This document shows positions 1-64,000 of a stretch of 64,000 nt of DNA, piece after piece. The notes below the pieces were generated by a model, which did no database searches, had not been told where the DNA came from, and worked only from the letters and a program-made list of their open reading frames with translations. How positions within the stretch are numbered: position 1 is the stretch's first letter; each line of letters starts with the position of its first letter. The position numbers and the translations under genes were made by a program. The DNA comes from Elusimicrobia bacterium GWC2_64_44 (lineage in GTDB: Bacteria; Elusimicrobiota; Elusimicrobia; Elusimicrobiales; UBA9959), in NCBI GenBank assembly GCA_001799845.1, contig MGUG01000007.1, forward strand, positions 1-64,000, given 5' to 3'.

Positions 1-749
1 TGCTCTCCAGCCGCGACGCGATGGCTGACTGGTGGCGCATCTTCAGCTCGCTCTGGCAGCAGCCGGCGTTCTACCGCTTCCTGGCCTTCTTCGGCTTCGT
101 GGTGTTCGTGAAGTTCATCCTCTACCACTTCTACTACACCTTCCCCAAGTTCGGCATCCGGGAGCTGGGCGACGGCGCGCCGATAGGCCAGCTCTTCGGC
201 ACGCTCAACGCGGTCGTGGTGATAATACTGGCGCCCATCGTGGGCGCGCTGACGCAGAAGTTCACCGCGTACAAATCGGTGATCATAGGCACCACCATAG
301 CGGCGCTGTCGGTGTTCCTGCTGGCCGTGCCGCCGGTCATGTTCCAGCCGCTCGCCGACGGGCCCCTCGGCTCGCTCATCGCCTGGTGGCTCAACCTGGA
401 CCTCGCCGGCAAGCCGCTCAACCCGCTGTACCCGTCCATAGTACTCGCCGTGTTCATCTATTCCATTGGCGAGGCCTTCTACTCTCCGCGGCTCTACGAG
501 TACCCGGCCGCCATAGCGCCCAAGGGCCAGGAAGGCTCCTACATGGCCCTGTCCATGCTGCCGTATTTCTTCGCCAAGTTCCTGGTGGGGCCGCTCTCGG
601 GCTTCCTGCTGGCGGCCTACTGCCCAGCCGTTGGCCCGCGCAACTCCCAGATGATCTGGGTGTGGGTGGGAGGCATGGCCCTGATCACCCCCGTCGGCCT
701 GCTGCTGGCCAAGCGCTATATACAGGTGCACGAGGCCGGGCGGGAATAG
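1..749 (+). CDS. MFS transporter, C-terminal half (5' end outside window)
   Basis: Integral membrane transporter fragment. The frame is open to the first base of the window, so the gene starts upstream; the first internal Met codon is at 21. The visible ~248 residues contain about five or six hydrophobic helices, a long loop, and a helix-rich C-terminal part ending in a short basic and acidic tail. The segment around PKGQEGSYMALSMLPYFFAK resembles the C-terminal half of peptide/POT-like major facilitator proteins, but the N-terminal signature motifs are not visible, so the substrate cannot be assigned. It stops 29 bp before a response regulator gene on the same strand and may be cotranscribed with it. 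Confident as a membrane transporter, moderately confident as MFS, not confident about POT. Confidence 0.7.
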   Translation, partial: LSSRDAMADWWRIFSSLWQQPAFYRFLAFFGFVVFVKFILYHFYYTFPKFGIRELGDGAPIGQLFGTLNAVVVIILAPIVGALTQKFTAYKSVIIGTTIAALSVFLLAVPPVMFQPLADGPLGSLIAWWLNLDLAGKPLNPLYPSIVLAVFIYSIGEAFYSPRLYEYPAAIAPKGQEGSYMALSMLPYFFAKFLVGPLSGFLLAAYCPAVGPRNSQMIWVWVGGMALITPVGLLLAKRYIQVHEAGRE

Positions 750-778
750 CCCGGCCGGCAGAGAGCCGGTCAACGCCC

Positions 779-1516
779 ATGCCAAAAGAAAACCTTCTCG
801 AAACGGTGCTGGTCAGCACGGACGACGCGCTGTTCACGTCGTGCAGGCTGCGCTTCGCCGAGAGCGGGGTGGGCATCACGCTGGCCCGCGACGCGGCCTC
901 CTTCCGCGAGGCGCTGCGCGACACCTCCGCGGGCGCGGTCATCCTGGACGCCGCCCATACCGGACCTATCCTGGGCCTGACCACAGAGGACGCGGTGGCT
1001 AAACTGGCCCGCTCGCTGAGCTCCAGGGTGATCCTGGTCCTCTCCGAGCCCGGCGTGCCGCCATCGATGGTAGTGAAGCTCCTGGAGCTGGGCGCGCACG
1101 ACGTGGTGCAGAAGCCGCTCAAGCCGCGCATCCTCGCCGAGCAGCTCAAGGCCCTGGTCAGGGTCTTCGCCCGCTCCGGCAAGCCGCAGAAAAAATTCAC
1201 AGCCGCGCCCGGCGACCTCCTGTCGGTGGACTACCCGGCCCGCCGCTGCTTCGTCCGCGACGGCGCCGGGGGCCGGCCCCGGGAGGTGCGCCTGACGCGC
1301 GCGGAGCTGCAGGTGGTCTACCTGCTGCTGCAGAAGAAAGGCGCGCTGGCCGCCTACGCAGATTTCCGCGAGGCCATCTGGCCCGACTCCGACTCGCCGC
1401 GCCAGATCACCCACGTCCTCCACCAGCTGGTCACCAACATCCGCCGCAAGCTGGCGCCGGCCCCGGTCAGGATAGAGAACCTGCGCGCGGAAGGCTTCAG
1501 GCTGGTGCAGGGATGA
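779..1516 (+). CDS. OmpR-type response regulator with winged-helix DNA-binding domain
   Basis: Predicted transcriptional regulator of 245 aa. Residues 8-125 form a receiver domain with the acidic pair D15/D16, the likely phospho-acceptor D57 (in AVILDAAHT) and a conserved Lys in VVQKPLKP. Residues ~145-245 look like an OmpR/PhoB winged helix (RLTRAELQVVYLLLQ, then the ITHVLHQLVTNIRRKL recognition helix and the EGFRLV wing). The ATG at 779 was chosen because it gives a complete receiver start; the frame is open further upstream but that part overlaps the transporter gene and has no domain. Its stop overlaps the kinase start by ATGA, so the two are translationally coupled and very likely cognate. 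Confidence 0.85.
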   Translation: MPKENLLETVLVSTDDALFTSCRLRFAESGVGITLARDAASFREALRDTSAGAVILDAAHTGPILGLTTEDAVAKLARSLSSRVILVLSEPGVPPSMVVKLLELGAHDVVQKPLKPRILAEQLKALVRVFARSGKPQKKFTAAPGDLLSVDYPARRCFVRDGAGGRPREVRLTRAELQVVYLLLQKKGALAAYADFREAIWPDSDSPRQITHVLHQLVTNIRRKLAPAPVRIENLRAEGFRLVQG

Positions 1517-3006
1517 GCATCCGCTTCCGCCTCGCGCTGACCCTCGACGCCCTGCTGCTGGCGGCGCTGCTCACCTTCGGCGTGATAATCTACGACTCGC
1601 AGAAAGCCCTGCTGCTGCGCAAGGCGCGCGAGGCCCGCGAGACCACGCTGAAATCGCTCGCCAGCGTCACGGCGGAAACGCTGGCGGGGGAGGACGACGG
1701 CCCGCTCATCGCCTACACCTCCGGCCTCAAGCGCATGGTCAGGGAGCTGGAGCTCGCCTACGTCTCCGACGGCAAGTTCATCATCGCGCACACCGACAGG
1801 AAACTGGCCCCGCGCCAGCTGCCGCTCTCCAGCGGGGGGGAGAGCATGAGCGCCTTCTCAAACCGCCTCCTGGTGCGAAAGACCGTCGCGCCCGATACGG
1901 CGAAGGGCGTCTCGATCTCCCGCAAGCGCATAGTGGTGAAAGGCCAGGCTTACGAAGTCGTGGTCGGTTTCTGCGACGCCAAGGTCAGCGCCGGCGTGGA
2001 AAAAGCGCTGGAGGCGGTACTGCTCAGCCTCCTGCAGGCCGGCCTGCTGGTCATCCTGGCCGGCACCCTCCTGGCTTTCTGGCTCTCCGCCAAGCTCACC
2101 CGCCCCATCCGGACGCTGGCGCAGGCCCTGGCGGCCACCGGCGCCGGCGACATGACGCGCCAGGTGGGGGACACGGACCGCCGCGACGAGATAGGCGTGC
2201 TGAACCGCGAGTTCAACCGCATGGTCGCCGGCCTGCGCGAGGTGGACGAGATGAAGCGGGACTTCGTCTCCTCCGTCACGCACGAACTCAAATCGCCGCT
2301 CGGCGCGATCGAATCCTACCTGGACCTGATGGCCTACGAGATAGCCCAGGGCAAGAACGACCCGCAGGTCTGCTCCCTGAAGATCCCCAAGTTCCTGGAG
2401 AACATCAATTTCATCAAGCAGAATTCCGGCAGGCTGCTGAAGTTCATCACGGACCTGCTCGACGCCTCCAAGATAGAGCGGGGCAAGTTCGAGATCACGC
2501 GCAGGCCCTCCCGGATAGAGCCGCTCATCAGCGGCGCCGTGCAGCTCTTCAGCGAGCGGGCCAAGGCCTCCGGCATCACGCTGACGGCCCGGCTCCAGGA
2601 GCGGCTGCCCCAGCCGATGCTGGACCCGGAGCGCATCACGCAGGTGCTGCAGAACCTGATCTCCAACGCCCTCAAGTTCACTCCTCCGGGCGGCAGCGTA
2701 ACGGTATCGGCCACCCTCGTGAGGCCAGAGCGCGCCCCGGCGGGCGACGGCCGCAGGCCCGACGTGACCGAGGGGCGGGCGCTGCGCGTGGAGGTGGCGG
2801 ATACCGGCCCCGGCGTGCCGAAAGAGGCGCTGGAGAGGCTGTTCGGCAAGTTCTACCAGGCGCCCGGCAGCAGGGGCAGCGCCATCGGGCCCAAGGGAAC
2901 GGGCCTGGGGCTCTATATCGTGAAGAACATTATAGAAGCCCACGGCGGCCGGGCTTACGCGGAGAGCAACAGCGGCGGCCGCTTCGGTTTCGAGCTGCCG
3001 GTCTGA
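1513..3006 (+). CDS. Membrane sensor histidine kinase (HAMP-HisKA-HATPase)
   Basis: 497-aa two-component sensor kinase of the inner membrane. It has a first membrane helix at ~10-27, an extracytoplasmic sensor region to ~165, a second helix at ~170-190, and a HAMP linker at ~190-245. The dimerization/phosphoacceptor helix carries H257 in SSVTHELKSPLGAI. The ATPase domain shows the N box (LQNLISNALKFTPPG), the G1 box (VADTGPGVP) and the G2 box (GTGLGLYIVK). The start overlaps the stop of the upstream response regulator (ATGA). A stand-alone receiver gene follows 22 bp downstream, so this kinase may have two partners. The signal sensed is unknown; the sensor region shows no family I recognise. 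Confidence 0.93.
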   Translation: MSIRFRLALTLDALLLAALLTFGVIIYDSQKALLLRKAREARETTLKSLASVTAETLAGEDDGPLIAYTSGLKRMVRELELAYVSDGKFIIAHTDRKLAPRQLPLSSGGESMSAFSNRLLVRKTVAPDTAKGVSISRKRIVVKGQAYEVVVGFCDAKVSAGVEKALEAVLLSLLQAGLLVILAGTLLAFWLSAKLTRPIRTLAQALAATGAGDMTRQVGDTDRRDEIGVLNREFNRMVAGLREVDEMKRDFVSSVTHELKSPLGAIESYLDLMAYEIAQGKNDPQVCSLKIPKFLENINFIKQNSGRLLKFITDLLDASKIERGKFEITRRPSRIEPLISGAVQLFSERAKASGITLTARLQERLPQPMLDPERITQVLQNLISNALKFTPPGGSVTVSATLVRPERAPAGDGRRPDVTEGRALRVEVADTGPGVPKEALERLFGKFYQAPGSRGSAIGPKGTGLGLYIVKNIIEAHGGRAYAESNSGGRFGFELPV

Positions 3007-3028
3007 CCGGCGGCGGATAAGGAATAGC

Positions 3029-3388
3029 ATGAAGATACTTATAGTCGAGGATGAGCAGGACTACGTCAACATCATGACGCAGCTGCTGGAGCCGGAAGGC
3101 TACAAGATAGCGGCGGCCGGCACGGTCAAGGAAGCGCTGAACCTGCTGGAGATGTTCACGCCCGACCTGATGATAGTGGACTGGAACCTTCCCGACAAAA
3201 CGGGCCTGGACCTGGTGCGGGAACTCCGCGCGCATAAAAAATTCAAGAAGGTACGCGTCGTCATGAACACCATCCGCGACGCCGAGAACGACCAGCTCGC
3301 CGCCTACATGGAAGACGTGGATTTTTATTTCACCAAACCCATTAAGCCCGAGATCTTCCTGGGCAAGATAAAAAAACTCCTGGAATAG
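3029..3388 (+). CDS. Single-domain CheY-like response regulator
   Basis: 119 aa, receiver domain only. It shows the acidic pocket E7/D8, phospho-acceptor D51 in MIVDWNLPDKTG, and the conserved Lys in FTKPIKP. There is no output domain, so it must act by protein contact, as in chemotaxis-type or phosphorelay regulators. It lies 22 bp after the sensor kinase, which makes that kinase the likely phosphodonor. It is the last gene before the 18-kb exported-repeat gene, which has its own promoter. A second CheY-like gene sits at the end of the motor cluster (27462-27842); the two share the same architecture but clearly differ in sequence. Confidence 0.9.
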   Translation: MKILIVEDEQDYVNIMTQLLEPEGYKIAAAGTVKEALNLLEMFTPDLMIVDWNLPDKTGLDLVRELRAHKKFKKVRVVMNTIRDAENDQLAAYMEDVDFYFTKPIKPEIFLGKIKKLLE

Positions 3389-3555
3389 AGCCATTCGCTC
3401 CGTTTGCTTACTTCCCGGCGGCCGTCGGGGACCCATTTTTATTGATAATCCATTGATTATTGGTTGATTAACAATTGATTGAATCCCTTGGTATTTATAT
3501 ATATACTCTAATTTAGCGGGTCAGGCGGCGCAGGTCGGGTTCAGCAGCCGTCAGT
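3389..3555 (+). promoter_or_regulatory. AT-rich promoter region of the giant repeat-protein gene
   Basis: This AT-rich stretch stands out in a GC-rich window. A good sigma70-type promoter reads TTGAAT (3479-3484), a 17-bp spacer and TATACT (3502-3507), giving a predicted start near 3514 and a leader of about 42 nt. No strong Shine-Dalgarno sequence precedes the ATG at 3556. Short repeats of the type TTGATT/ATTGATT lie at ~3450-3480 and could be a regulator site, but that is speculative. Confidence 0.55.
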
Positions 3556-6500
3556 ATGAATAAGAGAGTTCTCATCTTTTCCACACTACTTTTCCTGCTG
3601 GCCGGGCGCCCGCAGGCACAGGTAGCTTATACGGAAAACTCCGGGCCGCAGTTCGACGCCGGCACCCACAACTTCACCTACGTCTCGGCTTCAGAAGTAA
3701 TGCTGGACCACTACGGCCGCGGCGCGGGGCTCTCCGCTCCCGCCGCCGACGCCTGGTACAACCCCGCCTGGACCTACCGCCTGGCACTGTCGGTAGATTC
3801 GGCGAACGGCTCCACCCTGTCCGCCTACCCGGTTGCAGTCACGGTCAACACGCAGGCCCTGATAGCGGCGGGCCGCATGAACGCCGACGGCTCCGACCTC
3901 CGCTTCACCACCGCCGCCGTTTCGGGCAGCCCCGCGCTGCTGCCCTACTATATAGAGTCGGGCCTCAATTCTGCGTCCACCAGGATCTGGGTCAAACACT
4001 CCGGCATCTCCGCCGGCAGCAACGGCCTTTACATGTACTACGGCAGCACCTCGGCCGCGGCAGCCTCGTCCATGCCGGGCGTCTACCTGCTCGGAGACAA
4101 TTTCACCGGCGCTAACGGCGCAGCCCCCAGCTCCTCCACCTGGGTCTCAGTAAATTACGGCACCCCCGGCGCAGGCTCGACGCGGGACATACAGGCCAAC
4201 CAGCTGCGCATCCTCTTCGGCAGCCCGCTCGGCACGCGCTACTACGGCCTGCGCAGCTCCAACCAGTATTCCTTCGCGGCCGGCAGACAGTACCGCGCGG
4301 ACCTCGTCGCCCGCACCGGCACCGACTCCTGGTCCAGCCTGACCCTCTGCCAGTCGGTCTACACCTACACCTACGACCAGGACGACTGGCTGCGCGTGGC
4401 CGTGCACCATTCGCCCTCCGGCGCCTCCTACGCGCTGGAGCGCAGCGATTCCGGCATTAAGACCACGCTGGCCTCCGGCCCCCTGGCCGACGGCACGCAC
4501 GCCGTGAACCTCCTGGTCAGCGCCTCGTCGTTCACGGTGCTGCTCGACGGCGCCCAGATCTACTCCGCCGCGAACACCCTGGCTTTCAACAGCCCGTACC
4601 TGTACCTCGAGGCCGCCTCCGCCGCCTCCTCGCTGGAGGAGTTCCTTTTCGACAACGTCTCGGTGCAGCCCTACTCCGCCCCCGAGCCCGCCTTCGGGTC
4701 CGCCGGCGCCGAGCAGGGCCGCCGCTACCCTTCGGGCTATTTCCTCTCCCAGGTCAGGGACACCTCCTCCACCTCCAGGTTCAACAGGGCCGACTGGCTG
4801 GACCTCCTGCCGCAGGGCTCCTCCGTGACGCTGCAGGCGCGCGCGCACGACACCAACATAGCGCTGGCCTCGTTCTCTACCGTCACAAAAGGCGGCGACC
4901 CGAACATAACGGGCCGCTACGTCCAGTACCGCCTTAATTTCTCGGCCTCGGACCCGCGCTACACGGCCTCGGTCAGCAGCGTCACCCTGGGCTACGGCTC
5001 GGTGCCGCTGGCGCCCACCGGCGGGGCCGGCGCGGCGCAGTCGGAGAGCTCCATCCGGTGGACCTGGACCGACAACTCCTCCGGGCAGTACCAGGAGGAC
5101 GGCTTCAAGATCTTCGACGCCAGCGGCTCCCTGAAGGGCTCCGTGGGCACCGACATCGCCGAGTGGACCGAGACCGGCCTTTACCCCAACACCCAGTACT
5201 CGCGCGCGGTAGGCGGCTACAACGCGGCCGGCACCGGCGCCACGGCCGCCATGGCCAAATACACCCTGCCGCTGCCGCCCAGCGTCAGCTGCGACAAGTC
5301 CACCGGCACCTGGCTCTCCGGCCCTCTGACCTGCATAAACCTCTCCGGCTTCGGCGCCAACGGCGTGGCCTACTACCGCTACGAGTGGAACCAGCAGCCC
5401 ACCAAGACCTGGAGCGGCGCGGAAACCCAGTGGCTCTCCGGCTCCCTGTCCAAGTCCGACTTCTTCACCGGCAACTACTATCTGCATGTCAAATCCTACA
5501 ACGGCGACAACGTGGCGCTGGCCGGTTACCAGACCTACGGCCCGTTCTGGTACGACAAGAACGTCCCGACGGTGACCGGCTTCAGCCCGTCTTCGGCCCC
5601 GTGGCAGAACACCTTCGTGAACCCCGCGGTGAGTTTCGCCGACACCGGCGGCTCCAAGCTTTACCGCGCGCGCTACCGCTTCACCACCTCGGCCGACAGG
5701 CCGGCCACCGGCTGGCAGGCCTACAATTACTCCATCTCCGGGGATTCCGGCACTATCTCTTCCTACACTCAATCTTTCGAGGGGCAGTGGTACCTGCATA
5801 TAGAAGTGGAGGACGTGGCCGGCAATGTCGGCTATTCCTACTCAGGCTTCGGCCTCCCGGCGGGCTCCGCTTACAAGATAGATACTACCAACCCCTCCGG
5901 CTCCATAAACATTAACTCAGGTGACGCCTACACCGCCTCTCCCAACGTCACGCTGAACCTGACTTACGCCGACGGGGCGGCCGGGGTCAAGACCCTGGGC
6001 TACAAGAACGTCGGGGCCCCGGGCAACTATATCCCGGAGCTGCCGCAGGCGACCAGCGCCTGGATCCTGCTCCCCGGCGACGCCCTGAAGACGGTTTCAC
6101 TGCAGGTCACCGACAACGCCGGCAATACCCAGCAATACACCAAGACCATAACCCTGGACTCGCGCACCGCGCTGCAGGGCTCGGCAGTGGGCGCCGCCGC
6201 CAGCGGGGTGATGGGGGAGCCGGCGGAATCCTTTACCGCCGCGGCCGCCCTCTCCTGGGCGCCTACCGCCGCGGCGCTGTCCGGCAAGACGGTCTCGTTC
6301 TATTTCAACGGCTCTACGCAGACCGCCGTGACCAGCGCGCTGGGCGCGGCCTCGGTCGATTTCGCGGTGCCGGCGGCCTCCGGCCCTTATATATATAACA
6401 TCTCCTTCTCTACGGACGGCGTCTATGCGGCGTCCGCTTCCACCGGAGTGCTGACCGCGGCACAGCGCAGCACCACGCTTATCACCGAAGACGTGAACGG

Positions 6501-9500
6501 CACCTCCAACAACCCGTTCATAGCCAAGGCCACCCTGAAGGACCTGCTGACCTCTTCGCTCATCACCGGCGCAACCGTTACCTTCTATTTCGAGGGTTCC
6601 ACCCAGACCGCGGTGACCAACGCCGTCGGCGTGGCCACCGTCACCTTTACAGCCCCCGTCCCGGTAAGCTTCTACGACTACACCGCCGTCTACGACGGCA
6701 GCCCCGTCTACGCCGCCCAGAACTCCGTCAGCCGCCTGGGCGTAGGCCTGCGCGTCACCAGCCTGGCGGTGTCGCCTGTCACCTCCCCGGCAGGCGCGGT
6801 CTTCAACGCGCAGGCCACGCTGCTCGACGGCGTAACCCCGGTCGAAGGCTCCACCATTACCTTCGTCTTCCAGGGCTCCAGCAACACCGCTTTCACCAAC
6901 GCCTCGGGCGTGGCGATAGCCACCTTCACGGCCCCGGCCTCCTCCGGCACCTATTCCTATTCCGGCGCCTTCCCCGGGGACGGCACCTACGCGGCCAGCT
7001 CCGGGAACTCCGCCCTTACGGCCACCAGGCGCCCGCTCAGCCTGGTAGGAGAAACGGCCCAGGGCTACGTCAACGCCACCTTTACGGCCCGGGCTACGCT
7101 GTCCGACGGCATCAATGCGCAGCGCGTGCCCGGCAAGGCCATAGTCTTCGTCTTCGAAGGTTCCTCGCTCACAATGACTACGGACGCCCTGGGCGTCTCC
7201 ACCGCCGTTTTCTCGGCCGGCGCCCTGGCGCGCGGCGCCAGCTGCTACTATTATTTCGCCGGGGACTCCGGCTATAATTCCGCCGATTCTACCGGCACCA
7301 TCGCCATAGAGAAGCGGCCCGTCTCGCTGGCGGCCTCCGACCTGGCCGGCCTGGTGGGCTCCAGCTTCACGGCCACCGCCCAGCTGAAGGACGCGGCCTT
7401 CACGCCTGTAGGCATTGCAGGTAAGGAGCTCATCTTCTCTTTCGGCGGCTCCACGCAGTCGGTCTTCACCGACTCGCTGGGCGTAGCATCCGTCACCTAC
7501 CAGGCCGGGGTCTCCACCGGCGCCTACGATTACTACGTCTCCTTCGCGCAGGACAGCGTGTATGTGGCCGGCAGCGACACCGGCACGGTCACGCTGGACA
7601 AACGCCCCACCGTCCTGTCGGCGTTCCCCAGGTTCGTCTTCGCCCTGGATTCCATCCAGGCGCTGGCGGACCTCAAGGACGGCATCACCGGCGAGTATAT
7701 CAGCAGCCAGACCATCTCCTTCAACTACGCCGGTATCTTCCAGTCCACCGTCACCGGCACTTCGGGGGGGAACGCGGGCCGCGCCTACTCCGTCTATGCC
7801 GGCACCGGCGTGGCGGGCACTTACAGCTTCAGCGCCACCTTCCAGGGCACCGCGCTCTACTCCGCCAACAGCAGCACCGCCTCCATCACGGTGACGCAGC
7901 GCTCCGTTAACCTCACCGCGTTCCCGCTCACGGCCATCTGGGGCACCACCTTTACGGCCACGGCGGAGTTCCGCGACGGCGCCACCAACTCCGTAGTGAA
8001 CGGCAAAATCCTGCGCCTGGCCTTCAGCACCGTGCCCGCGGGGAACTTCGTCACCGCGGGGGCCGGCGTGGCCAGCTCCACCTTCAGCGCCCCGGCCAGC
8101 ACCGGCACTTTCAGCTGGTTCGCCAATTTCGCCGGCGACGCGGCCTATGCTCCGGCCGCCTCCACCGGCACACTGACCGTCAACCGGCGCCCGCCCACCC
8201 TGACTCCCATCGCCTCCAGCCGGTACGTCTGGGACTCCATCTACCTGAGCGCAACTTTCACCGACGAGGGCAACCCCATATCGGGCAAGCAACTCTCCTT
8301 CTATTTCAACGGCTCCACCCTGACTGCCACCACCAACGCGGGGGGAATAGCCACCTCGGCCGCCTTCTCGTCCATGAGCGTGCAGGGCGTCTACGGCTTC
8401 TCGGTGCAGTTCGCCGGCGACACCAACTACTCGGCCCAGTCCGGCAGTTCCACCGTCACGGTGAACCGCAGGCTTTCTAACGTCAACGTGGGCCCTCTCT
8501 CCGCCATAGCCAATTCCACCGTGACGCTTTCGGCCACGCTGGTGGACACCAGCTGGGGCACCGGCATCTCCGGCAAGATAGTCAGCTTCACCCTGCAGAA
8601 CGCCACCCACACGCTCTCCGCGACGACCAACGCCTCGGGCATTGCCAGCGTGGTCTACCAATCCTCCGGCGTGACCGGCCCCTACACCTACTCGGCCACC
8701 TTCGCCGGCAACACTAACTACTCAGGCACCTCCAGCAGCGAAACTCTGACCGTGACCCGCCGCCCCGCGGTGCTGGAAATGTCGGACTACTACCCGCCGG
8801 CCAACAGCACCTTCACCGCCTACGCCGTGCTGAAGGATTTCACCACCGGCGCCCAGATCGCCTCCAAGACCCTCTCTTTCCTGTTCAGGACCTCCACGCA
8901 GACGGCCCTGACGAACGCCGTGGGCTACGGCGCCACCAACTACTACACCGTGTCCAGCACCGCCACCCTGCCCATCACGGTCTCTTTCGCCGGCGACGCC
9001 CTGTATTCGGCGGCCTCCGTAGGCAAGACCGTCTACCCCGGCCGCCGCAACACGGCCCTGCAGACCTCGGACATACTGACGGCCGTGGCCAAGGACACCT
9101 TCACGGTGACGGCCCGCCTGAGCGACTACGACCTGGGCACTTTCCTGGCCAACTCCACCGTCACCTTCTCGTTCTCGGGCTCCACCTATACGCTCAACGC
9201 CTTCACCAATTCCACCGGCATAGCCAGCGTGCAGTTCGCGGCGCCGCCCTCCACCGGCACCTACACCTACTCGGCCTCCTTCGCCGGCAGCGCCCTCTAT
9301 AACGGCACCATGGAAACCTCCTCCGTGCTGGTCAACCGCCGCACGGCGGCCATCAACCCCAGCGACCTCACCGGCGTGCCCGCGGTCAGCACCTTCACGG
9401 CCTCGGCCCTCTTCGCCGACGGGGCGCTGACCCTCTCCACGAAGACGCTGACCTTCGTCTTCGTCTCCAGCAAGAACGCCGTCACTAGCGGGGTAGGCGT

Positions 9501-12500
9501 GGCCACGGCCTCGTTCATAGCGCCGCTCAGCACCGGCACCTTCATCTATAAGGTCACCTACAACGGCGACGCCCTCTACAACCCCGCCACCGCCTACGCC
9601 ACCATAGGCGTGGTCCTGAAGCCCACCGTGCTGGAGGTACTGGACGTGCCCGACGCCGTGGTAGGCCTGAAGTTCACCGGCACCGCCAAACTGCGCGACA
9701 TAGAGGCCGGCAACGCGCTGGTGATCGCCACCAAGACCATAACCATTTCCTTCCGGCCTTTCGCCGTCACCTACACCTCCGCCGCCGTCAGCGCCGCCGG
9801 CGTCTCCACCGCCGCCTTCGTAGCGCCGCTGAGCACAGGCACCTACGGCTACACGGCCGTCTTCGCCGGCGACGGCGTCTACGGCGCCAGCACCAGCAGC
9901 GGCACTGTCACGGTCAACCGCCGCCCGGTGCTGTTCAGCCTGGTGAGCGACCCGGTCTCGCCTCACGCCTACAGGGCCAACGCTATCAACTCCAGTTTTA
10001 CGGTCACCGCCACCCTGTCCGACGGCCAGGTAGCCGGGCTCAACCTGGCCGGCCAGAGCGTCACCTTCGTCTTCCAGAATTCCACCAAGACGGCCACCAC
10101 CAACGCCCTGGGCCTGGCCAGCACCACCTTCGCCTCCCCGGCCTCTTCGGGCACCTATTCCTACTTCGGCTACTTCTACGGCGACAACAGCTACAACCCC
10201 AACAGGCCTGAGGACTCCGAAAAGAGCATCAACATCATCCAGCGGCCCACCAACATCCTGCCGCGCGACTCGCTGAGCGGCCTGCTGAACATCGACGGCT
10301 CACCGAACCCGTACTACACCTTCTGGAAGATCGGCGTACAGTCCCGTATCATCGACACGCTGAGCGGCCAGGGCGTCCTTGGCGTCACGGCCAATTTCGT
10401 ACTGAACGGCTCCACCATAACCGGCCTCACTGACTCCATCGGCACGGCGGTCTCCAGCTCGCCGTTCCCCGGCGTCACAAATTACGGCACCTACCCGGCC
10501 ATAGTCAGATTCGACGGCAACGGCACCTACGGGCCCAGCATCCTGCCCGGCAGCACCAACCTGTCCGACCCGTACACCGCCAAGATCCGGATCCACCAGA
10601 GCCCGGCCGGTTTCGACGTGCCGCAGATAACGGAAACCTACCCCGACGCGGACACCGTGCTGAGCGGCAACGTGCTGGACTGGTGGAACAGGCCGGTCAG
10701 CTACGCGGACCGCATAGACGGCAACCCCAACGCCGCGCTGGTGGGCTACCCGATAACCTACCAGGTCTCCACCATACCCTGCGGCGCGGACTGCGGCGCT
10801 GTGGGCCGCAACTGGGCCATCACCGGCACCGGTTTCATCAGCGCCACCAATATAGCCAGCGCCACGGTGCGCTCGCCGGTGGCGGCGGGAGACTACCCCA
10901 TACAGTACTGGTTCAACGCCACCAACTCCTTCACCCAGTGGGGCCTCGGCGGGGCGCAGCGCGTGCTGCGGGTGGGGCGCCGCCTTACCTATATCATCCC
11001 CGACGCCGAGCCGTTCACGGCCGGCGCGCAGATCCCCATCGACCTCACCCTTAAGCTGGCCGACCTGACGCAGAGCCTGGCCGGGGTGAATGGCAAGGAC
11101 CTGGAAGTGGTGCTGGTCACCACGCAGACCCTGGTCACCGGCACCGGCGGGGGGGTAGGCAAGGTCAAGGCTACCTTCCCGGGCCTGGCCGTGGGCACCT
11201 ACACCTACATAGCCCGCTTCGCGGACGGCGATCCGGCCTACATGCCCTTCACCAGCTCCGGCACGGTCATCGTGGAAAAGAACACCACCGTGCTCTCGGC
11301 CGACGACGTCTCCAACGTGCCGGCCGGCAACAGCTTCATAGCCAAGGCCACCCTCAACATCTCTTCGGGCGTCACCAACACGCCCCTGCCGGGCAAGACC
11401 ATCAACTTCGTGTTCACCAGCACGGCCGGCCCCACCATAGACCTCACCGCGGTCACCAACTCCATCGGCGTGGCCACCGTCACCTACTGGGCGCCCTACG
11501 TCCCTTTTCCGAACTACAACTATACCGCCACTTTCGTAGAGGACGCCAACAACAAGGGCTCCGCGGACAACGCCAATAACGTGCAGGTGGTCAAGCGCCG
11601 CACTCAGACCACCGCGCAGGACGTGCCGCAGGTCTATATCCAGGAGAACTTTGTCAGCACGGCCACCCTGGTGGACCTGGACCTGGGCAACAGCACGGTG
11701 CCGGCCAAGACCATCAGCTTCGTCTTCCACAGGCAGCCGGACGTAAACGGCTCCAGGGCCACTAACGCCCTCGGCGTGTCCAGCTTCACCTTCTCCGCGC
11801 CGGTCTCCTCGGGCGTTTACCAGTACTCGGCCACCTTCCCCGGCGACTCGGTCTACGCCCTCAGCAGCGACACCAGGACCGTCACCTCGCTGCGGCGCGT
11901 CACCTACATAGACGCGGTGGACATCACCACCCCCACCAACAACGCCTTCACCATCACGGCCACGCTCTCCGACGTGACCTTCAACCTGGGCGTCTCCACG
12001 CCGCTGGCCGGCCTGCAGGTCCGCTTCGTCTTCAACGGCAGCACCCTCTACGGCACCACCGCCGCCAACGGCAAGGCCTCCGTCTCGTTCACCGCGCCTG
12101 CCACCGCGGCCTTCTACCCGTATTCGGCCAATTTCGACGGCTCGCAGGTCTTCAACGTCACCACCACCAACCGCCAGGTGGAAGTGCGCAAGCGGCAGAC
12201 CTTCGTTTCGGGCACCGATGTTACGGCCCCGTCGGGCGCGCAGTTCACCGCCTCCGCGAGCCTCATAGACGAGTTCGGCCAGAAGCTGCAGGGCTACACC
12301 CTGGACTTCGTCTTCACCGGCGCCGGCACCTTCAACGGCTCCGGCGTCACGGACGTCAACGGCCAGACCTCCGCGCTCTTCACCGCCCCGCTGAGCACCG
12401 GCAATTACAATTACACCGCGGCCTTCGCCGGCGACGCCACCTACGAGGCCAGCGCCGACCCGGTCAACGCCGTCACGGTCAACGTGGCCTCCACCACCCT

Positions 12501-15500
12501 TAGCGTCCCGGACGGGTCCATAGTGGTGAACAACACATATTACAGCACGGCCACGCTGCTGGGCGCCATCAGCGGCGTCGGGGTGGAAAGCAAGCTGATC
12601 AGCTTCACTTACGACGGCGCCCTGCTGGGACAGAACGCCACAGACATAAACGGCAAGGCCGTGCGCACCTTCATCCCGACCTCCACCGGCACCTTCCGGC
12701 TGGACGCCGTCTTCTCGGGCGACACGGCCTTCTACGCAGCGTCCGCCTCCGCCACCATCACGGTCACGCGCCGCACCTCGTCCATAACCCTGCAGCAGCC
12801 CGTCAACACGGAGGTGGGGGCCGTCTTCCTGGCCACCGCCACGCTGAAGGACTATACCAACGCGCTGGTGGCCGGCAGGACCATAGACTTCATGTTCAAC
12901 GGCACGCCCAAGACCGCGGTGACTAACGCCCTGGGCGTGGCCACTGTCACCTACAACGGCCCTACCCCCGGCGGCACCACCTACCCGCTCACTATCTCCT
13001 TCGCCGGAGACACGGTCTACACCTCCACCAACAACGCCGGCATAGCCAACGTGGCCAAGCGCGTCACGCAGATCTCGGTGGACAACGGCAGCGTTTCCGC
13101 GCTGGAAGTCTTCAACGCCACCGCCACCCTGAGATGGAACGGTACCCCGGTAGCCGGGAAGATACTTTATTTCAACTACAAGGGCAGCGGCAATCTGCCC
13201 GCACCCGCCACCGACGTCAACGGGCAGACGTTCCTGCAGTTCAGCGCGGGCGCCTCGTCCGGGCCCTGGCGGCTCGACGGCGCTTTCACGGACGGGGCCG
13301 ACCCCGACTACACCACCATCTCCGGCAGCGGCACCATCACGGTGCTGCGCCGCTCCTGCGTGGTGGCCCCGAGCAATATCTCCATGTCGGTCTACGACGC
13401 CTTTACGGCCAGCGCCACCTTCCGCGATGCGGCCAACCTGTCCACCCCCGCGGGCAAGGTAGCCAAGCTCTCCTTCAACTGGATGGTCGCGGGCTCCACC
13501 TTTACCACCGGCGCCTCCGACGCCAGCGGCCTGGTGACGGTTTCCACCGGGGCCCCGTCCTCTTCCGGCACCTATAAGGTAGAGGGCTTCTTCCTGGGCG
13601 ACGCCACCTACGCGCCCAGCCTGGCCTCCACCGCCACCGTCACCGTCACGCGCCGGCCTACCTCGCTGTCCGTCGCCGACGCCGCCGCTTACATAGACAG
13701 GGTCTTCACCGCCACCGCCACCCTGGCCAACAACGGGACCCAGCTTAACAACAAGTACGTGCTCTTCACTTTCGAGGGCCGCAACTTCAACGCCAAAACC
13801 GGCGCGGCCGGGGCCGGCATAGCCGTGGCCACCTTCACGGTCACCATCTCTACCGGACTCAACCGGGTGGACGCGGTCTTCAACGGTGACGCCTCGTACG
13901 AGCCCAGCGCCCCGGCCAGCGCCACCGTCACCGCCGCGATGCGCCGCACCTACCTGGTGCCCGTCGCCGCTACGGCCGTGGCCAATAAGGTCTTCATCGC
14001 CACCGCCACGCTGCGCGACCAGTTCGGGACCGACGTGCCGGGCCAGCAGGTCTCCTTCGCTTTCAACGGCACCACCCTCTTCCCCGTCACCAGCGGCGTG
14101 GGCCTGGCCTCCACTACTTTCAGCGCGGACGTAGCCACCGGCCCCTACTCCATCCCGGCGGAATTCGCCGGCACTTACAAGCTGAACTACAGTTCGACCA
14201 CCCTGAACCTGGCCGTGCTGCGCCGCCCGACCACCGTGACCCCGCTCTCCAACGTAACGACCAGCGCGCTGGACGTTTTCTACGCCACGGCCACCCTCAG
14301 GGACCTGGATTCCTACGCCGTGCCGAACAAAGCCCTGCGCTTCGTTTTCCAGGGCAGCACCTTCATGGTCACCACCGACGCCTTCGGCACGTCCGTTTCC
14401 ACCTGGGCGGCGCCGGCCTCCTCCGGGACCTACAAGGTCTATTCCTACTTCGACGGCGACCCGCTGTACGGCACCAGCGCCAGCACCATCACCGTGACGG
14501 TGCAGCAGCGGCCTACCGCCATAGCCCTGAACCCCGTCTCCGCCGCCGCCCTGGACGTCTTCAGGACCACCGCGACCCTGACCGATCCGAGGAACGGGAC
14601 CCTGCAGCTGGCCGGGCGCCCCGTCACCTTCACTTTCAGCTGGGCCGGCACGCCCAGCACCGGCGCGGTGACCGACGCCGTGGGCCTGGCCACGGCCTCT
14701 TACCAGGCCACCCCCACGGCTGGTAATTACACGCTGACCGGCGCCTTCGCCGGCGACGCCACCTACGCCTCCACCTCCACCCTGGTGGCCCTGTCGGTGG
14801 CCAAGCGGAGCGCCTTCGTCAGGGGCGTGTTCGTCTCCACCCGGATCTTCGACGTCTTCACGGCCAGCGGCACCTTCTACGACAGCGTCAGCTCCGCGCC
14901 CGTCAACGCCCATCCCCTGAGCTTCTCGCTGCAGAACGTCGCCACGCATACCATCACTACGGCCGGCCTCGGCTCGGGCACCACCAACTTTACCGCCCCG
15001 GCTTCCTCCGGCACCTATTTCCTCAATATCTGGTCTCCGGGGGACGCCACCTATAACGCCACCACCGTCTACGCCAGCAGCGTCACGCTGTCGCGGCGCA
15101 ACAGCCGGCTTACCCTGGCAGGGCCGGCCAATGTGATCATTAACAGTTCCTTTACGCCCTCAGGCACCCTGTTCGACACGGTCAGCAACGCCACCGTGCC
15201 GGTTAAAACGCTTTCCTTCCTGTTCCAGGCCAGCACGCTGCCCGCCGTGACCAACGGCCTGGGCGTGGCGACCACCACCTACACCGCGTCGCTCTCTTCT
15301 GGCCCCTTCGCGCTGCAGGTCTCCTTCGCCGGCGACGCCAGCTACAACCCGAGCGTAGCCACCCGCACCGTGACGGCGCTGCGCTACCCGACCTGGCTGG
15401 CCGGCCCCGCCATCACCGTGACCATGAACGAGGTGCTGACGGCCACCGCCACCCTGTCCAACTATCTCGCGGCCCCCGTGCCCGGCAAACAGCTGATCTT

Positions 15501-18500
15501 CAACTTCGAGGCCCAGCCCTTCCTGGCCCTGACCGGCGGCTCCGGCATAGCCTATTCCACCTACTCGGCCGCGGTGGCCTCCGGCACCTACGCGCTGCAG
15601 GCCTCGTTCTCCGGCGACGCGCTGTACGACTCCACCACCACCGCGCTGTCGGTGCTGGTGAACAAGCGCGCTGCCCTGCTGACGCCGGACCCGGTCACGG
15701 TCAAGGCGCTGGACGTCTTCACCGCCACCGCTACGCTCTCCGACCTGAAACTGCCGGCCCAGAAGCTGGCTGGAGCCACGGTCCGCTTCAGCTTCTTCGT
15801 GGGGGGGAGCACAATCACCAACAGCGGCGTGACCAACGTCTCCGGAGTGGCCGTCTCCACCTTCGCCGCGCCGGCGTCCACCGGAACCTACCAATACCGC
15901 GTAGACTTCACCGGCAACGGCACCTTCTACCCCGCTTTCGCCTACGGCTCGGCCGCCGTCACCGCGCGCCCGGTCCTGCTGATGCAGGATAATTCCCAGG
16001 GCACCATAGACGAGCCCTTCCTGTCCACGGCCACGCTGGTGGACCAGGCCACCCTGGCCCCTATCGCCTCCAGGACGGTGCTCTTCACCTTCGGCTCCAG
16101 CTCCGCGGCCGCCACCGGCCCTAACGGCAAGGCCCTGGCCGGCTTCACCGCGCCCGCCTCGTCGGGAACCTTCCAGCTGAACTCCTCCTTCGCCGGCGAC
16201 GCCACCTACGATTCCGCCAATTCCACCGGCACGCTGACCGTGCTGCGGCGCCCGGTAACTCCGGCCGCGCCCGGCATCGCCGGCATAATCGACGAGGTCT
16301 TCACCTCCACGCTGACCCTCTCCGACGCGCTTAACGCCGATAAAGTCTCCGGCACCACCGTCGCGTTCGTCTTCTCCGGCGCAACGTTCATAGCGCCCAC
16401 CGACGGCGACGGCGTGGCCGTGGCCACCTTCTCCGCGCCCTCCTCCAGCGGCACCTTCTACGCTGCCCTGAACTTCGCCGGCAACGCCCGCTACCTGCCC
16501 AACAATACCACCGCGCAGCTGCTGGTGGACAGGCGCCCCGTGGGCCTGGCGCCCGAGTGGGTGCTCACCCGCGCCGGGGAGATCTTTACGGCCACCGCCA
16601 CGCTCACCGACACGCTGGCGCCCGGCCTGCCGCCCGCGGGCAAGCCCCTGCTCTTCGTCTTCCAGGGCCTCAGCTTCACGGCGCTGACCGGCCCAGGCGG
16701 CGTGGCCGTCTCCACCTTCATGGCCCCGGCGTCCAGCGGCACGCTGCGCCTGGACGTCTCCTTCGCCGGGGACGCGCGCTACCAGGCCTCCGCCTCCAGC
16801 GAGACGGTCTCGGTGCTGCGGCGCCTGTCGGCCATCACCATTGACCCGGCCGCTATCCTGGCGCTGGACGTGTTCACCGCCACCGCCACGCTGAGCGACA
16901 AGAACAACCCCGTGGTCTACGCCGCGGGCAGGACGCTCACCTTCACCTTCCGCGCGGAGGACTTCGCTTCCGTCACCGACCCGGGCGGCGTGGCGGTCTC
17001 CACCTTCGCCGGCCCCGCGTCCTCGGGCACTTACGTGGTGGAGGCGGCTTTCGCCGGCGACGCCATCTACGACGCCAGCTATTCCAGCCGCGCCGTCACG
17101 GTGCTCCAGCGCCCGGCCGCCCTCACCGCGGCCGACGGCTCGGTCTATCCCTTCGAGACCTACCTGGCCTCCGCGTCCATCCGCGACCTCGCCACCGGGG
17201 CCCCGCTGCAGGGGCGCCTGGTCTCCTACCTGCTCGACGGCGTGGCCGCCTCGGCGGATAGCAGCGCGCTCGGCGTGGCCACGGCCACCTACTCCCAGAC
17301 CCCCGCCGCCAACGGCGACTACGAGCTGGCGGCTGACTTCGCGGGCGACGCCACCTATGCGGCCGTAGCTGCCAGCGCCACGGTCTCCGTCATGCAGCGC
17401 CCCACCAGCATCGCTCCCTCGGACACTGGCACCATAGCCCTGGAAGTCTTCACCGCCAGCGCCACCCTCTACGACGTGCGGCTGGCCACCCCGGTGGCCG
17501 GCAAAGAGGTCGGCTTCACTTTCAACGGGGTCACCAGCACCGCGGCCACCGACGCCGCAGGCCTGGCCCTCGCCGACTTCTCCGCGCCGGTCTCCTCCGG
17601 CGTGTACTACTACGCCGCGGAATTCGCCGGCGATACGGTGTACGCCCTGGCCTCGGCCACGGGGGCCGTCACGGTGGGCACCCGCGAGACGCGCGTGGAA
17701 GTCAACGACGCCAACGCCAACGTGGGCGAGCCTTTCACCCTGACCGCCAGGCTGGTTGACCCCGCGCTGGAGGACCTGCCCGGCTATTACGTGCCAGGCG
17801 TCCCGGTGAAATTCGTCTTCAAGGACCGCAACGACGTCAAAAAGGCGGAAGGCTACGCCACCACCAACGCTGTAGGCGTCGCCACCATCACCTTCAGCGT
17901 GGCCCTCACTCCTGACGTCTATAACTATACCGCCTCTTTCGAGGGCAACTACACCTATACCGCCTCCAGCGCCGCCGCGCTGGTGAAGGTGGGCCTGCTG
18001 ACCTCGCTGGTCGCCTTCGACGACGAGACGATCTCGCTCGGAGAGTTCACGGCCAAGGCCAAGCTCACAGACTACCTGTCGCTGACCCTCGACGACAAGC
18101 CCATCCGCTTCAGGTTCATAGCGGCGGAGCAGGCCGGCGTCACCAACGCGGCCGGCCAGTCCGGCATCGCCTCGTCCACCTTCAGCGCGCCCGCCTCGTC
18201 CGGCACCTATTTCTACACGGCCCATTTCGACGGCGACTCCATCTACTCCGCCAGCAACGCCACCGGCACCCTGGTGGTGACGCTGCGGCCCTCCGTGGTC
18301 ATACCGATAACGGCCTTCACCTCGGCCCACACCTCCTTCACTGCCACGGCTACGCTGTACGACCCGGGCCTGCTCGCCGGAGTAAGCGGGCGCGATATAG
18401 ACTTCCTTTTCAACGGCGCCACCATAACGGCGAACACCGACGGGGGGGGCATGGCCTCCGCCACTTTCTTCGCGCCCTTCTCTTCGGGGACCGTCGGCTA

Positions 18501-21500
18501 CCAGGCCACTTTCCACGGCGACGACACCTATTCCCCGGATTCCAAGCCCGGCTCCGTAGTGATCACGCTGCGGCCGGTCACCATGCTGTCCTATAACGTC
18601 ACCGACCTGCTGGCGGCCAGCACGTTCACCGCGCGGGTGCAGCTGAAGGACGCCTTCAACCAGCCCGTGCAGGGCCTCAGCGTCGACCTCGACTTCGAGG
18701 GGGACTTCGGCAGCGTCGTCACCGACGCGCAGGGCGAGGCCAGGTTCGTCTTCACGGCGCCCGCCTCCAGCGGCACCTACAGCTACTACGCCACGTTCTA
18801 CGGCGACGACCGCTACGCGGCCGCCAACGGCACCGGCACCGCCACGGTGGGCCCGCGCCCGACCATCCTGTTCACCTCGGAGGTCTCCGCCAAGCTGGGC
18901 GCGCCGCTGCAGCTGGCCGCCCGCCTGGTGGACGTGAACTCCCAGGCCGGCATAGCCGGCAGCACCGTGAGCTTCTACTTCGAGGGCTCCACCCTGACCG
19001 CCTTCACCGACGCTTTCGGCGGCTCCTCGGTCACCTTCGCCGCCCCCGCCTCCACCGGCACCTCTTTCTACGGCGCCGAGTTCGAGGGCGACGGCGTCGC
19101 CTACACCGGCAGCTCCTCCTCCTCGCCGGTCACCATAGCGCTGAACCTGACCACGCTGGACGCCCGCTCCGGCCTGACGCTTAAGATCTACGAGCCGCTG
19201 CCCGCCGAGGCCACGATCAGGGACTCCATAGGCGTGCAGCTGCAGGGCCTGCCCGTGATCTTCACCTTCGAGGGCAGTTCCGTCACCAGCGCCAGCAACG
19301 AGGTAGGCAAGGCCACGGCCTCCTTCCCCACCAACCTGCTGGCCTCCACCGGTACCTATAATTATGAGGCGGCTTACGAAGGCGACACCAACTACGTGGC
19401 CTCCAGCGACACCGGCAACGTGGTGAACGTCATCCGCCGCGAGTCGCTGCTGCTGGTCATGAACGCGCAGGCCACGCCCTCCAAGAACGTCTCGGTGGAG
19501 GCCCGCTTCTACGACAACGTCAACGGCAGCGCGCTGGCCGGCCAGCCCGTCCCCGGCAAGCCCGTGGTCTTCGAGCTCAACTGCGGCACCTACACGCAGA
19601 CCACCGTCTCGTTCACCTCGGTCGCCGGCCTCTCCACCGCGGCCTTCGTGTCCCCGGCCTCCACCGGCACCTTCGTGCTGACGGCCCGCTTCGCCGACGG
19701 CGACCCGGTCTACCTGCCGTACATCTCCACCGCCGCGCTGACCGTCTTCGTGGACGACGGCACCGGCGCCATCCGCACCAAGCTGCTGCTGGACGCCGCG
19801 GCCGCCTATATAGGCGCGCCCTTCGTGGCTTCGGGCACGCTGACCGCCACCGACCTGCCCGTGCCCGGCAAGGCCATCCTGTTCGAGTTCTTCAACGGCG
19901 TGGCCACCTTCACGGCGGCCGGCTTCACCGACGGCGTCGGCCTGGCCACGGCCGCCTTCACCGCGCCGGCCTCCTCCGGCACCTACCAGCTCACCGCGTC
20001 CTTCGCCGGAGACCTGGACTATTCCGCCGCCGCCGGCACCAACACGCTGACCGCCCTGCGCTACCCGGACTCGCTGACCGCCAAAGACGTGGTGGCCTAC
20101 GCCGGCGACACCTTCCTGGCCAAGGCCGTGCTCCGCGACCAGCTGACCCTGGCCTTCATTTCCTCCAGGACCGTGGTCTTCGAGTTCTTCAACGGCGTGA
20201 CCACCGAGACGCTGTCGGCGCTGACCAGTTCCACCGGTTCGGCCGAGGTCGCCTTCGTCGCCCCGGCCCTGGCCGGCGACTACTTCTTCACCGCCAGCTT
20301 CGCCGGCGACGCCGAGTACGTGCCGGCGGAGGACACCGGCTCCATGCTCATCGCCTCCAAAGGCTTCAGCACCTTCCTGCGCGGCTACGACGTCATCATC
20401 GGCACCGGCGAGGTGTTCGCCGCGTCGGCCACCCTGATGACCGGGGCCGCCTACCCCGTGCAGGGCAAGCCGGTAACCTTCACCTTCCAGGCCCTCAACA
20501 TAGTCTCCACCACGAACGCCCTGGGCATGGCGCTCTCCACCTTCACGGCCCCGGCCTCCAGCGGCACCTACGTCTACATGGCCGTTTTCTCCGGCGACGC
20601 CGGCTACAACGCCACCGACGCCACCGGCACTATTTCCGTGGTGTTCAGGCAGCAGCCGGAGCCGCCGGCCTTCACGGCGGAGGTCACGTCCACCACCGTC
20701 ACGCTGGCGTGGACTCCGGTCACGGTCTCGTCCGCGGCGGTGGCCAGCTACATCATAGAGCAGTCCGTCTCCCTGCGCGGCGGCGTAACCGCCAGCACGG
20801 CCGTGGCGGCCAGTTCGGCGGCTACGCAGGGCTATTCCATCCCGGTCGACGAGAACCAGACCACCTTCATCAAGATCAAGACCAGGCTCGACGACAACCA
20901 GCAGAGCGCCGGCACCGAGACCTCGCTTATAGTCGAAGTTCCCAGCAAGGTCGAAGACCCGGAGCGCGTGCCCAACTATTACTACATGAGCCCCGAGAAG
21001 GCCAATGGCGCGGCAGCCTGGGTAAAGATCCCCGGCGTGGTGATGGACAAGATCTCGGCTTCGGCCCCGATAGACATCAGGGTGGAGGAGCAGGCCGCCG
21101 CCGGCTACGAGGTCGCCTACAATATCTCCGCCCACAACGCGCCCCCGGAGCTGTCCGCCAACCTGAAGACCAACGACAGGCGGGGCATCAAGATCACCCT
21201 CGCCTATCCCACCAGCGGCACCGGGACGTCGGCCATCAGCGGCCAGCGCGCGCTGTTCTGGTACAACGGCGTGGAATGGATCAAGATCGGCGGCGACCTG
21301 GACGTGGTCAACCGCGAGATCTCCACCTACTCCCGCGTGCTGGGCCAGTTCGCCGTCAGGGCGGCCCCGCTGGCGGCGTCGTTCAGCTTCACCAAGGTCT
21401 CGCCGCGCGTCTTCACCCCCGATGAGCCGGACACCAGCGTCAACCGCGCCCGGTTCTACTTCGAGAACCCGGAAGGGGCGGAAGTTACCATCCGCATCTT

Positions 21501-21666
21501 CGACATCACGGGCGCGCTGGTGCGCCGCAACCTGGAGTACGAGGGCGCCTGGATGTTCTGGAACGGCAAAGACCAGGCCGGGACGTTCGTAAAAGGCGGC
21601 GTGTACATCTACCAGGTGGAATCCGGCGACAAGGTGATCACCGGCACCGTGGTGGTGGCCAAGTAA
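3556..21666 (+). CDS. Giant exported Ig-like repeat protein (6036 aa) with DUF2341-like N-terminus and FlgD-like C-terminal domain
   Basis: Predicted cell-surface or secreted protein of roughly 600 kDa. Domains in order: signal peptide (1-22); DUF2341-like region (~70-180, WTYRL...YYGS); lectin/concanavalin-like region (~180-375); Fn3-like domain (~484-575); several Ig-like segments to ~865; about 49 tandem Ig-like repeats of ~85-110 aa (~865-5698); a second Fn3-like domain (~5700-5795); a beta-rich ZU5-like region; and a 94-residue FlgD/Ig-like C-terminal domain (5943-6036, ending GGVYIYQVESGD...). The repeats resemble bacterial Ig-like group 3 (Big_3_5) or invasin-type domains. Such proteins usually act as adhesins or surface fibres; the C-terminal domain resembles type IX-type sorting domains. 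A free-standing copy of that domain and a PorV-like gene follow at once. The frame is uninterrupted over 18 kb. Exact function is unknown. Confidence 0.9.
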   Translation: MNKRVLIFSTLLFLLAGRPQAQVAYTENSGPQFDAGTHNFTYVSASEVMLDHYGRGAGLSAPAADAWYNPAWTYRLALSVDSANGSTLSAYPVAVTVNTQALIAAGRMNADGSDLRFTTAAVSGSPALLPYYIESGLNSASTRIWVKHSGISAGSNGLYMYYGSTSAAAASSMPGVYLLGDNFTGANGAAPSSSTWVSVNYGTPGAGSTRDIQANQLRILFGSPLGTRYYGLRSSNQYSFAAGRQYRADLVARTGTDSWSSLTLCQSVYTYTYDQDDWLRVAVHHSPSGASYALERSDSGIKTTLASGPLADGTHAVNLLVSASSFTVLLDGAQIYSAANTLAFNSPYLYLEAASAASSLEEFLFDNVSVQPYSAPEPAFGSAGAEQGRRYPSGYFLSQVRDTSSTSRFNRADWLDLLPQGSSVTLQARAHDTNIALASFSTVTKGGDPNITGRYVQYRLNFSASDPRYTASVSSVTLGYGSVPLAPTGGAGAAQSESSIRWTWTDNSSGQYQEDGFKIFDASGSLKGSVGTDIAEWTETGLYPNTQYSRAVGGYNAAGTGATAAMAKYTLPLPPSVSCDKSTGTWLSGPLTCINLSGFGANGVAYYRYEWNQQPTKTWSGAETQWLSGSLSKSDFFTGNYYLHVKSYNGDNVALAGYQTYGPFWYDKNVPTVTGFSPSSAPWQNTFVNPAVSFADTGGSKLYRARYRFTTSADRPATGWQAYNYSISGDSGTISSYTQSFEGQWYLHIEVEDVAGNVGYSYSGFGLPAGSAYKIDTTNPSGSININSGDAYTASPNVTLNLTYADGAAGVKTLGYKNVGAPGNYIPELPQATSAWILLPGDALKTVSLQVTDNAGNTQQYTKTITLDSRTALQGSAVGAAASGVMGEPAESFTAAAALSWAPTAAALSGKTVSFYFNGSTQTAVTSALGAASVDFAVPAASGPYIYNISFSTDGVYAASASTGVLTAAQRSTTLITEDVNGTSNNPFIAKATLKDLLTSSLITGATVTFYFEGSTQTAVTNAVGVATVTFTAPVPVSFYDYTAVYDGSPVYAAQNSVSRLGVGLRVTSLAVSPVTSPAGAVFNAQATLLDGVTPVEGSTITFVFQGSSNTAFTNASGVAIATFTAPASSGTYSYSGAFPGDGTYAASSGNSALTATRRPLSLVGETAQGYVNATFTARATLSDGINAQRVPGKAIVFVFEGSSLTMTTDALGVSTAVFSAGALARGASCYYYFAGDSGYNSADSTGTIAIEKRPVSLAASDLAGLVGSSFTATAQLKDAAFTPVGIAGKELIFSFGGSTQSVFTDSLGVASVTYQAGVSTGAYDYYVSFAQDSVYVAGSDTGTVTLDKRPTVLSAFPRFVFALDSIQALADLKDGITGEYISSQTISFNYAGIFQSTVTGTSGGNAGRAYSVYAGTGVAGTYSFSATFQGTALYSANSSTASITVTQRSVNLTAFPLTAIWGTTFTATAEFRDGATNSVVNGKILRLAFSTVPAGNFVTAGAGVASSTFSAPASTGTFSWFANFAGDAAYAPAASTGTLTVNRRPPTLTPIASSRYVWDSIYLSATFTDEGNPISGKQLSFYFNGSTLTATTNAGGIATSAAFSSMSVQGVYGFSVQFAGDTNYSAQSGSSTVTVNRRLSNVNVGPLSAIANSTVTLSATLVDTSWGTGISGKIVSFTLQNATHTLSATTNASGIASVVYQSSGVTGPYTYSATFAGNTNYSGTSSSETLTVTRRPAVLEMSDYYPPANSTFTAYAVLKDFTTGAQIASKTLSFLFRTSTQTALTNAVGYGATNYYTVSSTATLPITVSFAGDALYSAASVGKTVYPGRRNTALQTSDILTAVAKDTFTVTARLSDYDLGTFLANSTVTFSFSGSTYTLNAFTNSTGIASVQFAAPPSTGTYTYSASFAGSALYNGTMETSSVLVNRRTAAINPSDLTGVPAVSTFTASALFADGALTLSTKTLTFVFVSSKNAVTSGVGVATASFIAPLSTGTFIYKVTYNGDALYNPATAYATIGVVLKPTVLEVLDVPDAVVGLKFTGTAKLRDIEAGNALVIATKTITISFRPFAVTYTSAAVSAAGVSTAAFVAPLSTGTYGYTAVFAGDGVYGASTSSGTVTVNRRPVLFSLVSDPVSPHAYRANAINSSFTVTATLSDGQVAGLNLAGQSVTFVFQNSTKTATTNALGLASTTFASPASSGTYSYFGYFYGDNSYNPNRPEDSEKSINIIQRPTNILPRDSLSGLLNIDGSPNPYYTFWKIGVQSRIIDTLSGQGVLGVTANFVLNGSTITGLTDSIGTAVSSSPFPGVTNYGTYPAIVRFDGNGTYGPSILPGSTNLSDPYTAKIRIHQSPAGFDVPQITETYPDADTVLSGNVLDWWNRPVSYADRIDGNPNAALVGYPITYQVSTIPCGADCGAVGRNWAITGTGFISATNIASATVRSPVAAGDYPIQYWFNATNSFTQWGLGGAQRVLRVGRRLTYIIPDAEPFTAGAQIPIDLTLKLADLTQSLAGVNGKDLEVVLVTTQTLVTGTGGGVGKVKATFPGLAVGTYTYIARFADGDPAYMPFTSSGTVIVEKNTTVLSADDVSNVPAGNSFIAKATLNISSGVTNTPLPGKTINFVFTSTAGPTIDLTAVTNSIGVATVTYWAPYVPFPNYNYTATFVEDANNKGSADNANNVQVVKRRTQTTAQDVPQVYIQENFVSTATLVDLDLGNSTVPAKTISFVFHRQPDVNGSRATNALGVSSFTFSAPVSSGVYQYSATFPGDSVYALSSDTRTVTSLRRVTYIDAVDITTPTNNAFTITATLSDVTFNLGVSTPLAGLQVRFVFNGSTLYGTTAANGKASVSFTAPATAAFYPYSANFDGSQVFNVTTTNRQVEVRKRQTFVSGTDVTAPSGAQFTASASLIDEFGQKLQGYTLDFVFTGAGTFNGSGVTDVNGQTSALFTAPLSTGNYNYTAAFAGDATYEASADPVNAVTVNVASTTLSVPDGSIVVNNTYYSTATLLGAISGVGVESKLISFTYDGALLGQNATDINGKAVRTFIPTSTGTFRLDAVFSGDTAFYAASASATITVTRRTSSITLQQPVNTEVGAVFLATATLKDYTNALVAGRTIDFMFNGTPKTAVTNALGVATVTYNGPTPGGTTYPLTISFAGDTVYTSTNNAGIANVAKRVTQISVDNGSVSALEVFNATATLRWNGTPVAGKILYFNYKGSGNLPAPATDVNGQTFLQFSAGASSGPWRLDGAFTDGADPDYTTISGSGTITVLRRSCVVAPSNISMSVYDAFTASATFRDAANLSTPAGKVAKLSFNWMVAGSTFTTGASDASGLVTVSTGAPSSSGTYKVEGFFLGDATYAPSLASTATVTVTRRPTSLSVADAAAYIDRVFTATATLANNGTQLNNKYVLFTFEGRNFNAKTGAAGAGIAVATFTVTISTGLNRVDAVFNGDASYEPSAPASATVTAAMRRTYLVPVAATAVANKVFIATATLRDQFGTDVPGQQVSFAFNGTTLFPVTSGVGLASTTFSADVATGPYSIPAEFAGTYKLNYSSTTLNLAVLRRPTTVTPLSNVTTSALDVFYATATLRDLDSYAVPNKALRFVFQGSTFMVTTDAFGTSVSTWAAPASSGTYKVYSYFDGDPLYGTSASTITVTVQQRPTAIALNPVSAAALDVFRTTATLTDPRNGTLQLAGRPVTFTFSWAGTPSTGAVTDAVGLATASYQATPTAGNYTLTGAFAGDATYASTSTLVALSVAKRSAFVRGVFVSTRIFDVFTASGTFYDSVSSAPVNAHPLSFSLQNVATHTITTAGLGSGTTNFTAPASSGTYFLNIWSPGDATYNATTVYASSVTLSRRNSRLTLAGPANVIINSSFTPSGTLFDTVSNATVPVKTLSFLFQASTLPAVTNGLGVATTTYTASLSSGPFALQVSFAGDASYNPSVATRTVTALRYPTWLAGPAITVTMNEVLTATATLSNYLAAPVPGKQLIFNFEAQPFLALTGGSGIAYSTYSAAVASGTYALQASFSGDALYDSTTTALSVLVNKRAALLTPDPVTVKALDVFTATATLSDLKLPAQKLAGATVRFSFFVGGSTITNSGVTNVSGVAVSTFAAPASTGTYQYRVDFTGNGTFYPAFAYGSAAVTARPVLLMQDNSQGTIDEPFLSTATLVDQATLAPIASRTVLFTFGSSSAAATGPNGKALAGFTAPASSGTFQLNSSFAGDATYDSANSTGTLTVLRRPVTPAAPGIAGIIDEVFTSTLTLSDALNADKVSGTTVAFVFSGATFIAPTDGDGVAVATFSAPSSSGTFYAALNFAGNARYLPNNTTAQLLVDRRPVGLAPEWVLTRAGEIFTATATLTDTLAPGLPPAGKPLLFVFQGLSFTALTGPGGVAVSTFMAPASSGTLRLDVSFAGDARYQASASSETVSVLRRLSAITIDPAAILALDVFTATATLSDKNNPVVYAAGRTLTFTFRAEDFASVTDPGGVAVSTFAGPASSGTYVVEAAFAGDAIYDASYSSRAVTVLQRPAALTAADGSVYPFETYLASASIRDLATGAPLQGRLVSYLLDGVAASADSSALGVATATYSQTPAANGDYELAADFAGDATYAAVAASATVSVMQRPTSIAPSDTGTIALEVFTASATLYDVRLATPVAGKEVGFTFNGVTSTAATDAAGLALADFSAPVSSGVYYYAAEFAGDTVYALASATGAVTVGTRETRVEVNDANANVGEPFTLTARLVDPALEDLPGYYVPGVPVKFVFKDRNDVKKAEGYATTNAVGVATITFSVALTPDVYNYTASFEGNYTYTASSAAALVKVGLLTSLVAFDDETISLGEFTAKAKLTDYLSLTLDDKPIRFRFIAAEQAGVTNAAGQSGIASSTFSAPASSGTYFYTAHFDGDSIYSASNATGTLVVTLRPSVVIPITAFTSAHTSFTATATLYDPGLLAGVSGRDIDFLFNGATITANTDGGGMASATFFAPFSSGTVGYQATFHGDDTYSPDSKPGSVVITLRPVTMLSYNVTDLLAASTFTARVQLKDAFNQPVQGLSVDLDFEGDFGSVVTDAQGEARFVFTAPASSGTYSYYATFYGDDRYAAANGTGTATVGPRPTILFTSEVSAKLGAPLQLAARLVDVNSQAGIAGSTVSFYFEGSTLTAFTDAFGGSSVTFAAPASTGTSFYGAEFEGDGVAYTGSSSSSPVTIALNLTTLDARSGLTLKIYEPLPAEATIRDSIGVQLQGLPVIFTFEGSSVTSASNEVGKATASFPTNLLASTGTYNYEAAYEGDTNYVASSDTGNVVNVIRRESLLLVMNAQATPSKNVSVEARFYDNVNGSALAGQPVPGKPVVFELNCGTYTQTTVSFTSVAGLSTAAFVSPASTGTFVLTARFADGDPVYLPYISTAALTVFVDDGTGAIRTKLLLDAAAAYIGAPFVASGTLTATDLPVPGKAILFEFFNGVATFTAAGFTDGVGLATAAFTAPASSGTYQLTASFAGDLDYSAAAGTNTLTALRYPDSLTAKDVVAYAGDTFLAKAVLRDQLTLAFISSRTVVFEFFNGVTTETLSALTSSTGSAEVAFVAPALAGDYFFTASFAGDAEYVPAEDTGSMLIASKGFSTFLRGYDVIIGTGEVFAASATLMTGAAYPVQGKPVTFTFQALNIVSTTNALGMALSTFTAPASSGTYVYMAVFSGDAGYNATDATGTISVVFRQQPEPPAFTAEVTSTTVTLAWTPVTVSSAAVASYIIEQSVSLRGGVTASTAVAASSAATQGYSIPVDENQTTFIKIKTRLDDNQQSAGTETSLIVEVPSKVEDPERVPNYYYMSPEKANGAAAWVKIPGVVMDKISASAPIDIRVEEQAAAGYEVAYNISAHNAPPELSANLKTNDRRGIKITLAYPTSGTGTSAISGQRALFWYNGVEWIKIGGDLDVVNREISTYSRVLGQFAVRAAPLAASFSFTKVSPRVFTPDEPDTSVNRARFYFENPEGAEVTIRIFDITGALVRRNLEYEGAWMFWNGKDQAGTFVKGGVYIYQVESGDKVITGTVVVAK
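6150..20650 (+). repeat. Array of about 49 degenerate Ig-like coding repeats
   Basis: Within the giant gene the same module recurs about 49 times by my count. Each begins with a Phe-Thr-Ala-Thr-Ala-Thr-Leu-like strand, has a central 'TNALGVAT-TF-APASSGTY' segment, then 'A-FAGDA-Y--S', and ends with 'TVTV-RRPT'. Period is about 260-330 bp. Copies differ widely at the protein level, so the array is old rather than recently amplified. A few units are atypical, for example the two around 10240-10970, which have longer inserts and a Cys pair near 10780. Confidence 0.85.
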
Positions 21667-21673
21667 TAATTTT

Positions 21674-22021
21674 ATGAACTACATCGCTTCAACTTTAGCC
21701 CTGTCCGCCCTGCTGGCGGCGCCTGCCTCGGCGGCTTTCAAGCTGACCGAAGTCTCGCCGCGCGTCTTCAGCCCGCGGGAGGGGAACACGGCCATCAGCC
21801 GCGCCTGGTTCCGCTTCTCCAACCCCGAAGGGGCCGAGGTGACCATCCGCATCTTCGACATCAACGGCAGGCTGGTGCGCCGCAACCTGGAATACTCCGG
21901 CGCCGACATGTTCTGGAACGGCCGCGACCAGGGCGGCGCGCTGGTGAAGGGCGGCGTGTACATCTACCAGATAGAATCCGGCGACAAGGTGCTGACCGGC
22001 ACCGTGGTGGTGGCCATATGA
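21674..22021 (+). CDS. Small exported protein consisting only of a FlgD-like C-terminal (sorting-type) domain
   Basis: 115 aa: a signal peptide (1-21, ending APASA) followed directly by a ~94-residue domain. By my residue-by-residue alignment about 70 of 94 positions (74%) match the C-terminal domain of the giant protein just upstream, including VSPRVF, NPEGAEVTIRIFDI, LVRRNLEY, MFWNG and GGVYIYQ. No passenger domain is present. It starts 7 bp after the giant gene stop, and its own stop overlaps the PorV-like gene start (ATGA), so it is in the same operon. It could be a competitor or adaptor for the sorting receptor, a structural subunit, or the remnant of a second cargo gene. No precedent is known to me. 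Confidence 0.85.
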   Translation: MNYIASTLALSALLAAPASAAFKLTEVSPRVFSPREGNTAISRAWFRFSNPEGAEVTIRIFDINGRLVRRNLEYSGADMFWNGRDQGGALVKGGVYIYQIESGDKVLTGTVVVAI

Positions 22022-23682
22022 GACGCTTATCCATCGCTCTCTGCCTGACCGCCCTGCTGGGCGCGCCGGCCCGCGCCGCCTTCGAGGACGTGGACGCCGG
22101 CCCGCGCGCCTCGGCCATGTCCGGCGCTTACGCCGCGCAGTCTGAGGGCATCTCCTCCATCTTCTATAACCCGGCCGGCATCATAGGCGTGACGCGCTAC
22201 GAGGCGTCGCTCGCGCAGCAGAAGCTCTACCTCGGCCTCACCGACGGCAGCTCGCTGTCGCGCAGCGCCCTCGCCTTCGGCACGCCGCTGGACTTCGGCG
22301 GCAAGTACTGGGGCAGCGCGGCCTTCGGCCTGGACACGCTGAGCCTCGACAGCCTCTACAGCGAGTCCCGCATGCGCCTCGGCTGGGCTTATCCCGTGCG
22401 CGAGCGCATCTGGGTGGGCTTAGCCATTGCCCGCATGGGCGTTACCTACGGCAAGGACTCTACCGCCCCCGCCAACCCCGTGCTGGCCACCGCCGACGGA
22501 GCTTCGGCCATAGGCCTGGACCTCGGCGCCATCTACAGCCTGGACTCCGCCGACCTGGGCATCTCCATACAGAACGCCAACGAGCCGGACCTGGGCATCA
22601 AGTACGAGAACAAGGTAGCCCGCAAGATCACGCTGGGCATGGCGCTCAAGCGCCCGTCGTTCACCTGGGACACCGACCTGGCCGTGACCGGCTCGGACCT
22701 GAAGATCAAGACCGGCGCCGAAGTGCCGGTGATGCGCGAGAAATTCGGCGACCGCGCGCTGGCCCGGGCGGGCCTGAGCGTAGGATCGCGCGACTACCGC
22801 GCGCTGTCGGCAGGCTTCGGCTACCGGCGCGGCTCCTACCGCATAGATTATGCCTTCGCCTACCCGCTCAGCGGGCTGTCCGGCACCATGGGCTCCCACC
22901 AGCTCGGCGTTGTCGTGGCCTGGGGCGACGCCCGCGGCCCGATGGCCGGCCGCGCCGAACAGTACACGCCCGAAGAAACCGATAAGAACAAGAACCGCGG
23001 CGCGGGCGCCGGCGGCGCCGGGGACGGCGGGGAAATGGTGGTCAAGAAAACCGCCCCGACACGGCTCGAGGCAGAGAAGGCCGCAAAGCTCCTGGCCGAG
23101 GCCAGGCTGACCCTGCGCGGCGGCGCCTACGAAACCGCGCTAAAAGGCATCAAGAGGGCTGACGACCTGCTGATGGGCACCGATCCCGCCGCCAGGGAGC
23201 TGATGGTCAAGGTCGCGGCCGTGGCCGCCATCTTCCCCGAGACCTCCGGCCCGACCGAGCGCGAGGACATCCTGCGCAAGTCCGTGGGCCGCTACACCGA
23301 CAACAATACCGACGCGGTCCTCTACGCCACCTACGCCCGGCAGAAATGGACCAGGGACGTAGGTATAGCCAAGCTCTACGCCCTGATCTCCAGGGACTTC
23401 CCGCAGACGGCCTCGGAGCTGCGCATCCTGGCGGGCATCACCATCGTGGACCAGCTGCTGCAGGACGCGCTGGACTTCATCCGCAGCGGCCGCTTCATCC
23501 AGGCCATCTCCAAGCTGCAGCAGGTCCTGCAGCTCGAGCCGGACAACATCCCGGCCCTGACCCGCATGGGCTCGGCCTACTGGGCCATGGAGAAGAAAGA
23601 TATAGCCAGGAAGAACTGGCAGCGGGTGCTGGACCTCGACCCGAACAACACTGAAGTACGGCAGTTCATGAAAATGAATTAA
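22018..23682 (+). CDS. PorV/UPF0164-type outer-membrane protein with C-terminal TPR domain
   Basis: 554 aa. Signal peptide (1-19), then a ~290-residue beta-barrel region starting with the FadL/PorV-like signature RASAMSGAYAAQSEGISSIF and NPAGI. The barrel is followed by a low-complexity Gly-rich/charged linker (~320-340) and an alpha-helical TPR-like region (~345-554), the last repeat reading QLEPDNIPALTRMGSAYWAMEK. PorV-family proteins sit in the outer membrane and, in type IX secretion, bind the C-terminal domains of cargo. The position directly after two genes carrying such domains suggests the same role. The TPR extension would be periplasmic and could contact other machinery. The fusion to TPRs is not typical of Bacteroidota PorV. 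Confidence 0.8.
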   Translation: MRRLSIALCLTALLGAPARAAFEDVDAGPRASAMSGAYAAQSEGISSIFYNPAGIIGVTRYEASLAQQKLYLGLTDGSSLSRSALAFGTPLDFGGKYWGSAAFGLDTLSLDSLYSESRMRLGWAYPVRERIWVGLAIARMGVTYGKDSTAPANPVLATADGASAIGLDLGAIYSLDSADLGISIQNANEPDLGIKYENKVARKITLGMALKRPSFTWDTDLAVTGSDLKIKTGAEVPVMREKFGDRALARAGLSVGSRDYRALSAGFGYRRGSYRIDYAFAYPLSGLSGTMGSHQLGVVVAWGDARGPMAGRAEQYTPEETDKNKNRGAGAGGAGDGGEMVVKKTAPTRLEAEKAAKLLAEARLTLRGGAYETALKGIKRADDLLMGTDPAARELMVKVAAVAAIFPETSGPTEREDILRKSVGRYTDNNTDAVLYATYARQKWTRDVGIAKLYALISRDFPQTASELRILAGITIVDQLLQDALDFIRSGRFIQAISKLQQVLQLEPDNIPALTRMGSAYWAMEKKDIARKNWQRVLDLDPNNTEVRQFMKMN

Positions 23683-23695
23683 AAATAAATATAAT
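23665..23695 (+). promoter_or_regulatory. Probable promoter of the motor operon
   Basis: A consensus -10 box TATAAT lies at 23690-23695, just after the TPR gene stop, in an AT-rich patch. The -35 is weak (TTCATG at 23665-23670 with a 19-bp spacer). The predicted leader of about 65 nt includes a GC-rich hairpin (~23699-23735), and AAGGAG (23756-23761) precedes the ATG at 23770. This separates the motor genes transcriptionally from the upstream operon. Confidence 0.45.
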
Positions 23696-23769
23696 ATAAG
23701 GCGGGTAAGGCGGGGCCAGGGCGCCGTCTCCCGCCCGTTCACGTTTTATCGTTCCAAGGAGCGCGTATA

Positions 23770-25215
23770 ATGACCAAGAATAAAATAACGGCTTTGATCC
23801 TGCTGGCGGCGGCGCTGCTTCCGGCCGTCCAGGCCCCGGCGCAGACCATAGACGCCCTGCGCGGCAAGATAGCCCTGGAGGCGCAGATAGAAGAGCGCCT
23901 GCGCGCCATGCTCTCGTCCTACCTCAACACCAAGGACGTGGCCGTGGCGGCCAAGGTCAATATCCTGGTGCGCAAGCCCGAGGAACAGAAGAGCGGGGTG
24001 CGCAGGTGGGACGACAAGGACGAGATCATCCTGCCCGGCGTGCCCGCGGCCACCTCGATGACCAAGGACGCCGGCGCCGCCAAGGCGGCCGACGCCGCCA
24101 AGAAGCAGATGCGGCTCGGTGTGGAAAGCGTCAATGTCTGGGTCATGGTCGGCAAGCCCATCACCAAGGACCAGGAAGCCAAGGTCAAGAAGCTGGTCAC
24201 CGACGCCCTCGGCCTGGACGCCGAGATAGGCGATACCATCTCCGTGGAGAGCTCCGCCCCAGAGAAGCCCGCCCGCGAGCTCCCCGGCATGGCGCCGATA
24301 ATCGCCCTGATCTGCCTGGCCGTGCTGGCCGTGTTCCTCTACGGGCCCTTCCGCGCCTTCCTCAAACGCCTCAACGAGAACCTGGCCGCGCTGGCCACCG
24401 CCAAGAAAGGCCCCGCCGAAAAGGGCGGCGGCGGCGGGGAGATAAGCCTTTCCGGCGACGAGATCCCGGCCGAGACCACCATGTCCGGCGCGCTGGCCAT
24501 CTCCGGCGGCGGGGGCGGCGGCGGCGCGTCCGTGCTCTCGTTCGATTCCGGCGAGAACGTCCCGCTGGACAAGTTCGTCACCAAGGACAACGTGGACGAC
24601 CTGATGCTGATCCTGCACGACGAGCCGGCCGACGTGATAGCCCGCGTGGTGCAGCGCATCCCGCAGAAGCTGGCCTTCGCCGCGATCCCGAAATACAAGA
24701 TGAAGGAAGTGCTGGAGCAGTTCCTCAAGCGCGAGTTCGACGAGCCGGAGAAGATCAAGGCCCTGCTGGAGCGCATCAAGGACAAGATGGCCGGCTCCTT
24801 CGGCGGCGAGCAGCGCCTGGGCAACCTGATGCAGATCATGGACAAGAAATCCCAGGAGCGCACGCTGGCCTTCGTCCGCGAACGCGACGCCGCTTTCGCG
24901 GCCGCCGTGGAGACCCGCTACTTCAAGTTCGAGGACCTGCTGCGCTACGACGAGATGGCCATGCGCCGCGTCTTCCGCAAGGCCGGCGCCGAGGCTTTCG
25001 CCCGCTGCATGAAGAACTGCGACGGCCCCACGCTGGAGGCTTTCTACGAGGCCCTCGGCCCCGCCATCAAGGACCTGATCAGCGCGCGCATGCAGACCAT
25101 GCTGCTGACCGGCGACACCAACGATTCCGAGCTGACCATACTCGCCGCCGTGCAGGCCCTGGCCGCCAAGGGCCTGATCCTGCCGCTGGCCGACGTCAAG
25201 CAGGTTAAGGCCTAG
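23770..25215 (+). CDS. FliF-like/FliG fusion: exported N-terminus, one membrane helix, cytoplasmic FliG middle and C-terminal domains
   Basis: 481 aa with an unusual architecture. A signal peptide or first anchor (1-25) is followed by a periplasmic region (27-165) resembling the distal part of MS-ring FliF: an amphipathic 'IEERLRAMLSSYL' helix, a beta strand, LPGVPAATSM at 88-97 (cf. GVPG..SN of FliF), then a helix and GDTISVES (154-161). After it come a membrane helix (174-192) and a Gly-rich cytoplasmic linker. Residues 275-385 match the FliG middle domain (GG at 345-346, then 'RYFKFEDL'), and 386-473 match the FliG C-terminal torque domain. The FliF ring-building domains and the FliG N-terminal domain are missing. 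K415 aligns with the conserved Lys of FliG (E. coli K264), but the other torque charges look changed. It heads a cluster with MotA, two MotBs and CheY. Probably the rotor or anchor of a non-flagellar motor. Confidence 0.8.
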   Translation: MTKNKITALILLAAALLPAVQAPAQTIDALRGKIALEAQIEERLRAMLSSYLNTKDVAVAAKVNILVRKPEEQKSGVRRWDDKDEIILPGVPAATSMTKDAGAAKAADAAKKQMRLGVESVNVWVMVGKPITKDQEAKVKKLVTDALGLDAEIGDTISVESSAPEKPARELPGMAPIIALICLAVLAVFLYGPFRAFLKRLNENLAALATAKKGPAEKGGGGGEISLSGDEIPAETTMSGALAISGGGGGGGASVLSFDSGENVPLDKFVTKDNVDDLMLILHDEPADVIARVVQRIPQKLAFAAIPKYKMKEVLEQFLKREFDEPEKIKALLERIKDKMAGSFGGEQRLGNLMQIMDKKSQERTLAFVRERDAAFAAAVETRYFKFEDLLRYDEMAMRRVFRKAGAEAFARCMKNCDGPTLEAFYEALGPAIKDLISARMQTMLLTGDTNDSELTILAAVQALAAKGLILPLADVKQVKA

Positions 25216-25242
25216 GCCCGCGCCGAAACAAGGAGAACTTAA

Positions 25243-26001
25243 GTGGACATTTCAACCGTATCCGGACTGATAATGGGCATAGGCTGCGTGTGGTACGCCA
25301 TGGCGGCGGGCGACATCCTGGGGCTGCTCTGGGACAAGCCCTCGTTCATCCTCGTAGTGGGCGGCACCATCGCCTCCACCCTGATGACCTTCCCGCTCGA
25401 CGTCATGAAGGACACCCCGAAATCCCTGCTGCTGACCTTCTTCCCCAAGAAGATCGCCAAGCCGCAGCTGGTCATAGACCGCCTGTGCGAGCTGGCCAAG
25501 ACGGTAAAGGTAAAAGGCATAGACTCGCTGGGCGAGGCCACTGCCAAGGACGACAAGTTCCTGAAGTCCGGGGTCAAGATGCTCCTGAACGAATGGACCG
25601 AGGCCGACATCCGCGAAGCCCTCGAGAAGGACATGGAATTCACGCTGGAGCGGCACCAGCAGGTGCAGAAGGCCTTCGCGGCGGCCGGCGGCTACGGCCC
25701 CGTCTACGGCCTGCTCGGCACGCTGGTGGGTATTTTGGGCGTGCTGCGCTACCTCGACAGCCCCAAGGCCATGGGCGCGGCCATGACGGTGGCCATCGTG
25801 ACCACCTTCTACGGCATCTTCGTGGCCAACTTCATAGCGCTGCCCACCGCCGGAAAGCTGGAGAGCTACAGCAATAAAGAGCTGCTGGGCAAGCAGCTGA
25901 CGCTCATAGGCCTGCTGGCCTTCAAGAAAGAGGAAAACCCCGTGAACCTGCGCCGCAAGCTGGAAAAGCACATGGCGCAGAAGCTAAGGAAGGAAGACTA
26001 G
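25243..26001 (+). CDS. motA: MotA-type stator subunit
   Basis: 252 aa inner-membrane protein with four helices (~3-22, 34-52, 150-170, 182-204) and a large cytoplasmic loop between helices 2 and 3, which is the MotA layout rather than the three-helix TolQ/ExbB layout. Helix 3 contains GYGPVYGLLGTLVGI (P153, cf. E. coli P173) and helix 4 contains TTFYGIFVANFIALP (P201, cf. P222); both prolines are essential in MotA. MotA forms the ion channel with MotB and pushes on FliG. Start is GTG at 25243 with AAGGAG 5-10 bp upstream. It follows the FliF/FliG fusion by 27 bp and precedes two MotB genes, so all parts of a stator-rotor unit are encoded together. Confidence 0.92.
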   Translation: MDISTVSGLIMGIGCVWYAMAAGDILGLLWDKPSFILVVGGTIASTLMTFPLDVMKDTPKSLLLTFFPKKIAKPQLVIDRLCELAKTVKVKGIDSLGEATAKDDKFLKSGVKMLLNEWTEADIREALEKDMEFTLERHQQVQKAFAAAGGYGPVYGLLGTLVGILGVLRYLDSPKAMGAAMTVAIVTTFYGIFVANFIALPTAGKLESYSNKELLGKQLTLIGLLAFKKEENPVNLRRKLEKHMAQKLRKED

Positions 26002-26020
26002 CCGGGAACGGACCTAGCCG

Positions 26021-26788
26021 ATGGCACTTGTAAAAAAGAAAGTCCAGATGCCGGTCGTGTGGCTGACGGTCTACAGCGACCTCATCACCAACGAGGCACT
26101 GTTTTTCATGATGCTGTTCGCCAGCGTTCTCATCGCCTATCAGAAGGGCATGACCGAGGCCGAGTTCCGCGACTATATGCGCGGCGTCTCCTCGGCCATC
26201 CACCACAGGGAGGCCGCGGCCCAGGTCATGTCCGAGACCGGCAAGAAGCTCGCAAAGATCGAGGGCGTCGCCGGGGTCAAGATGAGCGACAAGGACCTGC
26301 GCATAGTGCTGCCCGAGCCGGTGCTGTTCGAGTCCGGCAAGGCCAAGCTGAAAGAGGAAGGAGCCCAGGTGCTGACTGACATCGGCACGGCGCTCGCCGC
26401 CACGCGCTACGACCTGGCCATAGAAGGGCACACCGACGACGTGCCGATAACGCAGACCGCCCCGCCGGGCATGAAGCGCTGGCAGCTGGCCATGGCCCGC
26501 TCCACCGGCCTCGGGCCTTACTATTCCAACAGGGAGCTGTCCGCGGCGCGCGCCCTGCAGGTGCTGCAGTATTTCAGCCGCGAGAAGCTGCTGGTGCCGG
26601 AGCGCCTGACGGCCGCCGCGTACGGCGAGTTCATCCCCGCCGTGCCCAACACCAGCGACGAGAACCGCGCCCAGAACCGGCGCATAGAGATAAAGCTGGT
26701 GCTGCGCGACAGGCGGGCCATGGTGCGGGCCGAGCAGGCCGCCGCCGCCGCGCCTCAGCCCCAGCCGGAACAGGCAACGACACCGTGA
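26021..26788 (+). CDS. motB: MotB-like stator subunit with channel Asp and OmpA domain
   Basis: 255 aa. A short cytoplasmic N-terminus (KKKVQMP) leads into one membrane helix, WLTVYSDLITNEALFF, which aligns without gaps to the MotB consensus W-[LT]-F-A-D-L-M-T-L-L-x-x-F-F. D20 is in the place of the essential ion-binding Asp (E. coli D32). E25 adds a second acidic residue inside the helix, where MotB normally has Leu. After a plug/linker region, residues ~95-235 are an OmpA/MotB peptidoglycan-binding domain (EGHTDDVPI; ENRAQNRRIEIKL). A Gln/Pro/Ala tail follows. Its TGA overlaps the GTG start of the next MotB paralogue. Confidence 0.9.
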   Translation: MALVKKKVQMPVVWLTVYSDLITNEALFFMMLFASVLIAYQKGMTEAEFRDYMRGVSSAIHHREAAAQVMSETGKKLAKIEGVAGVKMSDKDLRIVLPEPVLFESGKAKLKEEGAQVLTDIGTALAATRYDLAIEGHTDDVPITQTAPPGMKRWQLAMARSTGLGPYYSNRELSAARALQVLQYFSREKLLVPERLTAAAYGEFIPAVPNTSDENRAQNRRIEIKLVLRDRRAMVRAEQAAAAAPQPQPEQATTP

Positions 26789-27465
26789 AGAAAAAGAAAC
26801 TGGATTTCTCGGCGGCCATGACCGCCTACCTGATGCCCTATATAGGCGTCATGACGATCCTGTGCATCTTCTTCCTCATCCAGTACGCCGACTATTCCGA
26901 GCGTCTCAAGAAGAAGAACGCCGAGCGCAACGAGAATATCGCCCTGGAGGTCAAAGAGGACCTCAAGGACATGGAGAACGTGAAGGTGGAGGTCATGGAG
27001 GACGGCATCAAGGTGACGCTGCCGTCGTCGGTGGTCTTCGACCTCAGCGTGGCCCGGTTGAAAGACGCGGCCCTGCCCACGCTGCAGAATTTCGCCGAGA
27101 GCATCAAGAAGCTCGACGCCCTCTACCTGGTGACCGTAGAGGGCCACACCGACAACGCGCCGGTCTTCTACGGCGGGGACTTCTCTTCCAACTGGGAACT
27201 GTCGCTGTACCGGGCCATCAGCGTGGTGGATTTTCTGGTGCAGCAGGGCAACGACCCGGGCCGGTTCGCGGCCGCGGGCCACGGCGAGTTCAAGCCGCTG
27301 TTCGCCAACGACACCCCCGAGCACCAGGCCGAGAACCGCAGGGTGGAGATCATTATACGCAGGAAAACCACGGCCGCCGCCCCGGTGACGGCCATAGCCG
27401 GCGCGGCGCTAGTGCCCGCCGCAAATAAGGCAGCAGGTAAGGCAGACCAAGGAGAACCGATATGA
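26785..27465 (+). CDS. Second MotB-like subunit, lacking the channel Asp
   Basis: 226 aa, GTG start overlapping the previous stop (GTGA). A basic N-terminus (KKKK) precedes one membrane helix, MPYIGVMTILCIFFLIQ. Aligned on the shared MT-x-L-x-x-FF core, the position of the ion-binding Asp is G21. A charged coiled-coil-like stretch (34-60) and an OmpA-type peptidoglycan-binding domain (~60-195; VEGHTDNAPV, AENRRVEIII) follow; the tail is Ala-rich. Since MotB acts as a dimer, this protein could pair with the Asp-containing paralogue to make an asymmetric stator, or serve as a non-conducting wall anchor. The loss is read from the sequence; its effect is inference. It overlaps the CheY-like gene by ATGA. 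Confidence 0.87.
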   Translation: MKKKKLDFSAAMTAYLMPYIGVMTILCIFFLIQYADYSERLKKKNAERNENIALEVKEDLKDMENVKVEVMEDGIKVTLPSSVVFDLSVARLKDAALPTLQNFAESIKKLDALYLVTVEGHTDNAPVFYGGDFSSNWELSLYRAISVVDFLVQQGNDPGRFAAAGHGEFKPLFANDTPEHQAENRRVEIIIRRKTTAAAPVTAIAGAALVPAANKAAGKADQGEPI

Positions 27466-27842
27466 AGATACTCATCGCCGACGACGACGACGACCTGCGG
27501 GACCTGGTGGAGATGGTCCTGGGCTCGGCCGGCTATACCGTCCTGGCCAACAACAACGGCAAGCGGGCCTGGGAGACGCTGCAGAAAGAAGGCGCCGACA
27601 TGGCCGTGCTGGACATCAACATGCCGGAGATGGACGGCCTGGAACTGCTGGACCTGATCCGCAACGACGACCGCTACAAGGAGATGCCCGTGATGCTGCT
27701 CACCGCCCGCAAGGGCATGGACGAGCGCGCCAAGGGCCTGGAGCGCGGCGCCGACGACTACCTGACCAAGCCGTTCGACAACGACGAACTGATACGGCGG
27801 GTGAAACTGCTGGAGCAGGCCTACCCGGCCAACGGGACCTGA
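27462..27842 (+). CDS. CheY-like response regulator of the motor cluster
   Basis: 126 aa single receiver domain. D7-D9 form the acidic pocket, D51 in AVLDINMPEMDG is the phospho-acceptor, LLTAR gives the conserved Thr, and YLTKPFD gives the conserved Lys. There is no DNA-binding domain. Translational coupling to the second MotB gene (ATGA) makes a role in controlling the motor plausible, analogous to CheY acting on the flagellar switch. No kinase is encoded in this cluster; the sensor kinase at 1513-3006 is the nearest candidate. Confidence 0.9.
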   Translation: MKILIADDDDDLRDLVEMVLGSAGYTVLANNNGKRAWETLQKEGADMAVLDINMPEMDGLELLDLIRNDDRYKEMPVMLLTARKGMDERAKGLERGADDYLTKPFDNDELIRRVKLLEQAYPANGT

Positions 27843-27844
27843 GC

Positions 27845-29971
27845 GTGACCATGAGGACCGTGAAAACTATCCTGGCGGCCGCCCTGGCCGCCTGCTGGGC
27901 GGCGGCGGCGCAGGCCGCGCCGTCCATGATAGTCTTGTCCTCGGCCACCTACAACTCGGTAGGGGCGGACGACAGGGCCACCGCCGTCTATATAGACCCC
28001 GCCGGCAACATCTTCGTCACGGGCAACAGCGGCAACGACTACCTCTCGATAAAATATACAAAGACCCTGACGCCGGGCACGCCCATGATCTACACCAACG
28101 GGCGCGGCGGCAACATCCCCGGCGGCATAGCGGTGGACGGCCTCGGCAACATCCTGGTGGCGGGCATGGAGACCAACGCCTCTTTCCTGCAGGACTACCT
28201 GCTCCTCAAGTATTCCTCTAATTTCGGCGCGCTGCTCTCCTCGGCCTCTTTCGACAGCGGCAATTACGACAGAGCCACCGCGGTAAATACCGACGGCCAG
28301 AATAACGTCTACGTTACCGGCTTCAGCAACGACGGCCTCACCGATAATTTCTATACCATTAAATACAGCCCGGCCCTGAACCAGCTCTCCACGGCGGCCT
28401 ACGACAGCGGTGACCTGGACCAGCCCTTCGCGATGGCCTTCAACGGCAGCGACCTGATAGTGGCCGGCTACACCAGGGCCGGGGGAACAAACAACAACGT
28501 ACGCCTGGTCCGCTACGACAACCAGCTCAACTACCTGCCGCCCTCGGTCTCCTTCGACAGCGGCGGCGACGACCGGGCCGTAGGCGTGGCGGTGGATTCC
28601 GACGGCAATATCATCGTAGCGGCGCGGCAGGCCGCCAATATGCTGGCGCTCAAGTACGACAGCACGCTGACGACGCTGCTCTCCTCCGCCGTGTATGCGG
28701 GCGGCACGCCCACCGGCGTGGCCGTGGACCTGGCGGACAACGTGATCCTGACGGGCTATACGGGCACCGCCGGCTCGGCCGACTTCTTCACCATCAAGTA
28801 CGACGCGGCCCTGAACGCGGTGTCCACGGCCGCCTACAACGGCGGCGCCAACGGCACCGACCAGTCCAACGCCGTGGCCGTGGACGCCGAGGACAACCTG
28901 GTGGTGGCCGGCCAGTCCAGCAGCGCCGATTTCGACTACTTCATCGTCAAGTACAACGCCTCCCCGCGCCTGAGCGAAGTCACCCCGCTCTATATCGGCG
29001 AGACGGCCAACGTTACGCTGACCGGCAGGGGCCTGCTTGCGGATACCGCGGTCTCTTTCTCCGACCCCGGCATCTCCACCGGCGCATATTCCTACAACTC
29101 CGGCCAGATCACGCTGGCGGTGACGCCGTCGGCGGCCGTGGTGCTGGGCGTCACCACCATCACCGTCACCAACTCCAACGGGGAGTCTTACACCAGCGCA
29201 GCGCTGGCCCGCACCCGCCTGCGCCAGACCATCGCCGCCGGCGCTTCCGCCGACATAACGGCCATGACTACCCTGGGCCAGATCTCCCTCTCCGTGCCGG
29301 CCGGCTCCTTCGTCGGGCTGCCGGAAACCATCACCCTTTCTCCCGAGGCCGCGGCGTCCGGTGACATTCAGCAGGTGGGCGAGGCCCTCTTCGTGGCCGG
29401 CACGCCCTCCACCACCTCCCTGCTCAACCTGACCATCACGCTGCGCTACAGCGTGGCCGACCTGGCCGGCTACGCCGAGGGCGAACTGTCCCTGGCGTAT
29501 TTCGACTCCCTGGCCGGCTGGGTCACGCTGCCCTCTTCGGTCAACACCTCGGCCAAGACCGTAACGGCTTCAGCCAAGCCGGCCAACACGAAATACGCTG
29601 TGGTAAAACTGATCAACACCGGCGGCGGCGGCGGCGGCGGGGGCGGCGGCGGCGGGGCTGGCGGCAGCGGCATACCGGCCAAGGTCTACCCCAATCCCTA
29701 CCGGCCCGGCAGCGGCGGCAGCTTCGACGATTCGACCCTGGGCGCGGGCATAGTCTTCGCCGGGCTGGGCGCCGGCCAGGCCTTCAAGCTGACCATAGTG
29801 GACCTGGCCGGGCAGCTGGTCTACCAGAAATCCGCCTCTGCCGACGCCAGCGGCAAGTACCTCTGGGACACCAAGACCGCCTCAGGCGGCAACGCCACCA
29901 CCGGCGTCTACATCTATTACATCAAGGGAGGCGGGGAGCCCGTGAAGGGCAAGTTCTCCATCATCCGCTGA
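27845..29971 (+). CDS. Exported SBBP-type beta-propeller protein with YPNP C-terminal domain
   Basis: 708 aa secreted protein. Signal peptide (about 1-25, ending AQAAP), then ~345 residues of 45-55-residue repeats of the type 'DRATAV..D..NN.YVTG.S...D..TIKY', typical of SBBP beta-propeller repeats. An IPT/TIG-like Ig domain (~380-460), a ZU5-like beta region (~465-590) and a polyglycine linker follow. The last ~98 residues begin VYPNPYRPG and end GVYIYYIKGG...GKFSIIR, a FlgD/type IX-like C-terminal domain. GTG at 27845 is 8 nt from GGGA; ATG at 27851 is an alternative start. It follows the CheY-like gene by 2 bp and is followed by a PorV-like gene 3 bp later. Ligand unknown. Confidence 0.83.
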   Translation: MTMRTVKTILAAALAACWAAAAQAAPSMIVLSSATYNSVGADDRATAVYIDPAGNIFVTGNSGNDYLSIKYTKTLTPGTPMIYTNGRGGNIPGGIAVDGLGNILVAGMETNASFLQDYLLLKYSSNFGALLSSASFDSGNYDRATAVNTDGQNNVYVTGFSNDGLTDNFYTIKYSPALNQLSTAAYDSGDLDQPFAMAFNGSDLIVAGYTRAGGTNNNVRLVRYDNQLNYLPPSVSFDSGGDDRAVGVAVDSDGNIIVAARQAANMLALKYDSTLTTLLSSAVYAGGTPTGVAVDLADNVILTGYTGTAGSADFFTIKYDAALNAVSTAAYNGGANGTDQSNAVAVDAEDNLVVAGQSSSADFDYFIVKYNASPRLSEVTPLYIGETANVTLTGRGLLADTAVSFSDPGISTGAYSYNSGQITLAVTPSAAVVLGVTTITVTNSNGESYTSAALARTRLRQTIAAGASADITAMTTLGQISLSVPAGSFVGLPETITLSPEAAASGDIQQVGEALFVAGTPSTTSLLNLTITLRYSVADLAGYAEGELSLAYFDSLAGWVTLPSSVNTSAKTVTASAKPANTKYAVVKLINTGGGGGGGGGGGGAGGSGIPAKVYPNPYRPGSGGSFDDSTLGAGIVFAGLGAGQAFKLTIVDLAGQLVYQKSASADASGKYLWDTKTASGGNATTGVYIYYIKGGGEPVKGKFSIIR
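29621..29657 (+). repeat. GGC-rich simple repeat encoding a polyglycine linker
   Basis: A 37-bp tract made almost only of GGC/GGG units encodes about 12 consecutive Gly residues between the beta domains and the C-terminal sorting-type domain of the propeller protein. Such tracts can slip in replication; gain or loss of whole triplets would change linker length, other changes would remove the C-terminal domain. Confidence 0.8.
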
Positions 29972-29974
29972 CCT

Positions 29975-31126
29975 ATGAAGAAGACCGCCTCCCCGCTCAT
30001 CCTCCTGACGGCCGCCCTGCTGCTGGCCGCCGGCGGGGCGCGCGCGGCCGGCACCTCCGGCGCCTCTTTCCTGCGCGTGGGCTGGGGCGCCAGGCCGGCC
30101 GCCATGGGGGAAGCCTTCACCGCAGCCGCCGACGACGTGGACGCGGTCTACTGGAACCCCGCCGGCCTCAACTACGTCAAGCGCCTGCAGCAGACCTTCG
30201 GCCACAACAGCTGGCTGGAGGGGACCAACTTCGAGCATGCCGCCTTCGCGCTGCGCCGCAGCACCGCCTCCGTGCTGGGCGTGGGCATCGCCTACCTTAA
30301 TACAGGGGACATAGAGCGCGGCAACAAGTACGGCTACACCGAAGGCTACTACAGCGCCGCCGACATGTCGGTGCTGCTGTCCTACGCGCGCAGGCTCAAG
30401 AAGATCCATACCGGCGTCACGCTGAAGGTGGTGCAGGAGCGCATCGAGAGCTCTGAGGCCAAGGCCTTCGCCGCCGACGCCGGCGCCATCTACGAATTTT
30501 CCCCGAAGCTGCGCCTCGGCGCGACGCTAAAGAACCTGGGCACGGGCCTGACGCTGACCAAAGAGGCGGCCCCGCTGCCCATGGGCCTGCGGGCGGGCGC
30601 GGCGCTGCAGTTCTCCAAGAACCTCCTGCTCACCTCCGACGCCAGCCTGCCTTTCGACGATTCGCTGAGCCTGCATTTCGGCGCGGAATACATCTACCCG
30701 TCCCCGGTAAAGGGCGTGCGCCTGGCCCTCCGGGGCGGCTTCAAGACCGCCTCTATGGCCTACCTGGGCGCGACCTCGGCCCTCACGCTGGGCTTCGGCG
30801 CCGAGGCGGGGGCCGTCGGGCTGGACTACGCGCTGAGCCCGTACGGGGACCTGGGCCTGACGCACAGGGTCAGCCTCAAGATAAAGTTCGATTCCCTCTC
30901 CGCCAAGGCGGACTCTGACATAGTCATACAGAAGGGCAAGCGGACCATCCGGCGCGGCGCGGCCGAAGTGTACGCCGAGACCCTGCAGTGGTTCGAGGCC
31001 AAGGCGGCTTCCGAAAAGCTTTCCAAGACTGAACAGGCCGCCATCCTCAAGCGCGTCATAGAGAAATTCTCGGCGCTGGGCGTGGACGTCTCCCGGGCCA
31101 GGCAGCTGCTGGGGGCGGGGCAATGA
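29975..31126 (+). CDS. PorV/UPF0164-type outer-membrane protein
   Basis: 383 aa. Signal peptide (1-24, ending GGARAA), then a barrel region with the family signature 'GWGARPAAMGEAFTAAADDVDAV' in two parts (GARPAAMGEAF and DAVYWNPAGLNY), many alternating beta strands, and 'LGATLKNLGTGL', common in PorV/FadL-like proteins. The C-terminal ~75 residues are predicted helical (EVYAETLQWFEAK...LLGAGQ) and would face the periplasm. It lies 3 bp after an exported protein with a YPNP C-terminal domain, the second of three such pairs here. A receptor or shuttle for that domain is the likely role. The following LysM gene overlaps by ATGA. Confidence 0.85.
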   Translation: MKKTASPLILLTAALLLAAGGARAAGTSGASFLRVGWGARPAAMGEAFTAAADDVDAVYWNPAGLNYVKRLQQTFGHNSWLEGTNFEHAAFALRRSTASVLGVGIAYLNTGDIERGNKYGYTEGYYSAADMSVLLSYARRLKKIHTGVTLKVVQERIESSEAKAFAADAGAIYEFSPKLRLGATLKNLGTGLTLTKEAAPLPMGLRAGAALQFSKNLLLTSDASLPFDDSLSLHFGAEYIYPSPVKGVRLALRGGFKTASMAYLGATSALTLGFGAEAGAVGLDYALSPYGDLGLTHRVSLKIKFDSLSAKADSDIVIQKGKRTIRRGAAEVYAETLQWFEAKAASEKLSKTEQAAILKRVIEKFSALGVDVSRARQLLGAGQ

Positions 31127-31734
31127 GCCGCGCCCTGGCCCTTTGCGCCGCCGCGCTGGCGCTGGCGGCCGCGCCGTGCCGGGCCCAGGTCCGCGACACC
31201 CTGGCCAGGGGCGAGGATTTCTTCCTGACCGGCAAGCTGGACTACGCCGTCAATTTTTTCTCCGGCATGGTAAAAGACAACCCCAAAGACTCCAGGGCCA
31301 GGGAGATACTGGGCTACTGCCTGGTGATAAAGGGCAAAGAGGCGCTCCGGGAGGGGAACCCGGCCCAGGCCCGGGTCTCGCTGGCCCGGGCGGGGGACTT
31401 CCTGCCCCGGCACCCTGAGCTGAAGACGCTTGGCCTGCTGGCCGAGCTGGAGGAGAGCGCCCCGACACCCTCGGTCCCGCTCTCCACCGCCACCCTGGAC
31501 ACCGCGGGGGAAACCCAGGCCGTACTGGATTGCCTTTTCGGCGACGGGGAATGCGCCAAGGGCGGCCGCTACGCCGTGCACGTGGTCCGCGAGGGCGAGA
31601 CCATGGCCGAGATCGCCATCCGCTACTACAACGACCTGGCCCTCTGGGAAAAGATCTGGGCCGCCAACCCCCAGCTGGCCAACCCGCACCGCCTGGAGAA
31701 AGGCATGAAGCTGCTTATCCCGCTGGACAAGTAA
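31123..31734 (+). CDS. Exported TPR-like/LysM protein
   Basis: 203 aa. Signal peptide (1-22, ending PCRAQ), then TPR-like helices (~25-115; AVNFFSGMVKDNPKDSRARE), a Thr/Ser/Pro linker, and a C-terminal LysM domain (~148-203: HVVREGETMAEIAIRYYND ... NPHRLEKGMKLLIP). LysM binds peptidoglycan, so this protein probably tethers something to the cell wall in the periplasm. Its start overlaps the stop of the PorV-like gene, which suggests it works with that outer-membrane protein, perhaps fixing the complex to the wall as the MotB OmpA domains do for the stator. Confidence 0.85.
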   Translation: MSRALALCAAALALAAAPCRAQVRDTLARGEDFFLTGKLDYAVNFFSGMVKDNPKDSRAREILGYCLVIKGKEALREGNPAQARVSLARAGDFLPRHPELKTLGLLAELEESAPTPSVPLSTATLDTAGETQAVLDCLFGDGECAKGGRYAVHVVREGETMAEIAIRYYNDLALWEKIWAANPQLANPHRLEKGMKLLIPLDK

Positions 31735-31767
31735 GCGGCCGCGCAGCGTTACCCCCGTTACACTCCC

Positions 31768-31796
31768 TTTAAAAAACCTTCATTATTATCTACAAT
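31768..31796 (+). promoter_or_regulatory. Promoter placed for a leaderless transcript of the acyl-CoA synthetase gene
   Basis: TTTAAA (31768-31773), a 17-bp spacer and TACAAT (31791-31796). The ATG at 31803 lies only 6 bp after the -10 box, so the predicted transcription start is at or next to the start codon. No Shine-Dalgarno sequence is present, in agreement with leaderless translation. Confidence 0.5.
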
Positions 31797-31802
31797 TTGG
31801 GT

Positions 31803-33416
31803 ATGACCGAACCCAAAGACCTGTACTCCTGCCTGGCCAAGACCGCCGAGCGCCACCCCGAAGAGACCGCCTATGTCACGGGAGACAAGGCCATGTCCTG
31901 GCACGAGGTCCTCTACTCCGTGGACCGCGCCGCCGACATGTTCTGGCAACTGGGCCTGCGCAAGGGCGACCGCGCCGCCATAGTGCTGCGCAACTCCGTG
32001 GAGTTCGTCATCTCCTATTTCGCCATGTCCAAGATAGGCGCGGTGGCCGTGCCGATCAACTACCTGGTCTCCAAGGGCGAGGAGATCTCCTATATCCTCG
32101 AGAACTCGGCCTGCAAGGGCGTGGTGACCGAGAAAGAGTTCGTCAAGAACTACCTCTCGGTACAGAAAAACCTGCCGGGCCTCAAGTTCATACTCTCGGC
32201 CGACTTCTGCGGCCTCGACGGCGTCACGGATTTCTGGCAGCACGTCAAGCACGCCCACTACCACCCTCAGACCCAGAAGGCCGCCGCCGACGAGCACGAC
32301 CTGGCCACCATTCTCTACACCTCCGGCACCACCGGCCACCCCAAGGGCGTGCTGCTGACGCACCATAACATGATAGAGAACTCCAAGGCGGCCATAACCA
32401 CCCTGGAGCCCACCAAGAAGGACGTGTTCATGGCGCTGTTGCCGATGTTCCACACCTTCTCCTGGACCGGCAACGTCATCACGCCCATCCTGCTCGGCTC
32501 AAAGACCATGATAGTCAAGAGCATCACCCCGCCCAAGCCCTGGCTGCAGGCCATGGGCCGCGAGGGCGTGACCATCATGATAGCCGTGCCGCAGATCTAC
32601 GGCGTGCTGGCCAAGGAGGCCAAGGGGCTCAAGAAGTTCTTCCTGAAATTCTGGAGCCTGCGCAAGGTGCGCCTCTGCCTGTCCGGAGCGGCGCCGCTCA
32701 ACCGCACCATAGCGGACCATTTCCACAAGTCCTTCGGGCTGCACATCCTCGAGGGCTACGGCCTGACCGAGACCAGCCCCGTGGTCACTATCGTCCCGCC
32801 CAAGTCCCGCAGGCACGGCTCGGTGGGCAAGGCCGTCCCCGGCGTAAAGATCCGCATCCTCGACGAGCAGGGCAACCAGCTCAAGCACGGCGAGGAGGGG
32901 GAAATAGCCGTGATGGGCCCCAACATCACCCGCGGCTACCACGGCAACGATGTTGCCACGCGCGAGCTGTTCACGCAGGACGGCTGGCTCAAGACCGGCG
33001 ACATCGGCGTGCTGGACACCGACGGTTTCCTGTTCATCCGCGACCGCAAGAAGGACATGGTCATCGTGAAGGGCCTCAAGGTGTTCCCGGCGCAGATAGA
33101 GCACACCATCAACACGCACCCCAAGGTGCTCGAGAACGCCGTCATCGGCATTCCCGACGGCTCCGGCAACGAGACGATGAAATGCTTCGTCGTGCCGCGC
33201 CCCGAAGCGGCCCTGGAGAAGGGCGAGGTGATGCGCTTCATCAAGGAAAATTTCGACGCCTACAAGCGCCCCCGCGAAGTGGAGATAGTCTCCGCGCTGC
33301 CCAAGAACGCCCTGCAGAAGGTGCTCAAGCGCGAGCTGCTGAAGAAAGAGCTGGAAAAGCGCGCGAAGGCCTCGGCCGAAGCCGTGGTGGAAAAAGCTCA
33401 CCAGGCCGCGCACTGA
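31803..33416 (+). CDS. fadD: Long-chain acyl-CoA synthetase (AMP-forming)
   Basis: 537 aa member of the ANL superfamily, which activates fatty acids with ATP and CoA. All core motifs are present: P-loop ILYTSGTTGHPKGVLLTH, adenine-site GYGLTETSPV, GWLKTGDIG, and the hinge/Lys region DRKKDMVIVKGLKVFPAQIE; a Lys near the C-terminus (ALQKVLKRELL) corresponds to the catalytic Lys. Length matches the family. ATG at 31803 was chosen; an in-frame TTG lies 6 bp upstream, inside the promoter. No other fatty-acid gene adjoins, so whether it feeds lipid synthesis or degradation cannot be told. Substrate chain length is inferred from family only. Confidence 0.9.
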   Translation: MTEPKDLYSCLAKTAERHPEETAYVTGDKAMSWHEVLYSVDRAADMFWQLGLRKGDRAAIVLRNSVEFVISYFAMSKIGAVAVPINYLVSKGEEISYILENSACKGVVTEKEFVKNYLSVQKNLPGLKFILSADFCGLDGVTDFWQHVKHAHYHPQTQKAAADEHDLATILYTSGTTGHPKGVLLTHHNMIENSKAAITTLEPTKKDVFMALLPMFHTFSWTGNVITPILLGSKTMIVKSITPPKPWLQAMGREGVTIMIAVPQIYGVLAKEAKGLKKFFLKFWSLRKVRLCLSGAAPLNRTIADHFHKSFGLHILEGYGLTETSPVVTIVPPKSRRHGSVGKAVPGVKIRILDEQGNQLKHGEEGEIAVMGPNITRGYHGNDVATRELFTQDGWLKTGDIGVLDTDGFLFIRDRKKDMVIVKGLKVFPAQIEHTINTHPKVLENAVIGIPDGSGNETMKCFVVPRPEAALEKGEVMRFIKENFDAYKRPREVEIVSALPKNALQKVLKRELLKKELEKRAKASAEAVVEKAHQAAH

Positions 33417-33439
33417 CCGCGGCCCGGCGGTAAGGCAAC

Positions 33440-34918
33440 ATGGACCTCACAGCGGCCGTTCTCGGCGTTTTCCCGGAAGCCTACCTGGTGGGCGGCGCCC
33501 TGCGCGACGCCCTCCTCAAGCGCCCCTTCAAGGACATCGACCTCGCCGTCCCGCCCTCGGCGGATTTCGGCGCGCGGCTGCGCCGCCTGGCCAGGAAGCT
33601 GGGCGCGGCGGCCTTCCCGCTCGACGAGGCAAGCCAGGTCTGGCGGCTCACCCAGCGTTCGGCCCCGTTCGCCCAGCTGGACGTCATGCCTTTCGTAGGC
33701 GGCTCGCTCGGCACGGACCTGGCCCGCCGGGACTTCACCATAAACGCCCTGGCGCTGCGCCTCACCCCGGGGCTCAAGTTCGCCGCGCGCAAGGACGGCG
33801 CCTTCACCTGCAAGGCGCCACGCGCCGGCGTCATAGACCTCCGCGGCGGCCTGAAGGACCTGGCCGCGCGCCGCTTGCGCCCGGTGGCGGCCGACATTTT
33901 CACCGAGGACCCGGTGCGGCTGCTGCGCGCCTTCCGCATAGCGGCGGCCCTGGATCTCACCCTGGCCCCTGAGACGCTGAAGGCCGTGAAGGCCCAGGCC
34001 GGGCTGATCAAGACCACCGCCCCCGAGCGCGTGCGCGAGGAGCTGATGCGCCTGCTGGAAAGCCCGGTCTCCCACAAGTGGCTGGCCCTGCTGCACAAGT
34101 ACGGCCTGCTGACCGCCGTCTTCCCCGACCTGGCCGCGCAGGAGGCCTGCGCCACCGGCTACTACGGCAAAGGCGGCGTGCTCACCCATACCCTGCGCGT
34201 CGTAGAGCGCCTGGACCACCTTTTAGAGAACCTGGACGCCTACCTGCCGGAGCACAAAAAAGTGGCGGCCCTGCTGCCGCCGCCGCGGCTGTTCAAGCTG
34301 GCCGGCCTGCTGCACGACATAGCCAAGCCGCCCAAGGCCGCCATGGTGGACGGCCGGCTGCGCTTCTTCGGCCACGAGGAGTACGGCGCGGTGATGGCGG
34401 AGCGTGTGATGGGCGACCTGCGCTTCTCGCGTGACGAGATCCGGGTGGTGACCAAGATCATCGGCACGCATCTGCGCCCTGGAAATTTAGCCGCCAACGA
34501 CAGTATCTCAGACCGCGCTATGTTCCGCTTCTTCCGGGCCATGGGCGAGCATACCATCCCGCTGCTTATCCTCTGCTGGGCCGACCACGCGAGCTATGTC
34601 TCTGCGGAGCAGCTGAAAAAGATGAAAGGGCGGCTGCGGGGCGAGCCCAAGCCGCTGCCGGCCGGCCTGCCCTACAACTCGCCCAAAAAGACGCTGCGCT
34701 ACATGCAGGTGCTCAACCAGCTCTTCACGGTTTATATAAAGAAGAACATGCAGTCCCGTTCGGCGCGGCTGGTGGACGGCAACGATGTGCTGAAGGTCTT
34801 GAAGATCCCCGAAGGCCCCCGCGTGGGCGAGCTGCTGGAGAAGGTGCACCTGCTGCAGTTCGAGGGCAAGATCAAGACCCGCGAGCAGGCCCTGAAAGCC
34901 CTGAAAGGTATGAACTAG
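33440..34918 (+). CDS. cca: CCA-adding/poly(A) polymerase-type tRNA nucleotidyltransferase with HD domain
   Basis: 492 aa. The N-terminal nucleotidyltransferase domain shows YLVGGALRDALL and the metal-binding DIDLAV pair; the neck/RNA-binding part has the EDPVRLLRAFRIAA motif; an HD-type phosphohydrolase domain follows (~230-400; LLHDIAKPPKAAM, IGTHLRPG). Proteins of this build add or repair the 3' CCA of tRNAs or polyadenylate RNA. The tRNA-Gly gene in this window does not encode CCA, consistent with a need for such an enzyme. RBS-like TAAGG lies 9 bp before the ATG at 33440. Distinguishing CCA-adding from A-adding or poly(A) activity is not possible by eye. Confidence 0.85.
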   Translation: MDLTAAVLGVFPEAYLVGGALRDALLKRPFKDIDLAVPPSADFGARLRRLARKLGAAAFPLDEASQVWRLTQRSAPFAQLDVMPFVGGSLGTDLARRDFTINALALRLTPGLKFAARKDGAFTCKAPRAGVIDLRGGLKDLAARRLRPVAADIFTEDPVRLLRAFRIAAALDLTLAPETLKAVKAQAGLIKTTAPERVREELMRLLESPVSHKWLALLHKYGLLTAVFPDLAAQEACATGYYGKGGVLTHTLRVVERLDHLLENLDAYLPEHKKVAALLPPPRLFKLAGLLHDIAKPPKAAMVDGRLRFFGHEEYGAVMAERVMGDLRFSRDEIRVVTKIIGTHLRPGNLAANDSISDRAMFRFFRAMGEHTIPLLILCWADHASYVSAEQLKKMKGRLRGEPKPLPAGLPYNSPKKTLRYMQVLNQLFTVYIKKNMQSRSARLVDGNDVLKVLKIPEGPRVGELLEKVHLLQFEGKIKTREQALKALKGMN

Positions 34919-35109
34919 GCCGGGACTGGTTCTCCGTGAGCGATTTTAGGCCGCAGGGCCAAGGTCCGGAGCGGACCGCCTATCATTAAGGCGGCGGCAA
35001 AGAATGTTTGAGGAGCGCACTGTGTGCGCGACGAGTTCTTTGCCGGCGGAGGACCGCAGGCCCTCTTCCCCCACGGCCGCTTATGAGCGAGCGGGGAACC
35101 AGTCCCGCC
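34919..35109 (+). ncRNA. Structured RNA candidate, rod-like and 6S-RNA-like
   Basis: About 190 nt between the nucleotidyltransferase stop and the next gene can fold into one long rod. An outer 16-bp helix (34921-34936 with 35092-35107, one G.T pair) encloses a symmetric open region of about 12+13 nt, then GGCCG/CGGCC (34949-34953 with 35074-35078), AGGGCC/GGCCCT (34955-34960 with 35059-35064), a 10-bp helix (34995-35004 with 35036-35045) and a terminal hairpin GCGCAC-TGT-GTGCGC (35015-35029). Alternative local hairpins exist on the 5' side (34963-34977, 34975-34996). Size, closing stem, central bubble and switchable helices resemble 6S RNA. No long open frame fits. A terminator follows at 35161. 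Other structured RNAs are possible. Confidence 0.55.
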
Positions 35110-35160
35110 CCTCACGGGGAACCGTCCCCGGCCCGCCGACAACAACACTAATTGCCCGAA

Positions 35161-35189
35161 GGGCCTACGAGAGAGTAGGCCCTTTTTTT
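35161..35189 (+). terminator. Rho-independent terminator
   Basis: An 8-bp perfect stem GGGCCTAC/GTAGGCCC (35161-35168 with 35175-35182), loop GAGAGA, followed by seven T. The T run is on the + strand, supporting + strand transcription of the upstream RNA candidate. Confidence 0.9.
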
Positions 35190-35240
35190 AATTTATGGGG
35201 GCCCCTGGGCCCGTGCCCGAATGGCGTCAAAAGACTAGAC

Positions 35241-35262
35241 TATAAGTGTAAGGGACGGAGGA
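35241..35262 (+). promoter_or_regulatory. -10 box and Shine-Dalgarno of the 205-aa exported protein gene
   Basis: TATAAG at 35241-35246 is a good -10 box, but no clear -35 precedes it. GGAGGA at 35257-35262, 8 bp before ATG 35271, is one of the strongest ribosome binding sites in the window and settles that start codon. Confidence 0.45.
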
Positions 35263-35270
35263 TTCAATTT

Positions 35271-35888
35271 ATGAAAATAAAATTCGCGCTTTCCGCAGGC
35301 CTGGTGCTCCTCTCGGGGCTCGGTTTAGCTTTCGCCGGTCAGGCCAAGACCGCCGCCGTTCCCGCGGTGACCCAGGAAGACGCGAAGGTCAAGGAGTTCA
35401 AGGACATACTTTTCAAACTGGTGCGCCAGGACGAATACCTCGACGAGGCCATCGAGTCCCTGGACTCCTCCGCCGCCCGCCCCGACGCGCAGGAGCTTTC
35501 CGCCCTCGGCGTCAGCCTCAAGTCCATCGCCAAGAACCTCAACCACGTCTCCGCCCTCAACAAGGCCGAGTTCACCGCCATCCAGCCCGACACCAGGCTG
35601 GCCACCTACACCAACACCATCCTCAGCTACAGCCGCAAAGTGGACCGCAAGGCCGGCCAGGTCGGCGCGCTGATAGCGCAGCTGGCCGTCAAGAACAAGA
35701 AGGCCGCCATGCGCGACGCCGTCACCACCCGCAAGAACGGCAAGAAAGCCCGCGGCGGCAAGCAGTTGACGCAGATCCTCGAGGAGCAGAAGGCCGTGGA
35801 GCGCCTGGCCCTGGACGCCAAGACCCTGCGCGGCGCCTCCCGCAACCTGACCGCCACCAGCAAGTGGCTCTACATCGCTTCCAAATAA
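35271..35888 (+). CDS. Small exported helical protein, unknown function
   Basis: 205 aa. Signal peptide (1-23, ending GLAFAG), mature part almost entirely alpha-helical, rich in Lys, Ala, Leu and Gln, with no Cys and no recognisable motif. The C-terminal half is strongly basic (KNKKAAMRDAVTTRKNGKKARGG split around ~145-165), unusual for a periplasmic protein and suggestive of binding a polyanion or membrane surface. It is monocistronic: its own RBS, a terminator before it (35161) and a terminator after it (35908). The frame is open further upstream but that part overlaps the RNA candidate and terminator. I do not recognise the family. Confidence 0.75.
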   Translation: MKIKFALSAGLVLLSGLGLAFAGQAKTAAVPAVTQEDAKVKEFKDILFKLVRQDEYLDEAIESLDSSAARPDAQELSALGVSLKSIAKNLNHVSALNKAEFTAIQPDTRLATYTNTILSYSRKVDRKAGQVGALIAQLAVKNKKAAMRDAVTTRKNGKKARGGKQLTQILEEQKAVERLALDAKTLRGASRNLTATSKWLYIASK

Positions 35889-35907
35889 CCGGTCCATCCC
35901 GAAAAAG

Positions 35908-35935
35908 ATCCCCCGCGAGCGCGGGGGATTTTTTT
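35908..35935 (+). terminator. Rho-independent terminator
   Basis: Stem ATCCCCCGC/GCGGGGGAT (35908-35916 with 35921-35929), loop GAGC, then a T run to 35935. It ends the 205-aa protein transcript. Confidence 0.92.
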
Positions 35936-35953
35936 ATACGGCGGCATAAATTG

Positions 35954-35959
35954 TAAAAT
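35954..35959 (+). promoter_or_regulatory. -10 box of folE (near-leaderless)
   Basis: TAAAAT at 35954-35959, 9 bp before the ATG at 35969, inside TTGTAAAATT. The same 10-mer precedes the pyruvate kinase gene at 58486-58495. The -35 is poor (TTTTTA at 35931, inside the terminator T run). Confidence 0.35.
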
Positions 35960-35968
35960 TTACCCTAT

Positions 35969-36523
35969 ATGAAAGATCCGCTTGAAACAGCCGCGCTGCA
36001 GATCCTGAAGGCCCTCGGGGAGAACCCGGCCCGCGAAGGGCTCAAGAAAACCCCGCTGCGCGTGGCGCGCGCCCTGCGCGAGATAACCTCGGGCTACGGC
36101 GCCGACATGGCCAAGGTTTTCAACGGCGCCTTCTTCAAGGCGGATTACCGCGAGATGGTGATAGTCAAGGACATCGCCTTCTACTCGCTCTGCGAGCACC
36201 ATATGCTGCCCTTCTTCGGCAAGGCGCACATAGCCTATATTCCCAACGGCCGCATAGTGGGCCTGTCCAAGATCCCGCGGCTGGTGGAGGCCTTCTCCCG
36301 CCGCCTGCAGGTGCAGGAGCGCCTGACCGAGGAGATCGCCGAGACGCTCTATAAAGTGCTCAAGCCCCGCGGGGTGGGTGTGGTCATGGAAGCAGAGCAC
36401 CTGTGCGTCAGCATGCGCGGGGTCAAGAACGAGACCTCTTTCGCCACCACCAGCGCCATGCTGGGCTCCTTCCGCTCGGACCACAAAGTCCGCTCCGAAT
36501 TCCTGGACCTCATAAAGAGATAA
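35969..36523 (+). CDS. folE: GTP cyclohydrolase I
   Basis: 184 aa, normal length for type I GTP cyclohydrolase, the first enzyme of tetrahydrofolate (and pterin/queuosine precursor) synthesis from GTP. Zinc ligands C75 and H78 are in the CEHHMLPFFGKAHIAYIP segment and C146 is in MEAEHLCVSMRG. The IVGLSKIPRLVEAFSRRLQ and ERLTEEIAE motifs are typical. The ATG at 35969 has no Shine-Dalgarno sequence and sits 9 bp after a -10 box. No other folate gene adjoins and no terminator is evident after the stop. Confidence 0.97.
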   Translation: MKDPLETAALQILKALGENPAREGLKKTPLRVARALREITSGYGADMAKVFNGAFFKADYREMVIVKDIAFYSLCEHHMLPFFGKAHIAYIPNGRIVGLSKIPRLVEAFSRRLQVQERLTEEIAETLYKVLKPRGVGVVMEAEHLCVSMRGVKNETSFATTSAMLGSFRSDHKVRSEFLDLIKR

Positions 36524-36675
36524 TATTATTATTGAAATCAATCCGGCTTTTAAGTAGAATTTACACGTATTGTTCTTTATAATTAATTGCAGTTTTCACA
36601 ATGAGGTCCCCTTTCATCTCCGGGTGGTTCAGCGCAGCGACCAAGCGCAGCGCAGGAAGCAAGCGACGATGAAAT

Positions 36676-36749
36676 GGAGGGCAGAGCCCTCCTTGTGGAG
36701 CACCCGGCCGACGAAGGCCGGGCGGCAATCCGTCCGCCTTTGGCGGATG
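36676..36749 (+). other. Three consecutive hairpins upstream of tRNA-Gly
   Basis: Three perfect or nearly perfect stem-loops lie in a row: GGAGGG/CCCTCC with a 5-nt loop (36676-36692), CCCGGCC/GGCCGGG with a 6-nt loop (36703-36722), and CGTCCGCC/GGCGGATG with loop TTT (36731-36749, one G.T pair). The third ends 9 bp before the tRNA. No T run follows, so they are not terminators. The rest of 36524-36675 is an AT-rich part (to ~36605) and a GC-rich part without a credible gene. They may be part of the tRNA precursor or a palindromic repeat element. Confidence 0.5.
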
Positions 36750-36757
36750 CGACCGAT

Positions 36758-36828
36758 GCGGGTGTAGTTCAATGGTAGAACGAGTGCTTCCCAAGCATTA
36801 GACGTGGGTCCGATTCCCATCACCCGCT
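36758..36828 (+). tRNA. tRNA-Gly (anticodon CCC)
   Basis: 71 nt. Acceptor stem GCGGGTG pairs with CACCCGC, discriminator T; D arm GTTC/GAAC; anticodon stem AGTGC/GCATT with loop TTCCCAA, so anticodon CCC reading GGG. The T stem is GTGGG/CCCAT. No 3' CCA is encoded. It closely resembles known tRNA-Gly(CCC). One oddity: the T loop reads TCCGATT, with C where nearly all tRNAs have T (position 55, normally pseudouridine). The last 16 bp are also part of a perfect inverted repeat. Confidence 0.93.
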
Positions 36829-36913
36829 ATTTTGCGTAGTTAGATATGAACGGCGCGGTCCCATCAGAAGCTTAACGCGGGAGTAATCCCGCAAAATAGC
36901 GGGTGATGGGAAT
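36813..36913. repeat. 24-bp perfect inverted repeat covering the tRNA 3' end
   Basis: Bases 36813-36836 (tRNA 3' end plus 8 bp) recur as an exact reverse complement at 36890-36913. The 53-bp interval holds a hairpin GCGGGA-GTAA-TCCCGC (36877-36892). A third partial copy, TCACCCGCT, lies at 36946-36954 after a tandem GCTCGCTG repeat (~36929-36945). No gene is seen from 36829 to 37025. tRNA-end duplications are typical of integration sites, but no integrase is nearby. Confidence 0.8.
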
Positions 36914-37025
36914 TCCTGATAGCAGAAGCTCGCTGACGCTCGCTGTCACCCGCTCCTGACTTATATTGGTTAGACGGTAATCTTTCTAAATTAAAAACCA
37001 GTTCCAGCTTCACCTTCATAACAAG

Positions 37026-37565
37026 ATGACGAAATCTAAAAAATTCTGGGCGGCTGTGGCGCTGGCGAGCCTGGCCGTAATGGTTTATTCCGCCTGGTCC
37101 ATCTACGGGCGCATCAACCAGCATTTTTCCGGGGACACCATAGAGGTGCGCCCCGTACCCATGCCGCCGCCTTCCGAAGAGCCCGGCGACGACACGGTCA
37201 GGGAGACCGCCGAAGAGAAGCCGCAGCCCGAAGCGCAGGCGGACCGGGAAGAAGAGAGCAAAGCGGGCAAACCCGCCGCCGCTCCGGCCGCTGCGGCCGC
37301 GCCCAAGCCTGAGGAGGGGGGCAAGGTCAAGGCCTTGAAGACCTCCTTCGAATACAAGGACCCCTTCGCCAAGTCCGTGCGCATAGCCGGCACCTTCACC
37401 TCCTGGAAAGAGAAGGCCCTGGTCAAGAAGAGCGGCGTCTGGAAAACCGACATCTACATCCTTCCCGGCACCTACCCGTACCATTTCATAGTGAACGGCA
37501 AGAACAAGGCGGATCCCGGCAAGCCCAAGACCGCGGGGGGGGATTCCCTGGTGACGGTGCAGTAG
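37026..37565 (+). CDS. Membrane-anchored protein with AMPK/CBM48-type glycogen-binding-like domain
   Basis: 179 aa. One membrane helix (~7-28) with a basic start (TKSKK) anchors the protein; residues ~35-95 are a Pro/Glu/Ala-rich linker; residues ~100-175 form a beta-sandwich domain with the CBM48/AMPK-beta pattern (FEYKDPFAKSVRIAGTF, TSWKEKALVKKSGVWKT, LPGTYPYHFIVNGK). In enzymes such domains bind glycogen-like glucans or are protein-interaction modules. With the helix at the N-terminus, the domain probably lies in the periplasm. No catalytic domain is attached. It stands alone, 66 bp before the kelch protein gene. Confidence 0.78.
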   Translation: MTKSKKFWAAVALASLAVMVYSAWSIYGRINQHFSGDTIEVRPVPMPPPSEEPGDDTVRETAEEKPQPEAQADREEESKAGKPAAAPAAAAAPKPEEGGKVKALKTSFEYKDPFAKSVRIAGTFTSWKEKALVKKSGVWKTDIYILPGTYPYHFIVNGKNKADPGKPKTAGGDSLVTVQ

Positions 37566-37631
37566 GCGAGTGTTAAACTTTTGTTAACAATCTTGTAACA
37601 GCGTTACTGTAGACTATCTCTGGATCAGGTT

Positions 37632-40600
37632 ATGAATTTTAGAAAAGCCCTGGCTTTCTCGCTGCTGGCCCCGCTGCTGTTTACGGCGGGCGCAAGCGCC
37701 ATGCTCAACAACCGCTTCAGCCACGCCGCCGTGCTGCTGCCCGACGGCAACATGCTCTTCACCGGCGGCTCCACGGCCGCCAGCATGACCAGCAACACCG
37801 TTGAGATCTACAACATGGCCGCCAACAGCTACCAGGCCTGGGGAGCGCTCAATACCGGCCGCTCGTCCCACACGGCCACGCTGATGTCCGACGGCCGCGT
37901 GCTGATAGCCGGCGGCCTGGTGGCCGGCGGCGCGCCCTCCACTTCGCTAGAGGTCTGCAGGCCGCAGACCGCCGACTGCATCGCGGCCGGCAACATGGCC
38001 ACGGCGCGCGCCTGGCATACGGCCACGCTGCTTTCCAAAGGCCCCAACGCCGGCAAGGTATTGCTCTGCGGCGGCCGTACCGGCCTAGCCACCAGCAGCC
38101 ACACCGCCACCGAATCCTGCGAATTTTTTACCCCCGGCTCAAACGGCACCACCGCAGCCGGTACCATGGTCAGCCCGCGCATGGGCCATACGGCCGTACT
38201 GCTGCAGTCCGGCCGCGTGTTCATCTCCGGCGGCGTCCGCGCCGGCGGGGGGGGCAGCCCTGAATGGGTCTACGAGCCCATGAACGAGATGTACGAGCCC
38301 GCAGCCAACCAGTGGACCCCCGTTTCCGCCCTGCTGAAGGGCAGGATCAGCCATAGCGCCACCCCGCTGAACAACGGCAAGATCCTGATAGCCGGCGGCT
38401 ACAACGAGGCCAACAAGCAGGTCTGCATCGGCGACGAGAACAGCCTGGAGTACGACTGCTGGCATATCGCTTTCAACGCCGCGGTCCAGAACAACGGCAC
38501 CCACGGCTACATCGACGGCGCCGAGTTCTACGACCAGAACGGCGGCCGCGTGCTCCTGAGCGAAGAGGGGCAGTGGATGCTCCCCTACCGCGTCTCCCAG
38601 CACAGCGCCGCGCTGACCCCTGACGGCAAGTGGCGCATCCACGGCGGCTACGGCAATATCTTCCCTACCTTCTTCTCCAACGCGCCGGCCCTCACCCCCA
38701 ACACCACTTTCTTCATGACGCAGATGACCAACGGCACCACGCATTACGCCAACATCAGCAACACCAGCGTAGTGGAGTTCCCGCTGGACTTCGAACTTTC
38801 CCGCCCGGTCTCCGGCCGCCTGGTCGAAGCCGACGCCTTCATTTCCCCGCCCGCCGCGGCGGGCCTCGCCTCGGTGGAGTTCGACGCGGTCAAGATCTAC
38901 CTGCCCGCCGCCGTGTCCCGCCTGGACGGCGCGGCCGTAGGCACCCTGCTTTGCGGTGGCGCGGTCCCCTGCGACTTCATGCCCGGGGATTTCAACTCCG
39001 TGACGCGCCTCTACCAGCCCACCGGCACGGCCTCCTTCGAAAAGATCTCCGTGCCCTCCGGCGGCGACGACAACCCTACCACAGCCGTCAGCGGCGCCAC
39101 GGTCATGACCCCGAACCCTCTGCTGCCCACCGAAGGCGGGCGCGCCCTCACCGGGAATTTCACCACCAACGTAGCCATCGCCGTCCCGGACGTCTTCGGC
39201 CGTATAAAGGGCGTGGCCAAGATACTCTCCGGCAGGATAGGGGACAACAACGCCGAGTACTCAATCAATATAGAGGAAGGGGGACGGGCCAACTTCGATT
39301 TCAACGCGCTTGCTCCCACCTCCTGCGACCATGTAGAGGACAAGACCTGCATCTACACCACCCAGCTGACCTTCACCGGCATCACCGCCCAGGTCTCCAA
39401 CCTGACCACCCTTGAAGACGGCACCACCTTTTACACCGGCGCATGGCCCGAGGGCGTGAACCTGAACACCGCGCTGGCCAACGACCCGATAACCCTTTCG
39501 CTCGAGCTGGATTTCATCGCCCGCGAGGTCTACGCGCTGGACCGCGAGCCCGCCTACAGCTTCGACAGGTCTACCACGGTGATCCGCCAGATGCTCTTCA
39601 CCACGCAGCTCGCCTACGACCCCTCCTCCAACAGTTGGGACCCGCTGGACGACCTCGACGTCTCGCCCACGCTTTACCTCCCGGCCTTCAACCACACCGC
39701 CATGCTGACACCGGCCGGCGACACCTGGGTGCTGGGCGGCCGCAATTGCGAGGCCACCCCGGGCGCCGACTGCCTCCGGGGCACCAAGCGCTTCCTGCCG
39801 GTCAGCAGCGGCACCATCAACGTCCCGGTCTTCCGCGACGAGGAGGGCAGCACCGACTGGCCCCTGGGGAAAAAGCTGATCACCAAGCGGGCCTTCCATA
39901 CCAGCACCGTACTCCCCACCGGCCACATCCTGACCTGCGGCGGCTCCGACGGCGCCCGCCCGCTCAGCTCCTGCGAATTGATGGACCCGGCCACCAAGGT
40001 CTGGACCCAGACCGCCGCCATGAAAATGGCGCGCGCCAACCATACCGCCACCCTGCTGCCCAACGGCAACGTCCTGGTGGCCGGCGGCGTGAACCCTTCC
40101 GGCGTAGCCATCAGCTCGGCCGAGGTCTTCTACCCCGACACCCAGCGCTGGGTGGCCACTTCCCCGATGATCCAGGCGCGCCAGCTGCACTCGGCCACGC
40201 TGCTGCCCGACGGCAACGTCCTGGTGGCCGGCGGCGCCACGCTGAGCACCTACGCCGCCACCGCGGAGCTCTATATCTCTTCCACCGCCTACTGGCTCAG
40301 CACCGTGACCGGCCTGGTCAACGGCAGGTCCCAGCATACGGCCACGCTGCTCAAGAACGGCAATGTGCTGCTGGCCGGCGGCATTAACGGCTTCGGCCCT
40401 ATGCGCCAGACCGAAATTTACAATTACCAGACCCGCAGCTTCGGCGCGGCTGGCAACATGAACAGGACCAAGTACGCCCACACGGCCACGCTGCTGCGCG
40501 ACGGCAACGTCCTGGCGGTGGGCGGGTCCGACGGCATAGACGCCACGGGCATCTGCGAGATCTACAACGGTACCGCCTGGTCCTATACGGGGGGCATGAA

Positions 40601-43436
40601 CTACCCCCGCGCCAACCACCGCACCGTGCTGCTGCCCAACGGCAAGCTGATGGCCACCGGCGGCGAATTCCGCAGCGTGGCCCAGTCCATTCCCATGGGC
40701 TTCGACCCGGACTACCGCGGCTGGAGCGAGCAGGGCGTCCTGGCCTCCCGCAGCCACCACACCGCGGTGATGACCAAGGACAACAAGATAATGGTCATCG
40801 GCGGCTGGAGCGGCGGCGCCTACCTGGACAGCACCCAGTACGCCGACTTCAACTTCTATCCCGACATGAACGGCCTGGACGCGGAGACCACCAGGCAGGC
40901 CCTGATCTCCACCGGCACCGTCTTTTTCGACAGGGCCGCCAACGTGACGCTGCAGAGCGGCACCTCAAACTTCCACGGAATCACCGAGGCCTCAGGCGGC
41001 GGCGCGGGGCCCATGAACTCGTCCTACGCCAACCCGCGCGTCTACATGCAGCAGATCGACAACCAGAGCGGCTTCATGATAGACCTCTCCACGCGCATCT
41101 ACTCCTCTTACGGGGGCCTGAACACCGCCTGGGACCGCACCGTCTCCTCCATCACCATCCTCATGCCCGCCATCCCCGGGGAACTGCCCCACGGCTGGTA
41201 CCACATGCGCACCGCGGCCGCCGGGCAGTTCTCCGACGCCCACACGGTGCAGGTCACCGTGCCCCGCCCCGTAGGCCTGCCCACCGACCCCGCCGGCACG
41301 GTCCTGGGCACCAGCTCCATCACCTGGAACTGGACCCGCGGCACCATCCCGGTCAACGGCGCGGACGGCTACACCATCTATTCGGCCACCGACAACGTCT
41401 TCATCACCACGGTGACGTTCGCCAATACCGCCGCCTACACGCAGAGCGGCCTGGTCCCCAACACCGCGGCCTCCATCAAGGTCTCCGCTTTCAACCTGGG
41501 CGGCAGCGGCGCGCTGGCCACCTCGGTCACCTATTACACGCTGGCGGCGACCCCGGAGCCGCTCAACATCACGGCGGCCAGTTTCGAGACGGCCCTGCTG
41601 GAGTGGACCAGGAACGCCAACTCCGAGCTGACCACCTACGAAGTATCCATGGCGCCGACCAACATCATCAAATTCTCCGACCCGCTGTCCATCTCCACCC
41701 CGGTGCCGTTCAGCGTGAACTACATGAGCACCTCCGCGGTGGTGACCTCCCTCTCGGCCAACCAGTCCTACGACTTCCGCGTCCGGGCCATGAACGGCGC
41801 CGGGCAGGTCACGGCCTTCACCACGCCCGCTTCCACGCTGACCATCAGCGGCGTCAACAACTTCACCGGCCAGGCGCTCAGCAGCTCCACCATCAACTGG
41901 TCGTGGGACGCCTCGGTGGGCGCCTCCTATTACGAGGTTTTCGACGTCACTAACGGCACCGCGACGGCCGTGCTGGTGGATTCCTCCACCGCCAACGACC
42001 TCAACCAGACCGGCCTGTCGGCCAACAGGCAGTATACCGCCGTGGTCGCCGCCGTCAAGGATAACCCCGGCCTCGGCCCCATCCACGGCCCGCCCTCGCC
42101 GCAGGTCAGCCTCTTCACGCTCACGGTGGCGCCGCTGCCGGCCACGCCTAACATCTTCTCCAACGTCAGCACGGGCAGCCTGACCGCCAACTGGATCACC
42201 AACGGCAACTCCACCGCTACCGTCTACGTCGTCTCGCTCACCACAGACACGGCGGTCTCCACCTTCACCACCACCGAGAGCCGCATGGCCTTCGCCGGCC
42301 TGGCGCCCAACATCCGCCACGCCCTCACCGTGCGCCCCTACAACGGCGACGGCATAGCCGGCACGCTGCTGGACCTGGGCTACAAGTACACGCTGGCCAA
42401 GGTGCCCGCCAGCCTCACCGCCGACGAGATCACCATGTCCGGCATCTCGCTGTCCTGGGACCCGGACGGCAACTCCGCCGAGACCGTCTACGAGGTCCGC
42501 AGCTCCACCAGCGACGTCTTCGCCAACCCGGTCACCACGCACCAGTCCTTCTCCCAGCTGGAGACCGGCACCTCGCTCTTCGTCAACGGCCTGCTGACCG
42601 GCACCAGCTACTACTTCGACGTCTCCGCCTGCAACGGCGAGGGCCTGCTGACCGGCTGCACCGGCGTGGGCGTCACCGCGCGCAAGCGCTCCGTGGCGGC
42701 CTTTACCCTGGCCGGCCCCTCCGGCACGCCGCCCGGCGCCGTAGGCGGCACCAGCGACCCGGCCGCGCAGACCACGATCAGCGGCATCCTGCCCAATAAC
42801 CGCGCCGTCTCGCTGACCATTCCCGCAGGCGCCTTCCCCGCGGCCACCGCCATAGCGATCTCATCCGCGCCCATCACGGACAACCGCTGCGGCTACGCCC
42901 CGGGCGGCGCTTCGGTGGCCATCAACATCCACTCGCAGAACGGCGAGCAGCCGCAGGAACCCGTGACGCTGACGTTCAAGTTCGACCAGGACGCCGGCAA
43001 GAACACGATAATCACCGACGCGTCCAAGCTGGTGCTGACCCGCTACAACCCGGTTTCCGGCGCCTGCCTGCCGCTCGAGACCCGGGTCAACGTCGGCGAG
43101 CGCACGATCACCGCCACGCTCAACCACTTCAGCTTCTTCCAGCTGATGATGAGGACGGCGGCGTCGGACCTCAGCAGCGTGCTGGTCTACCCGAACCCCT
43201 TCTACACCAACCGCGGCCAGGGCTTCGTGACCATAGACCGCATCCCCGCGAGCGCCAAGGTCCGCATCTACACCCTCTCAGGCGACAAGGTCTGGGAATC
43301 CACGGCCGGTTCCACGGGCGTCATCATCTGGAAGGGCGTCAACAGCTCCGGCAATCTGGTGGCCAGCGGCATCTACCTGGCCGTGGTCGACTCCAGCGCG
43401 GGCAAAAAAGTGCTTAAGCTGGCGGTGGAAAGGTAA
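37632..43436 (+). CDS. Large exported kelch/Fn3 protein with YPNP C-terminal domain
   Basis: 1934 aa secreted or surface protein. Signal peptide (1-24). Kelch-type beta-propeller repeats occupy two blocks (~25-260 and ~650-1080), with recurring 'HTATLLPDGNVLVAGG', 'AEVY.P' units as in galactose-oxidase-like propellers; the region between (~330-640) is beta-rich and unassigned. At least five Fn3-like domains follow (~1210-1690), then a ZU5-like segment (~1715-1840; SLTIPAGAFPAATAIAISS) and a C-terminal domain (~1848-1934) starting VYPNPFYTNRGQG and ending SGIYLAVVDSSAGKK. That domain resembles type IX sorting domains. A PorV-like gene follows 2 bp after the stop. No copper-ligand set for oxidase activity was evident, so binding is more likely than catalysis. 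Confidence 0.88.
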   Translation: MNFRKALAFSLLAPLLFTAGASAMLNNRFSHAAVLLPDGNMLFTGGSTAASMTSNTVEIYNMAANSYQAWGALNTGRSSHTATLMSDGRVLIAGGLVAGGAPSTSLEVCRPQTADCIAAGNMATARAWHTATLLSKGPNAGKVLLCGGRTGLATSSHTATESCEFFTPGSNGTTAAGTMVSPRMGHTAVLLQSGRVFISGGVRAGGGGSPEWVYEPMNEMYEPAANQWTPVSALLKGRISHSATPLNNGKILIAGGYNEANKQVCIGDENSLEYDCWHIAFNAAVQNNGTHGYIDGAEFYDQNGGRVLLSEEGQWMLPYRVSQHSAALTPDGKWRIHGGYGNIFPTFFSNAPALTPNTTFFMTQMTNGTTHYANISNTSVVEFPLDFELSRPVSGRLVEADAFISPPAAAGLASVEFDAVKIYLPAAVSRLDGAAVGTLLCGGAVPCDFMPGDFNSVTRLYQPTGTASFEKISVPSGGDDNPTTAVSGATVMTPNPLLPTEGGRALTGNFTTNVAIAVPDVFGRIKGVAKILSGRIGDNNAEYSINIEEGGRANFDFNALAPTSCDHVEDKTCIYTTQLTFTGITAQVSNLTTLEDGTTFYTGAWPEGVNLNTALANDPITLSLELDFIAREVYALDREPAYSFDRSTTVIRQMLFTTQLAYDPSSNSWDPLDDLDVSPTLYLPAFNHTAMLTPAGDTWVLGGRNCEATPGADCLRGTKRFLPVSSGTINVPVFRDEEGSTDWPLGKKLITKRAFHTSTVLPTGHILTCGGSDGARPLSSCELMDPATKVWTQTAAMKMARANHTATLLPNGNVLVAGGVNPSGVAISSAEVFYPDTQRWVATSPMIQARQLHSATLLPDGNVLVAGGATLSTYAATAELYISSTAYWLSTVTGLVNGRSQHTATLLKNGNVLLAGGINGFGPMRQTEIYNYQTRSFGAAGNMNRTKYAHTATLLRDGNVLAVGGSDGIDATGICEIYNGTAWSYTGGMNYPRANHRTVLLPNGKLMATGGEFRSVAQSIPMGFDPDYRGWSEQGVLASRSHHTAVMTKDNKIMVIGGWSGGAYLDSTQYADFNFYPDMNGLDAETTRQALISTGTVFFDRAANVTLQSGTSNFHGITEASGGGAGPMNSSYANPRVYMQQIDNQSGFMIDLSTRIYSSYGGLNTAWDRTVSSITILMPAIPGELPHGWYHMRTAAAGQFSDAHTVQVTVPRPVGLPTDPAGTVLGTSSITWNWTRGTIPVNGADGYTIYSATDNVFITTVTFANTAAYTQSGLVPNTAASIKVSAFNLGGSGALATSVTYYTLAATPEPLNITAASFETALLEWTRNANSELTTYEVSMAPTNIIKFSDPLSISTPVPFSVNYMSTSAVVTSLSANQSYDFRVRAMNGAGQVTAFTTPASTLTISGVNNFTGQALSSSTINWSWDASVGASYYEVFDVTNGTATAVLVDSSTANDLNQTGLSANRQYTAVVAAVKDNPGLGPIHGPPSPQVSLFTLTVAPLPATPNIFSNVSTGSLTANWITNGNSTATVYVVSLTTDTAVSTFTTTESRMAFAGLAPNIRHALTVRPYNGDGIAGTLLDLGYKYTLAKVPASLTADEITMSGISLSWDPDGNSAETVYEVRSSTSDVFANPVTTHQSFSQLETGTSLFVNGLLTGTSYYFDVSACNGEGLLTGCTGVGVTARKRSVAAFTLAGPSGTPPGAVGGTSDPAAQTTISGILPNNRAVSLTIPAGAFPAATAIAISSAPITDNRCGYAPGGASVAINIHSQNGEQPQEPVTLTFKFDQDAGKNTIITDASKLVLTRYNPVSGACLPLETRVNVGERTITATLNHFSFFQLMMRTAASDLSSVLVYPNPFYTNRGQGFVTIDRIPASAKVRIYTLSGDKVWESTAGSTGVIIWKGVNSSGNLVASGIYLAVVDSSAGKKVLKLAVER

Positions 43437-43438
43437 GT

Positions 43439-44476
43439 ATGAAAAAGGCCAACGCTAAAACTGTCCTGTCCGCCCTGCTGGGCCTGGCCTGCTGCTCGCC
43501 GCTGCTGGCGGTCGAGGACCCGCGCTATTTCTCTTCCAAGGCCGTCGGCGCCACCACCGCCGACTTCCTCAACCTCCCCGTCGGGGCGCGCGCCTCGGCC
43601 ATGGGCGGCGCCTACTCCGCCATCAGCGAAGAGGCCTCCGCCGTGTACTGGAACCCGGCCGGCCTGGTGCAGATCCCCAAGCTGTCCGCGGTGTTCATGC
43701 GCGCGCAGTACCTGGAGGAGATCAGCTACCAGTACGCGGCCTACGCGCACCGCCTCTCCTACGACACCGTGCTGGCGGGCTCGGTGCTGCTGACCGACAT
43801 CGGCTCCATTCCGCAGACCGACATCTCCGGCAACACGCTGGGCAGCTTCACGCCGCGCGACTCGGTGTACACCATCTCCTACAGCAAGGCCATCCTGGAA
43901 TTCTCCGACAAGGACATCGACGTGTCCATCGGCGTCTCGGCCAAGTACATCAAGTCCAGCATCGTCAGTTCCGCGCGCAGCTACGCCGCCGACGTGGGCA
44001 TCATGACCTACAATTTCTCGGACATCCCTTACCGGCTGGCCGTGACCGCCACCAACATGGGCGGCGGCCTGACCTTCGACAAGGAATCCAACCCGCTGCC
44101 GCTCACCTTCAAGCTGGGCGCGGCCGTGAACCCCTTCCGCAACATGCTCGTCGCGGCCGACGTGGTGATGCCCAAAGCCAACCGCCCCAACCTCCTGCTC
44201 GGCGCCGAGCTGGCCACCGCGCCCAACGAACTGACCCGCCTGTGCGTGCGCGCCGGCCTCAACGCGCAGAAGATGCGCGAGAGCGTGGGCGGCCTGTCGC
44301 TGGGCCTGGGCGCCACGCTGCACTTCTTCAGCCTCGACTACGCCTTCATCCCGATGGGCGAGCTGGGCACCACCCACCGCCTCTCGCTGACCTTCGACTT
44401 CCCGTTCCGCAGCCCCATCTTCCAGCGCCGCGACCGCACCATCTTCACCAAGATGAAGGGCATCTCCTTCAAGTAG
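43439..44476 (+). CDS. PorV/UPF0164-type outer-membrane protein
   Basis: 345 aa. Signal peptide (1-24, ending SPLLAV), then a beta-barrel-like sequence with the clearest PorV/UPF0164 signature here: LPVGARASAMGGAYSAISEE followed by AVYWNPAGLVQIP. 'RLAVTATNMGGGLTF' in the middle and a closing strand set ending 'HRLSLTFDFPF' are typical. There is no long C-terminal extension, in contrast to the two other paralogues. It starts 2 bp after the kelch protein gene, so the two must be cotranscribed; this is the third cargo/PorV pair in the window. A terminator follows. Confidence 0.88.
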   Translation: MKKANAKTVLSALLGLACCSPLLAVEDPRYFSSKAVGATTADFLNLPVGARASAMGGAYSAISEEASAVYWNPAGLVQIPKLSAVFMRAQYLEEISYQYAAYAHRLSYDTVLAGSVLLTDIGSIPQTDISGNTLGSFTPRDSVYTISYSKAILEFSDKDIDVSIGVSAKYIKSSIVSSARSYAADVGIMTYNFSDIPYRLAVTATNMGGGLTFDKESNPLPLTFKLGAAVNPFRNMLVAADVVMPKANRPNLLLGAELATAPNELTRLCVRAGLNAQKMRESVGGLSLGLGATLHFFSLDYAFIPMGELGTTHRLSLTFDFPFRSPIFQRRDRTIFTKMKGISFK

Positions 44477-44494
44477 CCGCGGGCGGCCCCGCGC

Positions 44495-44521
44495 AAGGCC
44501 CCGGCGGCGCCGGGGCCTTTT
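44495..44521 (+). terminator. Rho-independent terminator
   Basis: Stem AAGGCCCCGGC/GCCGGGGCCTT (44495-44505 with 44509-44519), loop GGC, with TTTT at 44518-44521. It ends the kelch/PorV operon. Confidence 0.85.
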
Positions 44522-44539
44522 CATTCGCCGCCGGGCTGG

Positions 44540-44567
44540 TTGACCGGCGGGGGAGAAAAAATATAGA
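44540..44567 (+). promoter_or_regulatory. Promoter of the polyamine operon
   Basis: TTGACC (44540-44545), a 16-bp spacer and TATAGA (44562-44567). The ATG at 44582 lies 14 bp after the -10 box, leaving a leader of about 7 nt and no room for a normal ribosome binding site. Confidence 0.5.
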
Positions 44568-44581
44568 TTTGTTACCCGACT

Positions 44582-44932
44582 ATGAAAGCCCTAGGCCAAC
44601 ACCTCATCGCTGAACTCTACGACTGCAGCCCCGTCATCGCCTCCGTGGCGGGCGTCCAGGACGCCATGCTGAAGGCCGCCAAAGCCGCCGACGCCACCAT
44701 CATAGACTCCATCTTCCACCTCTTCAAGCCGCACGGCGTCTCGGGCGTGGTGGTGATAGCCGAGTCCCATTTCGCCATCCATACCTGGCCCGAGCACCGC
44801 TACGCCTCGGTGGACCTCTACACCTGCGGCAACAAGACCCGCCCGTGGGAGGCTTTCAAAGCGCTCAAGCGCCTGTTCAAGGCTTCTCATTACAGCGTGA
44901 TGAAGCTGGAGCGCGGCCTGCTGCCCAAATGA
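44582..44932 (+). CDS. speH: S-adenosylmethionine decarboxylase proenzyme (SpeH type)
   Basis: 116 aa, the short bacterial/archaeal type. It makes decarboxylated AdoMet, the aminopropyl donor for polyamines. The proenzyme cleaves itself between E61 and S62 in AESHFAIHTWPEH, converting S62 to the pyruvoyl group; H67 and C82 (YTCGN) are the other catalytic residues, at the positions known from Thermotoga AdoMetDC (S63, H68, C83). The stop overlaps the aminopropyltransferase start by ATGA. No arginine or ornithine decarboxylase gene is present in the window, so the source of the amine acceptor lies elsewhere. Confidence 0.95.
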   Translation: MKALGQHLIAELYDCSPVIASVAGVQDAMLKAAKAADATIIDSIFHLFKPHGVSGVVVIAESHFAIHTWPEHRYASVDLYTCGNKTRPWEAFKALKRLFKASHYSVMKLERGLLPK

Positions 44933-45903
44933 AAAAGACCGGCCGCTTCACCTGGATCAAGGATTCCCGCAGCGTGCTGCCCAAGGGCCGCTGGTTCGTT
45001 GAGTTCTTCACGCCCGGCGAGCTGCACGCGCACCGCGCCCTGAAGGTGCTGGAGACCTCCTCCACCGCCTTCCAGGAGGCGGCCCTGCTGGAGACGCACA
45101 CCTTCGGCAAGGTGCTCGTGCTCGACGGGGAAACCCAGTCCAGCCAGCTGGACGAAGCCTTCTACCACGAATCCCTGGTGGTCCCCTCGCTGCTGGCCCA
45201 CCGCGACCCGAAGACGGCCCTGATCCTGGGCGGGGGGGAAGGGGCCACGGCCCGCGAGCTCCTGAACTGCCGCGGCATGGAGCTGGTGGTGATGGCGGAC
45301 CTGGACTACAATATCCTGCGCTTCGCCGAGAAGCACCTGGGGCAGTGGCACCGCGGCGCCTTCTCGGACCCGCGCCTGCGCCTGCTGGTGCAGGACGCCA
45401 AGAAATACGTGCAGAAGACCGGGCGGCGCTTCGACCTGATCTACTCCGACCTGCCCAGCCCCGTGGCGGGCGGCCCGGCCTTCGGCCTCTACACGCTGGA
45501 GTTCTACCGCGACCTGAAGAAGAAGCTGGCGCCGGGCGGCGTCTTCACCGTGCAGGCCGGCCCCGGCACGCCGCTGCAGTTCGAACTGCACCCGGCCATC
45601 TACAATACCCTCCGGAAAGTTTTCCGCTACGTGGGCAGCTACACCGCATTCATCCCCTCGTACGACATGCCCTGGACCTTCCTGTACTGCACCGACGCCC
45701 CGGCCGCCGCGCCGGAGCGCCTGCGCGCCGTGGCGCTGGACCGCGCCGCCGCCGCGCGCCTCAGGCGCCCGCTGAAGTATTCCGACGGCCGGACCATCAC
45801 CGGGGCGTTCTGCCTGCCCAAATACTACCGGGACCGGATCAAGGCCTCGCGCGCCCTCATAACCGAGGCGCGCCCGATGTTCTTCAGCACTTCCCAGCAT
45901 TGA
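44929..45903 (+). CDS. speE: Aminopropyltransferase of the spermidine/thermospermine synthase family
   Basis: 324 aa. N-terminal beta domain (~1-85; LETSSTAFQEAALLETHTFGK) and a Rossmann methyltransferase-like domain with the dcAdoMet-binding GGGEGATARELL (~96-108). The acidic catalytic loop reads YSDLPSPVAGGPAFGLYT rather than the usual D-S-T-D-P of spermidine synthases; this matches the D-L-A-D-P--GGP---LYT form of plant ACL5-type thermospermine synthases and their bacterial relatives. The product may therefore be thermospermine or another polyamine. ATG at 44929 is coupled to the AdoMetDC stop (ATGA); upstream in-frame sequence overlaps that gene and was not used. Confidence 0.9.
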   Translation: MKKTGRFTWIKDSRSVLPKGRWFVEFFTPGELHAHRALKVLETSSTAFQEAALLETHTFGKVLVLDGETQSSQLDEAFYHESLVVPSLLAHRDPKTALILGGGEGATARELLNCRGMELVVMADLDYNILRFAEKHLGQWHRGAFSDPRLRLLVQDAKKYVQKTGRRFDLIYSDLPSPVAGGPAFGLYTLEFYRDLKKKLAPGGVFTVQAGPGTPLQFELHPAIYNTLRKVFRYVGSYTAFIPSYDMPWTFLYCTDAPAAAPERLRAVALDRAAAARLRRPLKYSDGRTITGAFCLPKYYRDRIKASRALITEARPMFFSTSQH

Positions 45904-45932
45904 CACACAATCCGCTGTTAATTTGCTACCAT
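45900..45932 (+). promoter_or_regulatory. Possible promoter of the DksA/TraR-like gene
   Basis: A perfect -35 TTGACA (45900-45905) overlaps the preceding stop codon, and an extended -10 TGC-TACCAT lies at 45924-45932. The 21-bp spacing is too long for a standard promoter, but an extended -10 can work without a well-spaced -35. GGAG at 45947-45950 precedes the ATG at 45957. Confidence 0.35.
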
Positions 45933-45956
45933 TGTGCGGACCAGTCGGAGAAGAAT

Positions 45957-46439
45957 ATGAAAAAAACCACTAAACCTGTTAAGAAAGCGGCGGTAAAGAA
46001 AGCCCCCGCCAAGAAAGCGCAGGCGCCCAAGGCCCCCGCTAAAAAGATCCTCAAGGCGGCCCCGCAGAAAGCTGCCCCGGCCTCCGAAACCCTTACCAAG
46101 ACGGAGCTCGCCGAGATCGCCGCCGGCCTGGCCGAGATGAAGATAGACATCGCCAAGAACGTCGAGGACAAGAAGAACCTGGACCTGCTCGAGCCCGAGG
46201 TCGGCGATTCCATCGACCAGGCCACGCAGAGCCTGGACAAGGAGATCCTCTTCGAGCTCTCCGACAACGAGCGCAAGATCCTGCGCGACATCGAGGCCGC
46301 GCTGCGCAAGATGGAGAAAGGCACCTACGGCCTCTGCGAGCACTGCAAGAAGCCCATAGCCAAGAAGCGCATCAAGGCGCTGCCCTCGGCCCGGTACTGC
46401 ATGCCCTGCCAGAGCGGCTCGGAGCGCAGCGGCCTCTAA
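45957..46439 (+). CDS. DksA/TraR-type C4 zinc-finger protein with Lys/Ala/Pro-rich tail
   Basis: 160 aa. Residues 1-45 are an extended basic tail of K/A/P repeats (KKAPAKKAQAPKAPAKK), like the tails of bacterial histone-H1-like proteins. Residues ~48-120 are helical (coiled coil), and a C4 zinc finger follows: C127, C130, C148 and C151 (CEHC-17-CMPC) as in DksA/TraR. DksA-family proteins enter the RNA polymerase secondary channel and mediate the stringent response. I cannot confirm the acidic tip of the DksA coiled coil. The tail may bind nucleic acid. ATG 45957 has GGAG 6 bp upstream; a bidirectional terminator follows. Confidence 0.88.
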   Translation: MKKTTKPVKKAAVKKAPAKKAQAPKAPAKKILKAAPQKAAPASETLTKTELAEIAAGLAEMKIDIAKNVEDKKNLDLLEPEVGDSIDQATQSLDKEILFELSDNERKILRDIEAALRKMEKGTYGLCEHCKKPIAKKRIKALPSARYCMPCQSGSERSGL

Positions 46440-46450
46440 GGCGCGGCTTC

Positions 46451-46490
46451 CAAAGAAAAACCCCGCGTCAAGGCGCGGGGTTTTTCTTTG
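46451..46490. terminator. Bidirectional Rho-independent terminator
   Basis: A perfect 17-bp inverted repeat (46451-46467 with 46474-46490; core CCCCGCG/CGCGGGG) with loop TCAAGG, flanked by A5 on the left and T5 on the right. It lies between the convergent DksA/TraR-like and RDD genes and can serve both. Confidence 0.95.
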
Positions 46491-46505
46491 TACCGGCGGC
46501 CGGGC

Positions 46506-47399
46506 TCAGGGGGCCAGCTCGCCGGACTTCGGGGCGTCCACTTTGGAGAGCACCTGCACCTCGGTATGGCGCCAGTTGCGGGCCTTGGCGGTGATCTTGA
46601 ACTTGCGCCCGTTGGAGGCTATCACCAGCGTGTTGGGCTCGATGGTCTTGAAGAGCTCGGCGCGCACGGCGTTGACGTTGCCGGTCAGGTCCGCCAGCTT
46701 GGCCAGCTCGTGCGTGTACTGCCCGTTCTGCCGCATGTAGAGCACCTCCAGCGTCCCCAGCTTGGAGATGGTGCGGTGGGCGGCTATTATCTGCTTCTTC
46801 TCCGACGGGGAAAGTTTGAGCAGCGTATTATTGAGATAGGTGCCGAACAGGATCACCATCATGCCCCAGGAGATCGCCAGCACGATGCCGTCGCCGAGGT
46901 CGCCGCGCTCCTTGATGCTGACCACGCGGCTGCCGGCCGTGAAGTCGTGCAGCGCCCGCTTGTCGCGCGTTACCAGCGCCATCAGGTAGCCCAGGTTAAG
47001 CGTGGCCGAGCTCAGGAAATAGGAGAGGGCCCGCACCAGGGCCTTGCCGAAGGGCAGGTCCCCGCCGTCGGCCGCCCGCACGCGGAGGTTCAGCAGCCAC
47101 TTGCCCAGCGTGACCCGGCCCCCGCTGGAGAACACCGCCTGGTAGATCACGTAAAGCCCCATCCAGAGGAATTTCCAGAGCCACTCGTTGCCGGTGGTAT
47201 AGGCCAGGACGCCGGCCTTCACGGCGATGTTCAGCGTGGCGTAGGTCAGCAGCACGAAGGGCAGGCCGTCTATGAGGTAGGCGACGAAGCGCTCGTTGAA
47301 GCCGGCTGGCACGGGGCCCTCGAAAGCCGCTTCCGGCTGCTCTTCTTCCTGCCCCGGCAGGGGGGGCAGCGGCTTGAACTCGAAATTATTGTTTTCCAT
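46506..47399 (-). CDS. RDD-family membrane protein with pilin-like C-terminal region
   Basis: 297 aa, the only convincing minus-strand gene. Residues ~35-165 form an RDD domain: 'GFNERFVAYLIDGLPFVLL' with the Arg/Asp pair, a second helix, then 'GGRVTLGKWLLNLRV' and 'KRALHDFTAGSRVV'. A fourth membrane helix lies at ~172-192. The C-terminal part (~200-297; RTISKLGTLEVLYMRQNGQYTHELAKL) looks like the globular part of type IV pilin-like proteins, following a hydrophobic helix. The N-terminus is acidic and Pro-rich. RDD proteins are poorly understood; some act as ion exchangers. The fusion with a pilin-like part is unusual. Convergent with the DksA-like gene, divergent from the amidotransferase. 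Confidence 0.82.
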   Translation of the reverse strand: MENNNFEFKPLPPLPGQEEEQPEAAFEGPVPAGFNERFVAYLIDGLPFVLLTYATLNIAVKAGVLAYTTGNEWLWKFLWMGLYVIYQAVFSSGGRVTLGKWLLNLRVRAADGGDLPFGKALVRALSYFLSSATLNLGYLMALVTRDKRALHDFTAGSRVVSIKERGDLGDGIVLAISWGMMVILFGTYLNNTLLKLSPSEKKQIIAAHRTISKLGTLEVLYMRQNGQYTHELAKLADLTGNVNAVRAELFKTIEPNTLVIASNGRKFKITAKARNWRHTEVQVLSKVDAPKSGELAP

Positions 47400-47435
47400 T
47401 ATTTACCAGCCCGGGCTGAATCTGGCTACGGATTT

Positions 47436-47487
47436 ATTATATCAACTTCGCGAAGTATTTGAATACCCCGCTAAAAATTGTTTAAAT
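47436..47487. promoter_or_regulatory. Divergent overlapping promoters with a 12-bp palindrome
   Basis: Plus strand: TTGAAT (47459-47464), 17 bp, TTAAAT (47482-47487), only 6 bp from the ATG at 47494 (leaderless layout). Minus strand: TATAAT (47441-47436) with a possible TTCAAA -35 (47463-47458) at 16 bp, for the RDD gene. The two -35 boxes overlap. Between them lies a perfect palindrome ACTTCGCGAAGT (47445-47456), a plausible operator controlling both genes. Confidence 0.5.
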
Positions 47488-47493
47488 AACAGT

Positions 47494-48318
47494 ATGTGCC
47501 GTATCACCGCAGTAATTTCCGCCCGCCCCGCCGCCCACACGGACCTGCTTTGCGGCGGGCCTAAAAGCCTGCTCGCCCAGGCCGGCGCCGTTAAGGGCCG
47601 CTACCAGGACGACGGCTGGGGCGTGGCCTGGTACCGCGACGCCAAGCCCGCCCTGTCGAAGAGCCAGGGCGCGGCCCGGCTGGAGCGGGAAGCTTTCGCG
47701 GCCGCTGCCGGCAGGGCCGCCTCGCGGGTCACGCTGGCGCATCTGCGCTACGCCTCCGCGCCCGGCGTGCCCAAGGCCGCCCAGGTGCGGCCCGAGAACA
47801 CGCAGCCCTTCTCGGCGGGGGGGCTGGTCTTCGCCCACAACGGCACGCTCTTCATCAAGGACGAGATCCGCTCGCTGCTCGGCAAGTACGCCGCCCGCGT
47901 GCGCGGCACCAACGATTCCGAAGTGCTCTTCTGGCAGGTCGTGAAGATGCTCGACGCCTACGGCACGCCGGAGGCGGCGCTAGAGGCCGCCCTCGACGAG
48001 ATCCGCACGGTCTGGATCTCCTGCCGGGACAAGTACCCGACGCGCAAGGACCCCTACCTGGGGCTCAACCTTTTCCTCGCGTCCAAAGATTCCATGACCG
48101 TGCTGTGCCACGCCCCGCGCCGCAAGCCGTCCACCGCGCTGCTGACCCCCGGCTGGGAGTACGGCCGCGTGGCCTGGCGCCGGGAGGCCGGCCGCGTGGT
48201 GTTCTCCAGCGAGCCGGCCGACGGCGGCGCGTGGAAAAAAATGAACGATCCGGAGATCGCCTCGGCGCGCGCGCGCGCCGGCAGGATAGACTTGAGCTTC
48301 AAGAGGATTGCGCTATGA
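47494..48318 (+). CDS. Class II glutamine amidotransferase (YafJ-like)
   Basis: 274 aa. After Met removal C2 would be the N-terminal nucleophile (MCRITAVISARP); DDGWGVAWY, 'LAHLRYAS' and 'FAHNGTL' are the glutaminase motifs of the class II (Ntn-hydrolase) fold, and 'GTNDSEVLFW' is typical for the stand-alone YafJ/EgtC-like group. There is no synthase domain, so ammonia must go to a partner or the protein hydrolyses a gamma-glutamyl amide. The ATG at 47494 is fixed by the need for Cys2; upstream in-frame sequence covers the divergent promoter. It overlaps the next gene by ATGA. Confidence 0.88.
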   Translation: MCRITAVISARPAAHTDLLCGGPKSLLAQAGAVKGRYQDDGWGVAWYRDAKPALSKSQGAARLEREAFAAAAGRAASRVTLAHLRYASAPGVPKAAQVRPENTQPFSAGGLVFAHNGTLFIKDEIRSLLGKYAARVRGTNDSEVLFWQVVKMLDAYGTPEAALEAALDEIRTVWISCRDKYPTRKDPYLGLNLFLASKDSMTVLCHAPRRKPSTALLTPGWEYGRVAWRREAGRVVFSSEPADGGAWKKMNDPEIASARARAGRIDLSFKRIAL

Positions 48319-48938
48319 AATGGTTCCTGATGCTTCTCATCTTCATCGCCGGGGTGTATTACCTGGTGAACCAGAACAAGGAAGAGGCCAAAAAAAAGGA
48401 GCTGCTGGCCGCCGCCAAGACCAACAGCGCCGCCGTGCTGCCCGAGCCGTCTTTGCCGGTTAAGCCGGAAAAAACCTACCTCATAAAGTTCTCCATGGCC
48501 ACGCTCAAAACGCTGCGCGGGCTCACGCAGGACGCCAACGAGAAGGTGCGCTTCGCCTCCGCCGAGCTGCTGTGGCAGCTGCAGGACGAGAGCGCCCCCA
48601 GCGTGATCAAGAACATGCTGGAGAACGAGACCGAGTCCGAAGTTAAGAAACAGCTCATCTCGATGCTGTCCAAGGACAAGAGCAAGCTGAGCCTGGCCCT
48701 GCTGGCAGAGGCCCTCAAGGATTACGACAAGGACACCCGCCTCGCGGCCGTGAACGCCATCGGCGGCTTCTCCAACAAGGAAGCCATCCCCGCCCTGTCC
48801 CGCGCGCTCGAGGACTACGACGAAGAGGTCCGTCTGAAAGCGCTCGAGGCCGTGAACACGATCCGCAAGGACATCGAGGCGCACAAGGAACAGCAGCTGC
48901 GCGAGCTCGAGAGCAAACCCCTGTTCCGCATAGAGTAG
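48315..48938 (+). CDS. Membrane-anchored HEAT-repeat protein
   Basis: 207 aa. One N-terminal membrane helix (~2-19) is followed by a charged segment (NKEEAKKKELLAAAK) and a Pro-rich linker. Residues ~60-195 are HEAT-like helical repeats: 'ANEKVRFASAELLWQLQDES', 'LLAEALKDYDKDTRLAAVNAI' and 'ALSRALEDYDEEVRLKALEAV' are clear successive units. HEAT repeats mediate protein interactions; the partner is unknown. The start is coupled to the amidotransferase stop (ATGA). The side of the membrane on which the repeats lie is not certain. Confidence 0.82.
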   Translation: MKWFLMLLIFIAGVYYLVNQNKEEAKKKELLAAAKTNSAAVLPEPSLPVKPEKTYLIKFSMATLKTLRGLTQDANEKVRFASAELLWQLQDESAPSVIKNMLENETESEVKKQLISMLSKDKSKLSLALLAEALKDYDKDTRLAAVNAIGGFSNKEAIPALSRALEDYDEEVRLKALEAVNTIRKDIEAHKEQQLRELESKPLFRIE

Positions 48939-48958
48939 CCGGCCGCGGCCGGAGCCGC

Positions 48959-48987
48959 TTGATTTTTTTGAGAAGAAAAAATAAAAT
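48959..48987 (+). promoter_or_regulatory. Promoter of the MoxR/Bat operon
   Basis: TTGATT (48959-48964), a 17-bp spacer and TAAAAT (48982-48987) in an AT-rich stretch. Predicted start is near 48994. AAGGAG (49029-49034) precedes the ATG at 49040. A short GC hairpin (CCGGC/GCCGG) at ~48939-48952 with a later T run may end the upstream transcript weakly. Confidence 0.55.
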
Positions 48988-49039
48988 TTTCCTGAAAAAT
49001 CTGCCCTGAACTCACTCCCGAACGCATTAAGGAGCAACC

Positions 49040-50029
49040 ATGGACTCGGAGATATCAAAACTGAACCAGAAGATTCAGCAGGACGCCCTGTTCCTGCAGG
49101 ACCTGCGCCGCGAGGTCGCCAAGGTGGTGGTGGGCCAGGAAGAGCTGATCAACGGCCTGCTCGTGGGCCTGATCGCCAACGGGCACGTGCTCGTGGAAGG
49201 CGTTCCCGGCCTGGCCAAGACGCTGACCGTCAAGACCATGGCCGCCGCCATCTCGGCCGCTTTCCAGCGCATCCAGTTCACGCCCGACCTGCTGCCCGCC
49301 GACATCGTGGGCACGCTGGTGTTCAACCCCAAGGAGAACACCTTCGCCGTGCGCAAGGGCCCCATCTTCGCCAACATCATCCTCGCCGACGAAATAAACC
49401 GCGCGCCGGCCAAGGTGCAGAGCGCGCTGCTCGAAGGCATGCAGGAGCGCCAGGTCACCATCTCGGACTCCACCTTCAAGCTGCCGGACCTCTTCATGGT
49501 GCTCGCGACGCAGAACCCCATAGAGCAGGAAGGAACCTACCCGCTGCCCGAGGCGCAGATCGACCGCTTCATGCTCAAGGTCAACATCACCTACCCGACC
49601 AAGGCCGAGGAGGCCAAGGTGCTCGAACTGATGGCCCGCCAGACGCTGCCGCAGGCCGGCAAGGCCGTCAGCGTGGAGCAGATCCTGAAGGCCCGCCAGA
49701 CCGCGGACCTGATCTACGTGGACGACAAGATCAAGAACTACGTGCTGGACCTCGTGATGGCCACGCGCGACCCCGAGAACCACGGCCTCGCGAAGATCAA
49801 GCCGTGGATCAACTACGGCGCCAGCCCCCGCGCCACCATCTTCATGATCCAGGCCGCCAAGGCCTACGCCTTCATCAACGGCCGCGGCTACGTCACGCCC
49901 GAGGACATTAAGGCCGTGGGCTTCGACGTGATGCGCCACCGCATTTTGCTCACCTACGAGGCCGAGGCCGAGAACATCGGCTCCGAGGACATCATCAAGA
50001 GCCTGTTCGAGGCCGTAGAGGTCCCGTAA
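49040..50029 (+). CDS. MoxR-family AAA+ ATPase
   Basis: 329 aa. Walker A-type loop 'VEGVPGLAKT' (~54-63), Walker B 'IILADEINRAPAKVQSALLE', sensor 1 'LATQNPIEQEGTYPLPEAQ' and the C-terminal AAA lid. This is the standard length and layout of MoxR, a chaperone-like ATPase that works with VWA-domain proteins. It is the first gene of an operon with DUF58, VWA, BatD-like and TPR genes, the common context of the Bat (Bacteroides aerotolerance) system. Cytoplasmic. First gene after a clear promoter and RBS, so its level probably sets that of the operon. Confidence 0.95.
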   Translation: MDSEISKLNQKIQQDALFLQDLRREVAKVVVGQEELINGLLVGLIANGHVLVEGVPGLAKTLTVKTMAAAISAAFQRIQFTPDLLPADIVGTLVFNPKENTFAVRKGPIFANIILADEINRAPAKVQSALLEGMQERQVTISDSTFKLPDLFMVLATQNPIEQEGTYPLPEAQIDRFMLKVNITYPTKAEEAKVLELMARQTLPQAGKAVSVEQILKARQTADLIYVDDKIKNYVLDLVMATRDPENHGLAKIKPWINYGASPRATIFMIQAAKAYAFINGRGYVTPEDIKAVGFDVMRHRILLTYEAEAENIGSEDIIKSLFEAVEVP

Positions 50030-50066
50030 GCCGGGGCGGGCCGTCGGCCCGGGGCGCAGATCCCAT

Positions 50067-50951
50067 ATGAACACAGCGGAGATACTCAAGAAGGTCCGGC
50101 AGATCGAGATCAAGACCGGCCGCCTGGTCAGCGAAACCTTCGCCGGCCAGTACCAGAGCACCTTCAAGGGCCGCGGCATCGAGTTCTCCGAGGTGCGCGA
50201 GTACGTCCCGGGCGACGACGTGCGCGCCATAGACTGGAACGTCACCGCGCGCGCCAACAAGCCCTTCATCAAGCAGTACATCGAGGAGCGCGAACTCACG
50301 CTGATGATCCTCTGCGACGTCTCCGCGTCCCAGGCCTTCGGCTCCTCCTCCAAGCCCAAGAGCGAGGCCGCCGCCGAGCTGGCCGCCACTTTCGCCTTCT
50401 CGGCGCTGAAGAATTCCGACAAGAGCGGCCTGCTGCTCTTCTCCGACAAGCCCGAGCTCTACATCCCGCCGCGCAAGGGGCGCAACCACAGCCTGCGCAT
50501 CATCCGCGAGCTGCTGGCCTACACGCCCAAGAGCCGCGGCACCGACGTGGCGATGGCGCTGCGCATGGCCAACCGCGTCATGAAGCGCCGCGGCATCATC
50601 ATCCTGATCTCCGACTTCCACTCGCCCGACTACGCCCGCGAGGTGCGCCTGACCGCCAGCCGCCACGACCTCATACCCGTGGTGATCACCGACCGCTTCG
50701 AGCTGGCCCTGCCCGCGGCCAAGGCGCTGCTGGTCTCCGAGGACCTGGAGAACGGCGCCGACTTCACCGCCGACCTCGCGAGCCCCGGCTACCGCGAGGC
50801 CTACGCCAAAGAGGCGGGCGGCCGCCGCGCCGCCATGGAGGCGGCCCTGCGCTCGGCCGGCGCGGACTGGATAGACGTGGACCCGGCCCTGCCCGTGCAC
50901 GGCCCGGTGATAAAATTTTTCCGCAAGAGGAAGAAGTTCAAGCTGATATGA
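50067..50951 (+). CDS. DUF58 protein with VWA-like fold
   Basis: 294 aa. The DUF58 motif 'GRGIEFSEVREYVPGDDVRAIDWNVTAR' (two overlapping parts around ~40-65) is complete, followed by a VWA-like domain with MIDAS-type 'CDVSASQAFGSS' and 'ISDFHSPDY'. DUF58 proteins are the usual second member of MoxR operons. Unlike many, it shows no N-terminal membrane helices, so it is probably cytoplasmic. It begins 37 bp after moxR and overlaps the next gene by ATGA. Confidence 0.93.
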   Translation: MNTAEILKKVRQIEIKTGRLVSETFAGQYQSTFKGRGIEFSEVREYVPGDDVRAIDWNVTARANKPFIKQYIEERELTLMILCDVSASQAFGSSSKPKSEAAAELAATFAFSALKNSDKSGLLLFSDKPELYIPPRKGRNHSLRIIRELLAYTPKSRGTDVAMALRMANRVMKRRGIIILISDFHSPDYAREVRLTASRHDLIPVVITDRFELALPAAKALLVSEDLENGADFTADLASPGYREAYAKEAGGRRAAMEAALRSAGADWIDVDPALPVHGPVIKFFRKRKKFKLI

Positions 50952-51925
50952 GGACCGCCCTGCTGCTCGCCTGCCTGCTCGCCGCCGACGCCGCTGCCGC
51001 GCAGGACGTCGCCTTCAAGGTGACCCCGCCCGCCGGGGCCGTGAAACTCGCCGAGAAATTCTCGTTCTCGGTGGAGGCCGTGCTGCCGGAGAATTACTCG
51101 CTCAGGGCGGATACGGCCGCCGCCTCCAATTCCGAATTCGAAACGCTCTCCTTCACGCGCCTCTCGGAGCGCAAGGAGGGGGGCCGCAAGACCGAGCTCT
51201 TCGAGGTGAAGGCGCGCGCCTACACGCTGGGCGTCAGCACCTTCCCGGCCATACCCTGGGGCCTGCGCGGCGAGGGCGTGCCCGCCGACACCGTGGTAAA
51301 AACCGAGCCTTTCAACGTAGAGGTGAAGCCGCTCTTCAAGATCAAGGAAGGCGAGGACATCAAGGACATCTACCCGCCCTACAGCTATATCCCGTGGCTG
51401 CTGCTGGCGCTGGCCGCGCTGGCCGCGGCGGCGCTGGTCTGGCAGTTCTACAAGCGCTTCGCGGTAAAGGCCGGCACACCGGCCTTCGCGCGGGCCGCCT
51501 GGCACGACGCGCGCGACCCGTACCAGCGGGCCCGGGAGCGGCTGGACCGGCTTGTCGCCTCGCCGCTCGCCCGGGAAGAGAAGTTCAAGAGCTTCTATAC
51601 CGGGATCACCTCCATCCTGCGCCTCTACCTGGCCGAGGAGTTCTCCATCGACGCGGTGCTGATGACCACGGCCGACCTGGGCCGCGAGATCAAGAAGACC
51701 GGAGCCGACCTGAAGACCATCCTGCGCGCCAGGGAGCTGCTGCAGAAGGCGGACATGGTCAAGTTCGCCAAGCTGCGCCCCGACGGGGCGGCTGACGACG
51801 CCGCGGCCGCCGGCGAGCTGCTGATGGAATTCCGCCGCCTGGCCGAGAACGCCAGGGCCCTGGCCGCCGAGGCGGCCGCGAAGGCGGCCGCCGACGCCCG
51901 CCTGGGAAAGCGGGGGAGAAAATGA
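50948..51925 (+). CDS. Short BatD-like exported membrane protein
   Basis: 325 aa. Signal peptide (1-19, ending AAAAQ), a periplasmic beta domain (~20-135; VTPPAGAVKLAEKFSFSVEA), one membrane helix (~150-168; WLLLALAALAAAALVWQF), and a cytoplasmic helical region (~175-325; YTGITSILRLYLAEEFSIDA) ending in an Ala/Lys-rich tail. The build is like half of a BatD protein, or like DUF4381-type proteins found in this operon position. A full-length BatD-like gene occurs later in the same operon (54653). Overlaps with both neighbours by ATGA. Confidence 0.78.
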   Translation: MRTALLLACLLAADAAAAQDVAFKVTPPAGAVKLAEKFSFSVEAVLPENYSLRADTAAASNSEFETLSFTRLSERKEGGRKTELFEVKARAYTLGVSTFPAIPWGLRGEGVPADTVVKTEPFNVEVKPLFKIKEGEDIKDIYPPYSYIPWLLLALAALAAAALVWQFYKRFAVKAGTPAFARAAWHDARDPYQRARERLDRLVASPLAREEKFKSFYTGITSILRLYLAEEFSIDAVLMTTADLGREIKKTGADLKTILRARELLQKADMVKFAKLRPDGAADDAAAAGELLMEFRRLAENARALAAEAAAKAAADARLGKRGRK

Positions 51926-52908
51926 ACTCCTTCAAGTACCCCCTGGTGCTGCTGCTGATGCCGCTGCTGGGCCTGTTCGCGGGCCTGGCGCACGCCCAGC
52001 GCCTGCGCCGCCACCTCTCCGCCGGAGTGCCGGTCTCGCTGCCCGCCATGCGCACCGTCCGCTCCCGGCTGTTCCGTATAGTGCCGCTCTGGGGCCGCGT
52101 GCTCGCCCTGGTCCTGCTGATCCTGGCGCTGGGGCGCCCGCAGTTGGCCAGCCGAGGCGAGGTGCCGCCCGCCGAGGGCATCGACATAATGCTCACCGTC
52201 GACACCTCCTACAGCATGGCCGCCGAGGACTTCCACCCCTATAACCGCCTGGAGGCCGCCAAGCGCGCCGCCGCAGATTTCGTCAAGCGCCGCCAGAACG
52301 ACCGCATCGGCGTGGTGTTCTTCGGCGGGGCCGCCGTGCTGGGCTGTCCGCTCACCCTGGACTACCAGTCGGTGCTCGACACCCTGGACTCGGCCTTCCT
52401 CAACATGACGCGCGCCGAGGGCACGGCCGTGGGCGACGCCATCGTCACCGCCGTCAACCATCTCAAAGAGAGCAAGGCCAAGAGCAAGATCATCGTGCTG
52501 CTCACCGACGGGCGCTCCAACTCCGGCCTCGTCACGGACCTCAACCTCGCCGCCAGGACCGCGCAGGCCTTCGACATCAAGGCCTACACCATCGGCACCG
52601 CGGGCAAGGGCCGCGCGCAGATCAGCACCGGCGACCCCATCCAGCCGGTCATCTACATCGACGAGGACCTCGACGAGCCCACCCTGCGCGAGATCGCCGC
52701 CCTCACCGGCGGCGAGTTCTACCGCGCCAAGAACTACGCCGAGCTGGACAAGATCTACGCGCGCATAGACGCGCTGGAGAAGACCAAGTTCGAGGTGAAG
52801 AGCTACACCGAATATTCCGACAAGTACCTCTGGTTCCTCGCGCCCGCGCTGCTGCTGCTGGCGCTGCTCTTCATCCTGGAACGGACTTATTTCAGGACCA
52901 TACCCTGA
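51922..52908 (+). CDS. batA: BatA-type VWA membrane protein
   Basis: 328 aa. Membrane helices at ~5-24 and ~57-72 and near the C-terminus (~307-322) flank a von Willebrand factor A domain (~85-300) with the complete MIDAS sequence DTSYSMA (D94, S96, S98) and later 'LLTDGRSNSGL'. This is the BatA layout: the VWA domain lies in the periplasm, held by the terminal helix. VWA proteins of MoxR operons bind metal and partner proteins. Coupled to the gene before by ATGA and to the next by TGATG. Confidence 0.92.
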   Translation: MNSFKYPLVLLLMPLLGLFAGLAHAQRLRRHLSAGVPVSLPAMRTVRSRLFRIVPLWGRVLALVLLILALGRPQLASRGEVPPAEGIDIMLTVDTSYSMAAEDFHPYNRLEAAKRAAADFVKRRQNDRIGVVFFGGAAVLGCPLTLDYQSVLDTLDSAFLNMTRAEGTAVGDAIVTAVNHLKESKAKSKIIVLLTDGRSNSGLVTDLNLAARTAQAFDIKAYTIGTAGKGRAQISTGDPIQPVIYIDEDLDEPTLREIAALTGGEFYRAKNYAELDKIYARIDALEKTKFEVKSYTEYSDKYLWFLAPALLLLALLFILERTYFRTIP

Positions 52909-54656
52909 TGGAACTTTTCCGCTACCCCGTACTGCTCGCCTGGCTGGCCGCCGGCTTCGCCGCGCTGGTCTTCTTCCGCTTCCGGGCGGAGGAGGGCCGC
53001 GCCGCCGCCTCCAGGGCCGTGTTGGGGCCCGCCGCCGGGAGCTTCGCCGCCTCCCCGGAGGCCGCGCGCCGCCGGCTGCGCGGGCTGCTCTTCTTCATAG
53101 CCCTGGGCCTGCTCTGCTTCGCCGCCGCCGGGCCGCAGTGGGGGGTGGAGCTCTCGCCCGTCACCGACCTCAAGGGCAACGTCGTCATCGCCGTCGACGC
53201 CTCGCTCTCCATGGGCGCGCGCGACTTCAAGCCGGACCGCCTCTCCAACGCCCGCCTCCTGCTCGGCGCCATCGCCGAGAAGTTCGCGGGCTACCGCATC
53301 GGCGTGGTGGCCTTCGCCGGGCAGGCCTACGTGCAGTGCCCGCTCACCACCGACCAGGACGCCATCAGCTACTTCGCCTCGGCCCTGCGCCCCGGCATGC
53401 TGCCCGAGCAGGGCACCGACTTCTCGGAAGCCATAGAGACCACGCTGGGCATGCTCTCGCGCTACGGCGGGCAGAAGGTGCTGGTGCTGGTCACGGACGG
53501 CGAGGACCATTCCGCCGGCCTCCCGACGGCCCTGAAGGCCGCCGCGGAGCAGAACCTCAAGGTCTTCACCATCGGTATCGGCAGCCCCGAGGGCGAGCTG
53601 GTGCCCATGACCGACTCTGCCGGCAACACGCTGGAGTACAAGAAGGACAAGCGCGGCAAGACCGTGGTCAGCAAGCTCGACGAAGCCGCGCTGGTCAGGA
53701 TCGCCGCCGAGACCGGCGCCGCGTACCTGCGCTACACGGACCCGGACTCCGCCGCCGAGGCCGTGCGCTCATCGGTGTCCGCGCTGGACCTGGAAAAGAG
53801 CAAGGGCAAGGGCCGGGCGGGCTACAAGAACCGCTACCAGTGGCCGCTCGCTTTGGCGCTGCTCCTGCTTTTGATAGAATTACTCGTGATGGAGAAGGGT
53901 TTCGAATTCAAGCGCCCCTCGCTCCGGCTGCCCCGCTTTTTCAGGGGCGCCGCCGCGCTGCTGCTGCTGGCCGGCGCCGCGCAGGCCGCCGGCACCGGCG
54001 CCGAGGCGCGCAAGGGCAACTCCGCCTACGGCAAGAAGGATTATCCCAAGGCCGTAGAGCATTACTCCCGGGCCCAGGCGAAGGCCCCCAAAGACAGGCG
54101 TCTGGACTTCAACATAGGCAACGCCCTCTACCGCGCCGAAGAGTACGACAAGGCGGCGGAAGCCTACGACAAAGCCGCCGTCTCGCCCAAGGTGGCCGCC
54201 CGCGCCAGCTACAACCGCGGCAACGCCATGTTCCGCAAGGGCGACATGGCCGGCGCCATAGCGGCCTACCGCCAGGCGCTGGACCTGGCGCCCGGCGACA
54301 AGAACGCCAAGTTCAACCTGCAGAAAGCGCTGGAGCAGAAGAAGAAGAACTCCTGCGAGCAGCCCCAGGACAAGAAGGACCCGGATAAGAAAGACCAGGA
54401 CAAGAAGCCTGGCGGCGGGGAAGGGGACAAGAAAGAGCAGGAGCCGAAGGACGGCGAGAGCGAACAGGAGCGCCAGGAGAAGCAGAAGCAGCAGGAGCAG
54501 CAGAAGAAAAAGGCCGAGGCGCAGGAGCGCAGCCGCCAGATCCTGGAAATGATGAAAGAAAAAGAGAAAGCCGCCGCGCGCGACCCCGAGGCCATGAAGC
54601 AGGCCGCGCGCCAGCAGGGCAAGCCCGAGCCGCAGTCGCGCCTGGAGGACTGGTGA
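52908..54656 (+). CDS. batB: BatB-BatC fusion: VWA membrane protein with C-terminal TPR domain
   Basis: 582 aa. Residues 1-335 are BatB-like: two N-terminal membrane helices (~6-24, ~60-75), a VWA domain with MIDAS D97, S99, S101 (VDASLSMGARDF) and 'LVTDGEDHSAG', then a helix (~307-322). A further hydrophobic helix (~340-360) leads into a BatC-like TPR region (~365-475; KGNSAYGKKDYPKAVEHYSRA, NIGNALYRAEEYDKAAEAYD, YNRGNAMFRKGDMAGAIAAY). The last ~100 residues are a K/Q/E/P-rich tail. In many genomes BatB and BatC are separate genes; here they are one frame without interruption. Start overlaps batA (TGATG). Confidence 0.92.
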   Translation: MELFRYPVLLAWLAAGFAALVFFRFRAEEGRAAASRAVLGPAAGSFAASPEAARRRLRGLLFFIALGLLCFAAAGPQWGVELSPVTDLKGNVVIAVDASLSMGARDFKPDRLSNARLLLGAIAEKFAGYRIGVVAFAGQAYVQCPLTTDQDAISYFASALRPGMLPEQGTDFSEAIETTLGMLSRYGGQKVLVLVTDGEDHSAGLPTALKAAAEQNLKVFTIGIGSPEGELVPMTDSAGNTLEYKKDKRGKTVVSKLDEAALVRIAAETGAAYLRYTDPDSAAEAVRSSVSALDLEKSKGKGRAGYKNRYQWPLALALLLLLIELLVMEKGFEFKRPSLRLPRFFRGAAALLLLAGAAQAAGTGAEARKGNSAYGKKDYPKAVEHYSRAQAKAPKDRRLDFNIGNALYRAEEYDKAAEAYDKAAVSPKVAARASYNRGNAMFRKGDMAGAIAAYRQALDLAPGDKNAKFNLQKALEQKKKNSCEQPQDKKDPDKKDQDKKPGGGEGDKKEQEPKDGESEQERQEKQKQQEQQKKKAEAQERSRQILEMMKEKEKAAARDPEAMKQAARQQGKPEPQSRLEDW

Positions 54657-56509
54657 GCAGGTTCGCGTCCCTTTCCGCGGCCGCGCTGGCCGTCCTGCTG
54701 TGGGCCGGCCCGGCGTCGGCGGTCCTCAACGTGGCGGCCGACATAGACCGCGACACGGTGGAGATCAACGGCAACCTCTACCTGACCGTCGCCGTCTCCG
54801 GCGACTCGGCCAGCGTGCCCGAGCCCAAGCTGCCCAACCTGCAGAGCTTCAACATCTACTCCTCGGGCCGCAGCCAGAGCATCTCCATCATCAACGGCAA
54901 GATCACCACCTCGGTCACCTTCACCTATATCCTGACGCCCCGCTTCATCGGCCAGCAGAAGATACCGCCCATCACCGTGTCCAACGGCAGGGAGACCGCG
55001 GCCACGCCGGAACTCACCGTCACTGTGACCAAGGCCCGGCAGGCCGCGGGCCAGCCGCAGCAGGCCCAGCCGGCGCGGCCGACCCGTCAGTCGCGCGGCG
55101 TGCAGCAGGCAGCGCGCACCGCCGCCACCCGGGGCGACCAGCTCTTCCTGAAGGCCGAGACCGACCGCAAGTCGGCCTATCCCGGCGAGCAGATCAACAT
55201 CAGCATCAAGTTCTACACCTCGGTGCCGCTCAGCTCCAACCCGCAGTACGTGCCGCCCGCCTTCACCAACCTCATCTCCGAGGACCTGCCGCCGGTGCGC
55301 AACGGCGAGGCGGACATCGGCGGCGTGCGCTACGCCTACAGCGAGATCAAGGCCGCGCTGTTCGGCCTCAACCCGGGCCCGGCGGTCATCCGCCCCGCCA
55401 CCGTAGTGGCGCAGGTGCCCGCGCAGGACGCCATCGACCCGTTCGACCCCAATTTCTTCCAGAAGTTCATGGCCATCAGCGGCGCGCAGGGACAGACCCG
55501 GGAGTTCATCACCGAGACGCTGAACCTGGAGATCAAGCCGCTGCCGGCCGGCGCCCCGCCGGGCTTCAGCGGCGCCGTCGGCAACTACACCGTCTCCGCC
55601 GCCCTGGACCGCCCCGAGGCCCGCGCCGGCGAGGCCGTCAACTTCTCCGTCACCGTGGCCGGCAGCGGCAACCTGAAGACGGTGGTCGCCCCCAAATTCC
55701 CCGAGCTCCCCGACTTCAAGGTGTTCGACACCATGAGCTCCCACGACGTCAAGAAGGACAACGACCTCATCACCGGCAAGAAGACCTTCACCTACATCCT
55801 CGTGCCGCGCAGCGAGGGCCGCAAGACCATCCCGCCGCTGAAGTTCGCCTATTTCGACCCGCATACCGCGGTCTACAAGCAGCTCGAAACGGATTCCGTC
55901 TCCATCACCGTGCAGAAGGGCGGCCAGGGCGCCAAGACGGTGAACTTCAACAACGCTCCCGGCGGGGGCCAGGTGACCGCCTCCGGCAGCGACATCCGCT
56001 ACGTCAGCGACAGCGCCGGCGGCGACGCGCTGCCGCTGCTGGCCGCGGCGGTGCTGGGGCTGCCCTGGTGGACGCACACGGCGCCGCTGGCGCTGCTGAC
56101 GCTTTCCTTCTGGCTCGCCCGCTTCAACCGCTTCAAACTGGCCAACCCGCTGCTGTTCCGCGCCCGCCGCGCGCGCAGCGAGGCCTTCCACGACATCACC
56201 ACTGCGGAGAAGTTCATAAAGGAAGGCAAGCACAACGAGGCCGTCTCCGAGGTCTACGACTCCTTCATGAACTACCTCTCGGACAAATCCGGGGTCAAGG
56301 TGAGCGCCCTGACCATCCGCAAGGCGGCCGAGCTGGTAAAGAAGCGCTTCCCGGCCGTCTCCGAAGCCTCCATCGACGAGATGCGTGACCTCTGGCAGGC
56401 CCTGGAGCTCAGGCATTTCTCGCCGGAGGCCGCCGGCGCCGAGGGCGCCTCGGACCTGGTCAAGAAATATTCCCTGCTAGTCATGCGGCTGGAAAAGGAG
56501 CTCAAATAA
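54653..56509 (+). CDS. batD: BatD-like protein
   Basis: 618 aa, GTG start overlapping the previous stop (GTGA). Signal peptide (1-22, ending GPASAV), then long periplasmic beta domains (~24-440: VAADIDRDTVEINGNLYLTV, LTPRFIGQQKIPPITV, and a second copy 'GNYTVSAALDRPEARAGEAV ... LVPRSEGRKTIPPLKFAYF'), a Gln/Pro/Ala-rich linker between, a membrane helix (~470-488) and a cytoplasmic helical region (~495-618). This is the full BatD ('oxygen tolerance') architecture. It presumably forms a membrane complex with the VWA proteins. It ends in TAATG overlap with the next gene. Confidence 0.92.
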   Translation: MSRFASLSAAALAVLLWAGPASAVLNVAADIDRDTVEINGNLYLTVAVSGDSASVPEPKLPNLQSFNIYSSGRSQSISIINGKITTSVTFTYILTPRFIGQQKIPPITVSNGRETAATPELTVTVTKARQAAGQPQQAQPARPTRQSRGVQQAARTAATRGDQLFLKAETDRKSAYPGEQINISIKFYTSVPLSSNPQYVPPAFTNLISEDLPPVRNGEADIGGVRYAYSEIKAALFGLNPGPAVIRPATVVAQVPAQDAIDPFDPNFFQKFMAISGAQGQTREFITETLNLEIKPLPAGAPPGFSGAVGNYTVSAALDRPEARAGEAVNFSVTVAGSGNLKTVVAPKFPELPDFKVFDTMSSHDVKKDNDLITGKKTFTYILVPRSEGRKTIPPLKFAYFDPHTAVYKQLETDSVSITVQKGGQGAKTVNFNNAPGGGQVTASGSDIRYVSDSAGGDALPLLAAAVLGLPWWTHTAPLALLTLSFWLARFNRFKLANPLLFRARRARSEAFHDITTAEKFIKEGKHNEAVSEVYDSFMNYLSDKSGVKVSALTIRKAAELVKKRFPAVSEASIDEMRDLWQALELRHFSPEAAGAEGASDLVKKYSLLVMRLEKELK

Positions 56510-57252
56510 TGAGAACCCTCCTGCTCGCGCTGCTGCTCGTGCCCGCCGGCGCCGCCGCCTACGACCGCGGCGAGCTGACCGAGTTCAACGACATGTACCG
56601 CTCCGGCGACTACCAGGAAGCCCTGGACGGCTACAGGCAGGTGATAGCCAGGGAGCCCTCCAACCAGTGGGGCTACTTCAACGCCGGCAACGCCCTGTAC
56701 CGCCTTAACCGCCCGGGGCCGGCCGTCTACAATTACGCTCGCGCCTTCATGCTGGACCCGCGCGACGGCGAGATCCGCGCCAACCTGGAGTTCGCCCTGC
56801 GGCAGACCGGCCAGACGCTGGTGCCCGAGGGCGCGCCCGCCGCGCTGCACTACGCCTACTATTTCGTGGCCGAAGCCGAGCTGAAGGCGCTGGCGCTGTT
56901 GCTGTTCTGGCTGGCCTGCCTGGCCGGCGCGGCGGCCTTCCTGCTAGACGGCAACAAGCTGGGCTTGGCGGCCGGCCGCGCCTCCGCCGGCGCGGCCCTG
57001 CTGCTGCTGCTCACGCTGGCCTGGCTGGGCGCGCGGCAGTCCTCGCCGTTCAGTTCCGCCGGCGTGGTGACCAAGGCGGGGGGAACGCTCATGCTCAGCG
57101 GCCCCGGAGAGAATTTCAAGACCTACGCCTCGGCGCCCGAGGGCCGCATAGTAAAGATCCTCGACACCGGCGACGAAGCCTATTACGAGATCGGCCTGCC
57201 CAAAGAAGGCATCAAGGGCTGGGCCCTCAAAACCGACGTAGAAAGACTGTAA
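56509..57252 (+). CDS. batE: BatE-like TPR/SH3 membrane protein
   Basis: 247 aa. Signal peptide (1-16), TPR-like repeats (~20-110; [29 protein letters not shown] in parts), two membrane helices (~125-145 and ~152-170) and a C-terminal SH3-like domain (~180-247; [21 protein letters not shown] ... [13 protein letters not shown]). This combination is that of BatE and closes the operon. The SH3-like part would be periplasmic and may bind peptidoglycan or partners. Overlaps batD by one base (TAATG). No terminator is evident; rpiB follows after 50 bp and might be read through. Confidence 0.88.
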
Positions 57253-57302
57253 AGAAGCCGGACGGCCAGACTGCGGACTGCGGGAGCCGAGGATATAAAC
57301 AT

Positions 57303-57752
57303 ATGAAAATTGCTATCGCCAGTGATCACGCAGGGTACCCGCTAAAGGCACTGCTGCTGCCTCACCTCAAAGGCCTCGGGCACGAGGTGGCAGACATGGG
57401 CACCGACTCCCCGGACAAGTCCGTGGATTACCCGGATTTCGCCGCAGCCGCCTCCCGCGAGGTGCTGGCCGGCCGCGCCGAACGCGCCATCGTCGTCTGC
57501 GGCTCTGGCGTTGGCGCCTGCGTGGCGGCCAATAAACTCAAGGGCATCCGCGCCGGCCTCTGCCACGACACCTACTCCGCCCACCAGGGCGTGGAGCACG
57601 ACGATATCAACGTGCTCTGCCTCGGGGCGCGCATAGTGGGGCAGGCCCTCGCCTTCGAGATAGCGGCCGCCTTCGCGGGGGCCAAATTCTCGCAGGACGA
57701 GCGCCATATGCGCCGCCTCAGGAAGATAGACGACCTGGAGAGCGGCAAATAA
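57303..57752 (+). CDS. rpiB: Ribose-5-phosphate isomerase B
   Basis: 149 aa, the normal length. It interconverts ribose 5-phosphate and ribulose 5-phosphate in the non-oxidative pentose phosphate pathway. The phosphate/substrate site SDHAG (D8, H9), catalytic C66 in [15 protein letters not shown], and H99 in [20 protein letters not shown] are at the positions known from E. coli RpiB. C66 favours the ribose isomerase over enzymes that lack it. It is 50 bp after the Bat operon and is followed by a strong terminator. Confidence 0.96.
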
Positions 57753-57793
57753 GGACCATTTAACTCCAGTACCCAAAAGGTGGTTTTCACGTC

Positions 57794-57821
57794 GGGCGCC
57801 GGGCAGCCGGCGCCCTTTTTT
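57794..57821 (+). terminator. Rho-independent terminator
   Basis: Stem GGGCGCCGG/CCGGCGCCC (57794-57802 with 57807-57815), loop GCAG, then six T. It ends the rpiB transcript. Confidence 0.95.
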
Positions 57822-57865
57822 AAACAGTAATGACACCCGTGTGGTATCATTATATGCTTTTTTTC

Positions 57866-57894
57866 TTGCATATGGGTCCGGTAAGTGCTATACT
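57866..57894 (+). promoter_or_regulatory. Extended -10 promoter of the 118-aa protein gene
   Basis: TTGCAT (57866-57871), a 17-bp spacer and TATACT (57889-57894) with an upstream TGC, so an extended -10. Predicted start is near 57901, giving a leader of about 160 nt, by far the longest predicted here. Confidence 0.6.
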
Positions 57895-57900
57895 AGCCTT

Positions 57901-58060
57901 GAGGGGAAACAAAACTCATTGCGGCAAAGCGGTGCGAACCTGGGTGAACAGCCCCGAAACAGCCAACCGCGGCGCCTTACCTGAACTTCCCCGGGGGACC
58001 TACCCCGAGGGAACAGCGGCAGCGGAATACCGCCCGCCCGAATACATGGAGGAGAGCGAA
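57901..58060 (+). other. Long structured 5' leader, possible cis-regulatory RNA
   Basis: About 160 nt between the predicted start and the ATG at 58061. It is GC-rich, with many potential stems (for example GCGGCAAAGC at 57919-57928, CCAACCGC at 57963-57970, and CCCGGGGG at 57992-57999) and unpaired A-rich bits (GAAAC, GAAACAGCC). An in-frame reading from 57830 is open but has no domain and covers promoter and leader, so I do not call it coding. GGAGGAG (58048-58054) is the ribosome binding site. No known riboswitch class could be matched by eye. Confidence 0.4.
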
Positions 58061-58417
58061 ATGCTTAAGTTAGCCGTGAAGAAAAATACCAAGACCACCA
58101 ACACCACCCATACGCCCCGGACGACCACGCCCGCGGCCAAGCTCGTGAACGCCACCGAGTACGTGGTAGTAGACTACCCGAAGAACCTCGAGAACCTCAC
58201 CGGCCGCCAGTACACCGTGCGCATCGGCGCCAGCGACTGCACCGGCGTGGACATCTCCGTCAACGACCAGCCCTGGCAGCCCTGCAGGAACGCCAACGGC
58301 TATTGGTGGTTCGACTGGACCAACTACACCCCGGGCACCCACCAGCTGGTGGCCCGCATGCACAAGCGCAATGGCGAGTACCTGATCTCCAAGCGCCGCC
58401 GCTGCAAAGCCAACTAA
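58061..58417 (+). CDS. Small Ig-like protein of unknown function
   Basis: 118 aa. There is no signal peptide or membrane helix. Residues ~6-30 are a low-complexity Thr/Lys/Asn/Pro stretch (TKTTNTTHTPRTTTPAA); residues ~35-110 are a beta-rich domain (YTVRIGASDCTGVDISVND ... YWWFDWTNYTPGTHQLVARM) resembling small Ig/CBM48-like modules, ending in a basic tail with a second Cys pair candidate (KRRRCKAN). It has its own promoter, long leader and terminator, so it is expressed separately. The strong RBS supports ATG 58061; ATG 58046 is possible but would put the RBS inside the gene. I do not recognise the family. Confidence 0.75.
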   Translation: MLKLAVKKNTKTTNTTHTPRTTTPAAKLVNATEYVVVDYPKNLENLTGRQYTVRIGASDCTGVDISVNDQPWQPCRNANGYWWFDWTNYTPGTHQLVARMHKRNGEYLISKRRRCKAN

Positions 58418-58433
58418 GCAGCGCACCGTAAAG

Positions 58434-58483
58434 CAGCCGCCTTTCCAGGAGCCCTCCGGGGTCCCCGTTAAGGCGGCTGTTTT
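58434..58483 (+). terminator. Rho-independent terminator
   Basis: Stem CAGCCGCCTT/AAGGCGGCTG (58434-58443 with 58470-58479) with a GC-rich 26-nt loop that can form a smaller inner hairpin, followed by TTTTATTT on the + strand. Confidence 0.88.
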
Positions 58484-58488
58484 ATTTG

Positions 58489-58494
58489 TAAAAT
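58489..58494 (+). promoter_or_regulatory. -10 box of the pyruvate kinase gene (leaderless layout)
   Basis: TAAAAT at 58489-58494, 6 bp before the ATG at 58501, within the 10-mer TTGTAAAATT (58486-58495) shared with the folE upstream region. A convincing -35 is lacking; the position where it should be lies in the preceding terminator. Confidence 0.35.
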
Positions 58495-58500
58495 TATGAC

Positions 58501-59535
58501 ATGACCAAGACGCCCCGCTGCCCCAGGACGAAGATATTGGCCACCCTAGGCCCGGCCAGCTCCGGCCCGGCCATGCTGCGCCGGCTCTACGCCGCAGGCC
58601 TGGACGCGGTGCGGCTTAACTTTTCCCACGGCACCAACGCCGAGCACGCCGCCAGGGTGCGCCTGGTGCGCGAACTCAACCGCAAGCTGCGCCGCCACAT
58701 CCTCATACTCCAGGACCTCAAGGGCAACCGCATCCGCATCGGCCGCCTGAAGGCCCCGCTCGAGCTGAAGCGCCGCCAGCGCGTGGCGCTGGTGCAGGCC
58801 GAAACAGCCTCCCGCCCCGGCGAGATCCCTTTCGACTACCAGGGCTCCCTGAAAGTGATAAAGAAGGGGCATTTCATTTACATCGACGACGGCAATATCG
58901 CCCTGCAGGTGAAGGCCGTAGGGCAAAACTCCCTGTCCTGCGAGGTAACAGCTGCAGGGACCTTGAAGGAGCGCAAGGGCCTGAACATCCCCGAGGCCCG
59001 CCTGGACTTCCCGCTGCTCTCCGACGAGGACCGCGAAGACCTGGAGTTCGGCCTCACGCTGAAGCCGGACTTCATAGCCCAGTCCTTCGTGCGCACGCCG
59101 GCAGACCTGCTGGCCGTGAAGAACATAGTCAGGCCGCGCCTTCCCGCCTGCAAGGTCATCGCCAAGATAGAGGCCCGCGAATCCATCAAGAACCTCGAAG
59201 CCATCATAGCCGTCTCCGACGGGGTCATGGTGGCCCGCGGCGACCTGGGCGTCATGTTCCCGCTGTGGGAAGTGCCCATGCTGCAGAAGCGCATCATCAA
59301 GGCATGCAACAGCCTGGGCAAGCCGGTCATCACCGCCACGCAGATGCTGGAGACCATGACCGGCAACCCCATCCCCACCCGCGCCGAAGTCTCCGACGTG
59401 GCGAACGCCGTGCTGGACGGCACGGACTATGTAATGCTGTCGGCCGAGACCGCCGCCGGCAAGTACCCGGCGGAAGCCGTGCGCATGATGAACCAGGTCA
59501 TAAAACACACCGAGGGCTGCAGCGGCCGCCGCTAG
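58501..59535 (+). CDS. pyk: Pyruvate kinase, catalytic domains only
   Basis: 344 aa. It transfers phosphate from phosphoenolpyruvate to ADP at the end of glycolysis. The A (barrel) and B (lid) domains are complete: [11 protein letters not shown], 'VRLNFSHGT', '[12 protein letters not shown]', '[12 protein letters not shown]' (catalytic Lys, metal Glu), 'VARGDLGV', 'TATQMLETM' and '[16 protein letters not shown]'. The sequence stops a few residues later, so the C domain of ~110-130 aa, which carries allosteric sites and part of the subunit interface in usual enzymes (~470 aa), is missing. Only 24 bp separate the stop from the next gene, so this is not a recent frameshift. It may be unregulated or of different assembly. 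Confidence 0.92.
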
Positions 59536-59559
59536 CGCCGCGCACGAGTCAGGCTACAA

Positions 59560-61350
<1,791 letters not shown>

Positions 61351-61370
61351 AAATATTTTCGCGGGGGGGC

Positions 61371-61398
61371 TTGACAGCCGGAAATTTTCTGCTAGAAT
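61371..61398 (+). promoter_or_regulatory. Strong sigma70-type promoter with extended -10
   Basis: Perfect TTGACA (61371-61376), a 16-bp spacer and TAGAAT (61393-61398) with TGC just upstream. It is the best promoter in the window. Predicted start is near 61405, exactly where a terminator-like hairpin begins. Confidence 0.75.
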
Positions 61399-61404
61399 AT
61401 AGAT

Positions 61405-61451
61405 GAACCTGCGGCCCTTATAAACGGGATCTCGCAGGTTCTTTCTTTTTA
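61405..61451 (+). terminator. Promoter-proximal terminator-like hairpin (attenuator or tiny RNA)
   Basis: A 9-bp perfect stem GAACCTGCG/CGCAGGTTC (61405-61413 with 61433-61441) whose loop has an inner CCC/GGG pairing, followed by CTTTCTTTTT-type T-rich sequence to ~61451. It starts at the predicted transcription start, so it would either end a ~45-nt RNA or control read-through into the gene at 61549. Between 61452 and 61548 is an A-rich leader with no other clear feature. Confidence 0.6.
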
Positions 61452-61548
61452 CCTCCCATTAGAGCCGCAAAAATCATAAAATAGACCTTACAGCCGAAAC
61501 TAAAGTTGTCCGGCGAGATCTACAAAAAGCGTTTAAGGAAAGAAAATA

Positions 61549-61776
61549 ATGAAAAAGTACAAGAACCTCAGCGGCAAGTCCACCGTCACCTCGTTCGAAC
61601 TCGCCAAAGACTCCGTCAAGGTCCGCTTCGCCGACCAGTCCGTCTACCTGTATTCCAACCAGGCCACCGGCATGGCGAACGTCAGCCAGATGAAGATCCT
61701 CGCCGGCGAGGGCAAGGGCCTCGGCACTTTCATCGAAACCAAGGTAAAAGACTGCTTCGCCCGGAAAGTAAGATAA
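61549..61776 (+). CDS. Small KTSC-like protein
   Basis: 75 aa, no signal peptide or membrane helix. The sequence 'VTSFELAKDSVKVRFADQSV' then 'YLYSNQATGMANVSQMKILA' and 'GLGTFIETKVKDCFARK' follows the pattern of KTSC-like small proteins (short strands, a YxY segment, a Gly-containing turn and a C-terminal helix). Members are linked to nucleic-acid or RelA-related contexts, but function is not established. AAGGAAAG lies ~8 bp before the ATG. It is preceded by the strongest promoter of the window and an attenuator-like hairpin, so it may be highly or conditionally expressed. RNase HI follows 23 bp later. Confidence 0.75.
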   Translation: MKKYKNLSGKSTVTSFELAKDSVKVRFADQSVYLYSNQATGMANVSQMKILAGEGKGLGTFIETKVKDCFARKVR

Positions 61777-61799
61777 CGTTCCACGACACGGCGGCACGG

Positions 61800-62522
61800 A
61801 TGGATAACACCATATTCATCTACAGCGACGGCGCCTGCTCCGGCAATCCCGGCCCTGGCGGCTGGGCCGCCGTCATTTTCTTCCCCGAGGGCCGCGTGCT
61901 CGAGCTGGGCGGCGGCGAGCGCCACACCACCAACAACCGCATGGAGATGGACGGCGCCATTGCCGCCCTGGCCGCCGTGCGCGACCGCCCCGAGCCGGTG
62001 AAGCTCTACACGGACTCCGGCCTGCTGATCAACGGCATAAAGGGCTGGATCCACGGCTGGAAGAAGAAAGGCTGGCTGACAGCCGCCGGCAAGCCCGTGG
62101 TGAACCAGGACCTGTGGGAACACCTCGACGCGCTGGCCTCGGCCCGCCGGGGCCGCCTCTCCTGGGGCCATGTTAAAGGCCACGCCGGCCACGAGGTCAA
62201 CGAGCGCTGCGACGTGATAGCCGTGGCCTTCTCCAAAGGGGCCCGTCCCAAACTCTACGAAGGCCCCGCCGTGGGCTGCGGCTATTCGCTGCTGGAGCCC
62301 GGAGACGAACACCTGCACAAGCCCGGCGAGCCCGGCAAACCCTCCAAACCCAAGCCGCCCAAGCACGGCTACTACCTGAGCCTCATCCACGGCCAGGTCT
62401 TCCGCGACCACACCTGGCCTGTCTGCCAGGCGCGGGTGCACGGCGTGGCCGGCGCCAGGTTCAAGAAAGTGGCCGGCCCCGCCGACGAAGAGGCCGCCCT
62501 GAAACTCTGGGGAGCGCGCTGA
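61800..62522 (+). CDS. rnhA: Ribonuclease HI with C-terminal viroplasmin-like extension
   Basis: 240 aa. Residues 1-150 are RNase HI, which cuts the RNA strand of RNA:DNA hybrids; the carboxylates D10 (YSDGACSGNPGPGGWA), E49 (NNRMEM), D72 (YTDSG) and D138 (ERCDVIAV) are all present, with the His-containing GHVKGHAGH loop. A Lys/Pro/Gly linker (~165-185) leads to a C-terminal module (~187-240) reading 'HGYYLSLIHGQVFRDHTW' and 'CQARVHGVAGARFKKV', similar to the hybrid-binding/viroplasmin domain, which in RNase H1 normally lies at the N-terminus. ATG 61800 gives the exact family start. Downstream gene overlaps by one base. Confidence 0.92.
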   Translation: MDNTIFIYSDGACSGNPGPGGWAAVIFFPEGRVLELGGGERHTTNNRMEMDGAIAALAAVRDRPEPVKLYTDSGLLINGIKGWIHGWKKKGWLTAAGKPVVNQDLWEHLDALASARRGRLSWGHVKGHAGHEVNERCDVIAVAFSKGARPKLYEGPAVGCGYSLLEPGDEHLHKPGEPGKPSKPKPPKHGYYLSLIHGQVFRDHTWPVCQARVHGVAGARFKKVAGPADEEAALKLWGAR

Positions 62523-63055
62523 TGCGCAAGTGCCTGGCGCTCCTGTTGCTCTGCGCGCTGCCGCTGGCCGGCTGCGGCAAAAGCAAAGAAACGCTGGCCG
62601 CCGAGCAGGCCGCCGCGGCCGAGGTCCAGGCCGCCGCCGCCGAAGCCGCCAGGAAAGCCGCGGGCCCCACCGACGAGGAAAGAAAGCAGGCCGCCGCAAC
62701 CTTCATAGCGATGGTCTGCTCCAATCCCCGCCTGCTGGAAGAAGCCGAGACCAGCCTGGACCTGCTGGAGGCTTTCTCCGGAGAGGGCGCCGACCAGGCG
62801 GAAGCCAGGAACCATTTCTCCAGGGCGCAGGTCTATTACAGCGAGCTGCTGCGCCAGGAGCTGCCGGCCCGCGGCGGCGCCTCGTACGAGGCCCTGCTGC
62901 AGTACGGCGCCGGCGTGCTGCCGGGCCAGACCATGCCAGGCCGCGTCGCCGAATTCCGCCGCTTCATCAAGCTCAACTGCCCCGGCACCGACGCCGCCCA
63001 GGCCGAGAGGGTCACCCTCGGCATCCTCGCCTACTGCATCGCCCCCGCCAGGTAG
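62522..63055 (+). CDS. Lipoprotein of unknown function
   Basis: 177 aa. N-terminal lipoprotein signal peptide with lipobox LAGC (lipid-modified C18), followed by an Ala/Glu/Gln-rich helical stretch (~20-60; TLAAEQAAAAEVQAAAAEAA) and a mostly helical domain with two or three further Cys residues (C69 in MVCSN, C153 in KLNCPG, C173 near the end). I do not recognise the family. The start overlaps the RNase HI stop (TGATG), and an ABC transporter ATPase gene begins 2 bp after its stop, so it may serve that exporter. Confidence 0.78.
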   Translation: MRKCLALLLLCALPLAGCGKSKETLAAEQAAAAEVQAAAAEAARKAAGPTDEERKQAAATFIAMVCSNPRLLEEAETSLDLLEAFSGEGADQAEARNHFSRAQVYYSELLRQELPARGGASYEALLQYGAGVLPGQTMPGRVAEFRRFIKLNCPGTDAAQAERVTLGILAYCIAPAR

Positions 63056-63057
63056 CC

Positions 63058-63807
63058 ATGACGGACCCCGTAGTAAAAGCCACGGCACTGCGCAAATGCT
63101 ACGGCGACCTCTGCGCCGTCGACGGCGTGGATTTCGAGATAGGCCGGGGGGAATGCTTCGGCCTGCTGGGCCCCAACGGCGCCGGCAAGACCACCACCGT
63201 CAAGATGCTCACCTGCGCCCTGCCCGTCACCGGCGGCGACCTCACCGTGGAAGGCCTCAGCGTAAAAGAAGACCCCCGCGCCATCAAGTACCTGCTCGGC
63301 GTCTGCCCGCAGGAGGTCAACCTCGACCCCGATTTCTCCGTCGTAAAGAACCTGGTGGTCTACTCCCGCTACTACGACATCCCGCGCGCCGAGGCCGAAA
63401 AGCGCGCGGCCGAGCTCATCGCCCGCTTCCACCTGCACGACAAACTGGAACGCCCGGTGGAGGACCTCTCAGGCGGCATGAAGAAGCGCCTGCTGCTGGC
63501 GCGCGCGCTGATAAACCGGCCGAGGCTCCTGGTGCTCGACGAGCCCACCACCGGCCTGGACCCGCAGAGCCGCCGCCAGATCTGGCAGGAAGTGCGGGAC
63601 ATGAAGAAGAACGGGCTGACCACTTTGCTGACCACCCATTACATCGAGGAAGCCGAGCTGCTTTGCGACCGCCTGGTCATCATGGACAACGGCAGGATCA
63701 TAGAGCAGGGCACGCCCAGGCAGCTCATAGAGAAGCATCTGCCGGGCGGCGGCAACCTGGAGGACGTGTTCCTGAAGCTCACGGGCAAACACCTGCGCGA
63801 TGAATAA
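63058..63807 (+). CDS. ABC-2-type exporter ATP-binding protein
   Basis: 249 aa ATPase subunit. Walker A GPNGAGKTT, Q-loop 'VCPQEVNLDPDF', signature LSGGMKKRL, Walker B LLVLDEPTTGLD and the H-loop in TTHYIEEAE. The sequence is of the NodI/CcmA/DrrA-like class that pairs with ABC-2 permeases. The ATG at 63058 gives a complete N-terminal strand; the frame is open upstream but lies inside the lipoprotein gene. It overlaps the permease start by 8 bp. Substrate (polysaccharide, lipid, drug) cannot be told from the ATPase. Confidence 0.95.
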   Translation: MTDPVVKATALRKCYGDLCAVDGVDFEIGRGECFGLLGPNGAGKTTTVKMLTCALPVTGGDLTVEGLSVKEDPRAIKYLLGVCPQEVNLDPDFSVVKNLVVYSRYYDIPRAEAEKRAAELIARFHLHDKLERPVEDLSGGMKKRLLLARALINRPRLLVLDEPTTGLDPQSRRQIWQEVRDMKKNGLTTLLTTHYIEEAELLCDRLVIMDNGRIIEQGTPRQLIEKHLPGGGNLEDVFLKLTGKHLRDE

Positions 63808-64000
63808 CTCGCTCGCCGGCAGCCTCTCCTACCGCGCGTGGTACATGTGGCGGCGCAACGTCGACGTTTCGCTGGTCACCTGGAAGACCAACGTGCTCCC
63901 GCCGCTGCTGGAGCCCGTGCTCTACATCCTGGCCTTCGGCTTCGGCCTGGGCGCGTACGTGCAGCAGATCAGCTACGCGGGGCGCGCCTGGGACTATCTG
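63800..64000 (+). CDS. ABC-2-type permease, N-terminal part (3' end outside window)
   Basis: The frame starts at ATG 63800, 8 bp inside the ATPase gene, and is open to the last base (67 codons). The residues (AWYMWRRNVDVSL, TWKTNVLPPLLEPVLYIL, AFGFGLGAYV) match the N-terminus of NodJ/ABC-2 permeases: a cytoplasmic amphipathic helix with Arg-Arg, then the first membrane helix. It forms the exporter with the preceding ATPase. Confidence 0.88.
   Translation, partial: MNNSLAGSLSYRAWYMWRRNVDVSLVTWKTNVLPPLLEPVLYILAFGFGLGAYVQQISYAGRAWDYL

Follow-up and report, generated by a model that had tools for sequence, protein, structure and literature searches.

RBM3 is the motif from which the flagellar S-ring is built. 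In Escherichia coli, excerpts of one study assign primary importance to FliG residues R281, D288 and D289 and to MotA residues R90 and E98 (PMC6079164). FliF and FliG have been joined artificially in an engineered Vibrio FliFG, a single chain whose rings form (PDB 8z4d/8z4g; excerpts of PMC11481574). Bacteroidota have a proton-driven inner-membrane motor, GldL-GldM, with PorV and SprA-type parts and tailed substrates, as described in the accessible portions of two articles (PMC8986121, PMC9127263). AglRQS of Myxococcus is named as a gliding motor in an article whose accessible text contains no FliG (PMC12204202). Elusimicrobia, the group treated here, lack flagellar genes according to a figure legend in the accessible part of PMC7031533.

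Here we describe a natural fusion of FliF-like and FliG-like domains, encoded in a 64,000-nt stretch (the window) of Elusimicrobia bacterium GWC2_64_44, contig MGUG01000007.1, together with neighboring genes (Table 1). The fusion belongs to a real, phylum-wide FliF(RBM3)-FliG family that is independent of flagella and has its own MotA/MotB genes. Among the matches listed in searches of an open-access library, none describes the system.

Table 1. Genes of the fusion cluster, in window coordinates
Feature	Position	Strand	Evidence
6036-aa repeat protein with T9SS type A-like C-terminal tail	3556..21666	+	ORF; tail at 21457-21657, above cut-off
115-aa protein, mostly T9SS type A-like tail	21674..22021	+	TIGR04183, 26.9 bits (cut-off 23)
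PorV-like outer-membrane barrel with C-terminal TPRs	22018..23682	+	TPR above cut-off
RBM3-FliG fusion, putative rotor subunit, 481 aa	23770..25215	+	ORF, Pfam, profiles
MotA-type stator channel protein, 252 aa	25243..26001	+	Pfam MotA_ExbB, E 1.1e-23
MotB1: N-terminal TM with ion-binding Asp, OmpA peptidoglycan-binding domain	26021..26788	+	OmpA, E 5.8e-14
MotB2: MotB-like, Asp replaced by Gly, OmpA domain	26785..27465	+	OmpA, E 8.5e-16
Single-domain response-regulator receiver	27462..27842	+	Response_reg, E 4.3e-31
SBBP beta-propeller-repeat protein with T9SS type A-like tail	27845..29971	+	SBBP, E 3e-11
PorV/PorQ family outer-membrane protein	29975..31126	+	NF033709, 171.7 bits (cut-off 90)
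LysM-domain protein, last of conserved cluster	31123..31734	+	LysM, E 2.4e-6

Domains of the fusion protein

A first-pass annotation of the sequence had described a single ORF running from a FliF-like into a FliG-like half, and Pfam domains of both halves indeed lie within it: YscJ_FliF_C (PF08345) at residues 115–162 (E 1.3e-5) and FliG_C at residues 370–470 (E 3.5e-10), each above its curated cut-off. Pfam gave no match to FliG_N or to PF01514 (the YscJ_FliF N-terminal region, RBM1/RBM2), and none to FliG_M at E ≤ 1. The layout is RBM3 (~24–172), a TM helix (~173–191), a Gly-rich linker (~215–262) and FliG_M/C (~267–470). By hydropathy the N-terminus is signal-peptide-like, with a hydrophobic stretch at 6–24; the single strong hydrophobic helix is at 173–191, and a weaker segment at 455–473 falls inside FliG_C. 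An AlphaFold model of the full-length protein, drawing on 7 close sequences, was of low confidence (mean pLDDT 46.5, pTM 0.26).

Family profiles were built from 31 hand-picked fusion proteins, with the N and C halves aligned apart. The C-half profile (31 members) matched E. coli FliG 109–324 (hhalign probability 99.2, E 1.4e-19) and PDB 1lkv, a FliG middle plus C-terminal structure (E 8.7e-67), bearing out the two FliG domains claimed earlier, and phmmer aligned residues 267–470 of the fusion with FliG middle and C-terminal structures in the PDB (3usy, E 5e-7). Support for FliG_M in the window protein comes from the family profile, phmmer and relatives, not from a Pfam match of its own; FliG_N is absent, the C-half profile beginning at E. 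coli FliG residue 109. Two relatives, L037 from the same genome and L051, have full-length YscJ_FliF_C, FliG_M and FliG_C in one ORF, all above cut-off.

The N-half profile matched E. coli FliF 374–433 (hhalign probability 92.4, E 5e-7, with a probability of 0.4 for E. coli MotB as control). Its positions 13–148 matched PDB 9yh6, a 34-chain FliF entry (E 6.9e-9), and further matches were 6scn (E 8.5e-7) and the single-RBM SpoIIIAG, 5wc3 (E 1.1e-5). A model of the N domain, of modest confidence (mean pLDDT 59.2, 5 sequences), has the order helix-strand-strand-helix-strand around a poorly predicted insertion. Foldseek searches with this model returned 17 PDB matches at E ≤ 0.001, all 17 of them FliF MS-ring/S-ring chains (TM 0.42–0.50, rmsd 18–25 Å); since the model is modest, we take this as support rather than proof. 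Because of the FliF and SpoIIIAG profile matches and the Foldseek matches to FliF rings, the N half is assigned, by profile and model, as FliF RBM3. The earlier statement that the protein is without ring-building domains therefore stands for RBM1/RBM2 and must be given up for RBM3, which is retained.

Torque residues

E. coli K264 is kept as K415 in the window fusion, and R281, D288, D289 and R297 are replaced by A432, A439, R440 and L446, as the first-pass alignment had it; one of the five charged torque residues is thus retained. Arg was found at the R281 position in 0/30 family members with a residue there (window included), one having Lys, and likewise at the R297 position in 0/30. The 288 position is acidic in all 12 long forms (described below), the 288/289 pair being E-E in 7 and E-I in 5. 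Among short forms the pair is Q-E in 9/18 and A-R or S-R in 4/18, namely the window, L040, L053 and L041. The residue changes are thus partly family-wide (281 and 297) and partly subfamily-specific (A-R or S-R for the acid pair).

On the stator side, window MotA has Lys at the R90 equivalent and Gly at the E98 equivalent, and L041 has lost the basic residue. We looked for charge changes in MotA that would compensate those in FliG, but no simple rule emerged: the window combines Lys at MotA R90 with Arg at FliG D289. As judged from these alignments, the FliG-MotA contact is remodeled, the E. coli charge pattern not being kept.

Such changes could be taken to mean that the fusion does not rotate, and is instead a static clamp or force sensor joining MotA/MotB-type channels to the envelope in a Tol-Pal-like manner. 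Arg never occurring at the R281/R297 equivalents (0/30) and Arg replacing D289 in the window speak for this, as does the fact that no rod, hook or filament partner is known. But RBM3 ring homology, a FliG_C torque domain that retains K264, and the preservation of the MotA P173 and P222 equivalents in 31/31 MotAs (window included) argue against a static role, which we regard as improbable.

Stator genes beside the fusion

The MotA gene begins 27 bases downstream of the fusion. Judged by sequence, the operon has stator hallmarks: MotA with the conserved prolines, and MotB with a TM Asp and a peptidoglycan-binding domain; a MotB_plug match in MotB1 fell below the Pfam cut-off. The pairing holds across the genome: of its seven MotA_ExbB genes, five are no more than 10 kb away from the five fusions encoded there (binomial P 1e-6). 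We also examined 35 fusion loci, picked from the best matches and not a random draw, and found MotA within 9 kb of the fusion in 29; the exceptions were L042, L077, L078, L080, L081 and L083.

Tandem MotB pairs occurred in 16 distinct loci (17 rows, L058 being, as judged from length and match, the same contig as L040). The ion-binding Asp was present in MotB1 at 15 and in MotB2 at 9 of these 16, and in at least one MotB at all 16. Seven loci have lost the MotB2 Asp and kept that of MotB1 (window, L040, L041, L046, L049, L053 and L059); the replacing residue is Gly in the window, Ala in L041, and Asn in L046 and L049. At L051 it is the first MotB, not the second, that is without Asp. Single-MotB loci keep the Asp in 15/16 cases, with Ser in L089. 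These patterns suggest a heterodimeric MotB1/MotB2 stator that may be able to work with one Asp.

Occurrence in the phylum and relation to flagella

The window protein had matches in 117/294 genomes of the phylum, which rules out a singleton or a misassembly, and FliG_C had matches in 120/294. Seven relatives on named contigs showed 72–96% identity in the best segment, 6/7 being from Elusimicrobia or Elusimicrobiales. A plasmid search gave no match.

The source genome has five FliG_C ORFs, all with the N domain. In a tree of the FliG part they fall on five separate branches, and each has a MotA of its own no more than 10 kb away. The window-type branch (support 97/96) is common to genomes G037, G261 and G277; three others are the C54 type (98/94), the C5 type and, on a long branch, a C30 row. 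The fifth is the long form, of ~650 aa, which occurs across classes and makes a 12-row clade (100/99), with C-terminal TPRs in all four that were scanned (L036, L051, L081 and L084). G037, which has no FlhA match, also encodes a stand-alone FliG_M/FliG_C protein with TPRs and without RBM3 (L087:9335-10375), adjoining a ParA-like ATPase; in the FliG tree it clusters with the long forms of the fusion.

Searches of the source assembly (90.2% complete) found no FlhA, no FliM/FliN and, at E ≤ 0.1, no PF01514, with 4/14 control genomes positive in each search. The first-pass annotation had asked whether flagellar genes accompany the fusion in other genomes: FlhA occurs in 3/294 phylum genomes, against the 117 for the fusion. 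One of the three, G215, also carries a fusion (L084). The flagellar loci of G215 and G032 have separate, adjacent fliF (PF01514 and PF08345) and fliG (N, M and C domains).

These data bear on the reading of the fusion as a decaying flagellar remnant, or as the ordinary FliG of a full flagellum, the case that the earlier annotation had set against its own. The homology of both halves to flagellar FliF and FliG speaks for such a reading, as does the occurrence of FlhA in the phylum, but the core genes not found in the 90.2% complete assembly and the five intact, MotA-paired paralogues, on separate branches and some common to several classes, tell against it; moreover, the flagellar loci of G215 and G032 have ordinary fliF and fliG, the G215 fusion being additional. 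We consider it almost certainly wrong. The annotation's own proposal, a rotor or force receiver whose construction departs from that of the flagellar C ring, gains from the lack of detected flagellar core genes and from the adjoining MotA, and needs amending in that the ring domain RBM3 is retained and that some of the residue changes are family-wide.

Gene neighborhood and possible outer-membrane partners

The PorV-TPR gene lies directly upstream of the window fusion; its PorV_fam match (E 6.7e-7) is below that profile's own cut-off. The order giant tailed protein, tail protein, PorV-TPR and fusion is common to the window, L040, L041 and L053. Downstream of the fusion, these loci share MotA, MotB1, MotB2, receiver, tailed SBBP protein, PorV and LysM genes in that order, the receiver having its equivalent place in L040 and L053 and being missing from L041, a locus from another class; gene order is thus kept between classes. 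In the window, the tail of the SBBP protein scored 24.4 bits with TIGR04183 (cut-off 23). Among the 35 examined loci, a PorV-like gene was within 9 kb of the fusion in 25, directly upstream in 16, and 10 had none in that range. Domain content, MotA pairing and gene order are in this sense direct observations, as is the failure to find flagellar core genes in the assembly.

The receiver is encoded with the motor genes although FliM/FliN were not found in the assembly. A CheY-like domain has been proposed to act on the T9SS motor (excerpts of PMC10951265), to which the receiver may be a possible parallel, by analogy.

Several other loci drew our attention. In G134, a 1244-aa ORF joins a FliF-FliG fusion to a tailed SBBP protein (L042:11416-15150), at a locus with no MotA/MotB; it represents either a naturally fused rotor and surface protein or the remains of a deletion. 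A 13,463-codon open frame on contig C35 of the source genome, near 22483 (L106:4429-19998 and further), closes with a weak, below-cut-off T9SS-like tail and adjoins a PorV-TPR gene and a long fusion. Elsewhere in the window are a 1934-aa protein (37632-43436) with a T9SS-like tail above cut-off and with GlxA-type oxidase and delta-60 repeat matches below theirs, and a Bat-like cluster (49040-56509) whose consecutive genes encode a MoxR ATPase, a DUF58 protein, two vWA proteins, of which one has TPRs, and a BatD-type protein.

Two T9SS features are present in the cluster: a member of the PorV family and sorting tails of type A. There were 21 type A tail matches in the source genome, 14 above cut-off, and 6/21 lay no more than 10 kb from a fusion (the binomial P is 6e-5, although these are clustered); counted per locus, tails lie near 3/5 of the genome's fusions, which is weak (P 0.017). 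A distant SprA homologue occurs in 254/294 phylum genomes, in none of them above the curated cut-off. That of the source genome is a 1794-aa protein on contig C44 (L105:7100-12484; E 1.4e-37, 128.6 bits, cut-off 200). No SprA_N Pfam match was found, in a search whose positive control was also silent. The SprA-like protein may possibly be a T9SS-like translocon outside Bacteroidota.

The motor might then mainly energize T9SS-like export in place of GldL/GldM, rather than move adhesins. The PorV family and tailed proteins of the cluster and the wide occurrence of the SprA homologue fit this, as does the count of GldM above cut-off, 0/294 phylum genomes, but that search had no positive control, and 4/294 genomes, of genus g13 in family f2, gave weak matches (best E 0.0024). 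Genomes of f2 carry the SprA-like protein, yet among them only G134 is among the FliG_C matches; the fusion is therefore not the general power source of the SprA-like protein. Five motor subfamilies per genome also seem more than one export system needs, and we see export as the main task as possible but unlikely.

Proposed envelope motor

Because of its RBM3 and FliG homology and its pairing with MotA genes, we think it fairly probable that the fusion serves as rotor subunit in an ion-driven motor of the cell envelope that is independent of flagella and has an outer-membrane output. We infer ring formation, rotation, ion coupling and that output from homology, pairing and neighbors, as follows. 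The exported RBM3 domain would form a periplasmic ring in the manner of the flagellar S-ring, with each subunit spanning the inner membrane by one helix. The FliG_M/FliG_C part would make a cytoplasmic ring, 1:1 with the S-ring and without FliG_N, FliM or FliN. The neighboring MotA/MotB stator, here MotA and two MotBs, would be anchored to peptidoglycan by OmpA domains and push FliG_C. Through the ring, torque would reach partners in the periplasm and outer membrane, for which the PorV-like/TPR protein and giant T9SS-tailed surface proteins are the probable candidates, and the output would be to move surface adhesins, or help their export, in a gliding-like manner. The task of the motor is read from its neighbor genes only, and with low certainty we favor surface-protein movement over secretion because the SprA-like protein is independent of the motor in f2.

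We tentatively put forward the fuller picture of an undescribed Elusimicrobiota rotary envelope machine, with a minimal FliF(RBM3)-FliG rotor, MotA and homo- or heterodimeric MotB, several subfamily-specific motors per genome, and PorV-like/TPR coupling to giant T9SS-tailed proteins. If it is right, the flagellar rotor-stator core exists and diversifies without export apparatus, switch or filament, and FliF RBM3 with FliG M and C domains may suffice for a rotor. The system would then serve as a naturally minimal motor, without the E. coli charge pattern, for probing what torque transfer needs and for testing whether a stator can run on a heterodimeric MotB with one Asp. Such a machine, in effect a flagellar engine attached to an output of gliding or secretion type, would also bear on whether flagellar and type IX/gliding machines are interchangeable as outer-membrane engines.

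Comparison with known systems

SpoIIIAG, the ring of the sporulation channel, likewise has a single RBM with an insertion and is matched by the N-half profile, but it has no FliG part and no MotA/MotB. The proposed system would resemble GldL-GldM as an inner-membrane motor with PorV-type outer-membrane parts and tailed substrates; it uses other motor proteins, GldM being above cut-off in no phylum genome by a search without positive control. AglRQS has one MotA/TolQ-type protein and two TolR-like partners and is not known to have a FliG or RBM component. The window operon resembles it in encoding one MotA-type protein with two different MotB-type partners.

Vibrio FliFG is a full-length laboratory fusion working within a flagellum, as far as the accessible text describes it (PMC11481574), whereas the window fusion is natural and without RBM1/RBM2 and FliG_N. 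The same domains separate it from the flagellar motor, in which FliF and FliG are not fused. The fusion system also differs from that motor in having several paralogous motors and PorV-like and T9SS-tailed neighbors, with no FlhA/FliM/FliN found; what the two share is RBM3, a membrane helix, FliG_M, FliG_C, and MotA with MotB-type partners.
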